64,000 bases of DNA. It comes from Turicimonas muris (lineage in GTDB: Bacteria > Pseudomonadota > Gammaproteobacteria > Burkholderiales > Burkholderiaceae_F). The position numbers and the translations under genes were made by a program. The notes under the pieces are model-generated. The model saw only the letters and a list, made by a program, of their open reading frames with translations. It was not told where the DNA came from and did no database searches. Below, one piece after another: positions 1-64,000 of this stretch (its first letter is position 1; each line of letters starts with the position of its first letter). The stretch lies in the NCBI RefSeq assembly GCF_002221595.1, contig NZ_NHMP01000005.1, positions 1 to 64,000 on the forward strand, written 5' to 3'.

Positions 1-21
1 GGATGGGATGGGCGAAGCCCT

Positions 22-74
22 CGGGAAGGCAGTTCGCTTGTTCCACTACGTTCCACAAGCGAACTGCCTTCCCG
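22..74. repeat. 20-bp perfect inverted repeat (long hairpin)
   Basis: Bases 22-41 and 55-74 are exact reverse complements, separated by 13 nt. Neither side has a T-tract, so it is not a clear intrinsic terminator. It could be a REP-like or attenuator-type element, or the end of a unit lying outside the window. No second copy was noticed in this window. Confidence 0.75.
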
Positions 75-224
75 GGAAAACAAACTACATTATGAAATTG
101 GGACAGACACAAAATTTCGGACACTCCCAGAATAACAGGAGTGCAGGTGTTTAGTGCCCCTGTTATTGAATGCCTTCCAGCTCGAATCTTCTTGACAAAG
201 ATACAAAAAAATCACCTTCCCCCT

Positions 225-248
225 CCTGTTTTTCCGGCAAACGGAGAG
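225..248 (+). repeat. Direct repeat copy 1 (near-identical to 834-857)
   Basis: This 24-base stretch matches 834-857 at 22 of 24 positions, and both copies follow an AAATCA block. The second copy is half of a terminator hairpin. Here the left arm of the stem is lost, so this copy may be a decayed terminator. The two copies flank the AbrB-type gene. The rest of 75-333 holds nothing recognisable. Confidence 0.6.
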
Positions 249-333
249 CGTCTCTCCTTCGCTGCTTTTCTTAGAATGACCATAGTTCTTAACTTGGGTT
301 ATCCTTTTGGATAACCTATTAAGGAAATTAGTC

Positions 334-603
334 ATGCGAACAACAACGACAGTGAGAAAACCCAGAGGATCTGCAATTACGACCCTTCCTCCTTTCATAA
401 GTAATTTTTTGAAAGTAGAAATTGGAGACGAACTTTCCTGGGAAATTAGGACTGGTGAGGTCATCCTTACATCATCAAAGACAAGAAGAAAGAGAACGAA
501 GTTGAATGACTTGTTAGACAAATTTGGAGCAACCCAAAACACACAAAGCCTGGAAGACGAACAATGGCTTAACTCCGCTCCTCAGGGAAGAGAACTAGTG
601 TGA
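334..603 (+). CDS. AbrB/MazE-type antitoxin, orphan
   Basis: An 89-residue protein resembling MazE/PemI-type antitoxins: an N-terminal AbrB-like swapped-hairpin DNA-binding fold (about residues 1-45, with the IGDELSWEI core) and an acidic tail with LEDEQWLN, like the toxin-binding tail of MazE proteins. I chose ATG 334 because AAGGA sits 8 nt upstream; an in-frame TTG at 307 has no such site. Antitoxins of this class normally precede a MazF/PemK toxin. The 220 bases after the stop (604-823) are interrupted by stops in all forward frames and show no convincing toxin. It is therefore either an orphan or the survivor of a decayed pair. Confidence 0.7.
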   Translation: MRTTTTVRKPRGSAITTLPPFISNFLKVEIGDELSWEIRTGEVILTSSKTRRKRTKLNDLLDKFGATQNTQSLEDEQWLNSAPQGRELV

Positions 604-823
604 AAATTTCTGCTGAGGAGATCTTCGTACGCTCCTCCTCTTTGTGAACAAACAAGACTCCTACCGCTACTACCAAAGCCGTAGCTTGTTATCGCAGAAG
701 GTTCCGGTCGATTCCTGCTGACAACGGCCTTACTGCACCGTTCATTTTGCCGGCTAATCGAGTGCATCGTGCACTTAATGCATTTACAGTTCCCAAAACA
801 TCGACATTTTGGAGCCAAAAATC

Positions 824-865
824 AAACTCTCCGCCTGTTTTTCCACCAAACGGAGAGTTTTTCTT
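824..865. terminator. Intrinsic terminator, probably bidirectional
   Basis: A 10-bp perfect stem (824-833 with 851-860) and a 17-nt loop are followed by a T-rich tract on the plus strand. A weaker T-rich stretch lies on the minus side. It lies between the converging antitoxin gene and the ydh-type operon, so it can end both. Its right half is repeat copy 2 (834-857). Confidence 0.75.
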
Positions 866-899
866 TATTTTCCGAACGGTTAAGTTCTGGTTTTCGCCT

Positions 900-1847
900 C
901 TATACCAATGTGTTCATCTGTCCTGCATAGAGAATAAACAAACGCAGGCACATCATGCCGCCGATGGCGCAAAGACCGGCAAAATAGAATGACATCTTGG
1001 ATTCCGGTTTAGATCCGGCCACAATGGAAGCCAGTAATGGCACGCCGAAACCGACACACACCGCACCGACCCAGAATACAACAGCCCAGACGCCTTCAGT
1101 AAAGGCACTGAATGCCAACTTGGCAGATTCGTTGCCGCTCAGAAGAGCAATCGCAATCATGAACAAACAGAAAGCTTCCGTTGCCATGACCGGCCACTCT
1201 GCCTGATGCATTGCGTGCATGTCAGGATCAGTTTCTTTGGCTCCGAAGAACCAAGCCGCCAAAATCTTCGTCGCAGCCATCCCGGCAGAAATACCGGAGG
1301 CAACGAACAAGGCAGGCAGCACGGCTGTATTGATAAGAGGGAAACGAATAAGTGCGGAAATCAGGAAACCTGTATAGGCGCAGATCGCAAGGGCTAAAAC
1401 CATAACAATCGAGTTAATCCAAGTTTTCCACGCTTCCAGCTCTTCGCACACAGGCTTGATCCAACCCAACAGCGGCCAAGTGCTGAATGTATCTGCAAAG
1501 CACATAACAAACAACACGGCAACCAGAGGTATGTAGAAAAGCAGCAGCATGACGCCGATACTCATAACGCTTGTCGGGTTGTAATAGACCAAAATTCTCC
1601 AGAAATACAGAGGATTTGTCAGGTCAAGGACCAAACAAAGCATACCTAAGAGAATGGTAGCCAAACCAATGATGCTGGCTGACTTCAGGATCGGAGTGAC
1701 GTCGCTTTTATGCTTAAAGAAATTAAGCATCAAAGCAACTGCCACAGCTCCCCCGGAAATGCCTGCTAGGAACAGATAAACCGCGATTGGCCAAGGCCAA
1801 GCAATCCCCTCGGATAAACCGGTCGTAAAAGTAATAGTACCGTCCAT
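900..1847 (-). CDS. NrfD/PsrC-family quinone-interacting membrane subunit
   Basis: A 315-residue integral membrane protein with about eight hydrophobic helices, of the NrfD/PsrC family that exchanges electrons between the quinone pool and a periplasmic Fe-S partner. It is the last gene of the ydh-like operon; its ATG abuts the stop of the Tat ferredoxin gene (TAA-ATG) and its SD lies inside that gene. In E. coli the equivalent place in ydhYVWXUT is taken by a b-type cytochrome, YdhU, so this operon swaps the membrane anchor. Together with the upstream four-cluster ferredoxin it forms a typical NrfC-NrfD pair. Confidence 0.85.
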   Translation of the reverse strand: MDGTITFTTGLSEGIAWPWPIAVYLFLAGISGGAVAVALMLNFFKHKSDVTPILKSASIIGLATILLGMLCLVLDLTNPLYFWRILVYYNPTSVMSIGVMLLLFYIPLVAVLFVMCFADTFSTWPLLGWIKPVCEELEAWKTWINSIVMVLALAICAYTGFLISALIRFPLINTAVLPALFVASGISAGMAATKILAAWFFGAKETDPDMHAMHQAEWPVMATEAFCLFMIAIALLSGNESAKLAFSAFTEGVWAVVFWVGAVCVGFGVPLLASIVAGSKPESKMSFYFAGLCAIGGMMCLRLFILYAGQMNTLV

Positions 1848-2639
1848 TTAGATGCTCTCCTTTGTAACGGGGATGTATCTCACGCTTGGATTTGTTCCAA
1901 GATGAGGTTTTACACGGACAGTGTCCTTGACGTTAAGGAGCTTGCTGACATAAGAATTCGGATCGTTGACGTCACCGAATGCCAGAGCGCCGTAACGGCA
2001 TTTAGAAACACAGGCCGGATCTTCACCGTTAGCCAATTTAGTTTGAAGACAAAAGTCACAGTTTTCAGCGACTTTTGTCGTCGGATTAATGAAGCGGACG
2101 TTGTAGGGGCAAGCCGCAATGCAGTATTTGCAACCCACACATCTGTCCGGATCCATCGTAACGATATTCGTGACTTCATCTCTATGTGCAGCCTGTGTCG
2201 GACAGACACGAACGCAAGGTGCATCCAGACACTGCTGGCAAGAAACGCGGACGTAAACTCGTTCACAATCACACGGTTCAATCTTTCCGCAATACGGACA
2301 GGCTGTTCCGGGAACTCTCGTATTTTGTCTTTCAAGAACCATACGATGAACACCCGGAGGCAGTTTATTAACTTCGCTACACGCTTCTACACATTCACCG
2401 CATCCAACGCACTTGTTCTGGTTGAACACCAAAACATAATGAGGATTGGAAGCTGCGTTTTTTTGTGCAGAGCCGGCTGCAGGTTGTCCTTTCGTCTTAT
2501 CAGCCTCAGCAGCTTTTTGAGATTTATCTCCGGACTTCTGAGGTGTTTCTGATTTTGGAGAACAACCGGCAAGCGTGAGAACGAACAGAGAACCGGCGCC
2601 AGCGCCTCTCAAAATTGTTCTTCTGTTTAAAGTACTCAC
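1848..2639 (-). CDS. Tat-exported 4Fe-4S ferredoxin lipoprotein, YdhX/NrfC-like
   Basis: A 263-residue electron-transfer protein. I set the start at GTG 2639 because AAGGAGGT lies 5 nt upstream. This gives a compact Tat signal with RR at 6-7 and a lipobox LAGC (Cys26), so it should be anchored in the membrane on the periplasmic side. Four ferredoxin-type cysteine sets follow (about residues 77-87, 134-146, 167-177, 194-197). The order and the segment around CDFC match E. coli YdhX. An insertion between sets 1 and 2 carries four further cysteines (C114, C117, C123, C125; CPYC...CDC) that could bind zinc or another cluster. It likely passes electrons to the NrfD subunit encoded next. Confidence 0.85.
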   Translation of the reverse strand: MSTLNRRTILRGAGAGSLFVLTLAGCSPKSETPQKSGDKSQKAAEADKTKGQPAAGSAQKNAASNPHYVLVFNQNKCVGCGECVEACSEVNKLPPGVHRMVLERQNTRVPGTACPYCGKIEPCDCERVYVRVSCQQCLDAPCVRVCPTQAAHRDEVTNIVTMDPDRCVGCKYCIAACPYNVRFINPTTKVAENCDFCLQTKLANGEDPACVSKCRYGALAFGDVNDPNSYVSKLLNVKDTVRVKPHLGTNPSVRYIPVTKESI

Positions 2640-2721
2640 AATGTACCTCCTTGGCGGTTTTAACCGCTTAATCTTCATAAGGGAGAGGTTGGTTCGGGAT
2701 ATGTCCCGAACCGTCCCAACC

Positions 2722-3765
2722 TTACTTGGCTACGACTTTGGTGTAACCGCCCTTGTCGATGATTTGCTGTGCCTTGGCAATGTAAGCTTTGGCAGTCTGA
2801 ACGCGGTCAAGCAGGTAATTCTGTGCATGAACGCCCCAAGATCCGTCTTTCTGAATCATTGCTGCAATATCATCAGCCTTGTCCAGCAGCAAACGAGCTT
2901 CGGTCTGATCAGCCGGACTTAAGCGGGTAACTTCAAGAAGTTTTCTGATGCGCGGAATGGCGCCTGCAACTTCTTCGTAACCTTCTTTGATCGGAGTCTG
3001 CCACTTCATCACTTCGCCGTAGACTTCTTTCTGATCTTGGTAAACGAGACCTTGATCTAGTTTAGAAGTGGCTTCGTTGTGGCATCCCTTCCCTTCGAAG
3101 ACGGTGTAGTCGGCAGGAGAATTTCTTGCGCAGCTCCACATCAAATCCACAAAGGCGTTGCCGTCTTCATTCTTAGCAAGAACGTAGGCCTTGACTTTGC
3201 CTTTTGGTGTGTCGACTTCTTCCTGAACCATTGTGGAAGCGGCCGGATCAACATTGATCTTGTATGTATGCAGGCGTTTGAGAGCCTTTGGGCCAGCAGC
3301 CTTTTGATCGGTTGAGTAGTCATCGGCAGAGGCCATATTCGGCATATGGCAAGCGATGCAGTCGATCTTGTCATGAGTATCGGTATGCGCAAAGACTTCG
3401 GCTTGAACGGTATGGCAGTCTTGGCAGCTCTGACGAATTGCCGGCTTAGAAACAACGGCCATCCAAGCAACGCCTTGTTTGCCCTTCGGATCGTGACAAG
3501 AAACACAGCTCACGCCTTTCTGAGAGTGCACTGTCATAAAGTGCTGATCGGCTTTTTCTTGATAAGCCTGCTGAGTCAGCAATGTCTTTTCTTTCTTAGT
3601 CAGCTTAGGCTGCGCATCTTTGGCAATGCCTAAGGACTGCATGAATTCCGGTTTTTCAGGAATATTAATCTGTTCAACTTTGTAGCCGCCTTCCTGGGCA
3701 AATACGGCAGAAACTCCAAACGCTGCCAAACAAGAAAGAGCTATAGTGGTTAATTTCGTAAGCAT
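2722..3765 (-). CDS. Periplasmic multihaem cytochrome c with CX15CH motif
   Basis: A 347-residue protein starting at ATG 3765, which gives a clean Sec signal peptide ending near VFAQ; an earlier in-frame ATG at 3804 would put an unlikely leader in front. Three canonical haem c sites are visible (CVSCH 87-91, CQDCH 114-118, CIACH 136-140). A fourth possible site has exactly 15 residues between the cysteines (C212...C228-H229). CX15CH binding is known for the active-site haem of the sulfite reductase MccA. The C-terminal third is helical, as in NrfA/multihaem relatives. The E. coli ydh operon has no such gene. Its likely role is electron transfer between the Fe-S proteins and the quinone module, or a catalytic haem site. 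Confidence 0.8.
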   Translation of the reverse strand: MLTKLTTIALSCLAAFGVSAVFAQEGGYKVEQINIPEKPEFMQSLGIAKDAQPKLTKKEKTLLTQQAYQEKADQHFMTVHSQKGVSCVSCHDPKGKQGVAWMAVVSKPAIRQSCQDCHTVQAEVFAHTDTHDKIDCIACHMPNMASADDYSTDQKAAGPKALKRLHTYKINVDPAASTMVQEEVDTPKGKVKAYVLAKNEDGNAFVDLMWSCARNSPADYTVFEGKGCHNEATSKLDQGLVYQDQKEVYGEVMKWQTPIKEGYEEVAGAIPRIRKLLEVTRLSPADQTEARLLLDKADDIAAMIQKDGSWGVHAQNYLLDRVQTAKAYIAKAQQIIDKGGYTKVVAK

Positions 3766-3821
3766 GGTATTTTCGCACCTATGTTGCGGAGCCTGAAATC
3801 TCAAAACTCCGGCATTCTTTA

Positions 3822-4616
3822 CTAGAGCATTTCTGCTTCGCCCTGATCCATTTCCTCGGCCAAGAAGTCCGCGTAGGCATCTTCCAAGTAATCGGAAGAA
3901 TAGAGATACAGAGAGCCGGCTGAGGTTTCGGCAACTCGTATATCCTTTGCCTTCGGGTCCTTAGCGACCTTATCCAAAACATCTTGGATGACTTTCGGGT
4001 CGAGGTTGAACGGAGCAAACTCAAAGGAAAAAATTCCAACCGGTCTCGGATACAGCTGCGAGCTTTCACGAACCGTATTCAATATCAGCTGATAAGGATT
4101 GTTCTGAGCAGACATGAGTCTTGCGAAAGAACTGGAAAGAAGCGGCAGGAAATGTACATACCGTTTTCCGTCCCAGCTTTCGAATTCCTCAATATTGTTC
4201 GGACCTTTCAGAGCTTCAGCGTAGACCTCGTCGAAATATTCCGGAGTGACTTCTCTAAGTTCTTCGGGTTCGCCTTCTTGTTTTTCCAGATCTCTTACGC
4301 TCAGCTCTCCGTTAAACAGAGAGTGAAGCATTCTTCTTCTGGAAATCAGTCTGCGGCGTTCCTTTCCTTCCGGACTGTCGTCAGCAGAATTGCGCAGTTC
4401 TTTTTCCTTATAAGGAATAGTGTCAATTTCAGTCTTCGCTTCCTCTTCGGTCAGCATTTTCTGATTCGGAGCCCGTTCGAGAAACTCTGCCCGGAGCTCT
4501 TCAACAGTGACAAGTTGAACCTTGGAACTGTGTTCTGTGACTAAGTCAACAAGAAATACGATGTCAGATTTGAACTGGCTGGTATTTGTTGAGAGTTTGT
4601 TTTCAGGACAATTCAT
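3822..4616 (-). CDS. YdhW-like protein of the AOR-type operon
   Basis: A 264-residue protein without signal peptide, metal motif or membrane helix. Its C-terminal half aligns by eye with E. coli YdhW: a YPRP motif, a KDIRVAET-like strand (E. coli ADIRQVES) and an LYLYS segment (E. coli LYLFS). E. coli YdhW is about 215 residues; this one has a longer, charged N-terminal half. It sits directly after the AOR-type gene, as ydhW follows ydhV. YdhW has no established function. A cofactor-insertion or assembly chaperone for the enzyme is a reasonable guess only. Confidence 0.75.
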   Translation of the reverse strand: MNCPENKLSTNTSQFKSDIVFLVDLVTEHSSKVQLVTVEELRAEFLERAPNQKMLTEEEAKTEIDTIPYKEKELRNSADDSPEGKERRRLISRRRMLHSLFNGELSVRDLEKQEGEPEELREVTPEYFDEVYAEALKGPNNIEEFESWDGKRYVHFLPLLSSSFARLMSAQNNPYQLILNTVRESSQLYPRPVGIFSFEFAPFNLDPKVIQDVLDKVAKDPKAKDIRVAETSAGSLYLYSSDYLEDAYADFLAEEMDQGEAEML

Positions 4617-4625
4617 ACTATTGCT

Positions 4626-6746
4626 CTACTTTCCAGGCATTAAACCTTCTTTTTGCATGACAGGGACAACGAAGTCGAGCTGCATTTCTTTGTAGGCCTT
4701 TTCAGTCGGGGCACCGGTCTTCGGATCCCAGCCAACCATTTCAAAGAAAATATCAAAGCTCTTTTCGATATCGTCTTTATCCATTCTGATCGTGCCTTTC
4801 GTAAATGCAGGACGATTCTTCGGATCTGTGAAAATCCAGTTCGGATAGAAGTCGTGTTTCTTGCGCATATTCAGCTCATTCATCTGACGCATTGTGTAAG
4901 CGCGGTGAAGAGTAAATGCTCTGAAACCGGCGTTGTCTAACTGTTGAGCAGTGTCCTTTCTGCCTGTTAAAGCACGATAGACCTTGCCTTCCATGTCATC
5001 GTCTCCGATGTAGTTGTCAGACTTGTTCGGAGAAACAACCCACGGAGCCATCCAAGAGCAAAGACCCAACATATCGTGAAGTTCTTTTCTGCAGATAACC
5101 CAGCGGAGGCGGCGCATCTTAGCTTCGTTTGTCGGAGTGTAGTCGCCGATCTCATCGACGGCATCTCCGCTACCCCAGAAGCGTTCGGCAATTGTCTTCT
5201 TAACGCCGATTGGCAAGCCGCTTCTTGTGAAGTTAACGGTACCGTGGCTCATCGGGTCGCGGTTGTACAGGCAGTTCAAAACAGTTCCGACCTGTCCGTC
5301 ATCTTCATTAGCATGATGTTTCGGATGGCTCAAAGCCCAGTAGTTCGTAGACTTATCATTTCTCCAATCATCTTCAGGGATGCCGAAGTGATCAAGCATA
5401 TAAGCGGTACTTTCTCCGAGCCACTTGCCCATTTCGCCTTGTCTGTAAGCGATACGGGTGAAGAGATCCATTAAGAAAGAGGCGTCGCAGTCTTCAATCT
5501 TCTGCCATGGAATGGAGTTGTATTCCTTCTCCGGCAGGACCTTCTTCCAACGCCCTTCTACGTACATCTTCTTGAAGTCGCGGTGCAGCTGACCGTAGTT
5601 GCACCAAACACCAAGGTCATCCATCACCTGAATACCTACCATGGAAGCTTGGCGGGCTGCCGGCAAATCGCGTTTAGCGGCAATCTTCGGAAAGATCACG
5701 CGGCCGAAATACAGAGACATGCAGGTCTGTTCGGTCATCTTATTGATGTGATAGCGGGCAGCAGCTTCATCATCTTCAACGATAGCGTAGCAACGGAGCG
5801 GGCAGCCGTAACAGCCGTTATTTCTAACCTTAATCTTCAAACCTTGCGGTTTGCCAAGGAAGAACTGGCTGGCGCACCAACGATAAGAAATGCGGTTAGG
5901 ACTGCGCATATCTTCAGAAAGAATAATAGGCGGATTAGCCTTCTGCCATACATTACCCGGCATACCGTTCCAACGGCTTCCCGGTGCATAGAACTCAAAC
6001 AGCGGATTAGGAGCAGACGGAACCACGTGCTGGTTCAAAGAACCGAACAGTTCGATATTTCTTTCGTTGATCTTCTGCCACTCTTGTTTATCGGCGTGAA
6101 TGTGAATCGGCTGGTCGCCGTTAACTACTACACCTTTGAGCTTCTTAGAACCGAAAATGCTGCCGATACCGCCGCCGGAGTGCTGGCGTGCGCTGATAAG
6201 TACAGACATTGGAACGAGGTTTTCACCGGCCGGTCCGATAACGGCTACAGAGGCCGTCGGCTTCGTCTGATTGGCGAGCATCTGTTGTGCGCGGCGTGTG
6301 CCTTGGCCCCAAATGCCTTTAGCGTCTCTAATTTCAACTTCGTCGTTGTCGATATAGAGATATACAGGTTTGTCAGATTTTCCTTCAATGATAATGAAGT
6401 CATATCCGGCCAACTTCAACTTAGCTGCCAAATCACCGCCGATGTGGGCGCTGGCGATCATCGGAATCGGGTAGATAGTCGGATAGATGGTAGTGATAGA
6501 AGTACGGCTGGAGCAAAGAGCACCTGATCCGGAGAATGGTCCGGGAGCAATAACCAATTTATTAGCTTCGTCTAAAGGCTGTGTCTTCGGAGGAACTTCA
6601 TCCCAAAATACGCGGTAACCGATAGCTGTTCCGCCGATTTCATCTTTGAAACGCGGGAATGTCGGCTCCTTGGTAATCTGGCCGGTTGTTAAATTAACGC
6701 GGAGGCCCTGACCGGTATAGCCATATCTTTTTTGTGTGTTGTCCAT
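4626..6746 (-). CDS. ydhV: Aldehyde ferredoxin oxidoreductase-family enzyme, YdhV-like
   Basis: A 706-residue enzyme of the AOR family (E. coli YdhV is 700). These enzymes hold tungsten or molybdenum on two pyranopterins plus one 4Fe-4S cluster. The cluster ligands are visible as C312-x2-C315-x3-C319 and probably C563 (LGLCSW). The N-terminal domain carries the GIGSIFGSKKLKGV cofactor-binding signature (about 193-206). No Tat or Sec signal is present, although its YdhY-like partner has a canonical Tat signal. An SD (AAAGGA) precedes the ATG. YdhV in E. coli binds a bis-MPT molybdenum cofactor but has no known substrate; here too the substrate cannot be read from sequence. Confidence 0.88.
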   Translation of the reverse strand: MDNTQKRYGYTGQGLRVNLTTGQITKEPTFPRFKDEIGGTAIGYRVFWDEVPPKTQPLDEANKLVIAPGPFSGSGALCSSRTSITTIYPTIYPIPMIASAHIGGDLAAKLKLAGYDFIIIEGKSDKPVYLYIDNDEVEIRDAKGIWGQGTRRAQQMLANQTKPTASVAVIGPAGENLVPMSVLISARQHSGGGIGSIFGSKKLKGVVVNGDQPIHIHADKQEWQKINERNIELFGSLNQHVVPSAPNPLFEFYAPGSRWNGMPGNVWQKANPPIILSEDMRSPNRISYRWCASQFFLGKPQGLKIKVRNNGCYGCPLRCYAIVEDDEAAARYHINKMTEQTCMSLYFGRVIFPKIAAKRDLPAARQASMVGIQVMDDLGVWCNYGQLHRDFKKMYVEGRWKKVLPEKEYNSIPWQKIEDCDASFLMDLFTRIAYRQGEMGKWLGESTAYMLDHFGIPEDDWRNDKSTNYWALSHPKHHANEDDGQVGTVLNCLYNRDPMSHGTVNFTRSGLPIGVKKTIAERFWGSGDAVDEIGDYTPTNEAKMRRLRWVICRKELHDMLGLCSWMAPWVVSPNKSDNYIGDDDMEGKVYRALTGRKDTAQQLDNAGFRAFTLHRAYTMRQMNELNMRKKHDFYPNWIFTDPKNRPAFTKGTIRMDKDDIEKSFDIFFEMVGWDPKTGAPTEKAYKEMQLDFVVPVMQKEGLMPGK

Positions 6747-6765
6747 TTCAGTTCCTTTCAGTTAA

Positions 6766-7470
6766 TTAACCGTGGCAAACAGAACACTGTTTGGTGTTTT
6801 CTTCCGGCAGATAACCGTGAACAGGGCGCTTGCCTGGTTCGCCGGAACGATCTTTCCAAGGCAGATAAACGAGAGCAGCGGCCGGACAGGCTTTCACGCA
6901 CTTCGGATCACCGTCGCATAAGAAGCACTTACTGGCTTTTTCCGCTTCGCGGTCAAAAGTCATCATGTCCCAAGGACAGGCTTTCTGACATAAACCGCAG
7001 CCGATGCACTGGTCTTCGACAACGAATCTTGCACCGGTTTCCGGATTAACTTGAATGGCGCCTTGAGGACAGGCATTGGCGCAAGGAACCGGGTGAGCAC
7101 ACTGGCGGCAGGTATCCTGGACGACAGTGGAGTTGCCCCAAACACCCTGCAGAGGACGGTAACCGGAGTTGCCCGGGCCGTACCAAATATTGCGGCCGAT
7201 CTTAATTCTGGCTAAAACGGGGTCGTTTTTGCCGTCGTTATATTCGGTACAGGCCATTTCACAGCGCTGGCAATCAACACAGAGAGAGGGATCACCAACG
7301 ATTAAACCTTCCGGTGCCTGCAAAATGATGTAAGGACGTGTTCCGGTTTGGGCTCGTACTTGGTTCATCGCAGCCAATGTAGCAGTCACGGATGCGACCT
7401 CGAGGAAACCGCGTCGGGTAATGTCATGGGGTAAATTGACCTTGGACATCAAGTCTTTTAGATCAAACAT
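6766..7470 (-). CDS. ydhY: Tat-exported 4Fe-4S ferredoxin, YdhY-like, with terminal CXXCH
   Basis: A 234-residue electron-transfer protein matching E. coli YdhY in length and cysteine layout: four ferredoxin sets (about C64-74, C121-134, C155-165, C182-195), beginning with CVDCQRCEMAC. The N-terminus has a canonical Tat motif TRRGFLE (RR at 19-20) followed by a hydrophobic stretch ending VRA; E. coli YdhY has only a degenerate form. The protein ends in CSVCH-G (229-233), a textbook haem c attachment site, which would be functional only in the periplasm. The SD AGGAGA sits upstream of ATG 7470. It is probably the direct redox partner of the AOR-type enzyme. Confidence 0.85.
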   Translation of the reverse strand: MFDLKDLMSKVNLPHDITRRGFLEVASVTATLAAMNQVRAQTGTRPYIILQAPEGLIVGDPSLCVDCQRCEMACTEYNDGKNDPVLARIKIGRNIWYGPGNSGYRPLQGVWGNSTVVQDTCRQCAHPVPCANACPQGAIQVNPETGARFVVEDQCIGCGLCQKACPWDMMTFDREAEKASKCFLCDGDPKCVKACPAAALVYLPWKDRSGEPGKRPVHGYLPEENTKQCSVCHG

Positions 7471-7588
7471 AATTATTTTTCTCCTGGTGGAGGGACGAAA
7501 AACCGTAGTAATCCGTCATAGGGAGAGCTTCTAAAACTCGAGCTTGTGCCGCTTTTTAGAAACTTACTGGCTTTAAGAGTGGCAAAGA

Positions 7589-7744
7589 TTATTTGCTTTG
7601 GAGGGACCAGCCGTTGCTGCCGACAGGCTTAATAGTCCATCTTGTGCGTAAGGAAGGGGTAATAAAGGAAAGAACAACAGAACAATCACGCTCGGAGGCG
7701 ATGCATTGAATTTCCGAATTGTGATTGGTTCTTATGGAACTCAT
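7589..7744 (-). CDS. Small ORF (51 aa) leading the ydh-type operon
   Basis: A 51-codon reading frame starting at ATG 7744, with GGAG 7 nt upstream. It begins MSSIRTNHNSEIQC and ends WSLQSK, with two cysteines and three tryptophan/arginine-rich turns. I do not recognise it. It lies 118 bases before the ydhY-like gene on the same strand, directly downstream of a 6-bp hairpin (7756-7773) that abuts its SD. It could be a small accessory protein or a regulatory leader peptide. Only the SD and position support it. Confidence 0.4.
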   Translation of the reverse strand: MSSIRTNHNSEIQCIASERDCSVVLSFITPSLRTRWTIKPVGSNGWSLQSK

Positions 7745-8626
7745 TTTATTTCTCCGCAACAATTAACTGTTGCCGTCTTGGGGAGTACTGCTGAAAACCT
7801 TTACATTTGTATGAAACGTAACAGAATGTTAGGAATTTTAACAAATAGAAATAAATAGTGAAAAGGTTTTAAGCTCCTTTTAACAATTTTCCCAGTTAAA
7901 AAAATCATTAAATTTATATAATTTATCGACTATGTTTGCATATTAATTAAAATATTTATATTAATTTCAAGTAATTATTTACTCATTTATTTTTTAAATT
8001 ATTTTTCATGTAACTCAAAAATTATGAGTTGTAAATTTACAAATATCATCCTTTCGGATTAGCTTTATTCGCAATATCGAAAATTTGAATCCGATACAGG
8101 GTTCTTAGCGATGCTCCGGAACGAGCGTTCCGCCTGCACGTATAAAGGCCAAAACATCAACAGTGTCAAAGGATATAAATGAATAACAGAGCAAAATCAC
8201 ATTTTCTGTGGAACTCGGTTTTGTCAGTTTTGTACGCTTTACAACTTACATCCTCAAGCACTAGCCTTCATTGGTCTTGTGTACTAACTCTTGCGAACCG
8301 TGTCTTGAATTTGGGCACTGATAACTACATCTTTCCTGCGTCCAAAAACTTCAATCAGGAAGGACATCTGAAGAGAGTATCCTCTAGTCTGCATATTTAT
8401 CTCCTGGGGAACGATTCTTTTTTACTGAGACAATTTTCTGCCAGATAACTGCTCGAGTAGTTTGATATAGATCAAACTTTGGTCACTTTTTTAAGTCAAT
8501 GAGGAAACAGAGAAGACGACACAGCCAAGAACTTCAAGTTGTATCAGCTCATATTTGCTGATTACTTCACAGATTTATCTGTGTCTCGGCCTAAAATAAC
8601 GGTTTTAGGTTTATTGCGTCCAAGTC
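7745..8626. other. Long divergent intergenic region, partly very AT-rich
   Basis: About 880 bases between the ydh-type operon and moeA. 7800-8060 is strikingly AT-rich and would suit promoters of the minus-strand operon. A 6-bp hairpin with a GAGC loop lies at 8117-8132. A plus-strand frame at 8179-8448 (89 codons) has an AAAGGAT before its ATG, but its product looks like no protein I know and I do not call it. An FNR-type site lies at 8462-8475. No tRNA or other RNA gene was recognised. Confidence 0.5.
8462..8475. promoter_or_regulatory. FNR-type operator
   Basis: TTGAT-ATAG-ATCAA is an exact match to the FNR/CRP-family consensus TTGAT-N4-ATCAA, and the palindrome extends one more base on each side. 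It is 151 bases upstream of the moeA-like start. An anaerobically induced moeA fits a cluster of molybdenum/tungsten enzymes. E. coli ydhY is itself FNR-activated, but this site is about 1 kb from the ydhY-like start. Confidence 0.7.
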
Positions 8627-9802
8627 ATGAACGGAAATTTTGTACTCTATCCTTTCAGCCGTCCGCCGTTGCCATTTGAAAAAGTCAAAATCACTTCTCC
8701 TTTGGCAAATAGTTTTGGTCTTGAACTGGCGGAAGACGTTATCAGCCAAGAAAATATTCCACCCTATGATGTGGCAACCAGAGACGGCTGGGCTATTGCA
8801 ACCGAAGATAAGCACTATCCGCTTAAATCTCCGGCAATCGTTAACGGCGAAGGGCCGAAGTACTTGGAAGTCGATTCATACTGCTGGATCAACACCGGAG
8901 GATATTTACCGGAGAGGGCCGACGCCGTTGTTTCTAACAAAGAGCCGTCCGATCCTGAATTCGGTCTCGACACATATCCACTTGAAAATGTCTTGCCGAA
9001 AGGCAGCGAATGGCAAAGAGGCGAGTTAATTCTCAAAGCCGGGACGGTGCTGGCTGCTGCGCAGCAGGCCCTTTTGTTTGAAGCGGGGATTCAAGAAGTA
9101 ACCGTATACAAACGCCCTTCCGTTGCAATTTTAGCCACGGGACACGAAATTGTTGAAGCAGGTTCGGAGTCAATAGTCAAAAGAGGACGGCATTCGAGCA
9201 ATGCCACTTATCTCTCTAATCTGCTGAATGGTCTGGGACTAACCGACACAGCCGTCTTTTTTGCAAAAGACTCTGCGGTAGAACTTACCTCGAGGCTCAT
9301 TTCGTTGGGTCAATATTTTGACTTTATCATTACCGTCGGCGGCACAGGTCAAGGCAAGAGCGATTTGTTGCGCAAAGCTATCAAAATGTCCGGCGGTTCT
9401 CTTATCAAGGACGGCACCCGGTTATCCAGTTCCCTTCCGTTTGTATATGGAAAGATGAACAAATCGATTCTTATCGGCCTACCTGGCAATCCGCTCGGCT
9501 TTATTTGTCTAGCTCAGCGATTTGTCCTTCCTCAGATTTGGTCTTCCTTCATGACTACACCTTTTCCTGTGAAGAAAGTAGAAGCGATCATGGGCTTCAA
9601 TTTCCAAGGAAAAGCCGGAGATATCTGTGTTCAGCTTGCTCCTTTGGGTGATCATCTTATTGCCCTTCCGCTGCAAAAAGGAAGCGGTCGTTCTGCGTCA
9701 TTCAGAGATGCACAGGCCATTATTAAGAATCCAAAAGGACACCACTTAGAAGCAAACCAGCAAGTAGAAGCTGAGCTCTTCTTCAACGGCCTTCACTTTT
9801 AG
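8627..9802 (+). CDS. moeA: Molybdopterin molybdenumtransferase (MoeA-like)
   Basis: A 391-residue MoeA-family protein that inserts molybdate or tungstate into adenylated molybdopterin. Visible family marks: DVATRDGWA near residue 49, PSVAILATGHEI near 164, GGTGQGKSDL in the MoCF-binding domain, and GLPGNP near 285. The usual GGVS loop is changed to GGTGQGKSD, so it may be a divergent paralogue rather than the main housekeeping MoeA. The SD upstream of ATG 8627 is weak. It faces away from the AOR-type operon and has an FNR site upstream, so a dedicated role in maturing that enzyme is plausible. Confidence 0.85.
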   Translation: MNGNFVLYPFSRPPLPFEKVKITSPLANSFGLELAEDVISQENIPPYDVATRDGWAIATEDKHYPLKSPAIVNGEGPKYLEVDSYCWINTGGYLPERADAVVSNKEPSDPEFGLDTYPLENVLPKGSEWQRGELILKAGTVLAAAQQALLFEAGIQEVTVYKRPSVAILATGHEIVEAGSESIVKRGRHSSNATYLSNLLNGLGLTDTAVFFAKDSAVELTSRLISLGQYFDFIITVGGTGQGKSDLLRKAIKMSGGSLIKDGTRLSSSLPFVYGKMNKSILIGLPGNPLGFICLAQRFVLPQIWSSFMTTPFPVKKVEAIMGFNFQGKAGDICVQLAPLGDHLIALPLQKGSGRSASFRDAQAIIKNPKGHHLEANQQVEAELFFNGLHF

Positions 9803-9931
9803 GCTGCAGCTGTCTTCGCAGATAAGAAGAAAAATAGATCTCGGGTGATGAACCTACCGATTTTGATCAAAGAGAGAGCGGTCTCATTCGGCTGTAAACA
9901 GCCTGAGCAGCGCAGCTCCCTTCAATAACGA

Positions 9932-9965
9932 AAGGACGGCAGTTTCAATAGATCTGACCGTCCTT
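9932..9965. terminator. Hairpin between converging genes (weak terminator)
   Basis: An 8-bp perfect stem (9932-9939 with 9958-9965) with an 18-nt loop lies between the convergent moeA and flavoprotein genes. It lacks a good T-tract on either side, so termination is only inferred from position. Confidence 0.4.
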
Positions 9966-9986
9966 GTGCTGAATTAGATTAAAGAA

Positions 9987-11486
9987 CTAACCTCTGGCTT
10001 TTTCTTTAGCGACATTTTCGCCCGCGATCCTGCCAAAGACGAAGCAGTCAAGAAGAGCATTACCGCCGACTCGGTTGGTTCCATGGATACCGCCGGTAAT
10101 TTCGCCGGCTGCATATAAGCGAGGAATCGGAGTTCCGGTGCAGTCCAGAACTTGAGCCTTGGTGTTGGTATTCAATCCGCCCATCGTATGGTGAACGGTC
10201 ATGCCTGTGTAGCAAGCCCAGAAAGGTCCTTTTTCAATCTTTCTTGTGAGATTGCGCGGTGCCTTATAGAAGTCAGGATCTTCCTTGTTTTTGATAATAA
10301 CGTTGTTATATCTGTCTACCGTCTTCTGCAAACCTTCAGGATCCACGCCCATCTTCACAGCCAGTTCTTTAATAGTCGGAGCTGTCCATGCTTCGTTGAT
10401 TTCAATGCCTCTTTGAACTGCATCATGTACGGCACTGTTGTATGACTCATACTGATTATTATCAACCACTGTATAGCCATAGCGTTCCGGTGTGCCTAAT
10501 ACTGCATCACGGATATGATCGCGCCGTGCGCCTTCATCAACGATACGATTGCCTCGTTTATCTACATAGATGGAACCGTCCACATTGGTATTCAAGATGA
10601 TCTTCATCTTCTTACCGGCCGGTGCTCCCGGAGTGGACTGGATGAAGTCCATACCAATCAAATATCCGCCGATTCGATTTGCAGCCATCATTACATCACC
10701 GGTATGGCCGGGAAGATTGTCAGTGCCGAGGCCGGCAGTTCTCGGATCATGCAGTTCTCTTAAATACTGATTGCCGGAGAATCCGCCGCTGGCCAAAACT
10801 ACGCCTTTCTTGGCTTCGATATTTAAGACTTGTCCTTTGCTGTTTTGAACTTTTACGCCTAGGACATCGCCGCTCCATGGCTGTTCGCGGTAAATTTCAA
10901 CGACGGAGAAACCGGTCTTGAAAGGAACGTTTTCTTTCTTCAGGGCTTTAGACAAAACACCTGTATAACCGATGCCTTTCGGAACTGCAGGAGAGTGAGC
11001 GCGAGGATAGAGACCGCCGAACATTTGATGAACTGTAGGCTTGAATTCCATTCCTAAGCCTTCAAGCCATGTGATTACGCTATAGGCATTATCACAAAGG
11101 ACTTTGACGCGGGCAGGATCGCCTCTGAAATCGCCGGCAGCTAAGGTTTGAGCGGCATGCTTTTCAGGAGAATCTTCAATATTTTGCTTCGGTTGACGGA
11201 CCGGGTCTGCTGCATTAATTTGGCCTTGAGCTGCCATTGTATTACCGCCGGCAAAAAGCAATTTTTCAATAATTACTACTTTTGCTCCGTTTTGTGCAGC
11301 CAACAATGCAGCAGCCATGCCAGCTCCGCCGCCGCCAACTACAACAACATCATAGGATTCGTCCCACTTCTGAGGAACGTACGGATTTGCAGGATTTGAG
11401 GTCTGGGCAAGAACAGCTCCGGAACCAAAAGCAAGAACACCTGCACCGGCTGTCTTGAAAAGATTTCTTCTGCTAATGTTGGACAT
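9987..11486 (-). CDS. Tat-exported FAD-dependent fumarate reductase-type flavoprotein
   Basis: A 499-residue periplasmic flavoprotein of the FrdA/flavocytochrome c reductase family. A Tat signal SRRNLFK (RR 6-7) is followed by a hydrophobic segment ending VLAQ. The FAD dinucleotide fold starts at VVVGGGGAG (48-56). The C-terminal AAGEITGG...NRVGGNALLD segment is typical of the family. It lacks the haem domain of flavocytochrome c3 and the FMN-binding domain of UrdA-type proteins, so it needs a separate electron donor. It lies 104 bases downstream of a FixJ-type regulator gene. The substrate could be fumarate or another unsaturated acid and is not decidable here. Confidence 0.88.
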   Translation of the reverse strand: MSNISRRNLFKTAGAGVLAFGSGAVLAQTSNPANPYVPQKWDESYDVVVVGGGGAGMAAALLAAQNGAKVVIIEKLLFAGGNTMAAQGQINAADPVRQPKQNIEDSPEKHAAQTLAAGDFRGDPARVKVLCDNAYSVITWLEGLGMEFKPTVHQMFGGLYPRAHSPAVPKGIGYTGVLSKALKKENVPFKTGFSVVEIYREQPWSGDVLGVKVQNSKGQVLNIEAKKGVVLASGGFSGNQYLRELHDPRTAGLGTDNLPGHTGDVMMAANRIGGYLIGMDFIQSTPGAPAGKKMKIILNTNVDGSIYVDKRGNRIVDEGARRDHIRDAVLGTPERYGYTVVDNNQYESYNSAVHDAVQRGIEINEAWTAPTIKELAVKMGVDPEGLQKTVDRYNNVIIKNKEDPDFYKAPRNLTRKIEKGPFWACYTGMTVHHTMGGLNTNTKAQVLDCTGTPIPRLYAAGEITGGIHGTNRVGGNALLDCFVFGRIAGENVAKEKARG

Positions 11487-11590
11487 AATAAACTCCTTGA
11501 AGATTTTGAGAAAAAACTTCCCCTGAGAGGACCTTTTCAGTCCCCTGTGAATTGAATTAACTGTTTAAAAAACTATTGAGAAATAAAGCG

Positions 11591-12214
11591 TTACGCCTCT
11601 ATATGCGACATAAACTCTCTTAGTTGTATTAGGTCTCTGACACCGACTTTGTTATAGGCATTGAAGCGATGAGTTTCTACGGTTCTCTCACTCAATCCTA
11701 ACCTTTGAGCAATCTGGTAGTTCATCAATCCGGCATTAACCAACTTCAATACTTCCTTTTCTCGTTGAGTTAAAGCGTCGTAGAACTCCTGATACCTGAC
11801 CATTCGATAATCCTTATGCCGTTCTTCATTATCAGTCTTCACGGCTCTTTCAACAGCTTCAAGCAGAACTTCAGCTGACACAGGCTTTTTCAGAATATCA
11901 ACGGCGCCTTTTCTAAAAGCGGTAATGGCCATGTCTACATCCGCATGAGCTGTAAGAAAGATGATAGGCTGAGAATAACCTTCATGCGCCAGCATTTCCT
12001 GAAACTCCAAACCATTCACCAAAGGCATTTGGTAATCCAAAATGATGCAGCCGGGAACTTCCGGATCGTCCTTTTTCAAAAACGAAGCGGTGTCAGAATA
12101 AAAAGTGACAAGCCAGCCTTCAGTCTTGAGGATGAAACGGATTGCGTCTCCGAATCCTTCGTCATCATCAACAATACGAACGATTGAATTTTCCTGAAGT
12201 TTGCGGTCGATCAC
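11591..12214 (-). CDS. FixJ/TtrR-type response regulator
   Basis: A 207-residue two-component regulator: an N-terminal receiver with acidic pair D16/D17, phosphoacceptor D60 (in LDYQMP), TAH near 93-95 and a KKP lysine, followed by a LuxR/FixJ-type HTH (about 145-200; LTQREKEVLKLV...SERTVETHR). The start is GTG 12214 with GGGAG 6 nt upstream. The porin gene ends only 17 bases before it, so they are co-transcribed. The likely partner is the divergent kinase at 13505. The pair resembles TtrS-TtrR, which senses tetrathionate, but the signal here is unknown. Confidence 0.85.
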   Translation of the reverse strand: MIDRKLQENSIVRIVDDDEGFGDAIRFILKTEGWLVTFYSDTASFLKKDDPEVPGCIILDYQMPLVNGLEFQEMLAHEGYSQPIIFLTAHADVDMAITAFRKGAVDILKKPVSAEVLLEAVERAVKTDNEERHKDYRMVRYQEFYDALTQREKEVLKLVNAGLMNYQIAQRLGLSERTVETHRFNAYNKVGVRDLIQLREFMSHIEA

Positions 12215-12231
12215 TTTTTTCTCCCAAAAGA

Positions 12232-13374
12232 CTAAAAGTTATGACACACACCGAACGCTGTTGTTAAACGAGTCGCCTTGCTTTCAGCATTCTTGAACAT
12301 TCCTGTTCCTCTGGCATAGCTGCCTACTGCATAGAGCGAGGTTCGCTTGGACAATGGATAGAGGTACTTTAAAGAAGCGACCCAACGATCGCCGTCCCTG
12401 TCGGCATCTGTCTTCATGCTTTCACCCTGCCATTTTCCCATATTCCATTTGAAGGCGCCAAAGAGTTTTCCTCCGCCTACAGGATAGCTACCGCCGATAA
12501 CAAAGGAGTCGGATCTAAAGCCTTTCCTGCTTTCTTTGACCTTAGCTGCGGTTCCAAAACCTAAATCTTTGGCATAAAAGGCATTAGGACCGCCGCTCAG
12601 GTTTCGAGAATTCCAAACATGTTGGTATCCGAGGTTTAGGCGAAACTGTCCGAACATCTTATATGCTGTCAAGAATAAGTTATAAGTCGGCTCCGAATCT
12701 GCCCCATTATTGGCTCCGGCTTTTCTGTAATCGATCACTGTAAAAACAGTTCCTACGCTAAAGTCAGCTTGTTTGTATTGGGCAGATAGACCATAGTAAT
12801 GATTGTTTTTACTCCAAGTATCCTCATCAGAGGAGATGCCGTTTGAGTATTGCGCCGTCAAAGTAACTGAATTGGTTGGCTTTACTTGGTAAGTAACAGA
12901 ATTGTTGAGCATTCCGGAATTAACCAGAGAACCAATAAGAGCAGCATCTAAGAAGTTGCTTGCCATTGGATTGGCACCCATCTTTGGAAACTGCCCAAAG
13001 TATCCGGTGGTGCCCATTAAAGAGCCCGAGCGGCCGAAACCAAGTTCGCCCCATTTCCCGCCGACGAGCAGTAAAGAATCTCTGTCGAAAAGCACACCGG
13101 CGGTTTGAGGAGCTCCGTTATTCACTTTGATGCCTTGTTCCAAGATGAACTTAACGTAATTCCCACTCCCGAGTTCTTCTTTTCCCGTCAGACCCCAACG
13201 ACTGGCGGCATTTCCTCCCGAGACGGCTTGAACACTAGTCTGCTGACCTTTGCCTTTCATAACGCCGAAACCCGTATCCACAACACCGTAAACACTCACC
13301 GTGCTTTGAGCGTAAACAGTCGGGACCGCGCACAGCAAACAAAAGGTTAATATCTTGTTGGACAATCCTGACAC
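12232..13374 (-). CDS. Gram-negative porin (Burkholderia-type)
   Basis: A 380-residue general porin of the Porin_4/OmpC-like family of betaproteobacteria. I chose GTG 13374 because AAGGAG lies immediately upstream and it gives a short signal peptide ending TVYA before QSTVSVYGVVD. The in-frame ATG at 13404 would add ten charged residues. Mature-chain marks are SRWGLTGKEELG near the N-terminus, repeated aromatic-ended beta strands and a C-terminal phenylalanine (CHNF). It is the first gene of an operon with the FixJ-type regulator, so uptake of a respiratory substrate may be under that two-component system. Confidence 0.85.
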   Translation of the reverse strand: MSGLSNKILTFCLLCAVPTVYAQSTVSVYGVVDTGFGVMKGKGQQTSVQAVSGGNAASRWGLTGKEELGSGNYVKFILEQGIKVNNGAPQTAGVLFDRDSLLLVGGKWGELGFGRSGSLMGTTGYFGQFPKMGANPMASNFLDAALIGSLVNSGMLNNSVTYQVKPTNSVTLTAQYSNGISSDEDTWSKNNHYYGLSAQYKQADFSVGTVFTVIDYRKAGANNGADSEPTYNLFLTAYKMFGQFRLNLGYQHVWNSRNLSGGPNAFYAKDLGFGTAAKVKESRKGFRSDSFVIGGSYPVGGGKLFGAFKWNMGKWQGESMKTDADRDGDRWVASLKYLYPLSKRTSLYAVGSYARGTGMFKNAESKATRLTTAFGVCHNF

Positions 13375-13427
13375 CTTTTTCTCCTTTGTTTTGAGAACTT
13401 CCATGGCTCCAAGATAAAGAAACCATC

Positions 13428-13450
13428 ACTTAGGATCCTGGTACCTAAGT
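13428..13450. promoter_or_regulatory. Inverted-repeat operator between porin and sensor kinase
   Basis: ACTTAGG and CCTAAGT form a perfect 7-9-7 palindrome in the 130-base space between the divergent porin-regulator operon and the kinase gene. It is a good candidate binding site for the FixJ-type regulator of this locus. A second copy was not seen upstream of the flavoprotein gene. Confidence 0.5.
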
Positions 13451-13504
13451 ACTAAAAAAGGTGAAAATCCTAATAGGCCGGTATGAGATCATAGAGGCAG
13501 TGAT

Positions 13505-15322
13505 ATGGAGATCTTTATGCCGAAAATTCTCTTGCTTTTATTGCTGCCTTTGGCTTTGTTATCGGGTCCGGCACAAGCCACTTACGTAGTTGGTCTCGGA
13601 ACCGGTGCTATGTCGAGCAACGAGCAAGAATTCTTTGAAGCAACTAAAAATTATCTGGAACAGAAATTCGGCACGAATGAAATCCAATTCATGCAGCCGG
13701 TGTCTCTTACGCACTTAAAGAAACTGATAGAAGAAAAGAAAATCGAGTACTTCATTTCTTCGGCAGGCTTTGCTCGCTCTCTTTCACAAGACGGTGTTCG
13801 CGAGCTATTAATCTACGCTCCTACTAAAAAGGGAACAGATAGAAATGAATTAGGCTCGGTCTTTTTAACTCGGCAGGAGATGACCGTGCGCACGCTTGCC
13901 GATTTAAAAGGCAAACGCTTTACCTCCAACAATCCTGAGGCTTTTTTTAGCCACATTGTGCCGTTAGCAGAAATCAGTTATGCCGGATACGATCCTAAAA
14001 AATTCTTCTCCTCGGTATCTTTCCTCAATAAAAATCCCGAAGATCTTCTGCAGGCTTTAATTGACGGAAGAACCGATGTCGTAGCGCTCCCCGGCTGCTA
14101 TTGGGAAACCTTGTCCGCACAAAATAAAGAAATTCGAGAGAAGGTAAATCCGGTGTTAGTCTCGAGTACGTCTCCTTGCACCAGCTCTACTCGAACCTTT
14201 CCGAATTGGACCTTATCTTCTACAAAAAACAGCGATGCGGCCTTCACACGAAAGTTAGTTACTGCACTTCTTGAGATGCCATTTTCGAAAGGAACCGCTT
14301 CATGGTCGGTTCAAATGGATCTCAGCTCAATTGATGGTCTTTTCAAGGAGCTGAAGATAGGCCACTTCTCTGACTACCGGCCTTGGACTCTCAAAGAAAT
14401 GCTTCAAAAGTACAGTTTTGCAGTCCTTCTTTTTGCAGTTTTCCTTTTGGGCCTGCTTTCTCTGACGCTCTTCCTTTACCTGAAATTAAAAAGAAGGTCT
14501 GAACAGCTTGTAGCTACGTTAAGAGCCAAAATCAAAACCGATCGGGCTATGAAAGAGGCCGAAGCCCGTTTGATGGCGTTGCAAAAAATAAGCACCATCG
14601 ATCATATGAGTTCAATGATTGCGCATGAACTACCTCAACCTTTAGGGGCCGTCCAAGCTTATGCCGAAGGTCTTTTGCGAGCACAAAACAAACAAGCACT
14701 TGACAGTCAAACTCTGACCGAGATGCTAATAAAAATAATTTTTCAGACCAAGAAAGTTGAAGATATCGTCAACTCGGTCCGAAATTACGCAAAAGAAAGA
14801 AAGTTAAAGAAAACACCATCGAAAGTTAACGGAACAGTAGCGGAAGCTATCCAAGATTTTCGCTTTGCCTTTCATTGTGATAATTTGGCAATCAATTTTT
14901 TCCGATCAAATGCTGAGCCGGTTTGCAGTTTGTCGCCTTTGGAATTTGAATTGGCAATCTACAATCTGCTTAAGAATGCCAAGGAGGCTCTCGAAGCTCA
15001 AAATGTTAAGAATCCGGAGATCACTCTTGCTGTTAACGAGGACAAAGATAGTTGCAGAATAGCCATTGCAGACAATGGGTCCAAGGTCTCAGATGATGAA
15101 CTGCAAAGAATCCAAGTATCCATGTCCTCTCGCAAAAGTGCCGGGTTAGGAATTGGTCTTTCCATCGTGAGATCCATCATTCAGAATCACGGAGGAAAAT
15201 TTTCAATCAAACGAACTGAACTTGGGTCAGGTATTACCTGCGAAATAACGCTTCCGCTTTTCAAAGCAGAGCATTCTCAGGAAATCAAACCTGACCGAAC
15301 CATAGAGGCTCACACAAAATAA
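13505..15322 (+). CDS. TtrS-like sensor histidine kinase with PhnD-type periplasmic domain
   Basis: A 605-residue membrane kinase. A signal-like N-terminus (about 6-26) is followed by a periplasmic PhnD/TtrS-type solute-binding domain (30-290), one transmembrane helix (about 304-326), a HisKA helix with His374 in IAHELPQPLG, and a HATPase domain with N-box NLLKNAKEAL (487-496), DNG (523-525) and GLGIGLSIV (547-555). Cys198 and Cys215 in the sensor domain recall conserved cysteines of TtrS. It is divergent from the porin-regulator operon. ATG 13517, with GGAG upstream, is an alternative start. It probably senses an alternative electron acceptor used by the adjacent flavoprotein. Confidence 0.85.
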   Translation: MEIFMPKILLLLLLPLALLSGPAQATYVVGLGTGAMSSNEQEFFEATKNYLEQKFGTNEIQFMQPVSLTHLKKLIEEKKIEYFISSAGFARSLSQDGVRELLIYAPTKKGTDRNELGSVFLTRQEMTVRTLADLKGKRFTSNNPEAFFSHIVPLAEISYAGYDPKKFFSSVSFLNKNPEDLLQALIDGRTDVVALPGCYWETLSAQNKEIREKVNPVLVSSTSPCTSSTRTFPNWTLSSTKNSDAAFTRKLVTALLEMPFSKGTASWSVQMDLSSIDGLFKELKIGHFSDYRPWTLKEMLQKYSFAVLLFAVFLLGLLSLTLFLYLKLKRRSEQLVATLRAKIKTDRAMKEAEARLMALQKISTIDHMSSMIAHELPQPLGAVQAYAEGLLRAQNKQALDSQTLTEMLIKIIFQTKKVEDIVNSVRNYAKERKLKKTPSKVNGTVAEAIQDFRFAFHCDNLAINFFRSNAEPVCSLSPLEFELAIYNLLKNAKEALEAQNVKNPEITLAVNEDKDSCRIAIADNGSKVSDDELQRIQVSMSSRKSAGLGIGLSIVRSIIQNHGGKFSIKRTELGSGITCEITLPLFKAEHSQEIKPDRTIEAHTK

Positions 15323-15331
15323 CTTACAAGA

Positions 15332-15799
15332 TTAAGCAGCCAGCTTGTAAAGACCAATAATCTGTGCGGAACCGACGATAAAACCGTCCATTTCTCGGAG
15401 AACTTCTTTTCTTTGAGGAGGACGTTCAAAAGACAATTCGGTATTAACTGCGTAAAGCTTAAAGAAATACCGATGTGTGCCGATTGGAGGACGAGGGCCG
15501 ATATAGCCTACTGTACCTCTGTCGTTCAAACCTTCCTTTGCTCCGGGAATTTGTGAGATATCCTGGCCTGCCGCCAATTCCATAGACTGCGGAGGAAGGT
15601 TATAAACAATCCAATGGGTAAAAATTAATTTAGGATTTTCCGGATCAGGAGCATCCGGATCCTCCACGATGAGTACCAAAGATTTCGCAGCCTCAGGAAT
15701 GTCAGAAATTACTAACGGAGGGGAGAGGTCTTCTCCTTCCTGTGTGTATTCGATTGGAATAAATCCTTTGTCAGCAAAAGCCGGAGAAGAAATCTTCAT
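15332..15799 (-). CDS. YbhB/YbcL family PEBP-like protein
   Basis: A 155-residue cytoplasmic phosphatidylethanolamine-binding-like protein (Raf kinase inhibitor family). Family marks: LSPPLVISDIP near the N-terminus, VEDPDAPDP with the ligand-pocket aspartates, FTHWIVYNLPP and the GPRPPIGTHRYFFKLYA segment. The length is typical. It lies 20 bases downstream of the CBS-domain gene on the same strand, so the two are probably co-transcribed. No biochemical role is established for bacterial members. A weak hairpin (15324-15350) spans its stop codon and the end of the converging kinase gene. Confidence 0.88.
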   Translation of the reverse strand: MKISSPAFADKGFIPIEYTQEGEDLSPPLVISDIPEAAKSLVLIVEDPDAPDPENPKLIFTHWIVYNLPPQSMELAAGQDISQIPGAKEGLNDRGTVGYIGPRPPIGTHRYFFKLYAVNTELSFERPPQRKEVLREMDGFIVGSAQIIGLYKLAA

Positions 15800-15819
15800 C
15801 TTTGGTACCTCAATTTTGA

Positions 15820-16275
15820 CTACGGTCTTTGTGCAATCTCACGAGTCTTAGAGGATTTAACAGCTCGGACGATACTATCAAGCATTACTGAAAGTTCCTC
15901 TACGATATTAGAGGCTGTCACAATACCGCTAATCTTACCTTCCTCATCAACTACAGGGAGTCTTCTTATACCCTGTTCCCGCATTCTGGCCAGAGCATCG
16001 ACCACACCTTCGGAGGAGTGAGCTACAGAAACCGGTGCAGACATAACTTCATCAACCACGAGAGTCTTAATGTCTTTTTCCAAGGCCACTACTTCGATCG
16101 TAATGTCTCGGTCTGTCAGCATACCGATCGGGCGTTCGTTCTCATCAACAACCACGAGACTTCCGACATGCAGTTCTCTCATTTCTTTTGCGCAATTAAG
16201 AAGCGACGTGCCGGAGGGTATTGTTGCAACCTTATGTACAGCCAAATCGCCGATCTTCATTGAGCGAGCTCTCAT
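15820..16275 (-). CDS. CBS-domain pair protein
   Basis: A 151-residue protein made of two CBS domains (about 8-65 and 75-135) with the usual LVVVDENERPIGMLTDRDI and RLPVVDEEGKISGIVT signatures. CBS pairs bind adenine nucleotides or SAM and commonly act as energy sensors. There is no attached effector domain, so the target is unknown. An AGAGGT SD precedes ATG 16275. It lies upstream of the PEBP-like gene in a short operon. Confidence 0.88.
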   Translation of the reverse strand: MRARSMKIGDLAVHKVATIPSGTSLLNCAKEMRELHVGSLVVVDENERPIGMLTDRDITIEVVALEKDIKTLVVDEVMSAPVSVAHSSEGVVDALARMREQGIRRLPVVDEEGKISGIVTASNIVEELSVMLDSIVRAVKSSKTREIAQRP

Positions 16276-16441
16276 ATTTACCTCTTACACTAAATAATCT
16301 TCGATTATCCGAATAGTCTACAAAAAATCTGTTGTTTTTTAAGCAGTTCCCGATAACTCAGCCGATAAATACCACACTAAATGTGGACACCTTGAGAGTT
16401 CCCGGGTCTCAGTTTCTGCAGAGCGAGCTTTGAAAAAATAA

Positions 16442-17377
16442 TTAATTCTGTTCCTTTTCTTCTTGCGGTTGAGCCTTCAAATTAACGAAATCAAAAACTT
16501 CCTCATCCATCAGATGAGAAGGTGCTACGCGTCCTAAACTCTTAAAAATATTTTCCACTCGGCCCGGGTGCTCTTTGTCCATTTTCTCAATCAGTTCTTT
16601 CATTTCTCGACGGCATTTGTCATCGGCTCCGCAAAGCTTCGGAATGATGTCGTAGTTTTGAACTTTGCACCAGCGCTTCAAGTCCTTTTCGCGAATATAG
16701 ATCATCGGCCGGATAACAATATGCTCCTTGGCATCGCTCAAAAGTTTCGGCGGCATCGACTTGAGGCGTCCGCCGTAATACATGTTTAGAAGCAGCGTAG
16801 AAACCACATCGTCCATGTGGTGTCCAAGGGCAATTTTTGTAACCTTCTGCTCTTTGGCAATACGGTAGACAATGCCTCTTCTCAAACGAGAACATAGGGA
16901 ACAAAAGTTTCTTGGATCTTGATACTTGGATTTAACAATACTGAAAGTATCCTGATCTTCGATGAGGTATGGAACGCCGATCTTCTCGAGATGATTAACC
17001 AATTTATCCAACGGGAAATTGGGGAGATGCTGATTCAGACAAAAAGCAAGAAGTTCAAACTTCACGTTGCTTCTTCCCTGCAGTCTCACCAAAGCATCTA
17101 AAAGCGCATACGAGTCTTTGCCCCCGGATACGCAGACCATGACCTTGTCGCCGTCTTCAATGAGATTGAAGTCGATAATGGCCTTTGCGCAAAGTCTGAC
17201 GATTCTTTTTTCAAGTTTTCTATTCTCAAAAGAAAGTCGCTGACGTGTCACCAAATTTTTTTTATCTTTCGCAGGCTCCATTTCTTCCGCCGAGGTTTCG
17301 TCCGACGGCTCTTCGGCCATCAAAGAAAGTACTTTCTCTTTTTCTTGGAGAGAATCTACCGCTTTAATTTTGATCAT
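16442..17377 (-). CDS. ttcA: tRNA 2-thiocytidine(32) synthetase TtcA
   Basis: A 311-residue PP-loop ATPase that thiolates C32 of certain tRNAs with a 4Fe-4S cluster. Visible marks are the PP-loop SGGKDSYALLD, CSLCSRLRRG with the CxxC cluster ligands, and GHHMDDVVSTLLLN. The usual second CNLCGS-type site appears as LCGADDKC. It has a longer charged N-terminus than the E. coli protein. I chose ATG 17377 over the in-frame TTG 17389. The gene overlaps the end of folB by 14 bases and is translationally coupled to it. Confidence 0.9.
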   Translation of the reverse strand: MIKIKAVDSLQEKEKVLSLMAEEPSDETSAEEMEPAKDKKNLVTRQRLSFENRKLEKRIVRLCAKAIIDFNLIEDGDKVMVCVSGGKDSYALLDALVRLQGRSNVKFELLAFCLNQHLPNFPLDKLVNHLEKIGVPYLIEDQDTFSIVKSKYQDPRNFCSLCSRLRRGIVYRIAKEQKVTKIALGHHMDDVVSTLLLNMYYGGRLKSMPPKLLSDAKEHIVIRPMIYIREKDLKRWCKVQNYDIIPKLCGADDKCRREMKELIEKMDKEHPGRVENIFKSLGRVAPSHLMDEEVFDFVNLKAQPQEEKEQN

Positions 17378-17756
17378 GCTGTTCAACAAATATCTCTATT
17401 CCAAAGGATGCACTGTCTGTCAGAACATCCAATTTTTCTGTCTTAACTTTTACCGCCTTTACCATGGGATTTGAGAGGACCTGTTTAGCCACCGATGCAG
17501 CAAGAGTTTCCTGCAGATCAATGTGACCTTTTGAAAGGACTTCTTTTATAGAACCGATGATTTCTTCGTAGTTGTATACATTGGATAAATCATCCTCGAC
17601 CGGAAGATTTTCAACCCATGCTTCAACATTAAATCTGACAGATTGTTTTCCTTTTCTTTCCGAGTCATAAGCACCTATCGCAACATCTAGGACATAATCT
17701 GTCAAATGTATTTTGCGGTATTTGCCGGAACACAGAAGAAAATCTTCTATCCGCAT
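17364..17756 (-). CDS. folB: Dihydroneopterin aldolase family protein (FolB)
   Basis: A 130-residue protein of the FolB family, which converts 7,8-dihydroneopterin to 6-hydroxymethyl-dihydropterin in folate synthesis. The family pattern is present: an early strand ending VAIGAYDSERKGKQ, YNYEEI with the catalytic-site glutamate, LQETLAASVA, and a C-terminal VKTEKLDVLTDSASFGIEI, in which the usual KP is replaced by EK. SD GAAGGA precedes ATG 17756. It overlaps ttcA, an arrangement that suggests one mRNA. Confidence 0.83.
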   Translation of the reverse strand: MRIEDFLLCSGKYRKIHLTDYVLDVAIGAYDSERKGKQSVRFNVEAWVENLPVEDDLSNVYNYEEIIGSIKEVLSKGHIDLQETLAASVAKQVLSNPMVKAVKVKTEKLDVLTDSASFGIEIFVEQHDQN

Positions 17757-17814
17757 TTATCGTTTTCCTTCGCTGAGTAACATCACTGCATTGATTTATG
17801 CCACAATCTAATGC

Positions 17815-18006
17815 ATGCGATGGATTCTTACTATTTTTATAGCTCTCTGTATTCTGTCGTCTGCAATTCCTTGGCTTCAAAAGCTCGGAATCGGACGACT
17901 TCCGGGAGATATTAACTTCAAAATCTTCGGAAAAGAGATAAACATTCCGATTGCGAGCACTATTCTCATCGGAACTGTAATTCTTTTGATCGGCAAGTTA
18001 CTTTGA
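17815..18006 (+). CDS. DUF2905 family small membrane protein
   Basis: A 63-residue protein of the DUF2905 family: two hydrophobic helices (about 3-20 and 46-62) around the conserved LPGDINF core. The length is typical. It has no known function. It converges with cca, and the two overlap by nine bases at their 3' ends. Confidence 0.85.
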
Positions 18007-19134
18007 GAACTTTTCAATTAACAAGCACCTTGCCTCGTCTACCATTTTCGGCACATCCTTTTTATCTTTAACTTTTGCGACAATTTCCTTCAAGTCTAAT
18101 TGTCTGACAGCGTCAGCAAGTTGTTCCCAATAGTCTCGCTCATCTTTTGAAAGATCTGTCTCATAGCAGTCAAGCAATTGTTTGAATCTTTCAGGCCTTC
18201 TGAGCGAATCTGTTTTTTTCAAGAAGAGCAATTTTTCAGAGGAAGATGATGAAACTTTTGGAACCTTCTTTTCATAAGTTTTGGCCAAGACCGCCAGTTC
18301 AGAGTACTCTTTCGGCAGTCTAAGAGCTTTCAAAATCTTATTCAGATCTTGAACCGGAACCTCTTCTAAGCTCGCGACAAATCTTTTGAGTCTTGGATCC
18401 TTACTTTTAACCTCATCGACTTTTGCTAAAACGGATGGAGAAAGCTTCCAGGCCGGGAACGCCCTCTCCAGGTATCCGGTTTCTCTCAAGACTTCAAAGA
18501 ATCTGGAAGGCTTAGACTCTTCAAGCGCTCGCAAAAATTCTTGAGTAACTCTTTCTTGGACTAAGTTATCGGACTCTCCCGACGAGACGATAGTCTGCAA
18601 AAGAGTCATCGTTTCCGGGGCAATAGAAAATTCCGAGAGTCTTGCAGAGAATCTGGCCACTCTCAGCAATCGAACAGGATCCTCGGCAAAAGCGTCGCTG
18701 ATATGTCTCAATACTCGATTTTTTAAATCTTCTTTTCCGCCATAGCAATCGATTAGAGAGCCGTCTTCATCAAAAGCCATGGCGTTAATAGTCAAGTCTC
18801 GTCTTAGAAGATCCTCTTCTAACGTGACGGAAGGGTCGGCATGAAAGACAAAACCGTGATAGCCCTTCCCGCTTTTTCTTTCCGTGCGGGCGAGCGCCAA
18901 CTCTTCTCCATTCTTGGGATCGATAAAAACCGGAAAGTCTGCGCCTACGGGAATAAAACCACGCTTAACCATTTCTTCCGGACTGGCACCGACTACGACC
19001 CAGTCCTTATCCTGAGGAGCGATATCAAAACCCTCTTCTTTTAAAAGAGTATCTCTGACCCAACCTCCAACTATGTATCTTTTCATAGCTCCAACGATTC
19101 TTGAAATCTTTTGAATTTTTGAGAAATAATACAT
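17998..19134 (-). CDS. cca: CCA-adding tRNA nucleotidyltransferase
   Basis: A 378-residue class II nucleotidyltransferase that builds or repairs the tRNA 3' CCA end. The head domain shows [20 protein letters not shown] (the two metal-binding acidic positions), [13 protein letters not shown] and [24 protein letters not shown] follows in the neck. The length matches bacterial CCA enzymes without the HD domain (E. coli has 412 with HD). The family normally starts at the MKRYIVGG methionine (19086), but the GGAG there is only 2 nt from ATG, while ATG 19134 has AAGG at better spacing. The start therefore remains uncertain. Confidence 0.9.
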
Positions 19135-19169
19135 AACCGCCTTGTTAACAAACGAATTCTGAACTGAAA

Positions 19170-19739
19170 ATGCAATCTTCGCTCTTCAAAACCAGTCTCC
19201 GAAAAAAGCTCAAACAACTTCGCGATGAGCGTCCCATCGACCATTGTGTATCTGCTGCAGTTATTGATAATTTAAGTAGCTGGATTTCAGAGCAAAGTTA
19301 CTTCACCGTTGGTTTTTATCTTCCGATTTTTCACGAAGTTGATTTAGTACCGTTCATGACTTCATGGCTTGAAAGAAATCCGGGAAAAAAAGCTGCAATA
19401 CCGATCATTGAAAACAACCAGATGTTTTTTGCCGAATGGTCTCCGGAAACAAAACTGACCAAAGGCATTTTCAATACTTTGGTTCCGCAAACCATCCGAA
19501 AAATTGCTCCAGATCTCTTGCTTGTTCCCTGCCTGGGCTTCGATAACTCAAATTACAGGCTCGGTTATGGAGGCGGGTGGTATGACCGTTATTTATCTCA
19601 GACAAATCCCCGGCCATTTACTGTTGGAATAGCGTACTCTCAGTGCAGAATTGAAACTATTGAGCCAGAAGAAACTGATATTCCACTCGGCTTAATAATC
19701 ACAGATGAGAGCAAAAGCTATAGTAAAGGACGAATTTAA
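19170..19739 (+). CDS. fthC: 5-formyltetrahydrofolate cyclo-ligase
   Basis: A 189-residue enzyme that uses ATP to convert 5-formyl-THF to 5,10-methenyl-THF. Marks: an early basic region ([13 protein letters not shown]), [18 protein letters not shown] and the signature [13 protein letters not shown] near residue 130. The length is normal for the family. It is divergent from cca with 35 bases between starts, and 27 bases precede the following hypothetical gene. Confidence 0.92.
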
Positions 19740-19766
19740 TACTGATACAGTAACAGAAAGAGTGAA

Positions 19767-20348
19767 ATGTTATACGAGTACATCAGAAATAAAATTAACC
19801 TACCTTTCGTAGACGGCACCATTCGAGAACTGCAGAAACAGGCCAAGAGCATTTATAAGGTCAGAGATAATCCTGTCGAATTAGCAAGCGATAGTATGAT
19901 ATGGGCCCTGGTAGCTCTTGCGGATTCAGTTCCTACAAATAGAAGAAAAGAAATCATAGAAATGTTGGTTGAATTCATCAGAACACATCTTACTTGGAAC
20001 TATATGGTGGGAGATTTTGATAAACATTTAGAATTAATAGGGCAGAATTTCATAGCCGACGAAATGGAATGGGACGTTTTTCGAGCTGTTCCGCAGGATT
20101 TTAGTTATCAAAAATTTTTAAGACAAGAATGGTCAGAAACAATCGTAGTAAAGGACAGAGTTGAGCGGGCGGAATACTTGTTAAATATGATTCTTATCCA
20201 TATTGCCGAGCTCCTAAGTTATTTACGTGAATTTGATGACGCTAAGAAGATGAACCTTGGCTTTATCGGCTCTTTAATGACTGTGAGTTGTTCTTTAGAA
20301 GGTTTGGTTGGTAGTTTTACAGAACTTTTTTATGAACCCAAAAACTAA
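19767..20348 (+). CDS. Hypothetical protein, mostly helical
   Basis: A 193-residue soluble protein that I do not recognise. It has no signal peptide, membrane segment or metal motif. It looks alpha-helical and moderately acidic, with two WS/WN-type aromatic patches in the middle. It follows the folate ligase gene by 27 bases on the same strand. Codon use looks like the neighbours. The 266 bases after it (20349-20614) show no gene. Confidence 0.6.
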   Translation: MLYEYIRNKINLPFVDGTIRELQKQAKSIYKVRDNPVELASDSMIWALVALADSVPTNRRKEIIEMLVEFIRTHLTWNYMVGDFDKHLELIGQNFIADEMEWDVFRAVPQDFSYQKFLRQEWSETIVVKDRVERAEYLLNMILIHIAELLSYLREFDDAKKMNLGFIGSLMTVSCSLEGLVGSFTELFYEPKN

Positions 20349-20614
20349 TCATGTTGAAAACAGTATCTCAATACACAAAACTGTCGATTGATAATCCCAG
20401 TAACATCTTCTCGAAGGCGTCACTGTAAAAAGAGATCTTGTTCTCAGACAAATATTCATGAATTTCCAATAACGCAGCTTCGTTTAAACTTGTCGCTTAA
20501 GAATCTATTAGAGAACTTAAACAAAAATTAGTACCGTATTTTGAGCGTTTCATTCAGCAAAATAACATCCTTCGGCAATTATGTTCTTTTAAGTGTTTTG
20601 AAGCACTCTTTCTG

Positions 20615-22939
20615 TTACGGTATCAGCATTAAATTTTGCCGTTTGCTATAGAGAACTTTCCGGACTTTGACTGTCCCGTAAGAGGCTACATTTCCTCGTG
20701 ATAATGAAGAAGTCGGAACGTCTTTGACCAGTGTATTTGAACAGCCTCCTACATCCTTATTCGCTATGGGGAAAAACATTCCTCCGTGACACACTGCCAC
20801 AACACCGATCGCGACATCGTCTGACAGCTCAACAGTCGCGACGACGATTCCTCGGGAATTAGAAAGTTCAACTTTTTCACCGCTCTGTAAGCCGAGTTTT
20901 TCCCCGTCTTCTCGATTGATCCTGACTTTTTCGGACACTTTCGGGCCGTCAAAAGTTGCATCCAGATTATGGAGTTGACCATGCAGGCGATCTGAGGCTT
21001 TGAGGCTTACCAGAAAGAATTCGTTTTCAGCGGCCCGCAACTCTTCAGGTCTGAAATACATGGGATATCCGCGGCAATCCTCATAGCCGAATGAATCAAT
21101 GGTCGGACTGAAAAGCTGGAACTTGCCGCTTTCAGTTTTTAGAGGAGTGCCTTCCGGAGAATTTATAAAATCTGCAAAAGCAACATACTCTCCTTCTTCA
21201 GGATCCTCCGGATACAACACGTATCCTTGCGTCCAAAATTCTTCAAAAGCCGGAAGCTCAACGCCAATCTTCTTATTAGGCGCCAATGTATCGTTGTAAA
21301 TTTTTCTGATCCAGCCGGCTTCATCGAGACCCTCGGTGAAAGCTTCTTTCAGTCCCAGCTTTTCTGCCAAAAGCGTATAGATTTCATAGTCTGATTTTGC
21401 TTCTCCTGGAGCCTCAACGGCTTTATGCATAGCGACTATGCCATCATTGGTGTAGGTACCTATTCCTACAATGTCGTTTCTTTCAAGTGTGGTTGAGGCT
21501 GGCAGAACGAGATCAGCATGTCTTGCCGTCGCACTCCAGACATGGTCAGATACAACCACAGTCTCCGGAATGCTCCATGCTTTCTTAAGCCGGTTAGTTT
21601 CGGGCTGATGAGAGAATGGATTACCGCCAGTCCACATCACCATTTTGACTTCAGGATACTTAACTTTTTTGCCGTTGAAATCAATAACCTTTCCAGGATT
21701 CAAGAAACAATCCACGAAAGATGCCACCGGTATCTTCTGAGAAAATTCTCCAGGCTTTTTGTAAGGCCAAACCGGAGCAACTTTGGAAGAAATTCCTCTC
21801 GGTTGTTTTCCTTTTCGAACAGGAACTCCTCCGTCGGAGTAATGGTAATTTGATCCTATCCCTCCTCCGGGCAAACCAATTTGTCCGAGAACACAGGCCA
21901 ATGCGTATGCCATCCATGGAAATTGCTCGCCATAACGTGCTCTCTGAGGCCCCCAGCCAATCATCAGCATCGTCCGATGAGTTGCCAAATCTTGGGCAAG
22001 ATTGCGAATGACAGAAGCTTGAATGCCGGTTTCTTTCTCGGCCCATTCGGCGTTTTTCTCGACACCGTCTGTTGAGCACAAAATGTAGTTTTTCAGTGCA
22101 TCGAAACCGAACGTATATTTATCCAGGAAACTCTTATTAGCCATGCCGGCTGCAATGAGCTCATGCATCAATGCAAGCATCAGTGCGGTATCAGTACCGG
22201 GCTTTGGGGCTATCCAATCATTCTCAAGAAACTTTGAAGTCTCAGGACGAACAGGATTTATGCTGTAGGTCTTGATGGAGGAAGATTTAAGTTGATCTAA
22301 ATATTTCTGTGCTCGGTGAAGCGGAGCAATCCAATCGATATCTCCGGTCACCAAAGGGTCGCAGCCCCAAAAAACAATTCGTTCACTGTGTTTGAGGATA
22401 TTCGGCCACGCCGTACTTTTCAGTTCGGAGCTGCCGGTAACGTAAGGAAGAATGGTCGCAATGGCACCTGTCGAATAGCTGTTAGCGCATTCAACAAAAC
22501 CTCCGCAAAGATTCAACAAACGTTGCTGTAAGGTATGCGCGCTATGAACCAGGCCCGAAGACTTCCAACCATAAGAGCGCCCGAACATTGCCGCAGGTCC
22601 AAAGTTTTTATAAATTCTTTTGATCTCGCTGGCTACCAAGTCAAGAGCTTCATCCCAAGTGACCTGAATCCACTCATCCTTGCCTCTTTTTTCAGAACTT
22701 GCAGGACCTTTTTCTAAATATTCCTTGCGGACGTAAGGATGCAGAATTCTGTTCGAAGACGTTTGAAGTTTAACTAGCTTTTTAAGATTCTTTGATGGAG
22801 CAGAATCTTTCTCGAACGGCTGCACATCAACCACTCTGCCGTCTTGAACGATCGGATGAAAAATTCCCCAATGACTGGCTGATATCAATTGGTTACCACG
22901 TACGTCCAGTTGGTTTGTGTTCTTTCCCGCCGACTCCAT
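20615..22939 (-). CDS. BisC/TorA-family molybdoenzyme, cytoplasmic type
   Basis: A 774-residue bis-MGD molybdoenzyme of the S/N-oxide reductase group, the size of E. coli biotin sulfoxide reductase BisC (777). No Tat signal and no N-terminal 4Fe-4S cysteines are present, as in BisC. The probable molybdenum-ligand serine is Ser156 in NSYSTGA. YGWKSSGLVHSAHTLQQRLL, WGCDP, GWGPQRARYGEQ and TGGNP are family landmarks. SD GGAGG precedes ATG 22939. It lacks partner genes. The likely role is repair or scavenging of biotin or methionine sulfoxide, but other S- or N-oxides are possible. Confidence 0.85.
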   Translation of the reverse strand: MESAGKNTNQLDVRGNQLISASHWGIFHPIVQDGRVVDVQPFEKDSAPSKNLKKLVKLQTSSNRILHPYVRKEYLEKGPASSEKRGKDEWIQVTWDEALDLVASEIKRIYKNFGPAAMFGRSYGWKSSGLVHSAHTLQQRLLNLCGGFVECANSYSTGAIATILPYVTGSSELKSTAWPNILKHSERIVFWGCDPLVTGDIDWIAPLHRAQKYLDQLKSSSIKTYSINPVRPETSKFLENDWIAPKPGTDTALMLALMHELIAAGMANKSFLDKYTFGFDALKNYILCSTDGVEKNAEWAEKETGIQASVIRNLAQDLATHRTMLMIGWGPQRARYGEQFPWMAYALACVLGQIGLPGGGIGSNYHYSDGGVPVRKGKQPRGISSKVAPVWPYKKPGEFSQKIPVASFVDCFLNPGKVIDFNGKKVKYPEVKMVMWTGGNPFSHQPETNRLKKAWSIPETVVVSDHVWSATARHADLVLPASTTLERNDIVGIGTYTNDGIVAMHKAVEAPGEAKSDYEIYTLLAEKLGLKEAFTEGLDEAGWIRKIYNDTLAPNKKIGVELPAFEEFWTQGYVLYPEDPEEGEYVAFADFINSPEGTPLKTESGKFQLFSPTIDSFGYEDCRGYPMYFRPEELRAAENEFFLVSLKASDRLHGQLHNLDATFDGPKVSEKVRINREDGEKLGLQSGEKVELSNSRGIVVATVELSDDVAIGVVAVCHGGMFFPIANKDVGGCSNTLVKDVPTSSLSRGNVASYGTVKVRKVLYSKRQNLMLIP

Positions 22940-23012
22940 CCTACCTTTCCTCCGAACAATTCAGCCCAACCAGATTTGATTCTGATTGGGCCGCTTCGAA
23001 AACTCTTATAAG

Positions 23013-24308
23013 TTATTCTTCTTCATGCATTGCCAAGCGAATAGCTTCAATCTGCTCTTCTGTTACTCCGTCAGAAAGCTTGCAGTAGCATTCTTGGAAG
23101 GCTTTAAGTCCGTTTGCCTTGAAGCAGCAAAGAAGCTTACCTAAATCTCTGCCGTTCTCTAAACAACCTCCTGTCATAAGAACGTTGCCTTTTTCGTCTT
23201 GAAGGTTGAAATAGAACATTCCGTCCTTTTCACGATACTGTTTGAATTTAGGGCAGCTCTTCTTCTTGGCTTTCTTCTGTTCAGCTTTTTCTTGGACCGG
23301 CTTGAATCTTCTTAAGCCGACGGCATTTCTGACTTCTTCAATCAATGCCTGACTCATTGGTCTCAAGCGAGCGGCGCCTTCCATAAGAATATCTTCCACA
23401 ACCTGTGGGTTTCTCATGAGTTCTTCGTATTTAGCGCGTTTCGGACCAATTTCTGCGTTGATTTGCTTGAATACGATTCCTTTTGCCTCGCCCCAGCCGA
23501 GACCGTCTCTCAATTTATTAGCAAACTCTTCTTTTTCTGTCGGAGTGGCGAATGCATCATAAAGCTGAGTAAGAGAGGTAGAACAAGGATCCTTTGGCTC
23601 TCCCGGTTCTTTACAGTCTGTCACCACCTTGAGAATAGCTGCTTTAAGGGCTTTTTCTCCGCCTTCAAAAAGCGGTATGACGTTGTCGTAGCTCTTGCTC
23701 ATCTTTCTGCCGTCCAGTCCCGGCAACACAGCTACTTCTTCATCAATAAAAGCTTCCGGCAGCGTGAAGATTTCTTTTCCGTAGAGCTGATTGAAACGCT
23801 GAGCAATATCTCTGCACATTTCGACGTGTTGGATCTGGTCCCTACCAACCGGAATATAGTTGGCATTAAACATCAGAATGTCGGCAGCCATCAAAATCGG
23901 ATAGCAATAAAGGCCCATAGACACATTGTTGTCAGGATCTTCCCCTGCGGCAACATTGTCGTCTACTTTTGCCTTATATGCATGAGCTCTGTTCATCAAT
24001 CCTTTAGAAGTGATGCAATTAAGAATCCAATTTAATTCAGGGACTTCTAAGATGTCGCTTTGGCGGTAGAAATGAACATGATTAGGATCTAACCCGCAAG
24101 CAAGCCAGGTGGCAGCAATTTGCATACGGCTCTTTTCAATTCTGTCAGGATCTCTAGTCTTGATGAGAGCATGATAATCAGAGATGAAATAGAAGCTCTC
24201 AGTATTGGGGAGCTTTGCTTTTTCAATCGCTGGCCTGATACATCCAACATAGTTACCCAGGTGAAGGGTACCGCTGGGAGTTATTCCTGTTAAAAATCTT
24301 GTTTTCAT
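23013..24308 (-). CDS. trpS: Tryptophanyl-tRNA synthetase with C-terminal extension
   Basis: A 431-residue class I synthetase that charges tRNA-Trp. The HIGH-type motif is TPSGTLHLGNY (10-20), with KMSKS at 202-206. The catalytic and anticodon domains end near residue 335. A lysine-rich linker then leads to an extra domain (about 355-431) with the FYFNLQDEKGNVLMTGG pattern, which resembles the YegP/DUF1508 fold. Most bacterial TrpRS are about 330-345 residues; longer forms occur in betaproteobacteria. The role of the tail is unknown. Confidence 0.93.
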   Translation of the reverse strand: MKTRFLTGITPSGTLHLGNYVGCIRPAIEKAKLPNTESFYFISDYHALIKTRDPDRIEKSRMQIAATWLACGLDPNHVHFYRQSDILEVPELNWILNCITSKGLMNRAHAYKAKVDDNVAAGEDPDNNVSMGLYCYPILMAADILMFNANYIPVGRDQIQHVEMCRDIAQRFNQLYGKEIFTLPEAFIDEEVAVLPGLDGRKMSKSYDNVIPLFEGGEKALKAAILKVVTDCKEPGEPKDPCSTSLTQLYDAFATPTEKEEFANKLRDGLGWGEAKGIVFKQINAEIGPKRAKYEELMRNPQVVEDILMEGAARLRPMSQALIEEVRNAVGLRRFKPVQEKAEQKKAKKKSCPKFKQYREKDGMFYFNLQDEKGNVLMTGGCLENGRDLGKLLCCFKANGLKAFQECYCKLSDGVTEEQIEAIRLAMHEEE

Positions 24309-24479
24309 AATTCAGCCAATTCTTCTTAATACACCGTTGAGGAATTCTATATCGAAAAATCTACCTCAGTAACGACGAAGGTCCTCTCTTCTCCGTTAAC
24401 CTTCCTCAGTATCATTCTCAAGTTGGAAGAAGCAAGAAAAATAACGGTGTTTTCTGTTCCTGGAATGGACTCTTTCCAT

Positions 24480-25763
24480 CTACCCAGAGCATCTTTCCGC
24501 TAAGTACTGTATTAACATTCTGAGTCCAACCGGTAGAGAAACCTCGTCTTGGATTGTGAAGTCTGTTTTATGGTGGCCGTGGTGGTTACAGCCGAATAAG
24601 AAGTATCCGGCCTTTCCGCCTCTGTCACGTACTCGCTTAATGAGCCAAGTACAATCCTCAGAAGCTGCTATATCGTTGTAATAGGCCACTCGTTCAACTG
24701 ACTCAACCTGCTCGGCAATTTTTTGAAGTCGGACAGAGATCTCGTGATCCGTTTCCAAATTAACCGCCGACCCGACCGTCTCAATTCTGGCCTTCACATC
24801 AAAAGCTTCTGCGGCAGAATTTACGATCCTGCAGACATGATTGACCATGTACTGATCGAGTTCTCCCGTCTCTCCTCTGGTTTCAATTTCCATTGCTGCG
24901 TGTGCAGGAATGACATTTCTACTTTCGCCTGCAATAAGCTTGCCCACGCAAACACGAGTCAAGCCTTTGCTATGCCGTGGAATCCCTGAGATGAGTGTTG
25001 CGGCATTACAGGCTGCCAAGAGTGCGCTTTTACCAGCTTCCGGATTTGAACCCGCATGAGCAGGAACACCTTCAAATGTTACGTTCAGTTTCGATGTCGC
25101 CAAAAAGCCTTTCTCGCATATCCCGACCTCACCTAACTTACATTTAGTGCCGATATGGAAACACAGCAGCACATCAGCATCGTCCAAAAAACCTCCGTTT
25201 GCTACGGCCAAGCCACCACGGACTCCTTCCTCTGAAGGTTGGAACACAAATTTGAATTTCCCGCAAAGATTATCTTGATTTTCAACTATCCATTCAGCGA
25301 CTGCCAACAAAATAGCGGTATGTGCATCATGACCGCAGGAGTGCATCACCATTGGTATTTCGGAGCAATAGCCTCCCATGACAGACTCATGTGCTTCATC
25401 TTGACTTTCTTGGACCGGAACCGCATCAATATCTGCTCGTATTGCAATGGTTGGACCTGGTCTGCCGGTATCAAAAATTCCTGCAACACCCGTGTAACCT
25501 TGAGTCTTCTTGATGAAAGTTTTTGGGACTCCATGCTCGAGCGCTCTTTGTATTGCTGTTCGTACTTCCTGCTCATCGCGTCCGTGAACAGAAGCCCGAT
25601 CCAAAAAATCACCGCCTAATTGAAATTCAATCTGAAGTTTTTCCAATCGCTTCGCGATGAAGTAGGTGGTTTCAAACTCTGTCCAACCTAATTCCGGCCG
25701 TTTGTGGATTGTCCTGCGATCCGCAATCATCTGTGTAACAAGCTGAAGAGGCAATTCTTGCAT
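24480..25763 (-). CDS. M20 amidohydrolase, AbgA-like
   Basis: A 427-residue metal-dependent amidohydrolase close to AbgA, a subunit of p-aminobenzoyl-glutamate hydrolase (436 residues). M20 metal-site marks: HSCGHDAHTAI, QPSEEGVRGG and the late GCNHHGHHKTDF. GRPGPTIAIRADIDAVPV is family-typical. It is a paralogue of the protein at 37012, sharing the unusual HGVPxxFI and RPELGWTEFETTY segments. No AbgB partner is adjacent. It probably hydrolyses an N-acyl or N-aroyl amino acid. SD GGAAAG precedes ATG 25763. Confidence 0.85.
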   Translation of the reverse strand: MQELPLQLVTQMIADRRTIHKRPELGWTEFETTYFIAKRLEKLQIEFQLGGDFLDRASVHGRDEQEVRTAIQRALEHGVPKTFIKKTQGYTGVAGIFDTGRPGPTIAIRADIDAVPVQESQDEAHESVMGGYCSEIPMVMHSCGHDAHTAILLAVAEWIVENQDNLCGKFKFVFQPSEEGVRGGLAVANGGFLDDADVLLCFHIGTKCKLGEVGICEKGFLATSKLNVTFEGVPAHAGSNPEAGKSALLAACNAATLISGIPRHSKGLTRVCVGKLIAGESRNVIPAHAAMEIETRGETGELDQYMVNHVCRIVNSAAEAFDVKARIETVGSAVNLETDHEISVRLQKIAEQVESVERVAYYNDIAASEDCTWLIKRVRDRGGKAGYFLFGCNHHGHHKTDFTIQDEVSLPVGLRMLIQYLAERCSG

Positions 25764-25930
25764 GGTGTTCTTTCCGTCACGAGGTTCAAAGTATTTAGCA
25801 TAATCTTTTAAATACTCTGGAGTTCAGGGCATTCGGGTTATTCCTTCACTGAAAGAGTGTTTTGGAGAGCTTTGAAAAATTGTCTGAGACAAGTTTTTAT
25901 TAGGTGAGGAGATCGTAAGAACTTGATCGC

Positions 25931-25968
25931 AAAAAATCCCATCCTTTTGTTGAGGAATGGGATTTTTT
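25931..25968. terminator. Intrinsic terminator (bidirectional), downstream of metK
   Basis: A 12-bp perfect stem (25931-25942 with 25957-25968) ends in a run of six T on either strand. It lies 17 bases past the metK stop and should end metK transcription before the AbgA-like gene. Confidence 0.9.
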
Positions 25969-25984
25969 GATTGGTGAGAAAAAA

Positions 25985-27172
25985 TTACTTATCGAGTCCG
26001 GCAGCCTTTCTCAATTCTGCAGCCTTGTCGGTACGTTCCCATGTGAATTCCGGTTCTTCTCTTCCAAAGTGGCCATATGCAGCTGTTTTGCTGTAAATCG
26101 GGCGCTGCAGATCAAGCATTTTGATGATGCCGGCAGGGCGAAGATCAAAATGTTCACGAACTAATTCAGCGATTTTTTCATCAGGAATGACACCTGTGCC
26201 TTCAGTGTAGACCGTAATATTGACAGGTTTAGCAACACCGATAGCATAAGCAACTTGAATTTGGCACTGACGTGCAAGTCCAGCAGCGACAATGTTCTTA
26301 GCAACGTAACGGCAAGCATAAGCAGCAGAGCGGTCAACCTTAGTCGGATCTTTGCCGGAGAAAGCACCGCCGCCGTGCGGACAAGCACCGCCGTATGTAT
26401 CAACGATGATCTTACGGCCGGTTAAACCGCAGTCGCCCTGCGGACCGCCGATAACGAAACGGCCTGTCGGGTTGATCAAGAACTTGGTGTCCTTGAGCAT
26501 TTCAGGCGGGAATACCGGACGAATAATTTTGTCAATAACTGCCTGAACAAATTCAGGCTTCATTTTTTCTCCGTCGCTCATCTCTGGAGCATGCTGAGTA
26601 GACAGAACAACGGTTTCAACGGAATCCGGTTTGCCGTCAACATAGCGCATTGTGACCTGGCTCTTAGCGTCAGGACGCAGATAAGGCATTTCACCGCTGC
26701 GGCGCATTAAAGACTGCTGTTCAACAAGTCTATGGGCGTAGTAAATCGGAGCCGGCATCAATGCATCTGTTTCATCGCAGGCATAACCAAACATCAAACC
26801 TTGGTCGCCGGCGCCTTTTTCCAAAGGATCGTCCTGAGCGTTGTTGACGCCCTGAGCAATGTCAGGAGATTGTTTATCGTAAGCCACTAATACGGCGCAG
26901 CCTTTGTGGTCAATACCGTAGCTGCTGTCGTCATAGCCGATTCTCTTTAAAGTAGCGCGAACGATGTCAGTGTAATTGACGTTGGCTGTCGTGGAAATTT
27001 CACCGGCCAGCATAACGGTGCCGGTTGTACACAAAGTCTCGGCTGCGACTCTGGCGGTTGGATCTTGTTCGAGAATGGCATCAAGAATTGCGTCGGAAAT
27101 CTGGTCTGCCACCTTGTCCGGATGGCCTTCTGAGACGGACTCAGAAGTAAATAAGTATTCGTTTTTAGACAT
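25985..27172 (-). CDS. metK: S-adenosylmethionine synthetase
   Basis: A 395-residue enzyme making SAM from methionine and ATP. Signature segments: [19 protein letters not shown] at the N-terminus (here residues 9-27, ATP/metal binding), [10 protein letters not shown] near 119, and [19 protein letters not shown] near 266. The length matches the family. An SD (AGGTGA) lies upstream of ATG 27172. The 5' leader on the minus strand is strongly structured (27211-27280). It is divergent from the acyltransferase gene. Confidence 0.97.
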
Positions 27173-27210
27173 TTGCTGTCACCTAAAAAAATATTTAACA
27201 CAAAGGAGAC

Positions 27211-27280
27211 AGCGTCATTGAAGAGCTTCTTCAAGACGCTTTAGCGGTTATTTAGCCTTCCGGCAGCGCTCCGCAAGTTG
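27211..27280 (-). promoter_or_regulatory. Structured metK leader, SAH-riboswitch-like core
   Basis: Read on the minus strand, a GCGG/CCGC helix (27271-27274 with 27244-27247) encloses GGAGCGCTGCC and a GCC-GGAA-GGC mini-hairpin. GCGCT can also pair with a later AGCGT (27236-27240), giving a pseudoknot-like layout. A 13-bp hairpin with one bulge and a 3-nt loop follows (27211-27240). GGAGCGCTGC resembles the conserved core of SAH riboswitches as I remember it. Those normally precede ahcY, so this is a candidate only. Confidence 0.4.
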
Positions 27281-27388
27281 TCCTTTAACTCAGCGCCCGA
27301 GAACTATAATCTTTCGCAATGCGAAATACAATCCTAGTTCTTACGTAGAATTGGACTTTAACAGAAAAATATTTCAAAGAACTTAAAA

Positions 27389-28297
27389 ATGGCGAAGAAA
27401 AAATCTGCTTTAAACCGTTTCTTTTCTCGGTGTGCTATTGCCATGATGAAGTCAACCTCCGGGTGGAAACAGTCCTCTCGCACCAGAGTTGCTAACTGGC
27501 TTGCAGCCGTAGCATGGCATGTCATCCCGAAAAGAAGAAAAGTTACGCTCCGCAACCTGGAACTGTGCTTTCCGGACTGGCCGGCAGAAAAAAGAGAAGA
27601 AATCGCAAAAGGCGTATTCAGAAATCTCTTGAGAGCAGCCATTGACCATAGCGTCCTCATTAAGGGTACGCGTGAAGAAGTTCAAAATTACGTTAAGTTT
27701 GAAGGGAAAGAAGAGTTTCTAAAACTGACTCAAGAACACCCGGTCATCGTGGTCACTCCCCACTTTGTAGGCTTAGACCAGGGAGGAATCGGCATCAATA
27801 CGTTCTATCGCGGCTGCTCTCTTTATCAGCCGCAGTCCAATCCGCTTTGGGATAAGGTTTTCTACGATGCTAGAAAAAGATTTTCCGACCCTGTCCTAAT
27901 CCCGAAATCCAATTCCGCCATGAAGGAAGTAATTCGAGCCATTCGTTCCGGTTTATCTTTTTACTACCTCCCGGATATGGATCACGGCAAAAGAAACTCC
28001 ATCTTTGTTCCTTTTTTCGGCGTCCCGGCCGCTACCCTACCCATGGTTTCAAAGCTGGCTAAATTGACAAAAGCCAAAGTCATTTGGGGAATTGCTGAAA
28101 CTACACCGGACGGCTACACTATGCATCTATCGGCTCCTTTGGAGAATTTTCCCACGGATGACGCTGAGGCTGATACGCTTCGAATAACTCAAGAATTGGA
28201 AAAATTTATTCTGAAACACCCCGATCAATATCTTTGGTCGCACAGAAGATTCAAAACTAGACCGGACGGTGAACCGTCAGTTTACGAAAACCTATGA
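27389..28297 (+). CDS. Lipid A biosynthesis acyltransferase (LpxL/HtrB family)
   Basis: A 302-residue membrane-associated acyltransferase that adds a secondary acyl chain to lipid A. The catalytic HX4D motif is H125-FVGL-D130. YLPDMDHGKRNSIFVPFFGVPA is the substrate-binding block typical of betaproteobacterial members. The place between metK and dapF matches other Burkholderiales. The N-terminus is basic with a weak hydrophobic helix. I see no strong SD at ATG 27389. Confidence 0.9.
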   Translation: MAKKKSALNRFFSRCAIAMMKSTSGWKQSSRTRVANWLAAVAWHVIPKRRKVTLRNLELCFPDWPAEKREEIAKGVFRNLLRAAIDHSVLIKGTREEVQNYVKFEGKEEFLKLTQEHPVIVVTPHFVGLDQGGIGINTFYRGCSLYQPQSNPLWDKVFYDARKRFSDPVLIPKSNSAMKEVIRAIRSGLSFYYLPDMDHGKRNSIFVPFFGVPAATLPMVSKLAKLTKAKVIWGIAETTPDGYTMHLSAPLENFPTDDAEADTLRITQELEKFILKHPDQYLWSHRRFKTRPDGEPSVYENL

Positions 28298-28357
28298 AGA
28301 ACCGCGTCCAAGGCCTTAAAATAGTTGTTTAACTCCCGACTTTTCTAAGAGGTCTTC

Positions 28358-29209
28358 GTGAAGATTAAGTTTTCAAAAATGCAGGGGGCCGGCAACGATT
28401 TTGTCGTTATCGACTCGACTAAAGAACAATTCAGCTTATCGCCGGAAAATATTAGATTTTTAGCCGACAGGCACTTCGGAGTCGGTGCTGACCAAGTCCT
28501 AGTCATCGAGAAAACCGAACTTCCAGACGTTGACTTCAAGTACAGAATTTTCAACCACGACGGCGGAGAAGTTGAACAGTGCGGCAACGGCGCAAGGTGT
28601 TTTGCACGATATGTTCACAACAAAGGCCTCACGGATAAGAAGAAAATCAAGGTAGAAACCGTCAAAGAAATCATTGAACCGGAGCTATTGGACGATGGCT
28701 CCGTTAGAGTCATGATGAATACTCCTTCTTTCCGTCCTTCTGATCTGCCGTTTAATCCTAAAGGTCTTCCCGAGAGAGAAATCAACGGAGAAAAGCAGTG
28801 GGCAGTGTCCTTTCAAGGAAAACTTTGGTGGTTCTCGATCTCCTCCATCGGAAACCCCCACGTCACTATTCAAGTTGAAAATTTAGACGAGACTCCGATT
28901 AAAGAGCTTGGTTCTTTCATTGAAAACCACCCGGCCTTTCCTGCCCGTGTAAATGTCGGCTTTCTTCAAATCCAAGATCCTCATCACGGCAAATTCGCCG
29001 TATGGGAAAGAGGAGCCGGACAGACTTTAGCTTGCGGAACGGGAAACTGTGCCGCTGCGGCTACAGCTATCAAAAACGAGGCGATGGAAAGTCCTGTGGC
29101 GCTGGAAAATCTTGGCGGTACCTTAACCCTCGAATGGGAAGGCGAAGGAATGAACATTTACCTTCGCGGTCCTGCCGAAATGGTGTTTGACAGTGAAATC
29201 GAAATATAG
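28358..29209 (+). CDS. dapF: Diaminopimelate epimerase
   Basis: A 283-residue PLP-independent epimerase converting LL- to meso-diaminopimelate for lysine and peptidoglycan. The two catalytic cysteines are Cys75 (EQCGNGARC) and Cys226 (ACGTGNCAA). The N-terminus MKIKFSKMQGAGNDFVVID is diagnostic. The start is GTG 28358 with AAGAGG upstream. It is followed at 10 bases by the DUF484 gene, the usual Burkholderiales order. Confidence 0.95.
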   Translation: MKIKFSKMQGAGNDFVVIDSTKEQFSLSPENIRFLADRHFGVGADQVLVIEKTELPDVDFKYRIFNHDGGEVEQCGNGARCFARYVHNKGLTDKKKIKVETVKEIIEPELLDDGSVRVMMNTPSFRPSDLPFNPKGLPEREINGEKQWAVSFQGKLWWFSISSIGNPHVTIQVENLDETPIKELGSFIENHPAFPARVNVGFLQIQDPHHGKFAVWERGAGQTLACGTGNCAAAATAIKNEAMESPVALENLGGTLTLEWEGEGMNIYLRGPAEMVFDSEIEI

Positions 29210-29219
29210 ATGAGGCGCT

Positions 29220-29921
29220 ATGGCAGACGATATTGAACTTCCTGAAGGATTGAATCCTGCTCAGTTTGTCAAAGATTATCTGTTGAAAAATCCGGAATAT
29301 TTCCGTACTCATTCAGATGTTTTTTGCAGACTGGTACCTCCGCGTCAAAATCGAGAAGGGACTCGAAGCATTATTGAATGCCAAAATGAAGTTCTAAGGG
29401 CAAGTCTCACGACTTATGAGCTGCGTGAGGAAGAAATCGCAGCGCGTGAAAGAGAGCTGGAAAGGAAACAAGCCGGCCTGTCAAAGTCTCTCCTTGAAAT
29501 GGCGGTAGCCCTCGTCTCTGCCACTAAAGACTACGAGATTCCCGCAATCTTGTTGGAGCAATTCAAAAAGTTCTTCAAGGTTCAGAACGGTATCCTTCGT
29601 CTTTGGCTTTACCGCACGGAATTCGAAGGGCAGCCCTTTACTAAGCGCTTTTCCGAAGAGGTTGAGTCAGAGATCTCCGAAATGCCTGAAATGTTTATCG
29701 GAGAAAATTCAGGTTCAGAAATTGCTTCATGGTTTGGAGTACCAATCTCCGAAACCAAAGGAGTCATTCTCATTCCAATTAAAGCGCCAAATGGAATGAC
29801 ATTCGGTGCAATTTGTCTAGCTTCGTCTGACGTTTCTACATTCAAGGCCTCTGACGTTCAAGATTTCCTGTCAGGTGCGCTGCCGCTTGCTGAGGCAGCC
29901 TTGCTGCGTTTAACCAGATAA
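29220..29921 (+). CDS. DUF484 family protein
   Basis: A 233-residue cytoplasmic protein of the DUF484 family, found next to dapF and often xerC in proteobacteria. The N-terminal VKDYLLKNPEYFRTHSDVF block and a coiled-coil stretch (about 60-95) precede a GAF-like C-terminal domain. Its function is unknown. SD GAGG precedes ATG 29220. It is followed by rlmI rather than xerC here. Confidence 0.88.
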   Translation: MADDIELPEGLNPAQFVKDYLLKNPEYFRTHSDVFCRLVPPRQNREGTRSIIECQNEVLRASLTTYELREEEIAARERELERKQAGLSKSLLEMAVALVSATKDYEIPAILLEQFKKFFKVQNGILRLWLYRTEFEGQPFTKRFSEEVESEISEMPEMFIGENSGSEIASWFGVPISETKGVILIPIKAPNGMTFGAICLASSDVSTFKASDVQDFLSGALPLAEAALLRLTR

Positions 29922-29926
29922 CTCAT

Positions 29927-31162
29927 ATGAAAACTAATATTCCTACTTTAATTCTTAAACCCGGAAAAGAGCGTGCTCTTCTCAGAAGACATCCTTGGGT
30001 TTATTCCACCGGCGTAGCTAATGTAAAAGGAAAACCTCAGAGCGGCGACACCATCAAAATCGTTGACAACAAAGGCAACTTTTTAGCGTGGGGAGCTTAT
30101 TCTCCGGAATCAGCCTTACGCGCCCGCTGCTGGTCGTTTAACGAAAAAGATATCATCAATGAAGAATGGATTCGTGCACGCGTATTTGAGGCGATTCGCT
30201 CCCGAGATGATCTTAAGAGCCGTACCAATGCCATTCGCTTGATCTTTGGCGAGGCCGATTTCTTGCCGGGGCTTATCGTCGACCAATACGACACACAGTT
30301 GGTCACCCAATTTCAGGCTGCAGGTGTCGAAAAATGGCGTTCTGAAATCGGAAAGGCATTGACCGATGCAACCGGCCTCACACAGGTTTTCGACAGATCT
30401 GATGCAGCTACACGCGCCCGCGAAGGACTCCCAGAGAGAAAAGAAGTTCTTGAGGGAGAAGAACCTCCGGAAAAAATTCAAATCGATGAAGACGGAATTC
30501 TTTACGGCGTTGATGTCCGTATGGGCCATAAGACCGGTTTCTATGTTGACCAGAGGGACAACCGCCGCCTTGCACGCCAATTAGCTGAAACCTTCCGAAA
30601 AGTTCACGGCAGAGGCATGCGTGCTTTGAATTGCTTCTGCTATACCGGCGGCTTCTCTCTTGCCTTAGCGAAAGGCGGCGCTGAAGAAGTCATTTCTATT
30701 GATTCTTCTGCCGATGCACTTGAAATGGCCAAGTCCAACGCCAAACTCAACGAATTTAACGAATCTCAGATGAAATGGGTTGAGGCTAACGTCTTCGAGC
30801 AGCTCAGAAAATATAGAGATGCCGGAGAAAAATTTGATTTGGTGATTTTGGATCCGCCGAAGTTCGCATCCAGCCACCATCATGTAGAAAAAGCCGCCAG
30901 AGCATATAAAGATATCAACCTTAATGGTTTGAGACTCTTAAACGAAGGCGGTCAGCTTCTGACTTTCTCCTGCTCAGGTGCAATAGATGTCGACTTGTTC
31001 CAAAAAATCGTCGCAGGTGCGGTAATCGATGCAAAGACCGATGCATGGATGATTTCAAGACTAGGGGCAGGATCTGACCATCCTCTCTTAATGACTCATC
31101 CGGAAGGCGAATATCTGAAAGGACTTCATTTAGTCAGCCGCGGCGCCAATACCGCCGGTTAA
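29927..31162 (+). CDS. rlmI: 23S rRNA m5C methyltransferase, RlmI-like
   Basis: A 411-residue SAM-dependent methyltransferase of the RlmI family (23S rRNA C1962 in E. coli). An N-terminal PUA domain (about 5-85, with HPWVYSTGV and GNFLAWGAYSPES) precedes the DVRMGHKTGFYVDQRDNR block, the SAM site NCFCYTGGFSLALA and the catalytic VILDPPKFASS. It follows DUF484 by five bases and ends the dapF operon before a strong terminator. Confidence 0.9.
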   Translation: MKTNIPTLILKPGKERALLRRHPWVYSTGVANVKGKPQSGDTIKIVDNKGNFLAWGAYSPESALRARCWSFNEKDIINEEWIRARVFEAIRSRDDLKSRTNAIRLIFGEADFLPGLIVDQYDTQLVTQFQAAGVEKWRSEIGKALTDATGLTQVFDRSDAATRAREGLPERKEVLEGEEPPEKIQIDEDGILYGVDVRMGHKTGFYVDQRDNRRLARQLAETFRKVHGRGMRALNCFCYTGGFSLALAKGGAEEVISIDSSADALEMAKSNAKLNEFNESQMKWVEANVFEQLRKYRDAGEKFDLVILDPPKFASSHHHVEKAARAYKDINLNGLRLLNEGGQLLTFSCSGAIDVDLFQKIVAGAVIDAKTDAWMISRLGAGSDHPLLMTHPEGEYLKGLHLVSRGANTAG

Positions 31163-31181
31163 CAAAAGCCGACAAAGAAAC

Positions 31182-31208
31182 GGGAGCTGCAAAGCCCCTT
31201 TTTCTTGT
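31182..31208 (+). terminator. Intrinsic terminator after rlmI
   Basis: A GGG-A-GCT / AGC-CCC stem with a GCAA loop (31182-31198) is followed by TTTTTCTTGT. It ends the dapF-rlmI operon and sits just outside the convergent aspartate dehydrogenase gene. Confidence 0.85.
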
Positions 31209-31215
31209 GTCCGAA

Positions 31216-32016
31216 CTAGAAATAGCGAATCGGGCTGCTCAAATTCTTCAGCAAAGCCAAAACACTTAAGGCCGCAGACACGCTGGACTTCGGATTAGCT
31301 TTATCAGGCTTGCTTTCAAAACTCAATGTGGCATTTAGAGTCTCGGACCGCACGCGGATAATATGTTCATTACTGGCACGGCCAGGCTCAGAAACCAAAT
31401 TTGCCTGAATCTGCTCAGACTCAGACGCTAATTGAGTAGCAATAGCAACATTGACGTTCTTCAGAAAACCTTTAATAGCTTCTTGAGCCGTACCGTCAAA
31501 TGCAATTTCTCTTTCCGTCTTCGATAGAAGTTTTCCGTGTAGTCCCGGCGAACCTTCGAGTCCTTTCGGATTTTTGCAAGTTTCGATTGAGACTGAATAC
31601 GGATAATCAGAAAAACTCAAAGTCTGTAGAAAATCCAGGCCGCCGATTGCACCGTTAGCGACATACAAAGCAGCTCCCGACAGCTCAGCCTCAGCTTTGA
31701 CTTGTTCAAGGGAATGACTATCAGCAAGTGCACCAATAGAAATACAAACGTAGTTTTTGCCGTTCTTTAGGACAGGAATACAAGTTTCTTTGACCGCACC
31801 GGCTCCTGCCAGCTCAACGACATATTCGCCGGAGCAGGCAAGAAAATCTTCAAAATCGGTTTTTACTTTGAGGCCAAAACGTTCTTCAAAAGCACTTTTG
31901 CTTTTTCCTTCTCTGCCGTAGACGCTGACAAGCTTCCATTCATTGCCGAGCTTCCCAAAATTTTGTACAAAAATCGAAGCTAAGGCGCCGCATCCGATAA
32001 GAGAAACAGTTCCCAT
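31216..32016 (-). CDS. nadX: L-aspartate dehydrogenase (NadX-like)
   Basis: A 266-residue NAD(P)-dependent enzyme that oxidises aspartate to iminoaspartate/oxaloacetate plus ammonia. The Rossmann start is VSLIGCGALASIF, the catalytic-region cysteine and glycine loop lie in GAIGGLD, and the C-terminal NPKSSVSAALSVLALL block is the family signature. No nadA or nadC is adjacent, so a catabolic role in using aspartate is at least as likely as NAD synthesis. SD AAAGGAAA precedes ATG 32016. Confidence 0.85.
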   Translation of the reverse strand: MGTVSLIGCGALASIFVQNFGKLGNEWKLVSVYGREGKSKSAFEERFGLKVKTDFEDFLACSGEYVVELAGAGAVKETCIPVLKNGKNYVCISIGALADSHSLEQVKAEAELSGAALYVANGAIGGLDFLQTLSFSDYPYSVSIETCKNPKGLEGSPGLHGKLLSKTEREIAFDGTAQEAIKGFLKNVNVAIATQLASESEQIQANLVSEPGRASNEHIIRVRSETLNATLSFESKPDKANPKSSVSAALSVLALLKNLSSPIRYF

Positions 32017-32346
32017 AATATTTCCTTTAGGTTTTACGGTTAATCTTATTGAAAAAGAAGCTCATCTGAAAAAGTTGTACTTAGAGGTGAGTTAAGAAGA
32101 GCTTAGCTTTATAAGGCTAAGGACAAATCAGGTAAAATATGTAACCATTTGCAATCTAGGTTATGCCCGCCCTGCGGGTTCTCACTCAATTTGAGAAGCT
32201 GGATTTGTTAAGAGGAAGACGTATTTTTACCTTTAATCTCTTGACAGAGGTAATAGAATTGCTTGCTTGGAGAAGATGTCATTATTTCCTTCAGAAGATA
32301 TTTATAGGAGAAAATCAAAGGCATCCTTCTTATTGGAGGTTTAGAA
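32017..32346. other. Intergenic region upstream of the CobW-type gene
   Basis: A 330-base divergent region. A 6-bp hairpin lies at 32102-32121 and a 5-bp GC hairpin at 32166-32178. A TTGACA hexamer starts near 32242, but no convincing -10 partner or Zur box was recognised. No gene seen. Confidence 0.4.
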
Positions 32347-33492
32347 ATGGACAAGATGATTCCTGTTACTATCATTACAGGTTTTCTTGGAGCTGGTAAA
32401 ACAACTCTGTTAAACCGCATTCTCAAAGAAGAACACGGTCAGAAAATCGCCGTTATTGAAAACGAGTTCGGTGAAGCAGCTATCGACAGCGATCTGCTCG
32501 TCACTAATGAAGACGAAGAAATTATCACCATGAGCAACGGGTGCATTTGCTGCACTATTCGAGGTGACCTCGCAGAAAATCTAATCAAACTCGCTGAAAG
32601 AAGAGAAAGAGGCGAAGCCAACTTTGACCGAGTCATCATTGAAACTACCGGCGTAGCCGATCCTGGTCCGGTTGCTCAAACCTTCTTTATGGATGAAGCT
32701 GTCAGCGAAAAATACATGGTTGACGGCATCATTACCGTCGTTGATGCAATCAACGGTACAAGAACACTCAACGAATCTGAAGAAGCGCAGTCCCAAGTTG
32801 GCTTTGCCGACAGACTGCTTCTCTCTAAAGTAGACATTGCCGACAAAGAAGTCGTCCAAGATTTGACTGATAGGCTACACCATATCAACCCGAGAGCTCC
32901 GATTATTGAATGCAACATGGGCAACATTGATATAAACGAAGTACTCGATATCCATGGATTTAATCTTGATGCAGCTCTCGAGCTCGACCCGGATTTCTTA
33001 AAAGAAGAAGCACCGGAATGCTGCGAACATGATCACCACGATCATGAAGAAGGATGCTGCTGCGGCCATCACCATGATCATCACCACAATGATGATCATT
33101 GCACCTGCGGTCATCACCACGGCGAACACGATGAAGGCTGCTCCTGCCATGACCATCACGATCATCATGCGCACAGCACAAAAGCTCGCTACGATGATGA
33201 AATTTCAGCCTTCATGTTCCATTCAGACAAACCGTTTGACCCGGCTCGTTTGGACAGCTATATGAGATCCCTGACAGGAGTCTATGGTCCTGACATGCTT
33301 AGATATAAAGGCGTCCTTTACATGGCCGGAACAAACCGCAAGATGATTTTCCAAGGCGTACATATGCTTATGGCCGCCGACTTAGGAAAGCCGTGGGGAG
33401 ACGAAAAGCCATCTTCCAAGATTGTCTTTATCGGACGCCGCTTGCCTAAGAAATCAATCATTCAGGGCTTAGAAACCTGCTTAGCAGAATAA
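32347..33492 (+). CDS. CobW/COG0523 GTPase, zinc chaperone type
   Basis: A 381-residue G3E GTPase of the COG0523 family, whose members deliver metals, often zinc, to client enzymes. The P-loop is GFLGAGKTT (12-20), the metal site is C66-I-C68-C69, and the C-terminal CobW domain covers about 290-375. Between them, roughly 218-273 is packed with His, Cys and Asp ([20 protein letters not shown] and similar), a strong metal reservoir. SD GGAGG precedes the ATG. It lies 34 bases upstream of dksA and is probably co-transcribed with it. Confidence 0.9.
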
Positions 33493-33526
33493 TTTATTAG
33501 TAAACATTAGTTATAGGGAAAATAAC

Positions 33527-34168
33527 ATGGCAACAAAACGTAGCGCCACAGTTAAAAAAACCGCTGCAGCTGAATCCAGCGTTAAAAAGACGTCTACACA
33601 AAAAGCCTTTGAAGACGCTGCCGAAATTGCTCCTTTAGTTCAGACACACAAGTCCAACGGCGGAAACGTCGTCGATGAAAAAGAAGCTCAGAAAGCAGCT
33701 GAATTCTTAATGGACTCTATGGCCAATAAGACTCAGGGCGGCATTATTGTTGACGGAATCGAAATCCCGACACTGGCTGAACTCTTAAGCATGCCGGAAG
33801 AAGACTACATGAACGAAAGACAGGTCGCCTTCTTCAAGCACCTTCTCAGAGAAAGAGAAGCTCAGCTGAAGGAAAATGCAGGTCAGACCACAGAAAACCT
33901 TCGTGAAAACACAATTATTCCGGATCCTTCCGACCGCGCCACTGTTGAAGAAGAACATGCTTTGGAACTCCGCACCCGTGATCGTGAAAGAAAACTTCTG
34001 AAGAAAGTTCAAGAAGCGCTTAAGCGTTTGGACAAGGGTGAATACGGCTGGTGCGAAGAAACCGGCGATCCAATCGGTATTCCACGTCTTTTAGCTCGCC
34101 CGACTGCAACTCTCTCTTTGGAAGCTCAGCAAAGAAGAGAAATGCGTCAGAAGCTCTACGGGGATTAA
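33527..34168 (+). CDS. dksA: RNA polymerase-binding transcription factor DksA
   Basis: A 213-residue DksA-family protein that binds the RNA polymerase secondary channel and works with ppGpp. The coiled-coil region and the GEYGWCEETGDPIGIPRL block identify it. Of the four zinc-finger cysteines of E. coli DksA only the first remains; the others are replaced (CEET, SLEAQ), as in other alpha/betaproteobacterial forms. The N-terminal 70 residues are a long Lys/Ala-rich extension. It ends before a strong terminator. Confidence 0.92.
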   Translation: MATKRSATVKKTAAAESSVKKTSTQKAFEDAAEIAPLVQTHKSNGGNVVDEKEAQKAAEFLMDSMANKTQGGIIVDGIEIPTLAELLSMPEEDYMNERQVAFFKHLLREREAQLKENAGQTTENLRENTIIPDPSDRATVEEEHALELRTRDRERKLLKKVQEALKRLDKGEYGWCEETGDPIGIPRLLARPTATLSLEAQQRREMRQKLYGD

Positions 34169-34225
34169 TCCACGCTTTGCTCTTCGCTGAAGCCAGTCTA
34201 TCTGTGCTTCAGCAGAAACTGACAC

Positions 34226-34260
34226 AAATGGCTTATTGCCGGCAGGCAATAAGCCATTTT
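34226..34260 (+). terminator. Intrinsic terminator after dksA
   Basis: A 15-bp perfect stem (34226-34240 with 34245-34259) with a GGCA loop ends in TTTT. The flanking AAAT/ATTT makes it workable on both strands, so it can also end the convergent His-rich protein gene. Confidence 0.9.
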
Positions 34261-34435
34261 GCTTAAAAGTCGTGGAATAGGACCGTACGGCGGTAACAGC
34301 CAGAAAAAATCACTCTTTAAGCACAGAGTCTCAGCCTCAAAAGCGAAAGCTCAAAAACAGCGGAACTATTTCACACATTAATGCAAGATGGTTCACAAGA
34401 ATTCCAAACCAGACTGTTATTCATCCGGTGTCTTA

Positions 34436-34909
34436 TTAATCATCATCGTGGTGATGATGATGTTTTTTGAAATGCTTCTTGAAGTGTTTCTCCATTTTCT
34501 TGTGGTGCTTCCACTCCTTCTCCATATGCTTGTAATAATGTTCATCGTGTCTTGGATGATAGCGAGGACCGTACTCCTGCTCGTACCACGAGTTCTTCAC
34601 AAAGAAAACAGGACGTTCGCAGGCACCGTATCGTCCACAATACTTCCTCCAAGACTTCCGCTGAAAATTAGGCACCCGCAGATAAATAGGTTCTGCTGCG
34701 ACAACAACCGGCCCGACGGCAATTACCGGCTGAACATTCCATAACTGAGGGACCATGCCGGAAACCATAGGAATCGGTCCGAAATATCCGGGTGCTCCTA
34801 CATTCACATTTAAGTCAAAGTGCACGCCGGCGGTTGCATTAAATGCAAGCAGCCAAGAGGCACAGAACAAACTGAACCAGCCGCAAATCTTTCCTAGAAC
34901 TTTCCTCAT
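34436..34909 (-). CDS. Secreted His-rich protein (Burkholderiales conserved type)
   Basis: A 157-residue exported protein. The signal peptide (about 1-27) ends near NATA-GVHF. A conserved-looking core follows: GAPGYFGPIPMV, a PQLWNVQPVIA strand and YLRVP...CGRYGACERPVFFV with two cysteines. The tail (about 115-157) is rich in His and Lys with HHHHH near the end. I have seen this GAPGYFG/QPVIA pattern in other Burkholderiales hypothetical proteins. Metal binding is inferred from the tail; the role is unknown. Confidence 0.7.
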   Translation of the reverse strand: MRKVLGKICGWFSLFCASWLLAFNATAGVHFDLNVNVGAPGYFGPIPMVSGMVPQLWNVQPVIAVGPVVVAAEPIYLRVPNFQRKSWRKYCGRYGACERPVFFVKNSWYEQEYGPRYHPRHDEHYYKHMEKEWKHHKKMEKHFKKHFKKHHHHHDDD

Positions 34910-35130
34910 TTTGTCCTCTTGGAAAAGTTATCTTGAAACGAGGATATCAAAGAAAATGTTGCTAAGTAAGTGATTATACCTATATGGAGACTAACTTATG
35001 CTCAAATTAAGTGACTTCTATCCGGTCAAAATCATTTAAGAAAAAGAAACAAAACCTTCATCCAGGCTAACGAAATGAGGACCTTCCTGTAGAAGAGCGA
35101 CTTTTTTCCCTTAAATTCGTTTAAATACCA

Positions 35131-35177
35131 AACTTTGATCTAAAGTTAAGAATAATATTTCATAACTTAGCAAGTTA
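35131..35177. promoter_or_regulatory. Two related inverted repeats upstream of the AEC carrier
   Basis: AACTTT-N5-AAAGTT (35131-35147) and TAACTT-N3-AAGTTA (35163-35177) lie 24-70 bases before the carrier start and share an AACTT/AAGTT core. They could be operator half-sites. No cognate regulator is identified. The rest of 34910-35200 shows no gene. Confidence 0.4.
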
Positions 35178-35200
35178 GTATTTACATTCCCAAGAAGAAA

Positions 35201-36139
35201 ATGTTCGCACAAAATTTTTTGGTTGCCTTCCCTTTGTTTGCTCTGATAGGGCTCGGATTTTTGTGTACTAAACTAAACCTTCTTACGGATTCTGTTGGCA
35301 CAGGTCTTTCTAAGTATGCCTTTGTCATTGCTCTGCCGATGCTGCTATTTAATGTCATGAGCAATATCACGCACTTGCCTCCTCCGAACTGGTTTATTGC
35401 AATTGCTTTTTTTGGGTCTTGCTTCATCGTTTTTGTAATAGGAAGAGTCATCGGCGACAGGTTCTTAAAATTAAATGGAGAAGGGCAAACGATCTTTGGG
35501 ATGGCTGGAGTCTTCTCAAATAATGTCCAGCTTGGAATTCCTATTGCTATCTCTCTTCTCGGCCAGGAGGCCCTGCCATCGATTGCCGTTATTTTCTCTT
35601 TGAACGGTTTCCTGATGTGGACACTGGCCACAATCGCCATTGAAATTAGCAGAAATAAGAGTCCTTCTATTAAAAAAACGATTATTAAAGGGACTTGGTC
35701 TACTCTCAAAAATCCGATTGTGGTTGGTATTCTTGCCGGTACGTTATGGGGTTTCACAGGACTTACACTGCCCACCCCCGTTCAAACCGCCGCTAACTTG
35801 CTTGGCAACTCAGCATCTACCGTCGCATTATTTGCTGTCGGGATTGGACTGGCCAAGTACAAGCTATCGACCAACTTAGGCTTTTCTCTTTGGATTACCT
35901 TATTAAAACTCGGCGTGCAGCCGTTGATTGTTTTGGTTCTCTGCCAACTAATTGGGTTAGGGCCGCTAGAAACAAAAGCCACGTGTCTCATGGCTTGCTT
36001 GCCTGTCGGCGTCAACGTCTACATCATGTCTCAAGAATTTAACGTTTTACAAGGCGCAACCGCAAATGCTTTGCTCATCACAACTACTCTGGCCTGTCTC
36101 ACTGTACCGCTGACTTTGGCGGTATTCGGCCTCATGTAA
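35201..36139 (+). CDS. AEC family transporter
   Basis: A 312-residue membrane carrier of the auxin efflux carrier family with about ten hydrophobic helices in two five-helix repeats and a short central loop (near residue 155-165). NNVQLGIPIA in the first half and the ACLPVGVNVYIMSQEF block in the second are family signatures. Bacterial members move malate, malonate or similar dicarboxylates. It stands alone and converges with the GntR regulator gene. Confidence 0.88.
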   Translation: MFAQNFLVAFPLFALIGLGFLCTKLNLLTDSVGTGLSKYAFVIALPMLLFNVMSNITHLPPPNWFIAIAFFGSCFIVFVIGRVIGDRFLKLNGEGQTIFGMAGVFSNNVQLGIPIAISLLGQEALPSIAVIFSLNGFLMWTLATIAIEISRNKSPSIKKTIIKGTWSTLKNPIVVGILAGTLWGFTGLTLPTPVQTAANLLGNSASTVALFAVGIGLAKYKLSTNLGFSLWITLLKLGVQPLIVLVLCQLIGLGPLETKATCLMACLPVGVNVYIMSQEFNVLQGATANALLITTTLACLTVPLTLAVFGLM

Positions 36140-36166
36140 ACTCAAAGAACTCCTCCGGTCCTTGAT

Positions 36167-36940
36167 TCAAGCCTCCGGCATCGGTGCGTAGTGATATTTG
36201 TCAGTGATACATAACTGTCTGTGGTATTCAACCGGCTCATCATTTACCGTGTAAGCAATTCTGCGGATTTCTATAACCGGGGTAGGAGACGGCATTGAAA
36301 ACATGTAGCAAAGATTAGGTGGTAAAAGAGCAGCCTTAATCGTTTCTTCACATCGACCGATAGAGACTCCTAGTTCGGTTTGGTAGAAAGAATATAGAAG
36401 CTTTTCTTTGTGATTGAGAAGGTTCTCTTGTGTCAGCTTCTCGAACTCTTTGCCCCTTGCCCAAATTTCATCAAAAGTCACTAAACCGGAAGAAGCCATC
36501 AGAGCACGGGCCGTATGGACCACCAAGTCCTCGGATGTCTGCTTCAAAATCGTTTGGATTTCTAAAGGAGCGACAACACGATCGAAGAATAGAAGTTTAG
36601 TTGCAGTCGGAACACATTCATCTTTTTCCGGATCATCGGGAACCAGCTTGATGTAGCGCTTTTGAAAGTGCGCCTCATTAGCTCGCATCTCCGCCACAAA
36701 AGTTCCTTTGCCTTGACGGCGAATAAGGGCGCCTTTGTCAACCAAAAGATTTAAAGCCCGCCTCATCGTTCCTTGACTAACATTAAAAGAATGGGCTAGC
36801 TCGATTTCATTGGGAAGCATCTCTCCGGGGGCCCATTTGCCATGACAGATCATTTCGGCAAGAGTCTTACTTACTTGCTCAAACAGAGTCAATCTTTGCG
36901 GAAAAACAAAATCGCTTTCAATCAAAGAGAAATTGTCCAT
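36167..36940 (-). CDS. GntR-family (HutC-type) transcriptional regulator
   Basis: A 257-residue repressor-type regulator: an N-terminal winged HTH (about 15-80; PNEIELAHSFNVSQGTMRRALNLLVDKG...RRQGKGTFV) and a C-terminal UTRA ligand domain (about 105-250; RRIAYTVNDEPVEYHRQ). It lies 71 bases downstream of the AbgA-like gene in the MFS-abgA-gntR order, so it probably controls that operon in response to an amino-acid derivative. A repeat-rich site at 39644-39665, ahead of the operon, is a candidate operator. Confidence 0.87.
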   Translation of the reverse strand: MDNFSLIESDFVFPQRLTLFEQVSKTLAEMICHGKWAPGEMLPNEIELAHSFNVSQGTMRRALNLLVDKGALIRRQGKGTFVAEMRANEAHFQKRYIKLVPDDPEKDECVPTATKLLFFDRVVAPLEIQTILKQTSEDLVVHTARALMASSGLVTFDEIWARGKEFEKLTQENLLNHKEKLLYSFYQTELGVSIGRCEETIKAALLPPNLCYMFSMPSPTPVIEIRRIAYTVNDEPVEYHRQLCITDKYHYAPMPEA

Positions 36941-37011
36941 TTGAGCAGCTCCCGAAGAAATTCTTAGTTATTATGTAGGGCAGTTCGTCTTGCTTCCCAG
37001 ATCTGATTTTA

Positions 37012-38292
37012 CTAATTTGGCAACTTATTAACCACCTGAGCTATACCCTTATAGATCTCAAAGGCATTAGGCAAACTTTGTTCGTCTTGAATATCAAAAT
37101 TCGAACGGTGATGGCCTTTGTGATTGCAGCCGTAAAGAATAAATGCTGCTTTTCCGCCATTCTTAATTACTCTGCTTAAGAATAAGGCACAGTCCTCAGA
37201 GCCTGATGGACAATGGATCCTTGGAACCAGTTTAACGTTTGGGATCTTCGCCATCACCTCTTCGACGGTGTCGAAGAATTCCGGACATGGAGTCAGGGTT
37301 ATAGATTCACCAGCTAGCTCGACCTTTGACTTAACTCGATAAGACTTATCTATACCGGCGAAAATGTCATAGACAAAATTCTTCATGAAGTCGTTAACCT
37401 CTTTAGTCTCCCCTCTGACTTCCATTTGAATCTTGGCATGAGCCGGAACTACATTTCTGCCTTCACCGGCGTGAAGAGTTCCAACAGAAACCCTCGTTGC
37501 TCCGTCTCCATGTCTCGGAATTCCTTGCAGCATCATGGATGCAGCGCAAGCTGCCATCAAGGCATTGTTGCCAAGCTGTGGACAGTTTCCGGCATGGGCG
37601 GCTTTGCCCTCAATTGTTACATCAAACTTGGAAGAAGCCAGAAATCCTCCGTCCATTACCGCCACTTCACCTAAACCGATGACGCCGCCGACATGCCCTC
37701 CCACAAAGTAGTCAACATCATCAACTATTCCGGCTTCTACCATGGCTCGTGCGCCGCGAACACCCTCTTCTGCCGGTTGGAAAATTAATTTGAATTTTCC
37801 GCTGAGGTTGTCTTTGTTATCCCAAATCCAATGTGCCAAAGCAAGTCCGACGGCACTATGACCATCATGTCCGCAGGCGTGCATGAAGCCCGGTCTTTCC
37901 GAAGCAAAGCCTAATTTATTAGGAAGATGATCCGGGTCCTTAGATTCACGAACCAGCACGCAGTCGATATCGCTTCTGAAAGCTGTTGTAGGGCCGGGCC
38001 GACCGGTATCAATCACTGCAACCGCTCCCGTATATCCCGCACATTCATCAATAAAAGCTTGAGGAACACCATGATTTACCGCTCTGGTTATTGCGTCTTC
38101 AACGAGCTGAGGATCTCTTCCGAGGACTTCCTTTTCGTTGATGTTAGCTTTTCCAACAGTAACCGGGATACCCATTTTCCTGAGTTGATCGACAATGTAG
38201 TAAGTCGTCTCAAATTCGGTCCATCCTTCTTCGGGACGTTTGTGCAGATGGCGGCGATGAGCAACCATTTCATTGACGTAAACAGAGTTCAT
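37012..38292 (-). CDS. M20 amidohydrolase, AbgA-like (second copy)
   Basis: A 426-residue metal-dependent amidohydrolase, paralogous to the protein at 24480 and close to AbgA. Metal-site marks: HACGHDGHSAVG, QPAEEGVRGARAM, and late GCNHKGHHRSNFDIQDE. I set the start at ATG 38292, which has TTTGGAG 6 nt upstream; the in-frame TTG at 38304 overlaps that SD. It is coupled to the MFS gene, whose stop is at the SD, so the carrier probably imports its substrate, an N-acyl/aroyl amino acid or small peptide. Confidence 0.87.
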   Translation of the reverse strand: MNSVYVNEMVAHRRHLHKRPEEGWTEFETTYYIVDQLRKMGIPVTVGKANINEKEVLGRDPQLVEDAITRAVNHGVPQAFIDECAGYTGAVAVIDTGRPGPTTAFRSDIDCVLVRESKDPDHLPNKLGFASERPGFMHACGHDGHSAVGLALAHWIWDNKDNLSGKFKLIFQPAEEGVRGARAMVEAGIVDDVDYFVGGHVGGVIGLGEVAVMDGGFLASSKFDVTIEGKAAHAGNCPQLGNNALMAACAASMMLQGIPRHGDGATRVSVGTLHAGEGRNVVPAHAKIQMEVRGETKEVNDFMKNFVYDIFAGIDKSYRVKSKVELAGESITLTPCPEFFDTVEEVMAKIPNVKLVPRIHCPSGSEDCALFLSRVIKNGGKAAFILYGCNHKGHHRSNFDIQDEQSLPNAFEIYKGIAQVVNKLPN

Positions 38293-38306
38293 GATTTTCT
38301 CCAAAG

Positions 38307-39554
38307 TTATTTAAGGCTGAGTGATCTTTTTTTCAAGTACAGATAGAAACAAGCAAAGGCGATTCCAATAACACTGGCGCTCATGCAGATCCAGTAAGCG
38401 AGATCGTTAGAGCCGGACTCTTGAGCCCACTTAATGAGTGCCGGACCGGCAAAGCCGCCGACGCTATAGCCCAAGAACATGAGGGAAAGATTGACGCTGT
38501 TGTGCTTGCTGCCGAATTCATCGGCTACCAGACTGGGATAGGTGCCGATAAACGCCCCGTAGCAAAGGCCAATTAAAACGATTCCAATGAAGAAGGAACT
38601 CACTTTAGACGCGTTGGCCTGAGTCAGCAAAACAAAGCCCACAAGTGCAAGCACAAGCATCACGATCAAGGTTTGGACTCTGCCGAATTTGTCAGAAACC
38701 GCACCGGAAATAAAACGTCCGAACGTATTTGCCACAGAAATCACGGATACAGCAGTAGCTGCTGCGCCCAAACCTAAACCGATTTGATTCTGAGCAATCC
38801 CGGCGAGACTGGAAATAAGCATCAAACCCATTGTTGAGCCGGTAATAAACAAAGCAAACAGAGGAATGAACAAGGGGGACTTCAACATTCCAACCCAGTT
38901 AGTTTCAATGCCGGTACATTTGGAACCGGATGACAGAGCGGCGAAGCTATCTGCAAAATGTTCCGGGCACTTATCGGTGAAAGCGGCGCAAACGGGGATG
39001 AATATTCCGGAGAAAATTCCGAAATAGAGGCAAGTCGAAGAAATACCGGACACTTCAATTAATCTATTGATTGCAAACGGAAGCAATGCAGCGCCAATAC
39101 CCAAAGAAGCCGTCACCAAACCGCCGGCAAATCCTTTTTTGTCTGGGAAAAATTTAACTGCACTGTTGATGGTGCAGCCGTTAACCATTCCGGTACCAAT
39201 ACCGACACAAAGACCGTAGCCGATATAAAGCATGTTCAATGAAGATGAGAAACCGCAGATGATGTATCCGAGACCTATCATCACACCGCCTGCAATTACG
39301 ACCAACTTTGGTCCGAGGCGATCGTTAATAAATCCGCCGGCCAGCATTAGAAAAGGTGTTACACCGGCAGCCAAGCCAAATACCTGTCCAAGATCCGATG
39401 CTGTAAAAGAACTTCCGCTGAGCTCATTTAGGCGAACTGCTAAAGGACCGGCAAAAACACTCCAAATATAAAGAGCACCGGTACAGAAATTAATGGCACA
39501 AAAGAGGAAGAGAAATAACCAACGTTTTTTCTTTAAGTCGTTCCAATCGTTCAT
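38307..39554 (-). CDS. OFA-type MFS transporter
   Basis: A 415-residue major facilitator with twelve hydrophobic helices, of the oxalate/formate antiporter-like group: WSVFAGPL near residue 31, a GGFINDRLGPK loop between helices 2 and 3, FVG-type GIGTGMVNGCTINSAVKFFPDKKGFAGG in the middle and SGAVSDKFGR between helices 8 and 9. It is the first gene of the operon with the AbgA-like enzyme and the GntR regulator. SD AAGGAA precedes ATG 39554. The substrate is unknown, probably a carboxylate related to the hydrolase. Confidence 0.87.
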   Translation of the reverse strand: MNDWNDLKKKRWLFLFLFCAINFCTGALYIWSVFAGPLAVRLNELSGSSFTASDLGQVFGLAAGVTPFLMLAGGFINDRLGPKLVVIAGGVMIGLGYIICGFSSSLNMLYIGYGLCVGIGTGMVNGCTINSAVKFFPDKKGFAGGLVTASLGIGAALLPFAINRLIEVSGISSTCLYFGIFSGIFIPVCAAFTDKCPEHFADSFAALSSGSKCTGIETNWVGMLKSPLFIPLFALFITGSTMGLMLISSLAGIAQNQIGLGLGAAATAVSVISVANTFGRFISGAVSDKFGRVQTLIVMLVLALVGFVLLTQANASKVSSFFIGIVLIGLCYGAFIGTYPSLVADEFGSKHNSVNLSLMFLGYSVGGFAGPALIKWAQESGSNDLAYWICMSASVIGIAFACFYLYLKKRSLSLK

Positions 39555-39643
39555 AGAGATTCCTTATCTGTTCTGAGGGAAAGTCTAGAGGAATGTCTAA
39601 ACTTAACAATAGAATATTTACTTAAATATCAATTGGTTATTCA

Positions 39644-39665
39644 ATATCCGATATCAGATATCCGA
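39644..39665. promoter_or_regulatory. Repeat-rich candidate operator, MFS / dcuC divergent promoter
   Basis: ATATCCGA occurs twice (39644-39651 and 39658-39665), 14 bases apart, and two GATATC blocks between them give an imperfect palindrome. It lies between the MFS-abgA-gntR operon and the plus-strand dcuC-like gene, 90 bases from the former. It is a candidate site for the GntR protein. Confidence 0.4.
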
Positions 39666-39781
39666 CATAAGTTGTAAAACAAAAAACGTACCGATTTTCC
39701 GAATGGGCCTGCAAGAGAGCCATTCCTAGACTTGTAAATATCTTCACAACCAATCCCATCAACTACAATTCAGAGGTTTAC

Positions 39782-41050
39782 ATGTCACTCAATATTGGCT
39801 TTGCTCTTCTGACGGTTCTCGTTACGATTTATGCATTAATAAAGCGCTATGAAACCCGCTTTGTTCTGCTTGCTGCCGGTTTTGCCATGGCTATCTTCTC
39901 TCTTAAGCCCATGATTGCGTTCCAGCAGTTTGATGCATCGATGACAAAATCATCTTTAATCATTGCGATCTGCTCCGCAATGGGTTTTGCCGCCACTATC
40001 TCTTTAACTAAGTGCGATGTTCATTTAGTCGCTCTACTGACCAGACCACTCCGCAAGCTCGGCGTATTTCTTCTCCCTGCCTGCATGGTCGTGACAAGTT
40101 TCTGTGCCGTTGCGATCCCTTCTACAGCTGGTCTTTGCGCTGCTGTCGGGCCGTCTTTGATTCCAATCTTGATTCGTGCCGGTTTTAAACCTGCTATCGC
40201 AGCCGCAGCTATCGTTTGCTCCACTACCCCAGCCCTTTTCAACCCCGGCGTAGCCCACAACGTCTTTGTTGCGAAACTTGCCGATATGGAAGTTATGGCA
40301 TTCATCACCAAGTTCTTCATGCCTTTAGCAGGTTTCTCCATTGCTATTATTGTCGGCTTAACTGTCATCTGTTTCCTTTACCGCGATTACAAAAAGCCGG
40401 TAAATACAGGTACTAAAGTTGTCCAAGAAAAAGAAGTCAGCAATCTTCCTGCTAAAGTTAACCTCTTCTATGCCATTGCCCCGCTGGTTCCTGTTGCTAT
40501 TCTTCTCTACGTCTCTTTGTACACCACAATGAAGATGAGCGTTGCAACAGCCATGCTTATTGGTACAGCTTATGCTCTGGTAATTACGCGCTCCAACCCT
40601 GCCGAAGTCACTAAAAAATTCTTTGACGGTATGGGTAAAGGCTACGGGAACATTCTAGGCATCATCATTGCTGCAGGCGTCTTCGCAGCCGGTTTGAAAG
40701 CTGCAGGCGTCGTTGACATGCTCGTTGAAGCTCTGACTTCTGCCAATCATCTTGCCAGAATCGGCGGTGCCTTCGGTCCTTACCTCATGGGTGTCCTGAC
40801 AGGTTCAGGCGACGCTGCGGCGTTTGCCTTCAACGAAGCTGTTACCCCAAACGCTGCTAAATTCGGTCTGCAAATTGCTGACTTAGGCTGGCTCGCCGTC
40901 ATCTGCGGTTCATTCGGACGACTTTCTTCTCCACTTGCCGGCGGCGTCATTCTAGTTGCAGGTATGGCAGGCGTTAATCCAATGGAAATCGTTAAACGGA
41001 GCGCTCCTGTAATGCTCTGTGTCTTATTCGCCGCCTACTTCCTTCTCTAA
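39782..41050 (+). CDS. DcuC-family C4-dicarboxylate carrier (copy 1)
   Basis: A 422-residue membrane carrier of the DcuC family with about twelve helices. Landmarks: KPMIAFQQFDASM near the N-terminus, FFDGMGKGYGNILGIIIAAGVFAAGLK in the second half, and the TGSGDAAAFAFNEAVTP motif corresponding to the GSGNA region of E. coli DcuC. DcuC exports succinate or exchanges C4 acids and aspartate during anaerobic growth. SD GAGG precedes the ATG. It is followed at 32 bases by a porin gene. Confidence 0.85.
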   Translation: MSLNIGFALLTVLVTIYALIKRYETRFVLLAAGFAMAIFSLKPMIAFQQFDASMTKSSLIIAICSAMGFAATISLTKCDVHLVALLTRPLRKLGVFLLPACMVVTSFCAVAIPSTAGLCAAVGPSLIPILIRAGFKPAIAAAAIVCSTTPALFNPGVAHNVFVAKLADMEVMAFITKFFMPLAGFSIAIIVGLTVICFLYRDYKKPVNTGTKVVQEKEVSNLPAKVNLFYAIAPLVPVAILLYVSLYTTMKMSVATAMLIGTAYALVITRSNPAEVTKKFFDGMGKGYGNILGIIIAAGVFAAGLKAAGVVDMLVEALTSANHLARIGGAFGPYLMGVLTGSGDAAAFAFNEAVTPNAAKFGLQIADLGWLAVICGSFGRLSSPLAGGVILVAGMAGVNPMEIVKRSAPVMLCVLFAAYFLL

Positions 41051-41082
41051 TTATTGAAATCAACCACTATCAGGAACCAATC

Positions 41083-42180
41083 ATGAACTTACATCATTAC
41101 GCTGCTTCTGCCGGCTTTGCCTTACTTGCTATCTCTACAGCCATGGCATCTTCCGTAACCATTTACGGCAGAATAGACACAGGTGTCGTATACAACAACT
41201 ACGGCGGCGACACTCATAAACCTTCTACTGTCTCAATGGAATCCGGATTGAATACTGCATCCCGTATCGGCATCAGAGGAATCGAAGAAATCAACTCAGA
41301 CATATCTGTCCAATTCCGTCTCGAAAACCGTTTTGCTTCTGATACCGGCGCTTTGAAAGGAGGCTCTAAAGGAGACAAAATCTTTGAAGGATGCTCCTAC
41401 CTTGGCTTGACCAGCAAATCTTTGGGAGAGGTCTCAATGGGCCGTATCTCAGGAATCGTCTCCGGCTCCGGTGCCTATGACTTGGAATTCTTCATGGATT
41501 CCTTTGGAGGCGGCACTTACGGGACAGGCCTAACTCCGGTTAAGTCCTCCCGAATCGATAACATGATCACCTATCGCTCACCCACGTTTGCAGGGTTCCA
41601 GACAACTCTCCAATACTCCATGAAAACTGACGGCAATGAAGAAGGCAATGAGAATACATCCGCTGTTAACCGTTTCTATGCCGGCGGCATCCGCTATAAC
41701 CTCAATAAATTAAATCTAGTTGCTGCCTATGAAGAAACTGACTGGGGAAGAAATACTACTGCCAAGGCTTCCACTAGCAAAAAAGTTGCAACCTTAGGCG
41801 GAAGCTACCGCTTTGACCCCGTCACGATCTACCTTCAAGGACAATACTTCAACGGCGTCAATAAACTAGATGGCTTCTCAGAGGCCAAAAACATTAAAGG
41901 CTTTGGTATCTACGGTGGCACTCAATTCTGGTTCGGACTTTCTTCCTGGCAATCCATGGTTTACTACCGCAATTACAAAGTTGACACCATCAACGGCATT
42001 AACCATCATCGAGCTTCTTTGATTGGCGTAGCTACTAAATACTTGTACCGTCCGTCCAAGAGCATCGATATGTATATCGGTGCAGGGTTCTCCCGCTGGG
42101 ACGGCCAAAACAGTAAAACTAAGAAGTTTACAAAAGACCACAACATTAACGTATTTACTGGTATTACAAAGTATTTCTAA
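41083..42180 (+). CDS. Gram-negative porin (Burkholderia-type, copy 2)
   Basis: A 365-residue outer-membrane porin. The signal peptide ends at AMAS before SVTIYGRIDTGVVY. SRIGIRGIEEINSDISVQFRLENRF and the late strand pairs fit the Porin_4 family, and the chain ends in YF. SD AGGA lies 7 nt before the ATG. It is placed directly after a DcuC-type carrier, so it probably provides the outer-membrane route for the same substrates. A strong terminator follows. Confidence 0.88.
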   Translation: MNLHHYAASAGFALLAISTAMASSVTIYGRIDTGVVYNNYGGDTHKPSTVSMESGLNTASRIGIRGIEEINSDISVQFRLENRFASDTGALKGGSKGDKIFEGCSYLGLTSKSLGEVSMGRISGIVSGSGAYDLEFFMDSFGGGTYGTGLTPVKSSRIDNMITYRSPTFAGFQTTLQYSMKTDGNEEGNENTSAVNRFYAGGIRYNLNKLNLVAAYEETDWGRNTTAKASTSKKVATLGGSYRFDPVTIYLQGQYFNGVNKLDGFSEAKNIKGFGIYGGTQFWFGLSSWQSMVYYRNYKVDTINGINHHRASLIGVATKYLYRPSKSIDMYIGAGFSRWDGQNSKTKKFTKDHNINVFTGITKYF

Positions 42181-42259
42181 AGTACTTTGAATGGAGGAGG
42201 ATGCTGTGCAGGCACCTCCCAGCTCCAAGCGATATTTCCATTTCTCCTGATTGAAGGTT

Positions 42260-42295
42260 GACCTGACTTTTGAGAGCCAAAGTCAGGTCTTTTTT
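42260..42295 (+). terminator. Intrinsic terminator after the porin
   Basis: An 11-bp perfect stem (42260-42270 with 42279-42289) with an 8-nt loop is followed by six T. It separates the dcuC-porin unit from the PLP-enzyme gene. Confidence 0.92.
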
Positions 42296-42343
42296 GCTTG
42301 CAACGGTCAAAGGAAACTCTACCCTTGAAAAAAATGAAAATTG

Positions 42344-42363
42344 TTTTAATTACAGAATTAAAA
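42344..42363. promoter_or_regulatory. 8-bp inverted repeat upstream of the PLP-enzyme gene
   Basis: TTTTAATT-ACAG-AATTAAAA is a perfect 8-4-8 palindrome 74 bases before ATG 42437, in an AT-rich promoter. The LysR gene directly downstream makes it a candidate LysR site. AT-rich palindromes also arise by chance. Confidence 0.35.
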
Positions 42364-42436
42364 TTAACTAAATTAATCAAACGGCTTTCCAGGCCATACT
42401 TTTAGCAAATAAGTTTGGTAATTGAGGAATACCCCC

Positions 42437-43561
42437 ATGGAAATCACAGAGCTCAGAACCCCGTGCCTAATTTTGGATGAAAAGAAATTCAGGGACCATT
42501 GCAACTGGATGAAAGATAAATGTAAACGTCTCGGCGTTAATCTTCGCCCTCACTTGAAAACGGGAAAAAGCAGAGAAGTAGCCCTTTGCCAAATGATTAG
42601 CCAGGAAGGCCCAGCCACCGTTTCTACCTTGTTGGAAGCAGAAAATTTCTTCAGTTGGGGAGTCAGAGATCTAATTTATGCGGTCGGCATCTCGCCGAGT
42701 AAATTCAGCCGCGCCGCTGAGCTAATCAAAAAAGGCTGCAGGCTTAAAGTCATTCTAGACAACGTCGAAACAGCCAAAGCCTTAAGCAACTTCTGCGAAA
42801 AAAGTCATATTGAAATCCCTGTGCTGATTGAAATTGATTGCGACGGCCATCGTTCAGGTGTGAAACCGGTTTCTCCCGACCTCATTGGAATTGCCAGCGC
42901 CCTAACAGACGGTGCAAAACTTGTCGGCGTCCTCACTCATGCCGGAGACTCCTACGGATGTGTGGGAAGCAAGGCATGCAGAAAAGCCGCAGAGAACGAA
43001 CGCGACTCTATTGTTTTAGCCGCAAACCGTCTGAAAGAAGCAGGGTTCAATATCGAAATTATCAGTGTAGGCTCCACTCCCACTGCCACTTTTGCTGAGA
43101 ATTGGGCTGGCTGCACTGAGGTTCGATGCGGTGTTTACTGTATCGGCGATTTGGTCATGGCAGGTGTCGGCGTTTACAAGCTTGAAGATTTAGCTTTATC
43201 TCTGCTCGTCGAAGTCATCGGGCACCAAAAAGAAAAAGGATGGGTCATTACCGATGGCGGATGGATGGCTCTCTCAAGAGACCGAGGAACCGCCTCCCAG
43301 GCTGTTGATTATGGATACGGTGCGGTTTGTGATGTAAACGGCAAGATTCTTGACAATCTCTATGTCAAGCTTGCAAATCAAGAGCATGGAGTTATCGTTA
43401 ACAGAACCGGAGAGGCAATCTCTCCCGAAGACTTTCCGGTGGGCACCAAACTTCGGATATTGCCGAATCACGCTTGCGCTATGGCAGCCCAGCATCACAG
43501 CTACCATGTAGTTAACGATGGAAAGGTTATTGCCGAATGGCCTAGATTCTGCGGCTGGTAA
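42437..43561 (+). CDS. DSD1/D-threonine aldolase-family PLP enzyme
   Basis: A 374-residue PLP enzyme with an alanine racemase-like barrel and a C-terminal beta domain, as in D-threonine aldolase and eukaryotic-type D-serine dehydratase. The PLP lysine is in RPHLKTGK (near residue 46). The metal-binding His/Cys pair is in LPNHACAMAAQH (near 347-355). The start is ATG 42437, with GAGGA 8 nt upstream. It is followed by a LysR gene 15 bases on. A D-amino-acid substrate (D-Ser, D-Thr or 3-hydroxy-aspartate) is likely, but which one cannot be told. Confidence 0.82.
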   Translation: MEITELRTPCLILDEKKFRDHCNWMKDKCKRLGVNLRPHLKTGKSREVALCQMISQEGPATVSTLLEAENFFSWGVRDLIYAVGISPSKFSRAAELIKKGCRLKVILDNVETAKALSNFCEKSHIEIPVLIEIDCDGHRSGVKPVSPDLIGIASALTDGAKLVGVLTHAGDSYGCVGSKACRKAAENERDSIVLAANRLKEAGFNIEIISVGSTPTATFAENWAGCTEVRCGVYCIGDLVMAGVGVYKLEDLALSLLVEVIGHQKEKGWVITDGGWMALSRDRGTASQAVDYGYGAVCDVNGKILDNLYVKLANQEHGVIVNRTGEAISPEDFPVGTKLRILPNHACAMAAQHHSYHVVNDGKVIAEWPRFCGW

Positions 43562-43576
43562 TCAGTGAGGTGAACG

Positions 43577-44467
43577 GTGGACAGGATCTCCGATCTCGAA
43601 TTTTTTCAAGCACTTTGCCGTTTTGATTCTTTCAAAAGCGCAGCACAATTTTTAGGAATTACGCCTCCGGCCGTCAGCCAGCGCTTGGCAGCTTTAGAAC
43701 AGAGGCTAGGTGTCAGTCTCATCCGCCGTTCTACCCGCAGCCTGCGGATTACTGAAGAAGGAAAGTATTACCTCGAGAAAGGTTCAGCTCTTCTTGACGA
43801 TCTATCTAAAATCGAACAACGTATCTCCTCTCTAGGTGATTCTCTTCAAGGCACCATCCGCATCAACGGACCTTTCGGCTACGGCAGAAAGGTCCTTGCC
43901 GCCCAGCTCGTTGAATTTAAAAAACTGTATCCGCATATCAAACTTGACCTAATTCTGTCCGATACACATTTGGATATCATCAAAGGTGGTTTCGATGTCG
44001 CCATCCGTGTCGGTACTCTTAAAGACAGCCGATTAATCGCGCGTCTTATCAAGCGAAACAAACAGCATTTATGCTGCTCCCCCGACTACCTTCAAAAACA
44101 TCCCATTACTTGTTTTTTAGACTTATCCGATGTCGACGGGATCATCATTTTGGAAGATGATCTAACCAGCGGGACATGGAGACTCAGCAACGGCTCCCGC
44201 CAGGAGCTAGTTAAACCTAAAACCTCGATGCAGACTAATAACGGAGAAGTGGCATTGAACTGGGCATTGAACGGTCTTGGCGTTGTGCTTCGTTCCGACT
44301 GGGACATCGAACCTTACTTGAAGACCGGTCAACTAGTCAAAGTTCTTCCTCAATGGTCAGTTACCGCAGACGTTTATGCTGTTTTCGCTTCCGATCAAAG
44401 TGCCGCTTATAGAACTCAGCTAGTCATTAACTTTTTAAAAAGCCAAGAGGAGAATAGTAATCCTTGA
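43577..44467 (+). CDS. LysR-family transcriptional regulator
   Basis: A 296-residue LysR regulator: an N-terminal winged HTH (about 5-65; FKSAAQFLGITPPAVSQRLAALEQRLGVSLI) and a substrate-binding domain (about 90-290), closest in look to the CrgA/AaeR-type group. The start is GTG 43577 with GAGGTG upstream. It is 15 bases downstream of the DSD1-type enzyme gene, so it probably regulates that gene and perhaps the dcuC-iadA operon that follows. Confidence 0.88.
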   Translation: MDRISDLEFFQALCRFDSFKSAAQFLGITPPAVSQRLAALEQRLGVSLIRRSTRSLRITEEGKYYLEKGSALLDDLSKIEQRISSLGDSLQGTIRINGPFGYGRKVLAAQLVEFKKLYPHIKLDLILSDTHLDIIKGGFDVAIRVGTLKDSRLIARLIKRNKQHLCCSPDYLQKHPITCFLDLSDVDGIIILEDDLTSGTWRLSNGSRQELVKPKTSMQTNNGEVALNWALNGLGVVLRSDWDIEPYLKTGQLVKVLPQWSVTADVYAVFASDQSAAYRTQLVINFLKSQEENSNP

Positions 44468-44516
44468 GTATTCAATAGGAACTTTCTCTTACTAGGACCT
44501 TGATCCGGTTAACTCT

Positions 44517-44537
44517 GAATTAAGTTGAACTTAATTC
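44517..44537. promoter_or_regulatory. 10-bp perfect palindrome upstream of dcuC-iadA
   Basis: GAATTAAGTT-G-AACTTAATTC is a perfect 10-1-10 inverted repeat, 61 bases before the carrier start. It is a strong operator candidate. Its AAGTTnAACTT core is also seen in looser form at 35163-35177. Confidence 0.55.
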
Positions 44538-44598
44538 ATATAAAGATTTTTAATAAATACTTACAAAAGCTCAAATCTTAATAACAAAGGAGTTAACT

Positions 44599-45975
44599 AT
44601 GATAGGTGTCGTCGTTACGCTATTGGCTATCGGTCTTCTTGCCTACTTCGTCCTCAAGAATTACTATCCTCCGATTATCCTTTTAATCATTGGCTTAGTC
44701 CTTTTACTCGTCGGCGGCATGCTCGGCAATGCTCCGGTCGCAGCAAAAGCCTCAACCGGCTTCTTCGGTTTTGACATTGCCCAAGCTTTTACCAATCTAG
44801 TCAAAGGCCGTTTACCGGGTTTAGGCTTGAATATCATGGCTATCGCCGGCTTTGCTGTTTATATGGACAGGATAGGTGCCAGCAAGTCTCTGGTTAAGCT
44901 TTGCGTCAAACCTCTTCAGGCTATCCGTTCCCCATATGTTTTGTTAGCTATCACCTACGTAGTCGGTCAATTCATCGCCTTGTTTGTTAACTCCGCTGTC
45001 GGACTCGGTCTTTTGTTGATGGCTTCCATCTATCCTCTGCTTGTCGCCCTCGGTGTTTCCAGAACTTCCGCCGCGGCCGTTATCGCAACAACATGCTGCT
45101 TGGACTTAGGACCTTCTTCTTCAAACGCCATGCGTGCCGCTGATCTTTGCGGGATCGACGTTGTCACATACTTCATCCAAGGTCAAGGCCCAGTCGCTCT
45201 CTGCACAATAGCTTCCGTGGCTATCGGGCACTTCTTTGTCCAGCGCTGGTTCGACAAACGCGAAGGCGCCAAAGCTAATAATGTTAATGAAAAAGCTGAC
45301 GAGCTCGATGTTGATAAAGCTCTCGCCGGTGCCGGCCCCGCTTACTATGCCATCCTTCCGATGCTCCCGCTGTTCCTCTTAATCATCTTCTCCCCGTTGG
45401 TCTACAAAGGAATCAAACTCTCTTTGGTCACAGCGATCATTGTTTCTTTGATCGTTGCATTGGTTGTTGATATTCTTACAAGACGAGAGTTCAAGCTCTG
45501 CTGCAAAGACTCCCAGGCTATTTTTGAGGGCATGGGCAAAGTCTTTACATCAACCGTCAGCTTGATTGTGTGCGCTGAATTGTTCGCTCTCGGCTTGAAC
45601 AAAGTCGGCGGTATTACCACAATGATTCAGGCTGCCGCTTCCATGCAAAACGCCGGTTTGTTCGTCATGCTGTTCGTCATGCTCTGCATCATGATTATCG
45701 CCACTATCGTTACCGGCTCCGGCAACGCTGCGTTCTTCGCATTCTCCCCGCTTCTTCCTGAAGCCGCCGCTTCCGTCGGCATCCCTACTTTAGCTCTGGC
45801 CGTCCCGGTTCAGCTCTCTGCCGGCATTGCCCGTACAATGAGCCCGATTGCAGGCGTTATCATCGCTGTATCCGGTATTACGGGCCTGACTCCTATAGCT
45901 CTTATCCGCCGGACAATTCCTGTGATGATCATCGCAATGATTGTTTCTGTAACATCAAGTTTGATTTTCATCTAA
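44599..45975 (+). CDS. DcuC-family C4-dicarboxylate carrier (copy 2)
   Basis: A 458-residue membrane carrier, closer in length to E. coli DcuC (461). Marks include VIATTCCLDLGPSSSNAMRAADL, FEGMGKVFTSTVSLIVCAELFALGLNKVGG and TIVTGSGNAAFFAFSPLLPEAA, the conserved GSGNA motif. SD AAAGGAG precedes ATG 44599. It is 18 bases upstream of iadA, so it probably handles aspartate or its dipeptides, or exchanges C4 acids for them. Confidence 0.88.
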   Translation: MIGVVVTLLAIGLLAYFVLKNYYPPIILLIIGLVLLLVGGMLGNAPVAAKASTGFFGFDIAQAFTNLVKGRLPGLGLNIMAIAGFAVYMDRIGASKSLVKLCVKPLQAIRSPYVLLAITYVVGQFIALFVNSAVGLGLLLMASIYPLLVALGVSRTSAAAVIATTCCLDLGPSSSNAMRAADLCGIDVVTYFIQGQGPVALCTIASVAIGHFFVQRWFDKREGAKANNVNEKADELDVDKALAGAGPAYYAILPMLPLFLLIIFSPLVYKGIKLSLVTAIIVSLIVALVVDILTRREFKLCCKDSQAIFEGMGKVFTSTVSLIVCAELFALGLNKVGGITTMIQAAASMQNAGLFVMLFVMLCIMIIATIVTGSGNAAFFAFSPLLPEAAASVGIPTLALAVPVQLSAGIARTMSPIAGVIIAVSGITGLTPIALIRRTIPVMIIAMIVSVTSSLIFI

Positions 45976-45993
45976 TTCCTTAAGGAGAATCTA

Positions 45994-47136
45994 ATGCCCC
46001 TGCTTATTAAAAATGCTCACGTCTACAGTCCTGACGATCTTGGAATCAAAGATATTCTCATAGTCAACGATAAGGTAGCCACCATCGGAGAAAACTTACA
46101 AGTCTGCCTGCCGGAACTTGAAACTCTGGATGCCAAGGGAACGATTTTGACACCGGGCTTTATTGACCAGCACATCCACGTCACCGGCGGCGGCGGAGAA
46201 GGCGGTCCGAAAACCCGTACTCCTGAGATTATGCTCAGCGAGTTAATCGAATGCGGTACAACAAGTTTGGTCGGCGTATCCGGAACAGACAGCGTTACTC
46301 GTTCCATCGAAAACCTGCTCGCCAAGGTAAGAGCCTTGACGGCTGAAGGAGTCACCGCCTGGATGTACACAAGCAACTATTCTTTCCCGCCAACAACCTT
46401 AACAGGCAGCGTCAAAGGCGATCTGTTTATGGTTCCGGAAGTGCTCGGAGTTAAGATTGCTTTGGGTGATCACCGCTCTTCCTTTCCAACTGTCGAACAA
46501 GTTCTCCATCTGCTGACAGACATTCGCGTCGGCGGCATGATTGCAGGAAAGATTGGTGTTCTTCACATTCACACCGGTAATGTCCGCGGTGCTTTCGAAA
46601 TGTATGAAGAAATCATTAAACGTGGCTTCCCGATCCGCCACATTCGCCCCACACACTGCGCCCGCGACAAATACGTCTTTGAAAAGGCTTTGGAATTTGC
46701 GAGAGCCGGAGGCCGCATTGATATCACCACAGGCGGCTCTTGCTGCTTCGAAAGCCCCGCTGACGCTGTTGAAGCTGCTTGGGAGGCAGGAATCGAACCG
46801 AGCCTTATCACGATGAGTTCGGACGGTCACGGATCCGTTCCGCGCTTTAACGATAAAGGAGAAATGATCGGATTAGGTGTAGGCGGTGTAGCCTGCAACT
46901 TAAGAGACCTCAAGAAACTTATTGAACGAGGACACTCTCCCGAAAAAGTTCTTCCTCTCTTAACGAAAAACGTTGCCCGCGGTCTCGAACTGACCGGCAA
47001 AGGCGAAATTTACGGCGGCTGTAGCGCCGACCTGTGTTTATTCGATCAAGATTGGAATTTGAAGCATGTCCTAAGCAAAGGCCAGATGATGATGAAGGAC
47101 AGAGAGCTCCTTGTAAAAGGAACTTTTGAAATCTAG
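45994..47136 (+). CDS. iadA: Isoaspartyl dipeptidase
   Basis: A 380-residue zinc amidohydrolase that splits beta-aspartyl dipeptides into aspartate and an amino acid. It aligns with E. coli IadA: metal motif DQHIHVTGGGGEGGPKTRTPE (residues 60-80; H62 and H64 metal ligands), TSLVGVSGTDSVTRSIENLLAKVRAL, the DHRSS block, PTHCARD, and the catalytic SSDGHGS (E. coli SSDGNGS). SD AAGGAG precedes the ATG. Paired with a DcuC carrier, it would feed aspartate into fumarate respiration or transamination. A strong terminator follows. Confidence 0.92.
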   Translation: MPLLIKNAHVYSPDDLGIKDILIVNDKVATIGENLQVCLPELETLDAKGTILTPGFIDQHIHVTGGGGEGGPKTRTPEIMLSELIECGTTSLVGVSGTDSVTRSIENLLAKVRALTAEGVTAWMYTSNYSFPPTTLTGSVKGDLFMVPEVLGVKIALGDHRSSFPTVEQVLHLLTDIRVGGMIAGKIGVLHIHTGNVRGAFEMYEEIIKRGFPIRHIRPTHCARDKYVFEKALEFARAGGRIDITTGGSCCFESPADAVEAAWEAGIEPSLITMSSDGHGSVPRFNDKGEMIGLGVGGVACNLRDLKKLIERGHSPEKVLPLLTKNVARGLELTGKGEIYGGCSADLCLFDQDWNLKHVLSKGQMMMKDRELLVKGTFEI

Positions 47137-47155
47137 CCGCAAACTAGCTAAAAAC

Positions 47156-47187
47156 CTCGCCTCTGTGAATAGAGGCGAGTTTTTTTT
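47156..47187. terminator. Bidirectional intrinsic terminator
   Basis: A 9-bp stem (47156-47164 with 47171-47179) with a 6-nt loop is followed by eight T. The minus-strand side has a shorter T-run. It ends iadA and the convergent metal-binding protein gene. Confidence 0.93.
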
Positions 47188-47205
47188 GGCTTCAAAAAAT
47201 TGAAA

Positions 47206-47412
47206 TTAATTCAGAGCCACGGCTTTGTAATCACCGACTTCGGCAAGAGCTTTATTAACCTTCTCTAAGCTAACGGGTTCTTTAACGGTCAAAACAGCCA
47301 GTGCCGGTGACAAAGTAACTTCAACACTTTCTGCAAGCGGCTCAAGAGCCTTCTTGACTCTTGCAACGCAGTGCATACAATTTACACCTGACAACTCGAA
47401 ACTTTGTTTCAT
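47206..47412 (-). CDS. HMA-domain metal-binding protein, CopZ-like
   Basis: A 68-residue soluble heavy-metal-associated domain. The metal site is GVNCMHCVARVKKAL (CxxC). It resembles copper chaperones of the CopZ/MerP type, but no copper ATPase is in the window. I set the start at ATG 47412, with GAGGA 8 nt upstream; the in-frame TTG at 47427 overlaps that SD. Confidence 0.85.
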   Translation of the reverse strand: MKQSFELSGVNCMHCVARVKKALEPLAESVEVTLSPALAVLTVKEPVSLEKVNKALAEVGDYKAVALN

Positions 47413-47514
47413 TGGTAATGTCCTCAAATGAATACCTGTATGAGTTTATTCTAACGTTCCTGAATGGTAGTATTCACGGTTATTAATTTCGTGTTCCCAT
47501 TTTGCTTGAAGACT

Positions 47515-48411
47515 ATGAGTAACCTTAGCAATGCATATGTTCCTCCTCAGCTGAAGGCGGAAATCTTATCGGACGCCTTGCCATACATCCAGAAGTTTCA
47601 TGGCAAAACGATCGTGGTTAAATACGGCGGCAATGCCATGACCGATGAAAAACTTCAACGCGCTTTCGCACGTGATGTCGTTCTTCTGAAGTTAGTAGGC
47701 ATGAATCCCGTTATCGTGCATGGAGGCGGCCCGCAAATTGGGAAGGCCCTGAAGAAAGTCGGTAAAGAAAGCGAGTTTATTCAAGGAATGCGGGTGACCG
47801 ATGCTGAAACCATGGAAGTTGTTGAGTGGGTACTCTGCGGTCAGGTCCAGGGAGACTTGGTCACATTGATTAATAGCTTCGGCGGTCAAGCCGTCGGCCT
47901 AAACGGCAAAGACGGCTGCTTAATTAAAGCCAAGCGTCTGAGGCTTCGTGACTATCAGAATCCTGACAAATTTTATGATGTCGGACAGGTTGGTGAAATT
48001 GAATCCATCAATCCGGCTGTCGTAAAAGCTCTTCAGGACGATGCGTTCATTCCGGTCATCTCTCCGGTAGGTTTAGGAGAAGATGAGCTTGCCTACAACA
48101 TCAATGCTGATGTTGTCGCAGGTAAGATGGCGGAAGTTTTAAAAGCTGAAAAGCTCGTGATGCTCACTAATACACCGGGAGTGTTAGACAAAGAAGGAAA
48201 TTTGATTACCGGATTAACCTCCAAGGAAATCGATGCCTTATTTGAAGACGGTACCATTTCCGGAGGCATGTATCCGAAAATCTCTTCCGCTTTGGAAGCT
48301 GCAAAAAACGGAGTGAAAGCCGTACATATCATTGACGGCCGCGTTGACCACTGCCTGCTGTTGGAAATCCTGACTCCTGAAGGCGTGGGAACGATGATTA
48401 AATCGGAATAA
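47515..48411 (+). CDS. argB: N-acetylglutamate kinase
   Basis: A 298-residue kinase of arginine synthesis that phosphorylates N-acetylglutamate. Marks: VVKYGGNAM (phosphate-binding lysine), [12 protein letters not shown], the arginine-site N-terminal helix ([16 protein letters not shown]), [12 protein letters not shown] and [16 protein letters not shown] 47515 gives the normal N-terminus ([11 protein letters not shown]); an upstream in-frame ATG at 47464 would add 17 hydrophobic residues. Its stop precedes slmA by two bases. Confidence 0.95.
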
Positions 48412-48413
48412 GA

Positions 48414-49031
48414 ATGGAAGAAGAAATCCAAAAACCAAAAACAAGAAAAGCGAAACCGGGGGAAAGAAAACTGGATATTCTGAAGGCCCTTGTGGACCTT
48501 CTCCAGAGTTCTAAACAAAAACACATTACAACGAAGGTCCTGGCCGCTCACCTCGGCCTGTCCGAGGCTGCTCTGTACCGGCATTTTGCCAGCAAAGCTC
48601 AAATGTATGATGCTCTAATCGCCTATGTTGAAAGCGCCGTCTTTACAGCGGTTAATCAGATTCAACAGTCCAATCCTTCGGGAATGCACCAGGCGCGCAT
48701 GATTGCCACAACTTTGATTAGCTTGACGCGCACCAATCCCGGCATGGTAATTCTGATGTGCGGCGATTTTCTGACTCAAGAGGATGAAAGACTTCAGCAT
48801 AGACTCAATCTCCTGTTCAGCAAGTTGCGTACACAGCTCAAGCAGTCTTTGAGTCTTGCCGTTGCACAGATGGAAATCTTTTCCGACTACGATGTACAGG
48901 TTAGAAGCGAACTGCTGTTCTCCCTTATTCTCGGACAGTGGGTTTCTTTCTCTAAAGGCATCCAACGGACAAATACCGAACCGAATTCAGTAGACAAACT
49001 TATCTGTACGGCTTTAGGCATCCGTTCTTAG
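48414..49031 (+). CDS. slmA: Nucleoid occlusion factor SlmA (TetR family)
   Basis: A 205-residue TetR-fold DNA-binding protein that blocks FtsZ ring assembly over the nucleoid. The HTH is ITTKVLAAHLGLSEAALYRHFASKAQMYDALI (about 38-70), and NPGMVILMCGDFLTQEDERLQHRL in the C-terminal domain is SlmA-like. The order argB-slmA is typical of betaproteobacteria. The N-terminus is a short charged tail (EEEIQKPKTRKAKPGERK). No SlmA-binding site was searched for. Confidence 0.87.
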   Translation: MEEEIQKPKTRKAKPGERKLDILKALVDLLQSSKQKHITTKVLAAHLGLSEAALYRHFASKAQMYDALIAYVESAVFTAVNQIQQSNPSGMHQARMIATTLISLTRTNPGMVILMCGDFLTQEDERLQHRLNLLFSKLRTQLKQSLSLAVAQMEIFSDYDVQVRSELLFSLILGQWVSFSKGIQRTNTEPNSVDKLICTALGIRS

Positions 49032-49055
49032 AATCGGTTCTGCTTTCAAGACAGC

Positions 49056-49096
49056 AACACCTCCTTTCTTGTTTTCACGCAAGGAGGTGTTTCCTT
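49056..49096. terminator. Hairpin between slmA and ctpA
   Basis: An 11-bp perfect stem (49056-49066 with 49081-49091) with a 14-nt loop is followed by a short T-rich stretch on the plus strand. It lies between the convergent genes and probably ends slmA. Confidence 0.75.
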
Positions 49097-49110
49097 GAGA
49101 ATCAATACTG

Positions 49111-50586
49111 CTATTTCTTCGGTTGGTTGATAGGCTCAATCCGCTCTTTAATGCGGGAATTTTTAGCAGGTTTTGTACCATTCGGCTTTTCTTTCAGATA
49201 CTTGACTGCCTGCTGGAGTTGGTAATCGTCCGGCTCCCCATACTTATAGAACTTGGGAGCAGGTTTCTTTTCTTCTCCCTTCTCATCGACAACCTTCTCC
49301 TTAATCTGTCCTGCCGACTTCTGCTTGCCTGCGTCCACGGGAACAGGCTTCGGAGCTGAAGTATCTTCAACCTCCAAGTGGTTAGCTAGGTCAGCTTCGC
49401 GGATATCGAAGTCTAAGAAATTTCCTTCCGCCGTATCTTTTACTTCAACGTCAGGAACAATTCCTTTAGCCTGAATACTGCGTCCTGTAGGCGTAAAGTA
49501 TCTTGCCGTTGTCAGTTTGATGGCCATGTTCTTCGCATCGCCTCTCAATGGGATGACAGTCTGAACTGACCCCTTCCCGAAAGTCTTGGTTCCTAAGATG
49601 GCAGCGCGCTTATGATCCTGCAGGGCACCGGCCACGATTTCACTGGCGCTGGCAGAAGCTCCGTTAACGAGGACAACCAACGGGATGTTCTTAATTGCCG
49701 GCGGCAGACGCTCAATAAGATCATCTTCTTTAGTTGTCCTATAGTCGGCAGGAACCGTCAAATAATCTTTTTTAGCTTCTTCAACCTGCCCTTTTGTGGA
49801 AACGACTTTGACTCCCTTCGGCAAAAATACCGCAGAAACTCCGACAGCAGCATTGAGCAAACCACCCGGGTCGTTGCGCAAGTCTAAAACTAAGCCGTTT
49901 TTCAAATTGTCTGTCTTAGCCAGTTCATTGATGGCTTTAGCCAGTTCCGAATTCGTTCTTTCTTGGAACTGAGAAATACGCACATATCCCATATGGTCGG
50001 GAAGGGCTTTAAATTTGACAGATTTCACCTTGATGATGGCTCGTGTCAGTTTGATGTTCAAAGGCGCCTTCTCTCCTTTTCTAAGAATAGAAAGATCAAT
50101 CTGCGTATTCGGCTTGCCTCGCATCATCTTAACTGCATCATTCAGAGGAACGTCACGTATAAGCTTGCCGTCAATTTTGTAAATAACGTCACCTGCACGG
50201 ACATTGGCATTGGCTGCCGGAGTATCGTCAATCGGAGAAACTACCTTAACACCCGCCGGATCAGAGGTAACTTCGATACCGAGTCCTCCGAATTCGCCCA
50301 TTGTTCCTTCCTGAAGCTCTTTAAAAGATTCTTCGTCAAGGAAAGCGGAGTGCGGATCCAGCCCATGAAGCATTCCCGAAATAGCTTCCTTCATCAGTTT
50401 TTTGTCTGAGACGGGCTCGACGTAGAATTGTTTTACAGCACCATAGATATCGGTGAACTGTCTGATTTCACTTAAGGGAAGAGTCGTTTTTTTATTAGCA
50501 ACCGGCTCGGCCGTAACGGCGCCGATCACTGCACCTGCAATCATCCCTACGCTGACCAAGATGATGCCGCGGATTCCACTTTTCAT
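49111..50586 (-). CDS. ctpA: S41-family C-terminal processing protease
   Basis: A 491-residue periplasmic serine protease. An N-terminal signal anchor (about 7-26), a PDZ domain (about 100-180; GLGIEV...AGDVIYKIDG), then the S41 core with the serine in NGASASASEIVAGAL (serines 311-315) and catalytic Lys338 in GTKTFGKGSVQT. The tail (about 400-491) is Lys/Pro-rich. It follows envC and gpmA on the same strand, a conserved order. Ctp proteases trim cell-wall hydrolases and lipoproteins; an EnvC/amidase link is plausible from the context. Confidence 0.92.
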   Translation of the reverse strand: MKSGIRGIILVSVGMIAGAVIGAVTAEPVANKKTTLPLSEIRQFTDIYGAVKQFYVEPVSDKKLMKEAISGMLHGLDPHSAFLDEESFKELQEGTMGEFGGLGIEVTSDPAGVKVVSPIDDTPAANANVRAGDVIYKIDGKLIRDVPLNDAVKMMRGKPNTQIDLSILRKGEKAPLNIKLTRAIIKVKSVKFKALPDHMGYVRISQFQERTNSELAKAINELAKTDNLKNGLVLDLRNDPGGLLNAAVGVSAVFLPKGVKVVSTKGQVEEAKKDYLTVPADYRTTKEDDLIERLPPAIKNIPLVVLVNGASASASEIVAGALQDHKRAAILGTKTFGKGSVQTVIPLRGDAKNMAIKLTTARYFTPTGRSIQAKGIVPDVEVKDTAEGNFLDFDIREADLANHLEVEDTSAPKPVPVDAGKQKSAGQIKEKVVDEKGEEKKPAPKFYKYGEPDDYQLQQAVKYLKEKPNGTKPAKNSRIKERIEPINQPKK

Positions 50587-50627
50587 AATATTTTTTTAGT
50601 TAGCTTCTAGAAAATTATTCAAGATTA

Positions 50628-52013
50628 TCAAAGTTTTAGCCACTTATTCGGATTAATTGGTTTCCCATTGTGACGCAACTCGAAGTATAAAACCGAGAGA
50701 TCGCTTTCTTTTGAACCAACATGAGAAATAATTTCTCCGGCCTCTACCAAATCCCCTATATCTTTTTCCATCGAAGAGTTGTTACCGTAAACCGTAAAAT
50801 AGCCCCGTCCATGGTCAATAACCAATAAGTTTCCATAACCTTTTAGATAATCGGCAAAGACCACTTTTCCGGCACGGACGGCTTTAACCGGCTGCTCTTC
50901 ATTGACGCTGAATACTACGCCTTTCCAATTGCCCATGTTCTTATCTGCTGCACGTTTTTGGCCATAAGATGCGGCGACTTTTCCAAGAACAGGAATACCG
51001 GAAGAGACGAGCACAAGTCCGCTCTGTGTCTTTGGTGCGGAAGCCGCAGCCGCTTTTTCTGTCGTGCCTTTCTTTACGACAGGAGGACGATAAGCAGTTT
51101 TCTTTTGATTTTGCAACTTCGTCACTAAGCTGGCGAGTCGTTTTTCGTCTTGCTCAAGTTTCTTGAGCGTGGTGGCCTTCATGGCCAGATCTTTTTCCAA
51201 ACGAACAACCGTCCTTTGGCGTTCTCTTCTTTCGCTTACCAGTTTTTGCTGCTGCTGGCGTTCGCTGCTGACATTATTTCGCAGCTTTTCTCCGGAAACT
51301 CGAGATGCATACACAACTTTTTCGAGCTGTTTTTGCTGTTCTTCCAGTTTCTTATAAGAAGTCGCAGAACGCTCCCTTAAAAGTTCGAGCAAAGCCTCAG
51401 CCCTAGCTTTCTGATGGGGATCGCTTTTTCCAAGCCAGTCCGGTGCGTCTTGAAGGCTGATTTGTTCCAAGCGTTGTTTGTCGATTTCACTCAAGATTTT
51501 TCTTTCCTGAGCCATTGCGTCTTCGATCTTTTGTTTTTGGCGAAGCTGATTTCGAAGATCTCTTTCTACGACACGGCGCTCTTTCTGCAGATTTTGAAGG
51601 TTTTGCCGTACTTTGCCGATTTCTTTTTCTGATTTCTGCAGTTCTGCCTGAATATTTGTTCTGTTGGTCTGAGCTTCAGCCATTGAGGCCTGCAACTTCT
51701 CGATTCTTTGCTGCGTATTACTTCGTTGTTGTGAAACTTGACTGACAGAAACGTTCTTTGGTGCAGAAGAGGTTCTCTTTTTAGTTGTTTTTTGCTGAGA
51801 GGAACGCTTCGTCGCGGTTTGTTTTTTTGCGGTTGTTTTTTTAGCCGTCGTTTTCTTTTTAACGGCAGAATTCTTTTGGACGGCCTTTTTAACCGTTTTG
51901 GCTTTCTTTTGACTAGAAGATGACGCGGGTTCCGGACTCTGCGCCGCGAAACCTGTTGTCATCGTACTAAACGAGCATGCTGCCGCCAGCAATAAGACAG
52001 CAGCGGTTCTCAA
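50628..52013 (-). CDS. envC: EnvC-like murein hydrolase activator
   Basis: A 461-residue periplasmic protein: signal peptide (about 1-24), a Lys/Thr/Ala-rich low-complexity stretch (35-88), a long coiled coil (about 95-300) and a LytM/M23 domain (about 345-461). The M23 domain lacks the zinc ligands (VYGNNSS where an active enzyme has YAHL), so it should activate amidases, as EnvC does, rather than cut peptidoglycan. It starts with TTG 52013; no ATG lies between the preceding in-frame stop and the signal peptide. It follows gpmA by 19 bases. Confidence 0.87.
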   Translation of the reverse strand: MRTAAVLLLAAACSFSTMTTGFAAQSPEPASSSSQKKAKTVKKAVQKNSAVKKKTTAKKTTAKKQTATKRSSQQKTTKKRTSSAPKNVSVSQVSQQRSNTQQRIEKLQASMAEAQTNRTNIQAELQKSEKEIGKVRQNLQNLQKERRVVERDLRNQLRQKQKIEDAMAQERKILSEIDKQRLEQISLQDAPDWLGKSDPHQKARAEALLELLRERSATSYKKLEEQQKQLEKVVYASRVSGEKLRNNVSSERQQQQKLVSERRERQRTVVRLEKDLAMKATTLKKLEQDEKRLASLVTKLQNQKKTAYRPPVVKKGTTEKAAAASAPKTQSGLVLVSSGIPVLGKVAASYGQKRAADKNMGNWKGVVFSVNEEQPVKAVRAGKVVFADYLKGYGNLLVIDHGRGYFTVYGNNSSMEKDIGDLVEAGEIISHVGSKESDLSVLYFELRHNGKPINPNKWLKL

Positions 52014-52032
52014 AACAACCTGAGTTTTCAGT

Positions 52033-52782
52033 TTACTTTCCTGCCTTACCTTGTGCCGCCACTGCAGCCATTGCGTTTTTAATAGCTTCTTGGTCGCCGA
52101 GGTAGTAACTCTTGATTGGTTTCATGTTCTCATCTAATTCATAGACAAGAGGAGTTCCCGTCGGGATGTTCAAACCAACGATGTCCGCATCGCTGATGTT
52201 ATCCAAATGTTTAATCAAAGCGCGCAAGGAGTTGCCGTGGGCTGTAATTAAGATTTGCTTGCCTTCGCGGATCTTCGGAACGATTTCATTTTCCCAATAA
52301 GGAACAACTCTTTTCACAGTATCTTTGAGGCATTCCGTCAAAGGCATCAGTTCCGGATCTTCTAAGCGATAACGAGACTGATTAGCCGGCCACATCGGGC
52401 TTTCCTTGGACAATGCCGGAGGCGGAACGTCGTAAGAGCGGCGCCAAATCATGACTTGTTCGTTGCCGAACTTTTCGGCCGTTTCTTTCTTGTTAAGTCC
52501 TTGAAGAGCACCGTAGTGTCTTTCGTTCAATCTCCAATCTTTGATAACAGGAAGATAGAGTTGGTCGAGCTCGTCTAAAGCAATGCAAAGTGTTCTGATA
52601 GCTCTCTTGAGCACAGAGGTGTAGCAAAGATCAAAGACAAATCCTTGTTTCTTTAACAGCTGTCCGGCCAATGCGGCTTCTTTACGGCCTTTTTCGGTCA
52701 AATCAACGTCTACCCAGCCTGTGAAACGGTTTTCGAGATTCCACTGGCTTTCGCCGTGTCTCATCAAAACGATTTTGTACAT
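52033..52782 (-). CDS. gpmA: 2,3-bisphosphoglycerate-dependent phosphoglycerate mutase
   Basis: A 249-residue glycolytic/gluconeogenic mutase interconverting 3- and 2-phosphoglycerate. The phosphohistidine is His9 in [10 protein letters not shown]. The [30 protein letters not shown] and [15 protein letters not shown] blocks are diagnostic of the dPGM type. It is first in the gpmA-envC-ctpA run, the order found in many betaproteobacteria. The SD is weak. Confidence 0.95.
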
Positions 52783-52941
52783 ATAGTTTTCCGAAGGAAA
52801 TTGAAAAATGAACTTCCATTTTACCAGTGCTTGAACTCAAGCCTAGTATTTACAGTCATCTCAATCTTCCCAAAAGTAGAAGTTCTTCTCCTTCTCAAGA
52901 GATAGGCCATTAGAAACTACGCAGATTTGGAAATTTCTTCT

Positions 52942-54411
52942 CTATTTCTCTCGCTTGTTAATTGTCTTGAGCCAAGCCTCGGCTTGATTTGGCGAATATA
53001 CGCTCTGAGTAATCGGATCGGCTTTAAATGAATCATCCTTGGAAATGATCATGGTCAGTGCTTCGGTAGCTAGCTGTGCCATGGTAACGTACCAAAATTG
53101 ACCGGCAACTGTCGGGCTATAGAGGTCACCGGATTTCTCTAAGAGGCCAGCTTTAATCCATTGATCCATCACCGGTTTCAAAGGTTTTTCGATGTCAACG
53201 TTGAAATTGCCTCCAATCTCACACAAGTTGAAAGGTCCTGATTCCACACTGCTTGCCAATGTCCGCATTAACGTCCAATGTTCTTGAGGCTTCATCATGA
53301 CAAAAACAGGCTTCAGTCCTTTGTCGACCATATCGCTCCACTTCGCTAGTTTGCGTTCCTGCATCCAGCTGTATCCAAATAATTTTCCGCCGGCACCGCA
53401 GCCAAACGGAAGGCAGTCGGAAGGCCCTTTGGCCAGGCGATTATAGAGATTACGTTCCAGTGGCGTTTTGGCCCAATGCGTATTGGTCAAACGATGCCAA
53501 TCCGGATGAGAAGAAAATTTTTCAACACTTTCTGCATACATGTCAGCGGCTTCTGCCAAAGTAGCTGCAGGTTCGCATAGTCCGGATTTGATGCGGGTGT
53601 TCAAAGGAGATTTTTCAAAAACGTTCAGTTGATAACAATCAACCCCGTCAATCGGTAACTCAGCTGCAATTCTCAAATCCTTTGTCCACACCTTTCCTTT
53701 CTGTCCGGGAAAGCCGAAGAGAAGATCGATAACCACTGCAAGATTGTCGTGTTCACCGAGTTCTTCTAAACGATGAATAATAAATTCAGGAGAATCCAGA
53801 CGCTGCATTTCACGGCGGATCTCCGGATTAAATGTCTGGACGCCGATGGATAGACGATTTACGCCTCCTTCCAAGCAAGCCTCAAGTTTTTCATCAGAAA
53901 AGCCATGTACACGGCCTTCAAAGGTAATCTCGCAATCTTTTGCAAGCGGTAAGTTTTTACGCGCTGCGCCAAGGATCTTTCTGATATCGGAGGCTTCGAG
54001 AGCTGTTGGTGTTCCGCCTCCGAAATACAGAGCCTTGATAGGTGCGGAATTTTGTGCAGCTCGGCCGTTCCAGAGTTCGAATTCTTTTATGAGAGTATTT
54101 GTGTACGCATTTGACGCTTCTTTCGAGTAAGGATTCTGGTAAAACATACAGAAAAGGCATCGGCTTTCGCAAAAAGGAGTATGCACATAAGCAATTCCTT
54201 CTGTTTTTCTTGGTTCAAAAGACTTCTTCTCCAGAAAGTTTCGTGCCGAGTTCCATAACATAGGAATCCCGAACGGACCTGCATGAACCGTTGCTTTTGC
54301 TGGAAAAGCTTTGTGTAAGGCATCGCTTTCATCTGCAAAGAAAGCTGAGTAGCTCTTCTTCTTAATAAGCATGTTTTTCAGAAGTTGCACACCCATCTCA
54401 AATGAAGCCAT
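52942..54411 (-). CDS. ChuW/HutW-type radical SAM enzyme (anaerobic haem degradation)
   Basis: A 489-residue radical SAM protein of the HemN-like ChuW/HutW family. ChuW opens haem anaerobically to anaerobilin and releases iron. The cluster motif is C81-ESR-C85-LF-C88 in YVHTPFCESRCLFCMFYQN, with the FYQN tail typical of ChuW. LYFGGGTPTAL and LSIGVQTFNPEIRREMQR follow. SD AAGGAG lies 6 nt before ATG 54411. No HutX/HutZ or haem uptake genes are adjacent, so function rests on family resemblance; a different tetrapyrrole or methyltransferase substrate is possible. Confidence 0.8.
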   Translation of the reverse strand: MASFEMGVQLLKNMLIKKKSYSAFFADESDALHKAFPAKATVHAGPFGIPMLWNSARNFLEKKSFEPRKTEGIAYVHTPFCESRCLFCMFYQNPYSKEASNAYTNTLIKEFELWNGRAAQNSAPIKALYFGGGTPTALEASDIRKILGAARKNLPLAKDCEITFEGRVHGFSDEKLEACLEGGVNRLSIGVQTFNPEIRREMQRLDSPEFIIHRLEELGEHDNLAVVIDLLFGFPGQKGKVWTKDLRIAAELPIDGVDCYQLNVFEKSPLNTRIKSGLCEPAATLAEAADMYAESVEKFSSHPDWHRLTNTHWAKTPLERNLYNRLAKGPSDCLPFGCGAGGKLFGYSWMQERKLAKWSDMVDKGLKPVFVMMKPQEHWTLMRTLASSVESGPFNLCEIGGNFNVDIEKPLKPVMDQWIKAGLLEKSGDLYSPTVAGQFWYVTMAQLATEALTMIISKDDSFKADPITQSVYSPNQAEAWLKTINKREK

Positions 54412-54550
54412 GAAGTTCTCCTTGGTTATTTTGGCAGTCTTTCGGAACTAGGATGATATCGAGAATTATTCGCAATTACGTTTTCCTCTCTTCATTTTTC
54501 TCATCTTCCAATTCCGGGTATCCTCAGAGCATAGAAGCCAGTATCCGTCA

Positions 54551-55447
54551 TCAGGCCTCGACCTCGTGGTCTTTCCTAATTTCTTCTTCTAAAAATTCCC
54601 AAAAGTGCTCGGCTATCTTGGGCAGAGACTTATTCCTTTTCCGAATCAGGACATGACCTGAAGTCATTTCCGGCTCGATCGGCACAAAGCGCAATCCCGG
54701 ACAGCCGCGATTGGTGAAACTGCCTTCGATGCATAGAGATGAACCCAGACCGTTTTGAACCATGGCTGTTGCATTAGATAGAAGATTATGCAAGGCAACA
54801 ATCTTCAGGTCTTTCTCCGAAACTCCAAGCCATTCACAAATCTCCTCAATAACAATGTCTCTCGACGGCAGGATTAATTCCAGAGATGCCGCTTCTTTTT
54901 TGGAAAAAGCGAGTCGTTCCTGTTCAACAGAGTCTTCTCTCACTACCACACCCCACCGCTCTTTTATATCTAACGGAACACTTTTATATTTAGCGACCTC
55001 CACTGGTTCTATCAGGACGGCAAGATCCAGTTTATCTGCATCAATTTTTTTTCTTAGTTCTTCTCCGGTTGCAGAATGAATATGAAATTTAATTCGAGAA
55101 TATTTTTCCCGGAACTTCTTTATTTTTCTCGAAAGATATTCCATCACGGAACTTTCAACTACACCTAGCACGATAGTACCGCCAAGTTCGCCTTGCTGCG
55201 AAAGTTCGCGTTTTGCCCGTGCACTCAGTTCAAGAATCTCTTGGGCTCTTAACTAAAACAAATAGCCGCTTTCCGTAAGAGAAAGACTTCGAGTATGGCG
55301 ATTCAAAAGTTTGCAGCCGAGTTCCTCTTCCAAATCTTGAATTTGTCGAGATAGAGCCGGCTGCGACAAATAAATTTCTTCAGCTGCTTTTGTTATGTTG
55401 CCTGTCTTGCAAACAGTCAAAAATGCTTTTAAAACTTTGAGGTCCAT
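54551..55447 (-). pseudogene. LysR-family regulator gene interrupted by an in-frame amber codon
   Basis: A full LysR reading frame of about 297 residues is continuous from ATG 55447 to 54551 except for a single TAG at 55253-55255. The N-terminal part encodes the HTH (MDLKVLKAFLTVCKTGNITKAA...LSQPALSRQIQDLEEELG). Translation after the TAG continues in the same frame with LRAQEILELSARAKRELSQQGELGG, the expected LysR linker, and the effector domain. A tyrosine normally occupies that place (GYLFY-RAQEIL), so one base change explains it. It is divergent from the CMD-hydrolase operon and was probably its regulator. Confidence 0.85.
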
Positions 55448-55527
55448 AGACTTTAGATTATTTATGAATTTTATGCATTATTTTCATTATAAATTCTCAT
55501 TGGAAATAATTAGATATTTTTCTTAGA

Positions 55528-55543
55528 CTAATCATATGGTTAG
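55528..55543. promoter_or_regulatory. Imperfect palindrome in the LysR / CMD divergent promoter
   Basis: CTAATCATATGGTTAG is a near-palindrome (two mismatched positions) 49 bases before the CMD gene and 81 from the broken LysR gene. It is a candidate LysR site. Confidence 0.3.
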
Positions 55544-55591
55544 ACACACATCCCTATCAATAATCTTTAAGCAGAAAACAAGGAGTTCAAG

Positions 55592-56362
55592 ATGCCAAAA
55601 TTTTTTAGACGTCATCTCTTACTTGCATCAGTTGTCGGAACAACAGGATCCTTGGCTTCATCGGCTCCGCTTTCTGAAACTTTAATTTCTCCCGACGAAG
55701 ACCTCCTTAAAATTAAAAATCGCCTTCTCTCTTTGAACTCTCGAGGAAGCACGCTCACTGTTGAAGAGAAATTCATCTCGCTGCTTGCTGTATGTGCTGC
55801 CCAAGCTCTTGAAGCTCAAGCCCGCGAAATTGCTTCCGATGCTCTTAGAGCCGAAGTAGAACCACTTGTTATCAGGGAGGCCGTATACCAAACCGCACCT
55901 TATGTTGGAATTGGACGAGTGGAACAAACGATGCGAGGTGTCAATGCAGCATTTAAAGAACATCACATTGAACTTCCTCTGCCGTCTCAGACCTCTGTCA
56001 ATGACGACAACCGACTCGAAAAAGGTATTGAAGTCCAGACAGCAATTTTTGGCGATACCATTACTCAAATGCACAAAAATACATCCGACAACATGAAGCC
56101 GTTGATGATTAATGATTTATCAGGGTACTGCTTCGGCGATTTTTATACCCGAAGCGGCTTGAATATCAAAGAAAGAGAATTGGCCGTTTTCTCTTGCATT
56201 GCCGCTTTAGGTGCGTGTGAGCCTCAGTTAAAGGCCCATGGTGCAGCAAATCTGAAAGAAGGATACACAAAGCAAAATCTCGTTGATGCGTTACAGGTCG
56301 CTCTTCCTCTCAATGGCTTTCCGAGAACATTAAACGCTCTGGCCGTTGTTAACAGACTTTAG
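55592..56362 (+). CDS. Exported carboxymuconolactone decarboxylase-like protein
   Basis: A 256-residue protein with two CMD/AhpD-like domains (about 45-125 and 145-250; the second carries ERELAVFSCIAALGACEPQLKAHGAANL). The N-terminus FRRHLLLASVVGTTGSLASSAP looks like an export signal with a twin arginine, so it may use Tat. SD AAGGAG precedes the ATG. It is first in a plus-strand run with an alpha/beta hydrolase, a DUF362 protein and a CMD-cupin fusion. CMD proteins can be decarboxylases or peroxidase-like; neither is provable here. Confidence 0.8.
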   Translation: MPKFFRRHLLLASVVGTTGSLASSAPLSETLISPDEDLLKIKNRLLSLNSRGSTLTVEEKFISLLAVCAAQALEAQAREIASDALRAEVEPLVIREAVYQTAPYVGIGRVEQTMRGVNAAFKEHHIELPLPSQTSVNDDNRLEKGIEVQTAIFGDTITQMHKNTSDNMKPLMINDLSGYCFGDFYTRSGLNIKERELAVFSCIAALGACEPQLKAHGAANLKEGYTKQNLVDALQVALPLNGFPRTLNALAVVNRL

Positions 56363-56371
56363 GAGCTTTTT

Positions 56372-57400
56372 ATGAAAAAATCACTCCTCTTTCTCGCCAT
56401 AGTTGTTGGTCTCCAAGGATCGATTGGATCTTCCTTCGCGCGCCCAATTCATTCCGACTTAAGTCCTGAGATGACTGTCGCAGTCAGCGCCCCGCTGTCT
56501 AATTTCTGGCTTCAGACACCACAAACGATAGAAGATTGGGAAAAAATTCAAAAAGGCTATGTTGCTTCGGCCACAGTGAATAACCTCAAACTTGCAAAAT
56601 CACTGGGAGTACAAATCTTTGAAGAAAAGATGAATGGCATTCCTGTCTTCATTCTTCAGCCGAAACATACTAAAAAGAATGCAAAGAATAAGGTAATTCT
56701 TTATTTTCACGGAGGCGGCTACGTACTTGGACATGGACGTTCCGGACTTGGAGAGGCTATTTTAATGGCAGGCCTAGAAGGTTATAAGCTCGTTTGTGTT
56801 GACTACCGCATGGCACCCCAACACCCCTTTCCTGCCGCTATCGATGACGCTCTTACAGTCTATAAAGCTCTTCTCGCTCAATACGATCCACAAGACATCA
56901 CGGTTTTTGGAACTTCAACCGGCGGCGGAATGGCTCTTGTTCTGCCCATCCAAGCTCATCAAAATAAACTGCCTATGCCTGCCGCAATTATCGCCGGTAC
57001 GCCATGGTCTGAGCTTGGCAAGAAAGGCGACAGCTACTTCGTCAACGACAAGGTTGACAATATTCTCGGCACATACGACGGTATGATTGATGCAGCGGCT
57101 AAAGCCTATGCCAATGGTCATGCCTACCAATCTCCGTTGCTCTCTCCGGTTAATGCTTCCAATGACACGTTAAAAGCGTTTCCTCCAACCCTGCTGATTT
57201 CCGGAACACGTGACTTATTTTTAAGCAACACCGTCAGAATGCATCGCAACTTACTGAGAAACAAAGTCCCTACAGACCTGCTTGTCTATGAAGGCCTTTC
57301 GCATGCTCAATACTATTTAGTTCCCAAAGCGCCGGAAACGAAAGAGCACTACGAATTTATGGCTAACTTTTTAGACAAGGTTTGGACAACGAAACCTTAG
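56372..57400 (+). CDS. Exported alpha/beta hydrolase (HSL-like family)
   Basis: A 342-residue esterase-type hydrolase. A signal peptide (about 1-23) ends near SSFA. The oxyanion motif HGGGYVLGHG (about 113) and nucleophile GTSTG (about 184-188) are those of hormone-sensitive-lipase-like esterases; ISGTRDLFLSN (Asp) and GLSHAQYY (His) complete the triad. SD AGGAG overlaps the end of the CMD gene, so the two are coupled. The substrate is unknown, probably a small ester or lactone reaching the periplasm. Confidence 0.85.
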   Translation: MKKSLLFLAIVVGLQGSIGSSFARPIHSDLSPEMTVAVSAPLSNFWLQTPQTIEDWEKIQKGYVASATVNNLKLAKSLGVQIFEEKMNGIPVFILQPKHTKKNAKNKVILYFHGGGYVLGHGRSGLGEAILMAGLEGYKLVCVDYRMAPQHPFPAAIDDALTVYKALLAQYDPQDITVFGTSTGGGMALVLPIQAHQNKLPMPAAIIAGTPWSELGKKGDSYFVNDKVDNILGTYDGMIDAAAKAYANGHAYQSPLLSPVNASNDTLKAFPPTLLISGTRDLFLSNTVRMHRNLLRNKVPTDLLVYEGLSHAQYYLVPKAPETKEHYEFMANFLDKVWTTKP

Positions 57401-57445
57401 AGGAAGTTCTCTGGGCTAAAAACGACTTACTTTCAGAGAAAGAAA

Positions 57446-58465
57446 ATGAAACGCAGGAAACTTCTAAATAACCTTGGCATGCTGAGTCTTTTTAACTTTG
57501 GCAGTCATTTGGCCTCTGTCCTTCATGCTCAAGAAAACTTCTTAGCCGGCACGCCGATTGCAAACATCAGGCTTCCTCATCTGACCGAAGATAAAAACGC
57601 GCCGGTCGTATTCTACAGTCCGATAGTTTCTTCTGAAGCCATGCTCAAGCTTCTAGAAGCCAGTCAGTACAAGCTCTCCGGCAAAGTCGGTATCAAAATG
57701 ACGTTCTCCAACGTCCGAGACAGCGCAGTAAAAATCGATCCGATGTTAATCAAGCCTCTCATTGAAAATGTCAAAGGAACCATGATCGACAGCAACTACT
57801 TTGACGGCGCCCGCAGCAATACACAAGCTCATTTGGCAACCGCAAAAGCAAACGGCTTCGACAAGGCCGGTCCGATCGACATATTAGACTCGGAAGGCGA
57901 GATTGCTCTTTCGGTTAAAGGAGGTTATCACCTCAAGACATTTATCACCGGAGCTAAGCTCGCTGACTATGACTCTCTAATCTCGGTCGTTCGATTCAAA
58001 GGACATAATCTTCCTCGCTATGGCGGCTCAATGAAAAATCTTTCCATCTGCCTGGGCACGCCCAAAGGAGCTGCTCAGATCCACAGCGGAGGCAAAATAG
58101 CTGACTATTTCTCATCAGCCGGAGAAAAGGTCACCAGTGAATCCATGGCGGACGCCGTCAAAGCTGCGCTTGATTTCAAACCGGGAAAATGGATTTTCTT
58201 CAACATCATTGATTTGCTTGAGCCTCAAAGACGTGATGCTTGTGACGGAGCAAAGAATATCGGCGATATCGGAATACTTCTCAGCACTGATCCGATTGCC
58301 TGTGATCAGGCTGCGGTAGACATTGTCTATGGCTTTGCTCCTGACGAACAAACCAGAAGACAGTGGGAACAAGAACATTTTGTTGAGTCTCTTGAGATGG
58401 CTGAAAAAATTGGCGTTGGTGCAACTCATTATCGCCTTCAAGTCGTTCGTAACTTTATGCAATGA
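57446..58465 (+). CDS. DUF362-domain protein, exported
   Basis: A 339-residue protein with an N-terminal export signal containing RR at 3-4 and ending near LHAQ. The DUF362 core shows VGIKMTFSN, GTMIDSNYFDGARSNTQAH, LISVVRFKGHN...GGSMKNLSICLGTPKG and LLSTDPIACDQAAVDIV, all typical. Many DUF362 proteins carry a ferredoxin domain; this one does not. It follows the hydrolase gene by 45 bases. Its function is unknown. Confidence 0.8.
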   Translation: MKRRKLLNNLGMLSLFNFGSHLASVLHAQENFLAGTPIANIRLPHLTEDKNAPVVFYSPIVSSEAMLKLLEASQYKLSGKVGIKMTFSNVRDSAVKIDPMLIKPLIENVKGTMIDSNYFDGARSNTQAHLATAKANGFDKAGPIDILDSEGEIALSVKGGYHLKTFITGAKLADYDSLISVVRFKGHNLPRYGGSMKNLSICLGTPKGAAQIHSGGKIADYFSSAGEKVTSESMADAVKAALDFKPGKWIFFNIIDLLEPQRRDACDGAKNIGDIGILLSTDPIACDQAAVDIVYGFAPDEQTRRQWEQEHFVESLEMAEKIGVGATHYRLQVVRNFMQ

Positions 58466-58507
58466 ACGATTACGAACAAAATTTTTTAGATTTTTACTTT
58501 CAATTTT

Positions 58508-59272
58508 ATGGCACAGGAAAAAATAGTACAGACAGCAGGGCGCGACCAACTCGGCGACTTCGCCCCTAAATTTGCGGAACTCAACGACGATGTCCTCTTC
58601 GGAGAAGTATGGAACCGCACCGACAAACTTGATCTGCGTGATCGCAGCTTGGTCACGATTACCTCGCTTATCAGTCAGGGAATCACAGATAATTCGCTCG
58701 TATACCATCTCCAGTCGGCAAAGAAAAACGGAATTTCGCGCTCCGAGATTGCCGAAATCATTACTCATATCGGTTTCTATGCCGGTTGGCCGAAGGCTTG
58801 GGCGGCGTTTACCCTCGCCAAAGGCGTATGGGCGGAGGATACGGCTGGTGAAGATGCCAAAGCCGCCTTCCAACGTGAGATGATTTTCCCGATAGGCGAA
58901 CCGAATACAGCCTATGCACAGTATTTCATCGGCAACAGCTACCTTGCTTTTATATCGACCGAGCAGGTTCCCATAGCAAATGTCACTTTCGAGCCTCGCT
59001 GCCGCAACAACTGGCATATCCATAAAGCGACAAAGGACGGCGGCCAGATGCTTATCGGCGTAGGAGGCCGCGGCTGGTATCAAGAGGAAGGCAAACCAGC
59101 AGTGGAAATTCTGCCTGGAAAGGTCATCCACATTCCTGCTAACGTGAAGCACTGGCACGGAGCGTCGGCCGACAGTTGGTTCGCTCATCTGGCCTTCGAG
59201 CTTCCTGGAGAAAATACTTCCAATGAATGGCTCGAACCGGTGACAGACGAGGAGTACGACAAACTGAAATGA
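58508..59272 (+). CDS. CMD-cupin fusion protein
   Basis: A 254-residue cytoplasmic protein: an N-terminal CMD domain (about 10-110; LRDRSLVTITSLISQGITDNSLVYHL, GFYAGWPKAWAA) fused to a cupin (about 130-245; RNNWHIHKATKDGGQMLIGVGGRGWYQEEG, HIPANVKHWHGASADSWFAHLAF with the metal-binding histidines). This fusion is widespread in gut bacteria. The gene looks somewhat more GC-rich than its neighbours and has no clear SD, which hints at acquisition from elsewhere. It may detoxify lactone or quinone-like compounds; this is a guess. Confidence 0.83.
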   Translation: MAQEKIVQTAGRDQLGDFAPKFAELNDDVLFGEVWNRTDKLDLRDRSLVTITSLISQGITDNSLVYHLQSAKKNGISRSEIAEIITHIGFYAGWPKAWAAFTLAKGVWAEDTAGEDAKAAFQREMIFPIGEPNTAYAQYFIGNSYLAFISTEQVPIANVTFEPRCRNNWHIHKATKDGGQMLIGVGGRGWYQEEGKPAVEILPGKVIHIPANVKHWHGASADSWFAHLAFELPGENTSNEWLEPVTDEEYDKLK

Positions 59273-59730
59273 CGAAGTAATGACTTCGGACAATCTTTTT
59301 AACTAAGAAGCGCTTCATTATCCTTGACGCATTACGGAAAGTAGCGCTCCTTGGTATTTGTTTGGCAATTACCTGAAGTTTTTGTCAAATGCTTTCCAAG
59401 GTGCCGAAACAATCAGCCAAACGCCGGCGAGAGTAGCTCAAATAGTCCGCGCCATCCCAATATTTCTTTATCGATGAGAATTACTTTCTGTTCTCCTGTA
59501 ACGGCTTTTGGATCTTTCTGTTGAAAAGTGTTTTCAACTTTTTTCTTTGTTTGATTATTTTTGTCCCTCCATAAATCAGCCGCGAGAAATATGTCTCCTT
59601 TCAAATTTATAGTTGTAATAGGAGGTCAATTTCTTCCATAATATGAAGCTTAAAGTAACTGGCATTATTTGATAGGCTAGAAACCTATCAAATAAAACGA
59701 TAAATCTTAGACTTACGAAAAGCTTCCAAA
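59273..59730. other. Intergenic region between CMD-cupin and rhodanese genes
   Basis: About 460 bases. A 6-bp hairpin with an AATG loop (59273-59288) followed after a few bases by five T may end the CMD operon. A 63-codon minus-strand frame (59413-59604) lacks an SD and any family likeness. A 9-7-9 inverted repeat, TTTGATAGG/CCTATCAAA, lies at 59668-59692, 39 bases before the rhodanese gene, and could be an operator. Confidence 0.5.
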
Positions 59731-60168
59731 ATGGAATTTCTTACTGAAAATATTCTCCTCATTCTGTGCTTTGTCGGCTCAGGTATTCTTTTGGCATTTC
59801 CATCTTTGTCCAAAGGAAAAAATTCTGGTCTGAGCCCTGCAGAAGTTGTTATCAAAGTCAACGACAAGAATGCTCAATTAGTTGACATCAGAACTCCAAA
59901 AGAATTTGCAACCGGCAGCTTGGCCGGCTCTGTCAACATTCCAACCGAAGATCTGATGGCAAAACTCGGTACCTTGGATAAAAACAGACCTGTTATTCTT
60001 GTCTGCCAAAACGGACGCCGTACAGCTCAAGCATTAAAAGACATGAAGGGTAAGGGATTCGCAGAAGTCTACACACTCGAAGGCGGTATTGTTGCATGGC
60101 AGGCTGCCAAGCTTCCGCTCACCAACCTTGCGATCAATAGAAAAGAAAAGGCAAAAAGGAAACATTAA
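59731..60168 (+). CDS. Membrane-anchored rhodanese-domain protein (YibN-like)
   Basis: A 145-residue protein with one N-terminal transmembrane helix (about 5-23) and a cytoplasmic rhodanese domain whose active-site loop is VCQNGRRT (Cys near 90). VDIRTPKEFATGSLAGSVNIP is the family signature. It is placed 39 bases before secB, as yibN lies near secB in gammaproteobacteria. YibN has been linked to membrane biogenesis. Here only the fold and context are certain. Confidence 0.88.
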   Translation: MEFLTENILLILCFVGSGILLAFPSLSKGKNSGLSPAEVVIKVNDKNAQLVDIRTPKEFATGSLAGSVNIPTEDLMAKLGTLDKNRPVILVCQNGRRTAQALKDMKGKGFAEVYTLEGGIVAWQAAKLPLTNLAINRKEKAKRKH

Positions 60169-60207
60169 TCTGTTTCTTCAATCTCATTTTTAATAAAGGA
60201 CTATTAA

Positions 60208-60747
60208 ATGGCTGAAAACCAAAACACAGCTCCAGCACAGGAAGAAAACGGACCTCAGTTCGCCATCCAGCGCATCTACTTGAAAGATGCTTCTCTCGAG
60301 ATGCCGCACGCTCCTCAGATTTTCCTTCTTCAGGACGCTCCTGAAATCAGCATTCAAGTTGACGTTGAACAGACTAAGCTTGCTGACGCTGAAGATCTTT
60401 TTGAAGTTGTCGTCCGCGGAACTGTCACAGCAAAGTCAAAAGCAAACGGTCAGGAACAGACTGTTTTCTTGGTTGAATGCAAACAAGCCGGTATTTTCTT
60501 CATTCACAACATCCCTCAGGAACATCTCCCGATGATTCTTGGCATCACTTGCCCGGCTGCAATCTACCCGTACTTGCGTTCCAATGTGTCCGATCTTTTG
60601 ACACGTGCAGGCATGCCTCCTGTCTACATGGGCGAAATCGACTTCCAAGCCATGTTCGCTCAGCGTGTACAGCAAGAAGCTATGCAGGCTCAGGCTGCTC
60701 AAGCTGCCGAAGCCAACACTGTCAACGGCACCGGCACCGCTCAGTAA
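60208..60747 (+). CDS. secB: Protein-export chaperone SecB
   Basis: A 179-residue cytoplasmic chaperone that holds preproteins for SecA. The sequence from FAIQRIYLKDASLEMPHAPQIF through GITCPAAIYPYLRSNVSDLLTRAGMPPVYMGEIDF is classic SecB. A slightly long Gln/Ala-rich tail follows. SD AAAGGA precedes the ATG. It is co-transcribed with the rhodanese gene and followed by a strong terminator. Confidence 0.96.
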   Translation: MAENQNTAPAQEENGPQFAIQRIYLKDASLEMPHAPQIFLLQDAPEISIQVDVEQTKLADAEDLFEVVVRGTVTAKSKANGQEQTVFLVECKQAGIFFIHNIPQEHLPMILGITCPAAIYPYLRSNVSDLLTRAGMPPVYMGEIDFQAMFAQRVQQEAMQAQAAQAAEANTVNGTGTAQ

Positions 60748-60764
60748 TCTTAGTTGTAAAATTC

Positions 60765-60803
60765 CCTCACTCACATCTTCTGTTGAGTGAGGATTTTTAT
60801 TTT
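60765..60803 (+). terminator. Intrinsic terminator after secB
   Basis: A 9-bp perfect stem (60765-60773 with 60784-60792) with a 10-nt loop is followed by ATTTTTATTTTT. It ends only about 8 bases before the start of the next gene, leaving no room for an SD there. Confidence 0.9.
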
Positions 60804-60810
60804 TGGCAAA

Positions 60811-61365
60811 ATGCGTAAAACAGTATGTGTATTCTGCGGTTCTCACCTCGGTGACGATCCTGCTTTCAAGGAATTAGCGGAATCTCTCGGCACCGCTATT
60901 GGTTCACATGAAATGGATATGGTCTTCGGCGGAGGCGGAACCGGCTTGATGGGAATTGTTTCTCAAACGGCTCTCAGTGCCGGTGCACATGTCACTGGAG
61001 TCATTCCTGAAATTCTTTATAACGTCGAGCGTCCCGAAGCCAACCTCTCTAAGCTCTTTATCACGCCAACCATGGCTGAAAGAAAGCGCCTGATGGGAAA
61101 GATGGCCGACTATTTTGTGGTCTTACCCGGCGGTATCGGAACCATGGAAGAAACTTTCGAAGTTCTTACAAGCAATTGGTTAGGAATCTTCAAAAAGCCG
61201 TTAGGCTTCTTGGATTTTAAAGGCTACTATGATGACCTCTTCCGTTTCCTGGAAAATGCCCAAAATAAAGGCTTTATTTCTAAAAGAGCTAGCGTCCTTT
61301 GGCCGCGTTCTACAGATCCTGCTGAGCTCCTCGACATTCTGCAGACTACGCAGCTTCCGCGGTAA
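60811..61365 (+). CDS. LOG-family (TIGR00730) nucleotide phosphoribohydrolase-like protein
   Basis: A 184-residue protein of the LOG family, which cleaves nucleoside monophosphates to base and ribose phosphate. Marks: VCVFCGS at the N-terminus, VFGGGGTGLMG (phosphate loop) and the signature PGGIGTMEE near residue 110. ATG 60811 is the family start; an in-frame upstream ATG (60787) lies inside the secB terminator stem. No SD is visible, so it may be translated from a near-leaderless transcript or by readthrough. Confidence 0.88.
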   Translation: MRKTVCVFCGSHLGDDPAFKELAESLGTAIGSHEMDMVFGGGGTGLMGIVSQTALSAGAHVTGVIPEILYNVERPEANLSKLFITPTMAERKRLMGKMADYFVVLPGGIGTMEETFEVLTSNWLGIFKKPLGFLDFKGYYDDLFRFLENAQNKGFISKRASVLWPRSTDPAELLDILQTTQLPR

Positions 61366-61370
61366 CCACA

Positions 61371-62147
61371 TCAGCCAAAAGAACCGCTGACATATTGCGC
61401 TGTTTTCATGCAATCGGGAGAGTGGAAGATCTTCTTCGTGTCTCCCCACTCAATCAATTCTCCCATATAAAAGAAGGCTGTTTTATCCGAGATTCTTTCG
61501 GCCTGCTGCATATTGTGTGTAACGATGACAATACAAACATCGTTCTTCAACTCTTTAATACCTTCTTCTAATTTTTCCGTAGCGATCGGATCCAACGCAC
61601 TTGCCGGCTCATCCATTAATAAGACCTCCGGAGAAACCGCCAAGGCCCTCGCAATACATAGTCTTTGCTGCTGGCCCCCGGAAAGAGACAAAGCTGATTG
61701 ATGGAGACGGTCTTTGACTTCATTCCATAAAGCTGCCTTTTTAAGACTCTCCTCGGCAATATTCATCAGCTCTTCTTTATCCTTGATACCGTTAAGTCTT
61801 ACGCCGTAGACCACGTTTTCGAAGATACTTTTAGCAAAAGGAGTTGGTTTCTGAAAAACCATGCCGACACGCCGGCGGAGCTCAACAACATCACATTCTT
61901 TAGAATTGATGTCCTCTCCTTCGAGAGTAATGAAGCCGTCTATCCTTGACGACTCAATTAAATCATTCATACGATTCAGAGAACGCAGGAAAGTACTTTT
62001 TCCGCAGCCCGAAGGACCAATTAAAGCGGTAATTTCATTTTCTTTAAAAGAAAGAGAGACGTCTTTAATTACCTGCTTTTCTCCATAGTAAAAATTTACG
62101 TTCTCGGCCGATAATTTTGTTTTTTTCTGAGTTTCTTTTGAATTCAT
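61371..62147 (-). CDS. pstB: Phosphate ABC transporter ATP-binding protein
   Basis: A 258-residue ABC ATPase. Walker [11 protein letters not shown]-loop [13 protein letters not shown] (PstB-specific), signature [15 protein letters not shown], Walker [13 protein letters not shown] and switch [13 protein letters not shown] are all present. I chose ATG 62147 (MNSKETQ); an in-frame ATG 11 codons upstream also exists. PstB normally sits with pstSCA and phoU, but no such gene is adjacent; the gene stands alone between a LOG-family gene and a DUF4143 ATPase. Confidence 0.9.
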
Positions 62148-62306
62148 AGAGATTTCTCGACAATGTGTTCTGTTCAACAAGTTGCCGAGATTCTATTTTT
62201 GCTTTATGACGGTTTAATTTCAGAAAGATTACGGCTCCATGACACTAAAAGGAGACACGTTCCGCAGGCGATACTCTTCTACTTTTTCCTGTCCGTTCCC
62301 TTTCTT

Positions 62307-63446
62307 CTAATGCTGTTCCAATAAATATTTTTGTAAGTTATGTTGGTTAACAACAAAAAAATCTGCATCGGGGTAGGCGTTTAAAAATGAAGGAGGAGCC
62401 GCGACATTTTCTCGTGAAAGTTTTACTTCGAAAGCTGTCATTTGTTGATTATTGACCTCAATGAGGTCAACCTCTGCGCGATTTTTTGTACGCCAGAAAT
62501 AATGGCGAGTCAGAGGATTACGGTAGAGCGAAAATTTAATTCTCTCCATAATGAAAAAATTCTCAAATAACGCCCCTTGCTCTTCAGGAGGACGAGTAGA
62601 AAACGGACGAAAATCACCAATGGCGGCATTTCTTAGGCCCACATCACAAAAGTAAATCTTCTTTGATTTTTTTAGTTCATTTGCCAAATTCTTTGAAAAT
62701 GATGGCAATACCTTAATAAGAAAACACTGCTCAAGCAAAGACAAATAATTTTCTACCGCTGAAGCGCTCAGCCCGCACTCTTTAGCAAGAGAATCAACCG
62801 TACACAGACCGCCAATGCGATAGGCCAATATCTCGACCAATCGAGTAAATCCAGCAGGTTTTCTGATGCCGGAAAGAGAGAAGATATCTTTGAAGGCCAC
62901 GGATTGGAAAAGCATGGAAAGGTTTTGTTCTGCTTCGAAAGGATCTTCTTCCACCACAAAAGGATAATTTCCATACACCAACCTATCAGACAGATTTTGA
63001 CTGACCTCCCCCCAGCCAAAAAACTTAGTCAACTCTTCCAGTGAAAAAGTCATTAACTGATAAGCTCGAATTCTGCCGGCAGCAGACTCAAACACGCCGG
63101 AAGCCAAATCCAAGGAGCTTGAGCCGGTCGCCATTATTCTGCAATCCAATTGCAAGTCAACCAGTCTTTTAAGAAGTAGACCGATACTGTCAATCCTTTG
63201 CGCCTCATCTATTACAAAAACCTTGTTATCTCCTATGTATTGCTTCAAATCAGTCGGAGAAATCAGCCTGGAAAGATCTGAGCAAGTTTTAGGATCATCT
63301 CCGGAAACCCACAAATGTGGAACCTCACTCAGGAGATGCTTCAAGAGCGTACTTTTTCCTACTTGTCTTGCTCCCAACAAAAGCGTTGCCTTGTTCTTAG
63401 GAGAAGCAAGGAGTCGGTCTGTAATTTGTCGTGGAATATACCGCAT
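62307..63446 (-). CDS. AAA_14/DUF4143 ATPase
   Basis: A 379-residue protein with an N-terminal AAA ATPase domain (P-loop GARQVGKST 25-33; Walker B KVFVIDEAQR 75-84; sensor MATGSSSLD) and a C-terminal DUF4143 domain with a PD-(D/E)XK-like end (AEVDLIEVNNQQMTAFEVK). Such genes are common, scattered and often mobile in anaerobes; no biochemical role is established. Its start codon and SD (GGAAAAG) lie inside a 15-bp inverted repeat (63446-63483), implying translational or transcriptional self-control. Confidence 0.85.
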   Translation of the reverse strand: MRYIPRQITDRLLASPKNKATLLLGARQVGKSTLLKHLLSEVPHLWVSGDDPKTCSDLSRLISPTDLKQYIGDNKVFVIDEAQRIDSIGLLLKRLVDLQLDCRIMATGSSSLDLASGVFESAAGRIRAYQLMTFSLEELTKFFGWGEVSQNLSDRLVYGNYPFVVEEDPFEAEQNLSMLFQSVAFKDIFSLSGIRKPAGFTRLVEILAYRIGGLCTVDSLAKECGLSASAVENYLSLLEQCFLIKVLPSFSKNLANELKKSKKIYFCDVGLRNAAIGDFRPFSTRPPEEQGALFENFFIMERIKFSLYRNPLTRHYFWRTKNRAEVDLIEVNNQQMTAFEVKLSRENVAAPPSFLNAYPDADFFVVNQHNLQKYLLEQH

Positions 63447-63515
63447 TTAAACTTTTCCATTTTTTAAGATGGAAAAGTTTAAACTATTCCTATTTATAAA
63501 ATGGAAAAGTTTAAA
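63446..63515. promoter_or_regulatory. Triple 15-bp element at the start of the DUF4143 gene
   Basis: ATGGAAAAGTTTAAA occurs at 63469-63483 and 63501-63515 on the plus strand and inverted at 63446-63460. The inverted pair forms a perfect 15-bp stem with an 8-nt loop. In the ATPase mRNA it covers the SD (GGAAAAG) and reaches the A of the AUG. The third copy is 32 bases from the second. It is a strong candidate for an autoregulatory site. Confidence 0.75.
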
Positions 63516-63693
63516 TATGTAACATAAATTTTCATACTCTCTTAAACCATAAACAATCTATTCTTTGTATTGGTGTGTCTTCAACCTTCTATATGACGAA
63601 AAGAATGTACCTAGATTTTGCGTAAAGCCTTTTGGTCCAAAGGTTAGGGTTAGTGCTGTGTTAAAATTCTCTTTCCTCTTAAGAGAACCTGAG

Positions 63694-64000
63694 ATGACCC
63701 CACGTCTAAGACTTCAGAACATCACCAAGCGATACGGAAGCACCATTGCTAACCGAGATATTTCGCTTGAAGTAATGCCAGGTGAGATTTTGTCTGTACT
63801 TGGCGAAAATGGAGCGGGTAAAAGTACGCTCATGAAAATTATCTTTGGCTCTGTGGTCCCCGATCAAGGCCAATTTTTTTTCAACGGTAAGCGAGTCAAC
63901 ATTTCCAGTCCGGCTGACGCCAGAAAGCTTGGCATCGCCATGGTCTTTCAGCACTTCGTGCTCTTCGATACTCTTACCGTTAAAGAAAATATTCTTTTAG
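63694..64000 (+). CDS. ABC transporter ATP-binding protein, nucleoside/sugar type (partial)
   Basis: The first 102 codons of an ABC ATPase that continues beyond the window. Walker A is GENGAGKST (about residue 38-46) and the Q-loop is MVFQHFVLFDTLTVKENI. The QHF Q-loop and ISSPADARKLGI segment are typical of ATPases for BMP-type nucleoside or simple sugar uptake, which carry two ATP-binding cassettes. ATG 63694 is the start; only a weak GAGA-type SD precedes it. Permease and binding-protein genes would be expected downstream. Confidence 0.85.
   Translation, partial: MTPRLRLQNITKRYGSTIANRDISLEVMPGEILSVLGENGAGKSTLMKIIFGSVVPDQGQFFFNGKRVNISSPADARKLGIAMVFQHFVLFDTLTVKENILL

Follow-up and report, generated by a model that had tools for sequence, protein, structure and literature searches.

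In a gut bacterium, a Mo/W enzyme seems to be coupled to the electron-delivering half of a sulfite-respiratory enzyme

The window, a 64,000-nucleotide stretch of Turicimonas muris DNA, carries an operon in which ydh genes stand next to genes for a multihaem cytochrome and an NrfD-type membrane protein, which raises the question of what these parts are and how electrons would pass between them. The operon lies on the minus strand, from 7470 to 900, and its six co-directional, tightly packed genes follow the order ydhY-ydhV-ydhW-cytochrome-FeS-nrfD (ydhYVW plus an mccA'CD module), with gaps of 19, 9, 56, 82, and 0 bases, respectively. This is the gene order that the first-pass annotation had proposed, and we regard the operon as almost certainly a chimera of Ydh and Mcc parts. 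The genes are as follows.

6766..7470, minus strand: ydhY, ferredoxin-type subunit; Tat-like RRGFL (by eye) and 16 conserved Cys
4626..6746, minus strand: ydhV, catalytic subunit of the AOR family with an expected Mo/W bis-MPT site; cluster cysteines plus metal-ligand Cys342
3822..4616, minus strand: ydhW, accessory protein; YdhW family match, AF2 model with winged-helix-like elements
2722..3765, minus strand: half-MccA, tetrahaem cytochrome homologous to MccA residues 412-700; Sec-type signal by eye
1848..2639, minus strand: MccC/NrfC-type FeS protein; Tat-like signal and lipobox LAGC, both by eye
900..1847, minus strand: MccD/NrfD-type integral membrane quinol/quinone subunit; Pfam NrfD, E=7.5e-64

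Searches for E. coli YdhU and YdhT gave no tblastn match at 1e-3 in the window or in the ten hybrid loci searched, and the same queries did match in E. coli and Proteus. With the Pfam NrfD match, this agrees with the earlier proposal that an NrfD-type anchor stands in place of the cytochrome b YdhU. The window had no Rfam match.

YdhV scored 863.3 bits over residues 5-704 against NCBIfam PRK09849, narrowly under the curated score of 868 that serves as a naming threshold, and matched AFOR_N (7.6e-60) and AFOR_C (3.8e-33), both above the Pfam cutoffs. Its cluster cysteines (C312, C315, C319, and C563) and its metal-ligand cysteine (C342, the equivalent of E. coli Cys336) were kept in all 14 aligned YdhVs; C312, C315, and C319 align to cysteines of the solved AOR and FOR, and C563 aligns to one of FOR. 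In the available text of PMC12096430, a metal-ligand cysteine is reported for the YdhV and BamB clades only, both clades are described as being without the second-shell residues of aldehyde oxidoreductases, and the characterized AOR-family clades other than these two are aldehyde oxidizers. Because YdhV has this cysteine, an aldehyde-type role is weakened; the residue, as read from the alignment, argues against aldehyde detoxification, and the "detoxifying oxidoreductase" suggested earlier loses ground to that extent. We assign YdhV to the Class V WOR/YdhV clade, here in a new operon variant. A trait of Class V WORs, a WorS partner with a Tat signal, is found in YdhY (RRGFL by eye, 16 conserved Cys), and a signal sequence was not visible by eye in YdhV itself.

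The 16 conserved cysteines of YdhY are sufficient for four [4Fe-4S] clusters. Outside them, the protein ends in CSVCHG, which contains a candidate extra haem c site.

6772..6786, minus strand: CSVCH of YdhY, candidate extra haem c site

A CXXCH at this end was present in 12 of 12 complete proteins from the family, compared to 0 of 5 outside it, and judged from the motif the YdhY tail probably carries haem. The product of the third gene reached 79.9 bits against the YdhW family profile, compared to a cutoff of 203. The YPRP and DIR blocks on which its kinship to YdhW had been based were both found. The AF2 model of YdhW (pLDDT 81.8) gave nothing at E<=0.001 in Foldseek. A function could not be read from its fold, since the hits of VIA-align 2 (top Z, 9.9) were mostly winged-helix chains, a fold that is too common.

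The cytochrome was previously given a generic multihaem label. The added cytochrome c is indeed there, and it is better described as a truncated MccA. Residues 69-338 align to residues 412-700 of MccA (E=3.4e-61), and the protein has three CX2CH motifs and one rare CX15CH motif, corresponding to haems 5 to 8, with haems 1 to 4, including the active-site haem 2, missing.

3493..3507, minus strand: haem motif CVSCH (MccA haem 5)
3412..3426, minus strand: haem motif CQDCH (MccA haem 6)
3346..3360, minus strand: haem motif CIACH (MccA haem 7)
3079..3132, minus strand: rare CX15CH haem motif CARNSPADYTVFEGKGCH (MccA haem 8)

The CX15CH spacing was seen in 9 of 12 such halves, and the remaining three keep both Cys and the His at a different spacing (16 in genome G055, by eye). 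The 12 halves and the 22 aligned full MccAs keep, without exception, the eight haem cysteines that they share, along with four non-motif His, enough for four distal haem ligands. Four other residues, C412, C415, C494, and H441, were present in 22 of 22 full MccAs compared to 0 of 12 halves. We take the invariant non-haem cysteines of full MccA to be Cu-site candidates, presumably among the residues that bind Cu. Haem 2 is described as the active site of MccA in the available text of PMC7096707. Because haems 1 to 4 and the three invariant non-haem cysteines are missing, sulfite reductase activity of the MccA type is not expected. The tree places the halves in a single clade (100/100), inside a larger group (99/99) that also holds full MccAs from Sutterellaceae/Burkholderiales; every row of the tree other than the halves is full-length. 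By alignment and tree, the cytochrome is identified as MccA, an octahaem sulfite reductase, reduced to its C-terminal half. Among the window and the 13 loci searched, a query with the N-terminal half matched at the genome's own mcc locus and nowhere else. The 12 N-terminal pieces of the halves were also searched with hmmsearch for leftover MccA sequence from the region between haems 2 and 3: nine matched, each with a match within profile positions 308-329, and the best score, 0.9 bits, equals the best of 480 shuffled pieces, 252 of which matched. The AF2 model of half-MccA was poor (mean pLDDT 56.1), too low for a fold search.

The last two genes also point to Mcc. The FeS and nrfD products scored 341 and 374 bits against the genome's own MccC and MccD, respectively, and missed the NrfC and NrfD equivalog cutoffs (204.1 of 377.6 and 236 of 347.6 bits). 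In the trees, both fall among Mcc proteins, and YdhX lies far off in the MccC tree, so the "ydhX" label of the first-pass annotation does not hold. Half-MccA, MccC, and MccD thus resemble one block, the electron-delivery part of the Mcc sulfite reductase, to which ydhYVW would be coupled. The MccC and MccD trees split the hybrid copies over more than one clade (4 and 2 changes, respectively; short searches with many weak branches), and the three genes may thus not have come over in a single joint move.

Is this arrangement kept? Among 67 genomes of the family, nine have ydhV, and these same genomes are the ones with half-MccA; the two genes are adjacent in 12 of 13 operons. The six-gene order recurs in nine intact copies from six genomes and in one further copy with in-frame stops; one operon (G035 C159) is without ydhW. 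Class-wide, 1 of 369 genomes matched PRK09849, the own genome, and order-wide, 7 of 300 genomes matched the cytochrome, all from the same family; each of these samples was an even draw from a larger group. Since the halves of all hybrid operons belong to a single clade, the co-occurrence represents one event that was kept, as opposed to many independent ones. These counts bear on the idea that half-MccA is a separate periplasmic shuttle for other reductases, merely coexpressed with Ydh and with no bridge from YdhY to MccC. It is a soluble-looking tetrahaem cytochrome, and the window encodes other oxidoreductases, such as the flavocytochrome c-type protein at 9987-11486, that it might serve. 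However, the halves found adjoin ydhV (4 of 4 among 36 named loci, from a scan of short peptide patterns that reaches close relatives only, so that halves elsewhere are possible, and 12 of 12 in the family search), mccC follows in 11 of 12, with the contig ending there in the twelfth, and the haem-motif tail of YdhY goes with the halves. We consider such a shuttle improbable.

Selection on the operon genes is purifying. Whole-gene dN/dS was 0.04-0.12 for ydhY, ydhV, the cytochrome, mccC, and mccD where estimable, with several pairs saturated at synonymous sites, and 0.046-0.065 for half-MccA in the 4 of 6 half pairs where it could be estimated. That the cytochrome is a truncated MccA, and that several genes of the G058 operon carry stops or breaks (either decay or an assembly error), would fit a decaying, functionless mccA fragment. 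The dN/dS values contradict this reading, as do the haem and distal-ligand residues, all of which are retained, and it is very improbable.

The neighborhood includes a possible maturation gene. The genome has three MoeA_N matches, and one of them, a divergent moeA paralogue and candidate dedicated metal insertase, is conserved beside operons of this type and is preceded by an FNR-type site.

8627..9802, plus strand: divergent moeA paralogue
8462..8475, plus strand: FNR-type site TTGATATAGATCAA in front of moeA, which may be chance

The FNR-type site had two exact matches in the window and six with one mismatch allowed, compared to a mean of 4.0 in shuffled sequence, a number also reached in 19 of 100 shuffles; the evidence for the site is weak. 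A TupA query, which had no positive control, gave no match in the own genome. Of the family genomes, all 26 that have an MccA-type match also have a second NrfE/CcmF-type lyase match, compared to 2 of the 41 that do not. The flavocytochrome c-type gene noted above is another oxidoreductase of the window.

As had been proposed, the rebuilt operon has sufficient redox centers for a wire from an AOR-type site to the quinone pool. Some members of the family keep it as a unit. The module is probably such a wire between YdhV and the pool. For direction and substrate, which we infer, the balance tips slightly toward flow from quinol to YdhV, and we cautiously favor, to a similar degree, a head-swapped respiratory complex, a menaquinol-linked periplasmic reductase. 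The catalytic half of an MccA gene would have been lost in an ancestor of some Sutterellaceae, and the truncated mccA, with mccC and mccD, would have joined ydhYVW. MccD would oxidize menaquinol, and electrons would run through the MccC clusters and the four bis-His haems of half-MccA, probably via the YdhY-tail haem, to the clusters of YdhY and YdhV and finally to YdhV's Mo/W-bis-MPT site, which would reduce an acceptor in the periplasm. Tat would export YdhV together with YdhY, the genome's second, NrfE-type haem lyase would attach the CX15CH haem here as in MccA, and the dedicated MoeA may load the metal.

The same chimera could run in reverse, with YdhV oxidizing a periplasmic substrate and half-MccA-MccC-MccD passing the electrons to menaquinone. 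NrfD-type subunits are known to work in both directions, but the Mcc block serves a quinol-oxidizing sulfite reductase. In 9 of 9 Shewanellaceae/Ferrimonas ydhV loci examined, an 11-CXXCH cytochrome gene is divergent from ydhY and no nrfC- or nrfD-like gene turned up nearby, which means that the quinol module is not the partner of ydhV everywhere; the two of these cytochromes that were scanned are OmcA/MtrC family members, a partner type that would fit a YdhV that donates electrons. The aldehyde-oxidizing AOR-family clades also favor oxidation, but the YdhV clade is without their second shell (both from the available text of PMC12096430), and, in the available text of PMC13328260, partially purified CsWOR41L with its partner subunit missing oxidized 0 of 46 aldehydes. 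Reversed flow is thus fairly unlikely.

The hybrid operon has several consequences. It points to the likely electron partners of YdhV, an enzyme whose substrate is still to be named, so that one could put together an active complex and test it with quinol analogues. The operon suggests modular exchange, with two unrelated catalytic heads on one quinol-to-cytochrome chain. A natural half-size MccA with electron-transfer haems alone bears on the purpose of the CX15CH-type haem and on what the dedicated CX15CH lyase recognizes. Parasutterella and Turicimonas, the named carriers, are gut bacteria, and their genes suggest that, in such a bacterium, a Mo/W enzyme has been combined with the electron-delivering part of a sulfite-respiratory enzyme into a new respiratory complex. 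Tentatively, and with somewhat less confidence than in the direction of flow, this might be the first AOR-superfamily periplasmic menaquinol-fed terminal reductase, in which a Mo/W head with BamB-like cysteine ligation replaces the octahaem sulfite reductase head, together with a natural "minimal" MccA whose CX15CH haem would be an electron-transfer haem separable from sulfite catalysis. The SirA paper states, in its available text (PMC6976685), that the unusual CX15CH-type haem could be the catalytic site.

The claim that the complex is undescribed stands in part. In the literature searched, no paper was seen to connect MccA with Ydh, although these operons may be shown in Supplementary Figure S4 of PMC13328260; the available text of that paper does mention Class V WORs, with Sutterella and Parasutterella among them, and "cytochrome-containing subunits." Compared to E. 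coli YdhYVWXUT (Class V WOR, clade 41), whose YdhV was purified apart from the rest of its operon (PMC13328260, available text), the operon has homologues of YdhY, YdhV, and YdhW in the same order and the Cys336 equivalent, but no YdhU or YdhT was found, MccC takes the place of YdhX, half-MccA and MccD are added, and YdhY has a CXXCH end. With the MccACD sulfite reductase (Wolinella MccA, PDB 4rkm; Shewanella SirACD), it shares haems 5 to 8 including CX15CH, the four candidate distal His, the MccC and MccD partners, and, in the Turicimonas genome, the NrfE-type second lyase; unlike in MccA, haems 1 to 4 with active-site haem 2 and the three invariant non-haem cysteines are gone from half-MccA. 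The NrfABCD nitrite reductase has the same FeS-plus-NrfD, quinol-to-cytochrome design, but its CXXCK is absent from the halves listed and, by eye, from the window copy. Finally, the class II benzoyl-CoA reductase BamB has the AOR fold and the extra metal-ligand Cys that it has in common with the YdhV clade (PMC12096430, available text), and the operon differs from it in its partners and in a putative periplasmic, quinone-linked setting.

The 2.89-Mb Turicimonas muris genome (20 contigs) that contains the window carries six genes in one direction on the minus strand, from 7470 to 900, separated by gaps of 19, 9, 56, 82, and 0 bases. Pfam and NCBIfam profiles gave the following names, which bear out the gene order proposed in the first-pass annotation.

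Gene 1, minus strand, YdhY-type ferredoxin (Pfam/NCBIfam naming)
Gene 2, minus strand, YdhV (Pfam AFOR_N, 7.6e-60, and AFOR_C, 3.8e-33; PRK09849, 863.3 bits, cut-off 868)
Gene 3, minus strand, YdhW (NCBIfam, 79.9 bits, cut-off 203)
Gene 4, minus strand, multihaem cytochrome (Pfam/NCBIfam naming)
Gene 5, minus strand, NrfC-type FeS protein (Pfam/NCBIfam naming)
Gene 6, minus strand, NrfD (Pfam/NCBIfam naming)

A second complete hybrid operon (operon 2) lies elsewhere in this genome (locus L003:7367-13809); its YdhV is 57% identical to that of operon 1, the window copy.

Judged by sequence, the cytochrome is half of MccA, the octahaem sulfite reductase. Its residues 69 to 338 align with residues 412 to 700 of Wolinella MccA (4rkm) at E=3.4e-61 in a PDB sequence search, in which the second-best match reached only 0.0067. 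A full-length MccA of 701 aa is also present in the genome, within an mcc cluster of rhodanese-like, FKBP-type, MccC, MccD, NosD-type, and ABC genes. To compare haem residues, 12 halves were aligned with 22 full MccAs, which include the T. muris copy and 17 of the 32 full-length loci from a scan of named genomes. Each full MccA has seven CX2CH motifs and one CX15CH motif. Each half has three CX2CH motifs, and a pattern search recovered CX15CH in 9 of the 12; it was not found in the halves of genomes G055, G057, and G062, which keep both cysteines and the histidine at a different spacing (16 in place of 15 in G055, by eye). The alignment columns show that the eight haem cysteines in the common region, together with four histidines outside the motifs (H427, H478, H515, and H662 in T. 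muris MccA numbering), are conserved in 22/22 full MccAs and 12/12 halves, whereas C412, C415, C494, and H441 occur in 22/22 full MccAs and 0/12 halves. The three cysteines missing from the halves are candidate copper ligands. The active site of MccA is at haem 2, with copper there (PMC7096707, PMC6703420). Since the haem 2 position falls within the portion missing from the halves and the shared haem cysteines and four histidines are conserved, the half is, on this pattern, a complete-looking bis-His tetrahaem unit whose catalytic part is gone.

A carefully built tree of the region common to halves and full MccAs (35 rows, Wolinella root) placed the 12 halves in a single clade (100/100). They group (99/99) with nine full Sutterellaceae MccAs, one of them labelled only Burkholderiales, and another 13 full MccAs, from Shewanella and Ferrimonas, form a separate group (99/99). 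The tree leaves the halves either inside or beside the nine; Wolinella, G014, and G058 have long branches. Because all other rows are full length, truncation of MccA is the simple reading. Quick trees were also made for MccC (35 rows, last 200 residues) and MccD (31 rows; pieces of <280 aa left out, that of G058 included); G035 is absent from both, as neither gene is on its contigs. The hybrid-operon copies fell among Mcc proteins, and the YdhX proteins of Escherichia coli and Proteus were far from them on a long branch. Because the hybrid copies are not one clade within the Mcc proteins (4 changes for MccC, 2 for MccD) and many branches are weak, a joint move of half-MccA, mccC, and mccD is called likely rather than certain.

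Searched with the cytochrome, the named genomes yielded 36 loci, of which four were halves adjoining ydhYVW, two operons each in a Turicimonas MAG and Parasutterella excrementihominis; the other 32 were long MccAs (at least 664 aa) from Sutterellaceae/Burkholderiales, Shewanella, and Ferrimonas, followed by an mccC homologue in 31 and mccD in 30 (L021 and L026 end too early). In a set of 67 genomes of the family, where full and half MccAs were separated by open-frame length, ydhV (E<=1e-100) was found in nine genomes and half-MccA in the identical nine. This count leaves out two short G061 matches, both of them fragments of full MccA cut off by contig ends, and a match of 244 aa in G060, which has no ydhV. 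The half lies near ydhV in 12 of the 13 ydhV operons of this set; in the thirteenth (G035, contig C211), the contig ends inside ydhW. The six-gene order that the first-pass annotation proposed to look for in other genomes thus recurs, with all genes intact in nine operons (two each in T. muris, Turicimonas, and P. excrementihominis, and one each in G055, G057, and G062). G058 has the same order but with stops and breaks: ydhV, the cytochrome gene, mccD, and the adjoining moeA (L095, contig C1) contain stops, breaks, or ambiguous bases, reflecting either decay or assembly error. In G014, the contig begins just before ydhV, leaving ydhY out of view. On contig C159 of G035, there is no ydhW between ydhV and the cytochrome gene (L091:1356-1551), and the contig ends past the latter. 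A full-length MccA frame is also present in 8 of the 9 carriers of halves and was not found in G055. Since the halves form one clade, the carrier counts point to long retention rather than repeated invention. For operon 1 ydhY, ydhV, half-MccA, mccC, and mccD and the operon 2 half, dN/dS was 0.04 to 0.12 in unsaturated pairs, in comparisons with high dS (1.2 to 2.8); synonymously saturated pairs gave pN/pS of 0.12 to 0.21. Evolution was faster in ydhW and moeA (pN/pS, 0.29 to 0.38).

A second CcmF/NrfE-type haem lyase (NrfE model, 602.5 bits), accompanied by an NrfG-like gene, is found in T. muris at L089:8506-11059 (contig C16, ~96.5 to 99 kb). A second lyase was matched in 26/26 family genomes with an MccA-type match versus 2/41 without one (G010, and a fragment in G031). 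It is within ~10 kb of mccA on the same contig in 12 of the 26; in T. muris, the two are on different contigs. As Wolinella and Shewanella are known to have lyases dedicated to CX15CH-type sites (PMC6976685), this lyase likely serves MccA as well as half-MccA. The genome has three MoeA_N matches; one of them, a divergent MoeA paralogue (window 8627-9802), adjoins operon 1 in T. muris, Turicimonas, and P. excrementihominis and the operon in G055, G057, and G062; the G058 gene is broken. In the three genomes that have an operon 2, no such MoeA was found next to that operon.

In the family, each of the 12 complete YdhYs has a tail of ~25 residues that leads to a terminal CxxCH and one further residue. 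Five YdhYs of other families (E. coli, Proteus, Cetobacterium, Ferrimonas, and one Shewanella-type) lack this motif. The tail cysteines are extra, since all 16 cluster cysteines are invariant in 17/17 YdhYs. From the motif, a candidate haem on the tail could connect YdhY with half-MccA.

The three-plus-one cluster cysteines and C342 are kept in 14/14 YdhVs; C342 corresponds to E. coli Cys336, which becomes residue 364 when the frame is called with 28 additional residues. According to PMC12096430, YdhV shares its extra metal-ligand cysteine only with BamB, a class II benzoyl-CoA reductase, and neither clade has the second-shell residues seen in aldehyde oxidoreductases. Section 12 of PMC13328260 reports that CsWOR41L, a relative, oxidised 0 of 46 aldehydes; PMC9103625 gives the substrate of E. 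coli YdhV as unknown. We therefore lean slightly toward a quinol-fed reductase, as in MccACD, over aldehyde detoxification, so that of the "respiratory or detoxifying" role first suggested, the respiratory part is favoured.

Nine of 29 Shewanellaceae/Ferrimonas ydhV loci were opened (L122 to L130). Next to ydhY and ydhV in these nine, no gene resembling nrfC, nrfD, or half-MccA was found. Eight of them gave a YdhW match, and the remaining one has a short frame of similar kind; in all nine, a cytochrome gene with 11 CXXCH motifs is divergent from ydhY (e.g., L122:10045-12399 and L130:1685-4096). The two of these cytochromes scanned belong to the OmcA/MtrC family (TIGR03507, 311 and 271 bits), and Ydh may be coupled to extracellular electron transfer here. 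The electron chains to which the Ydh head has been joined thus seem to differ among lineages.

Near the operon, window 9987-15322 encodes a flavoprotein of the flavocytochrome c type (TIGR01813, 369 bits), a response regulator resembling TtrR, a kinase resembling TtrS, and, by eye, a porin-like protein. TtrSR-like pairs also occur past mccD on the opposite strand in loci L093 and L094, and one adjoins the T. muris mcc cluster (by eye). A TorA/BisC-family molybdoenzyme (window 20615-22939) perhaps lacks a Tat signal, since the profile match begins near its N-terminus.

For class V WORs, the YdhV clade of AOR-family W/Mo enzymes, PMC13328260 mentions Parasutterella, Sutterella, and "cytochrome-containing subunits"; its main text names no NrfD and no Mcc protein (the sole word starting with "mcc" is an author name in the reference list), and a supplementary figure may show the operon. 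Judged by its fold, partner, and metal-ligand cysteine, the hybrid enzyme is a class V WOR. It is neither the E. coli Ydh complex, in which YdhX, YdhU, and YdhT are present, nor an MccA-type sulfite reductase.
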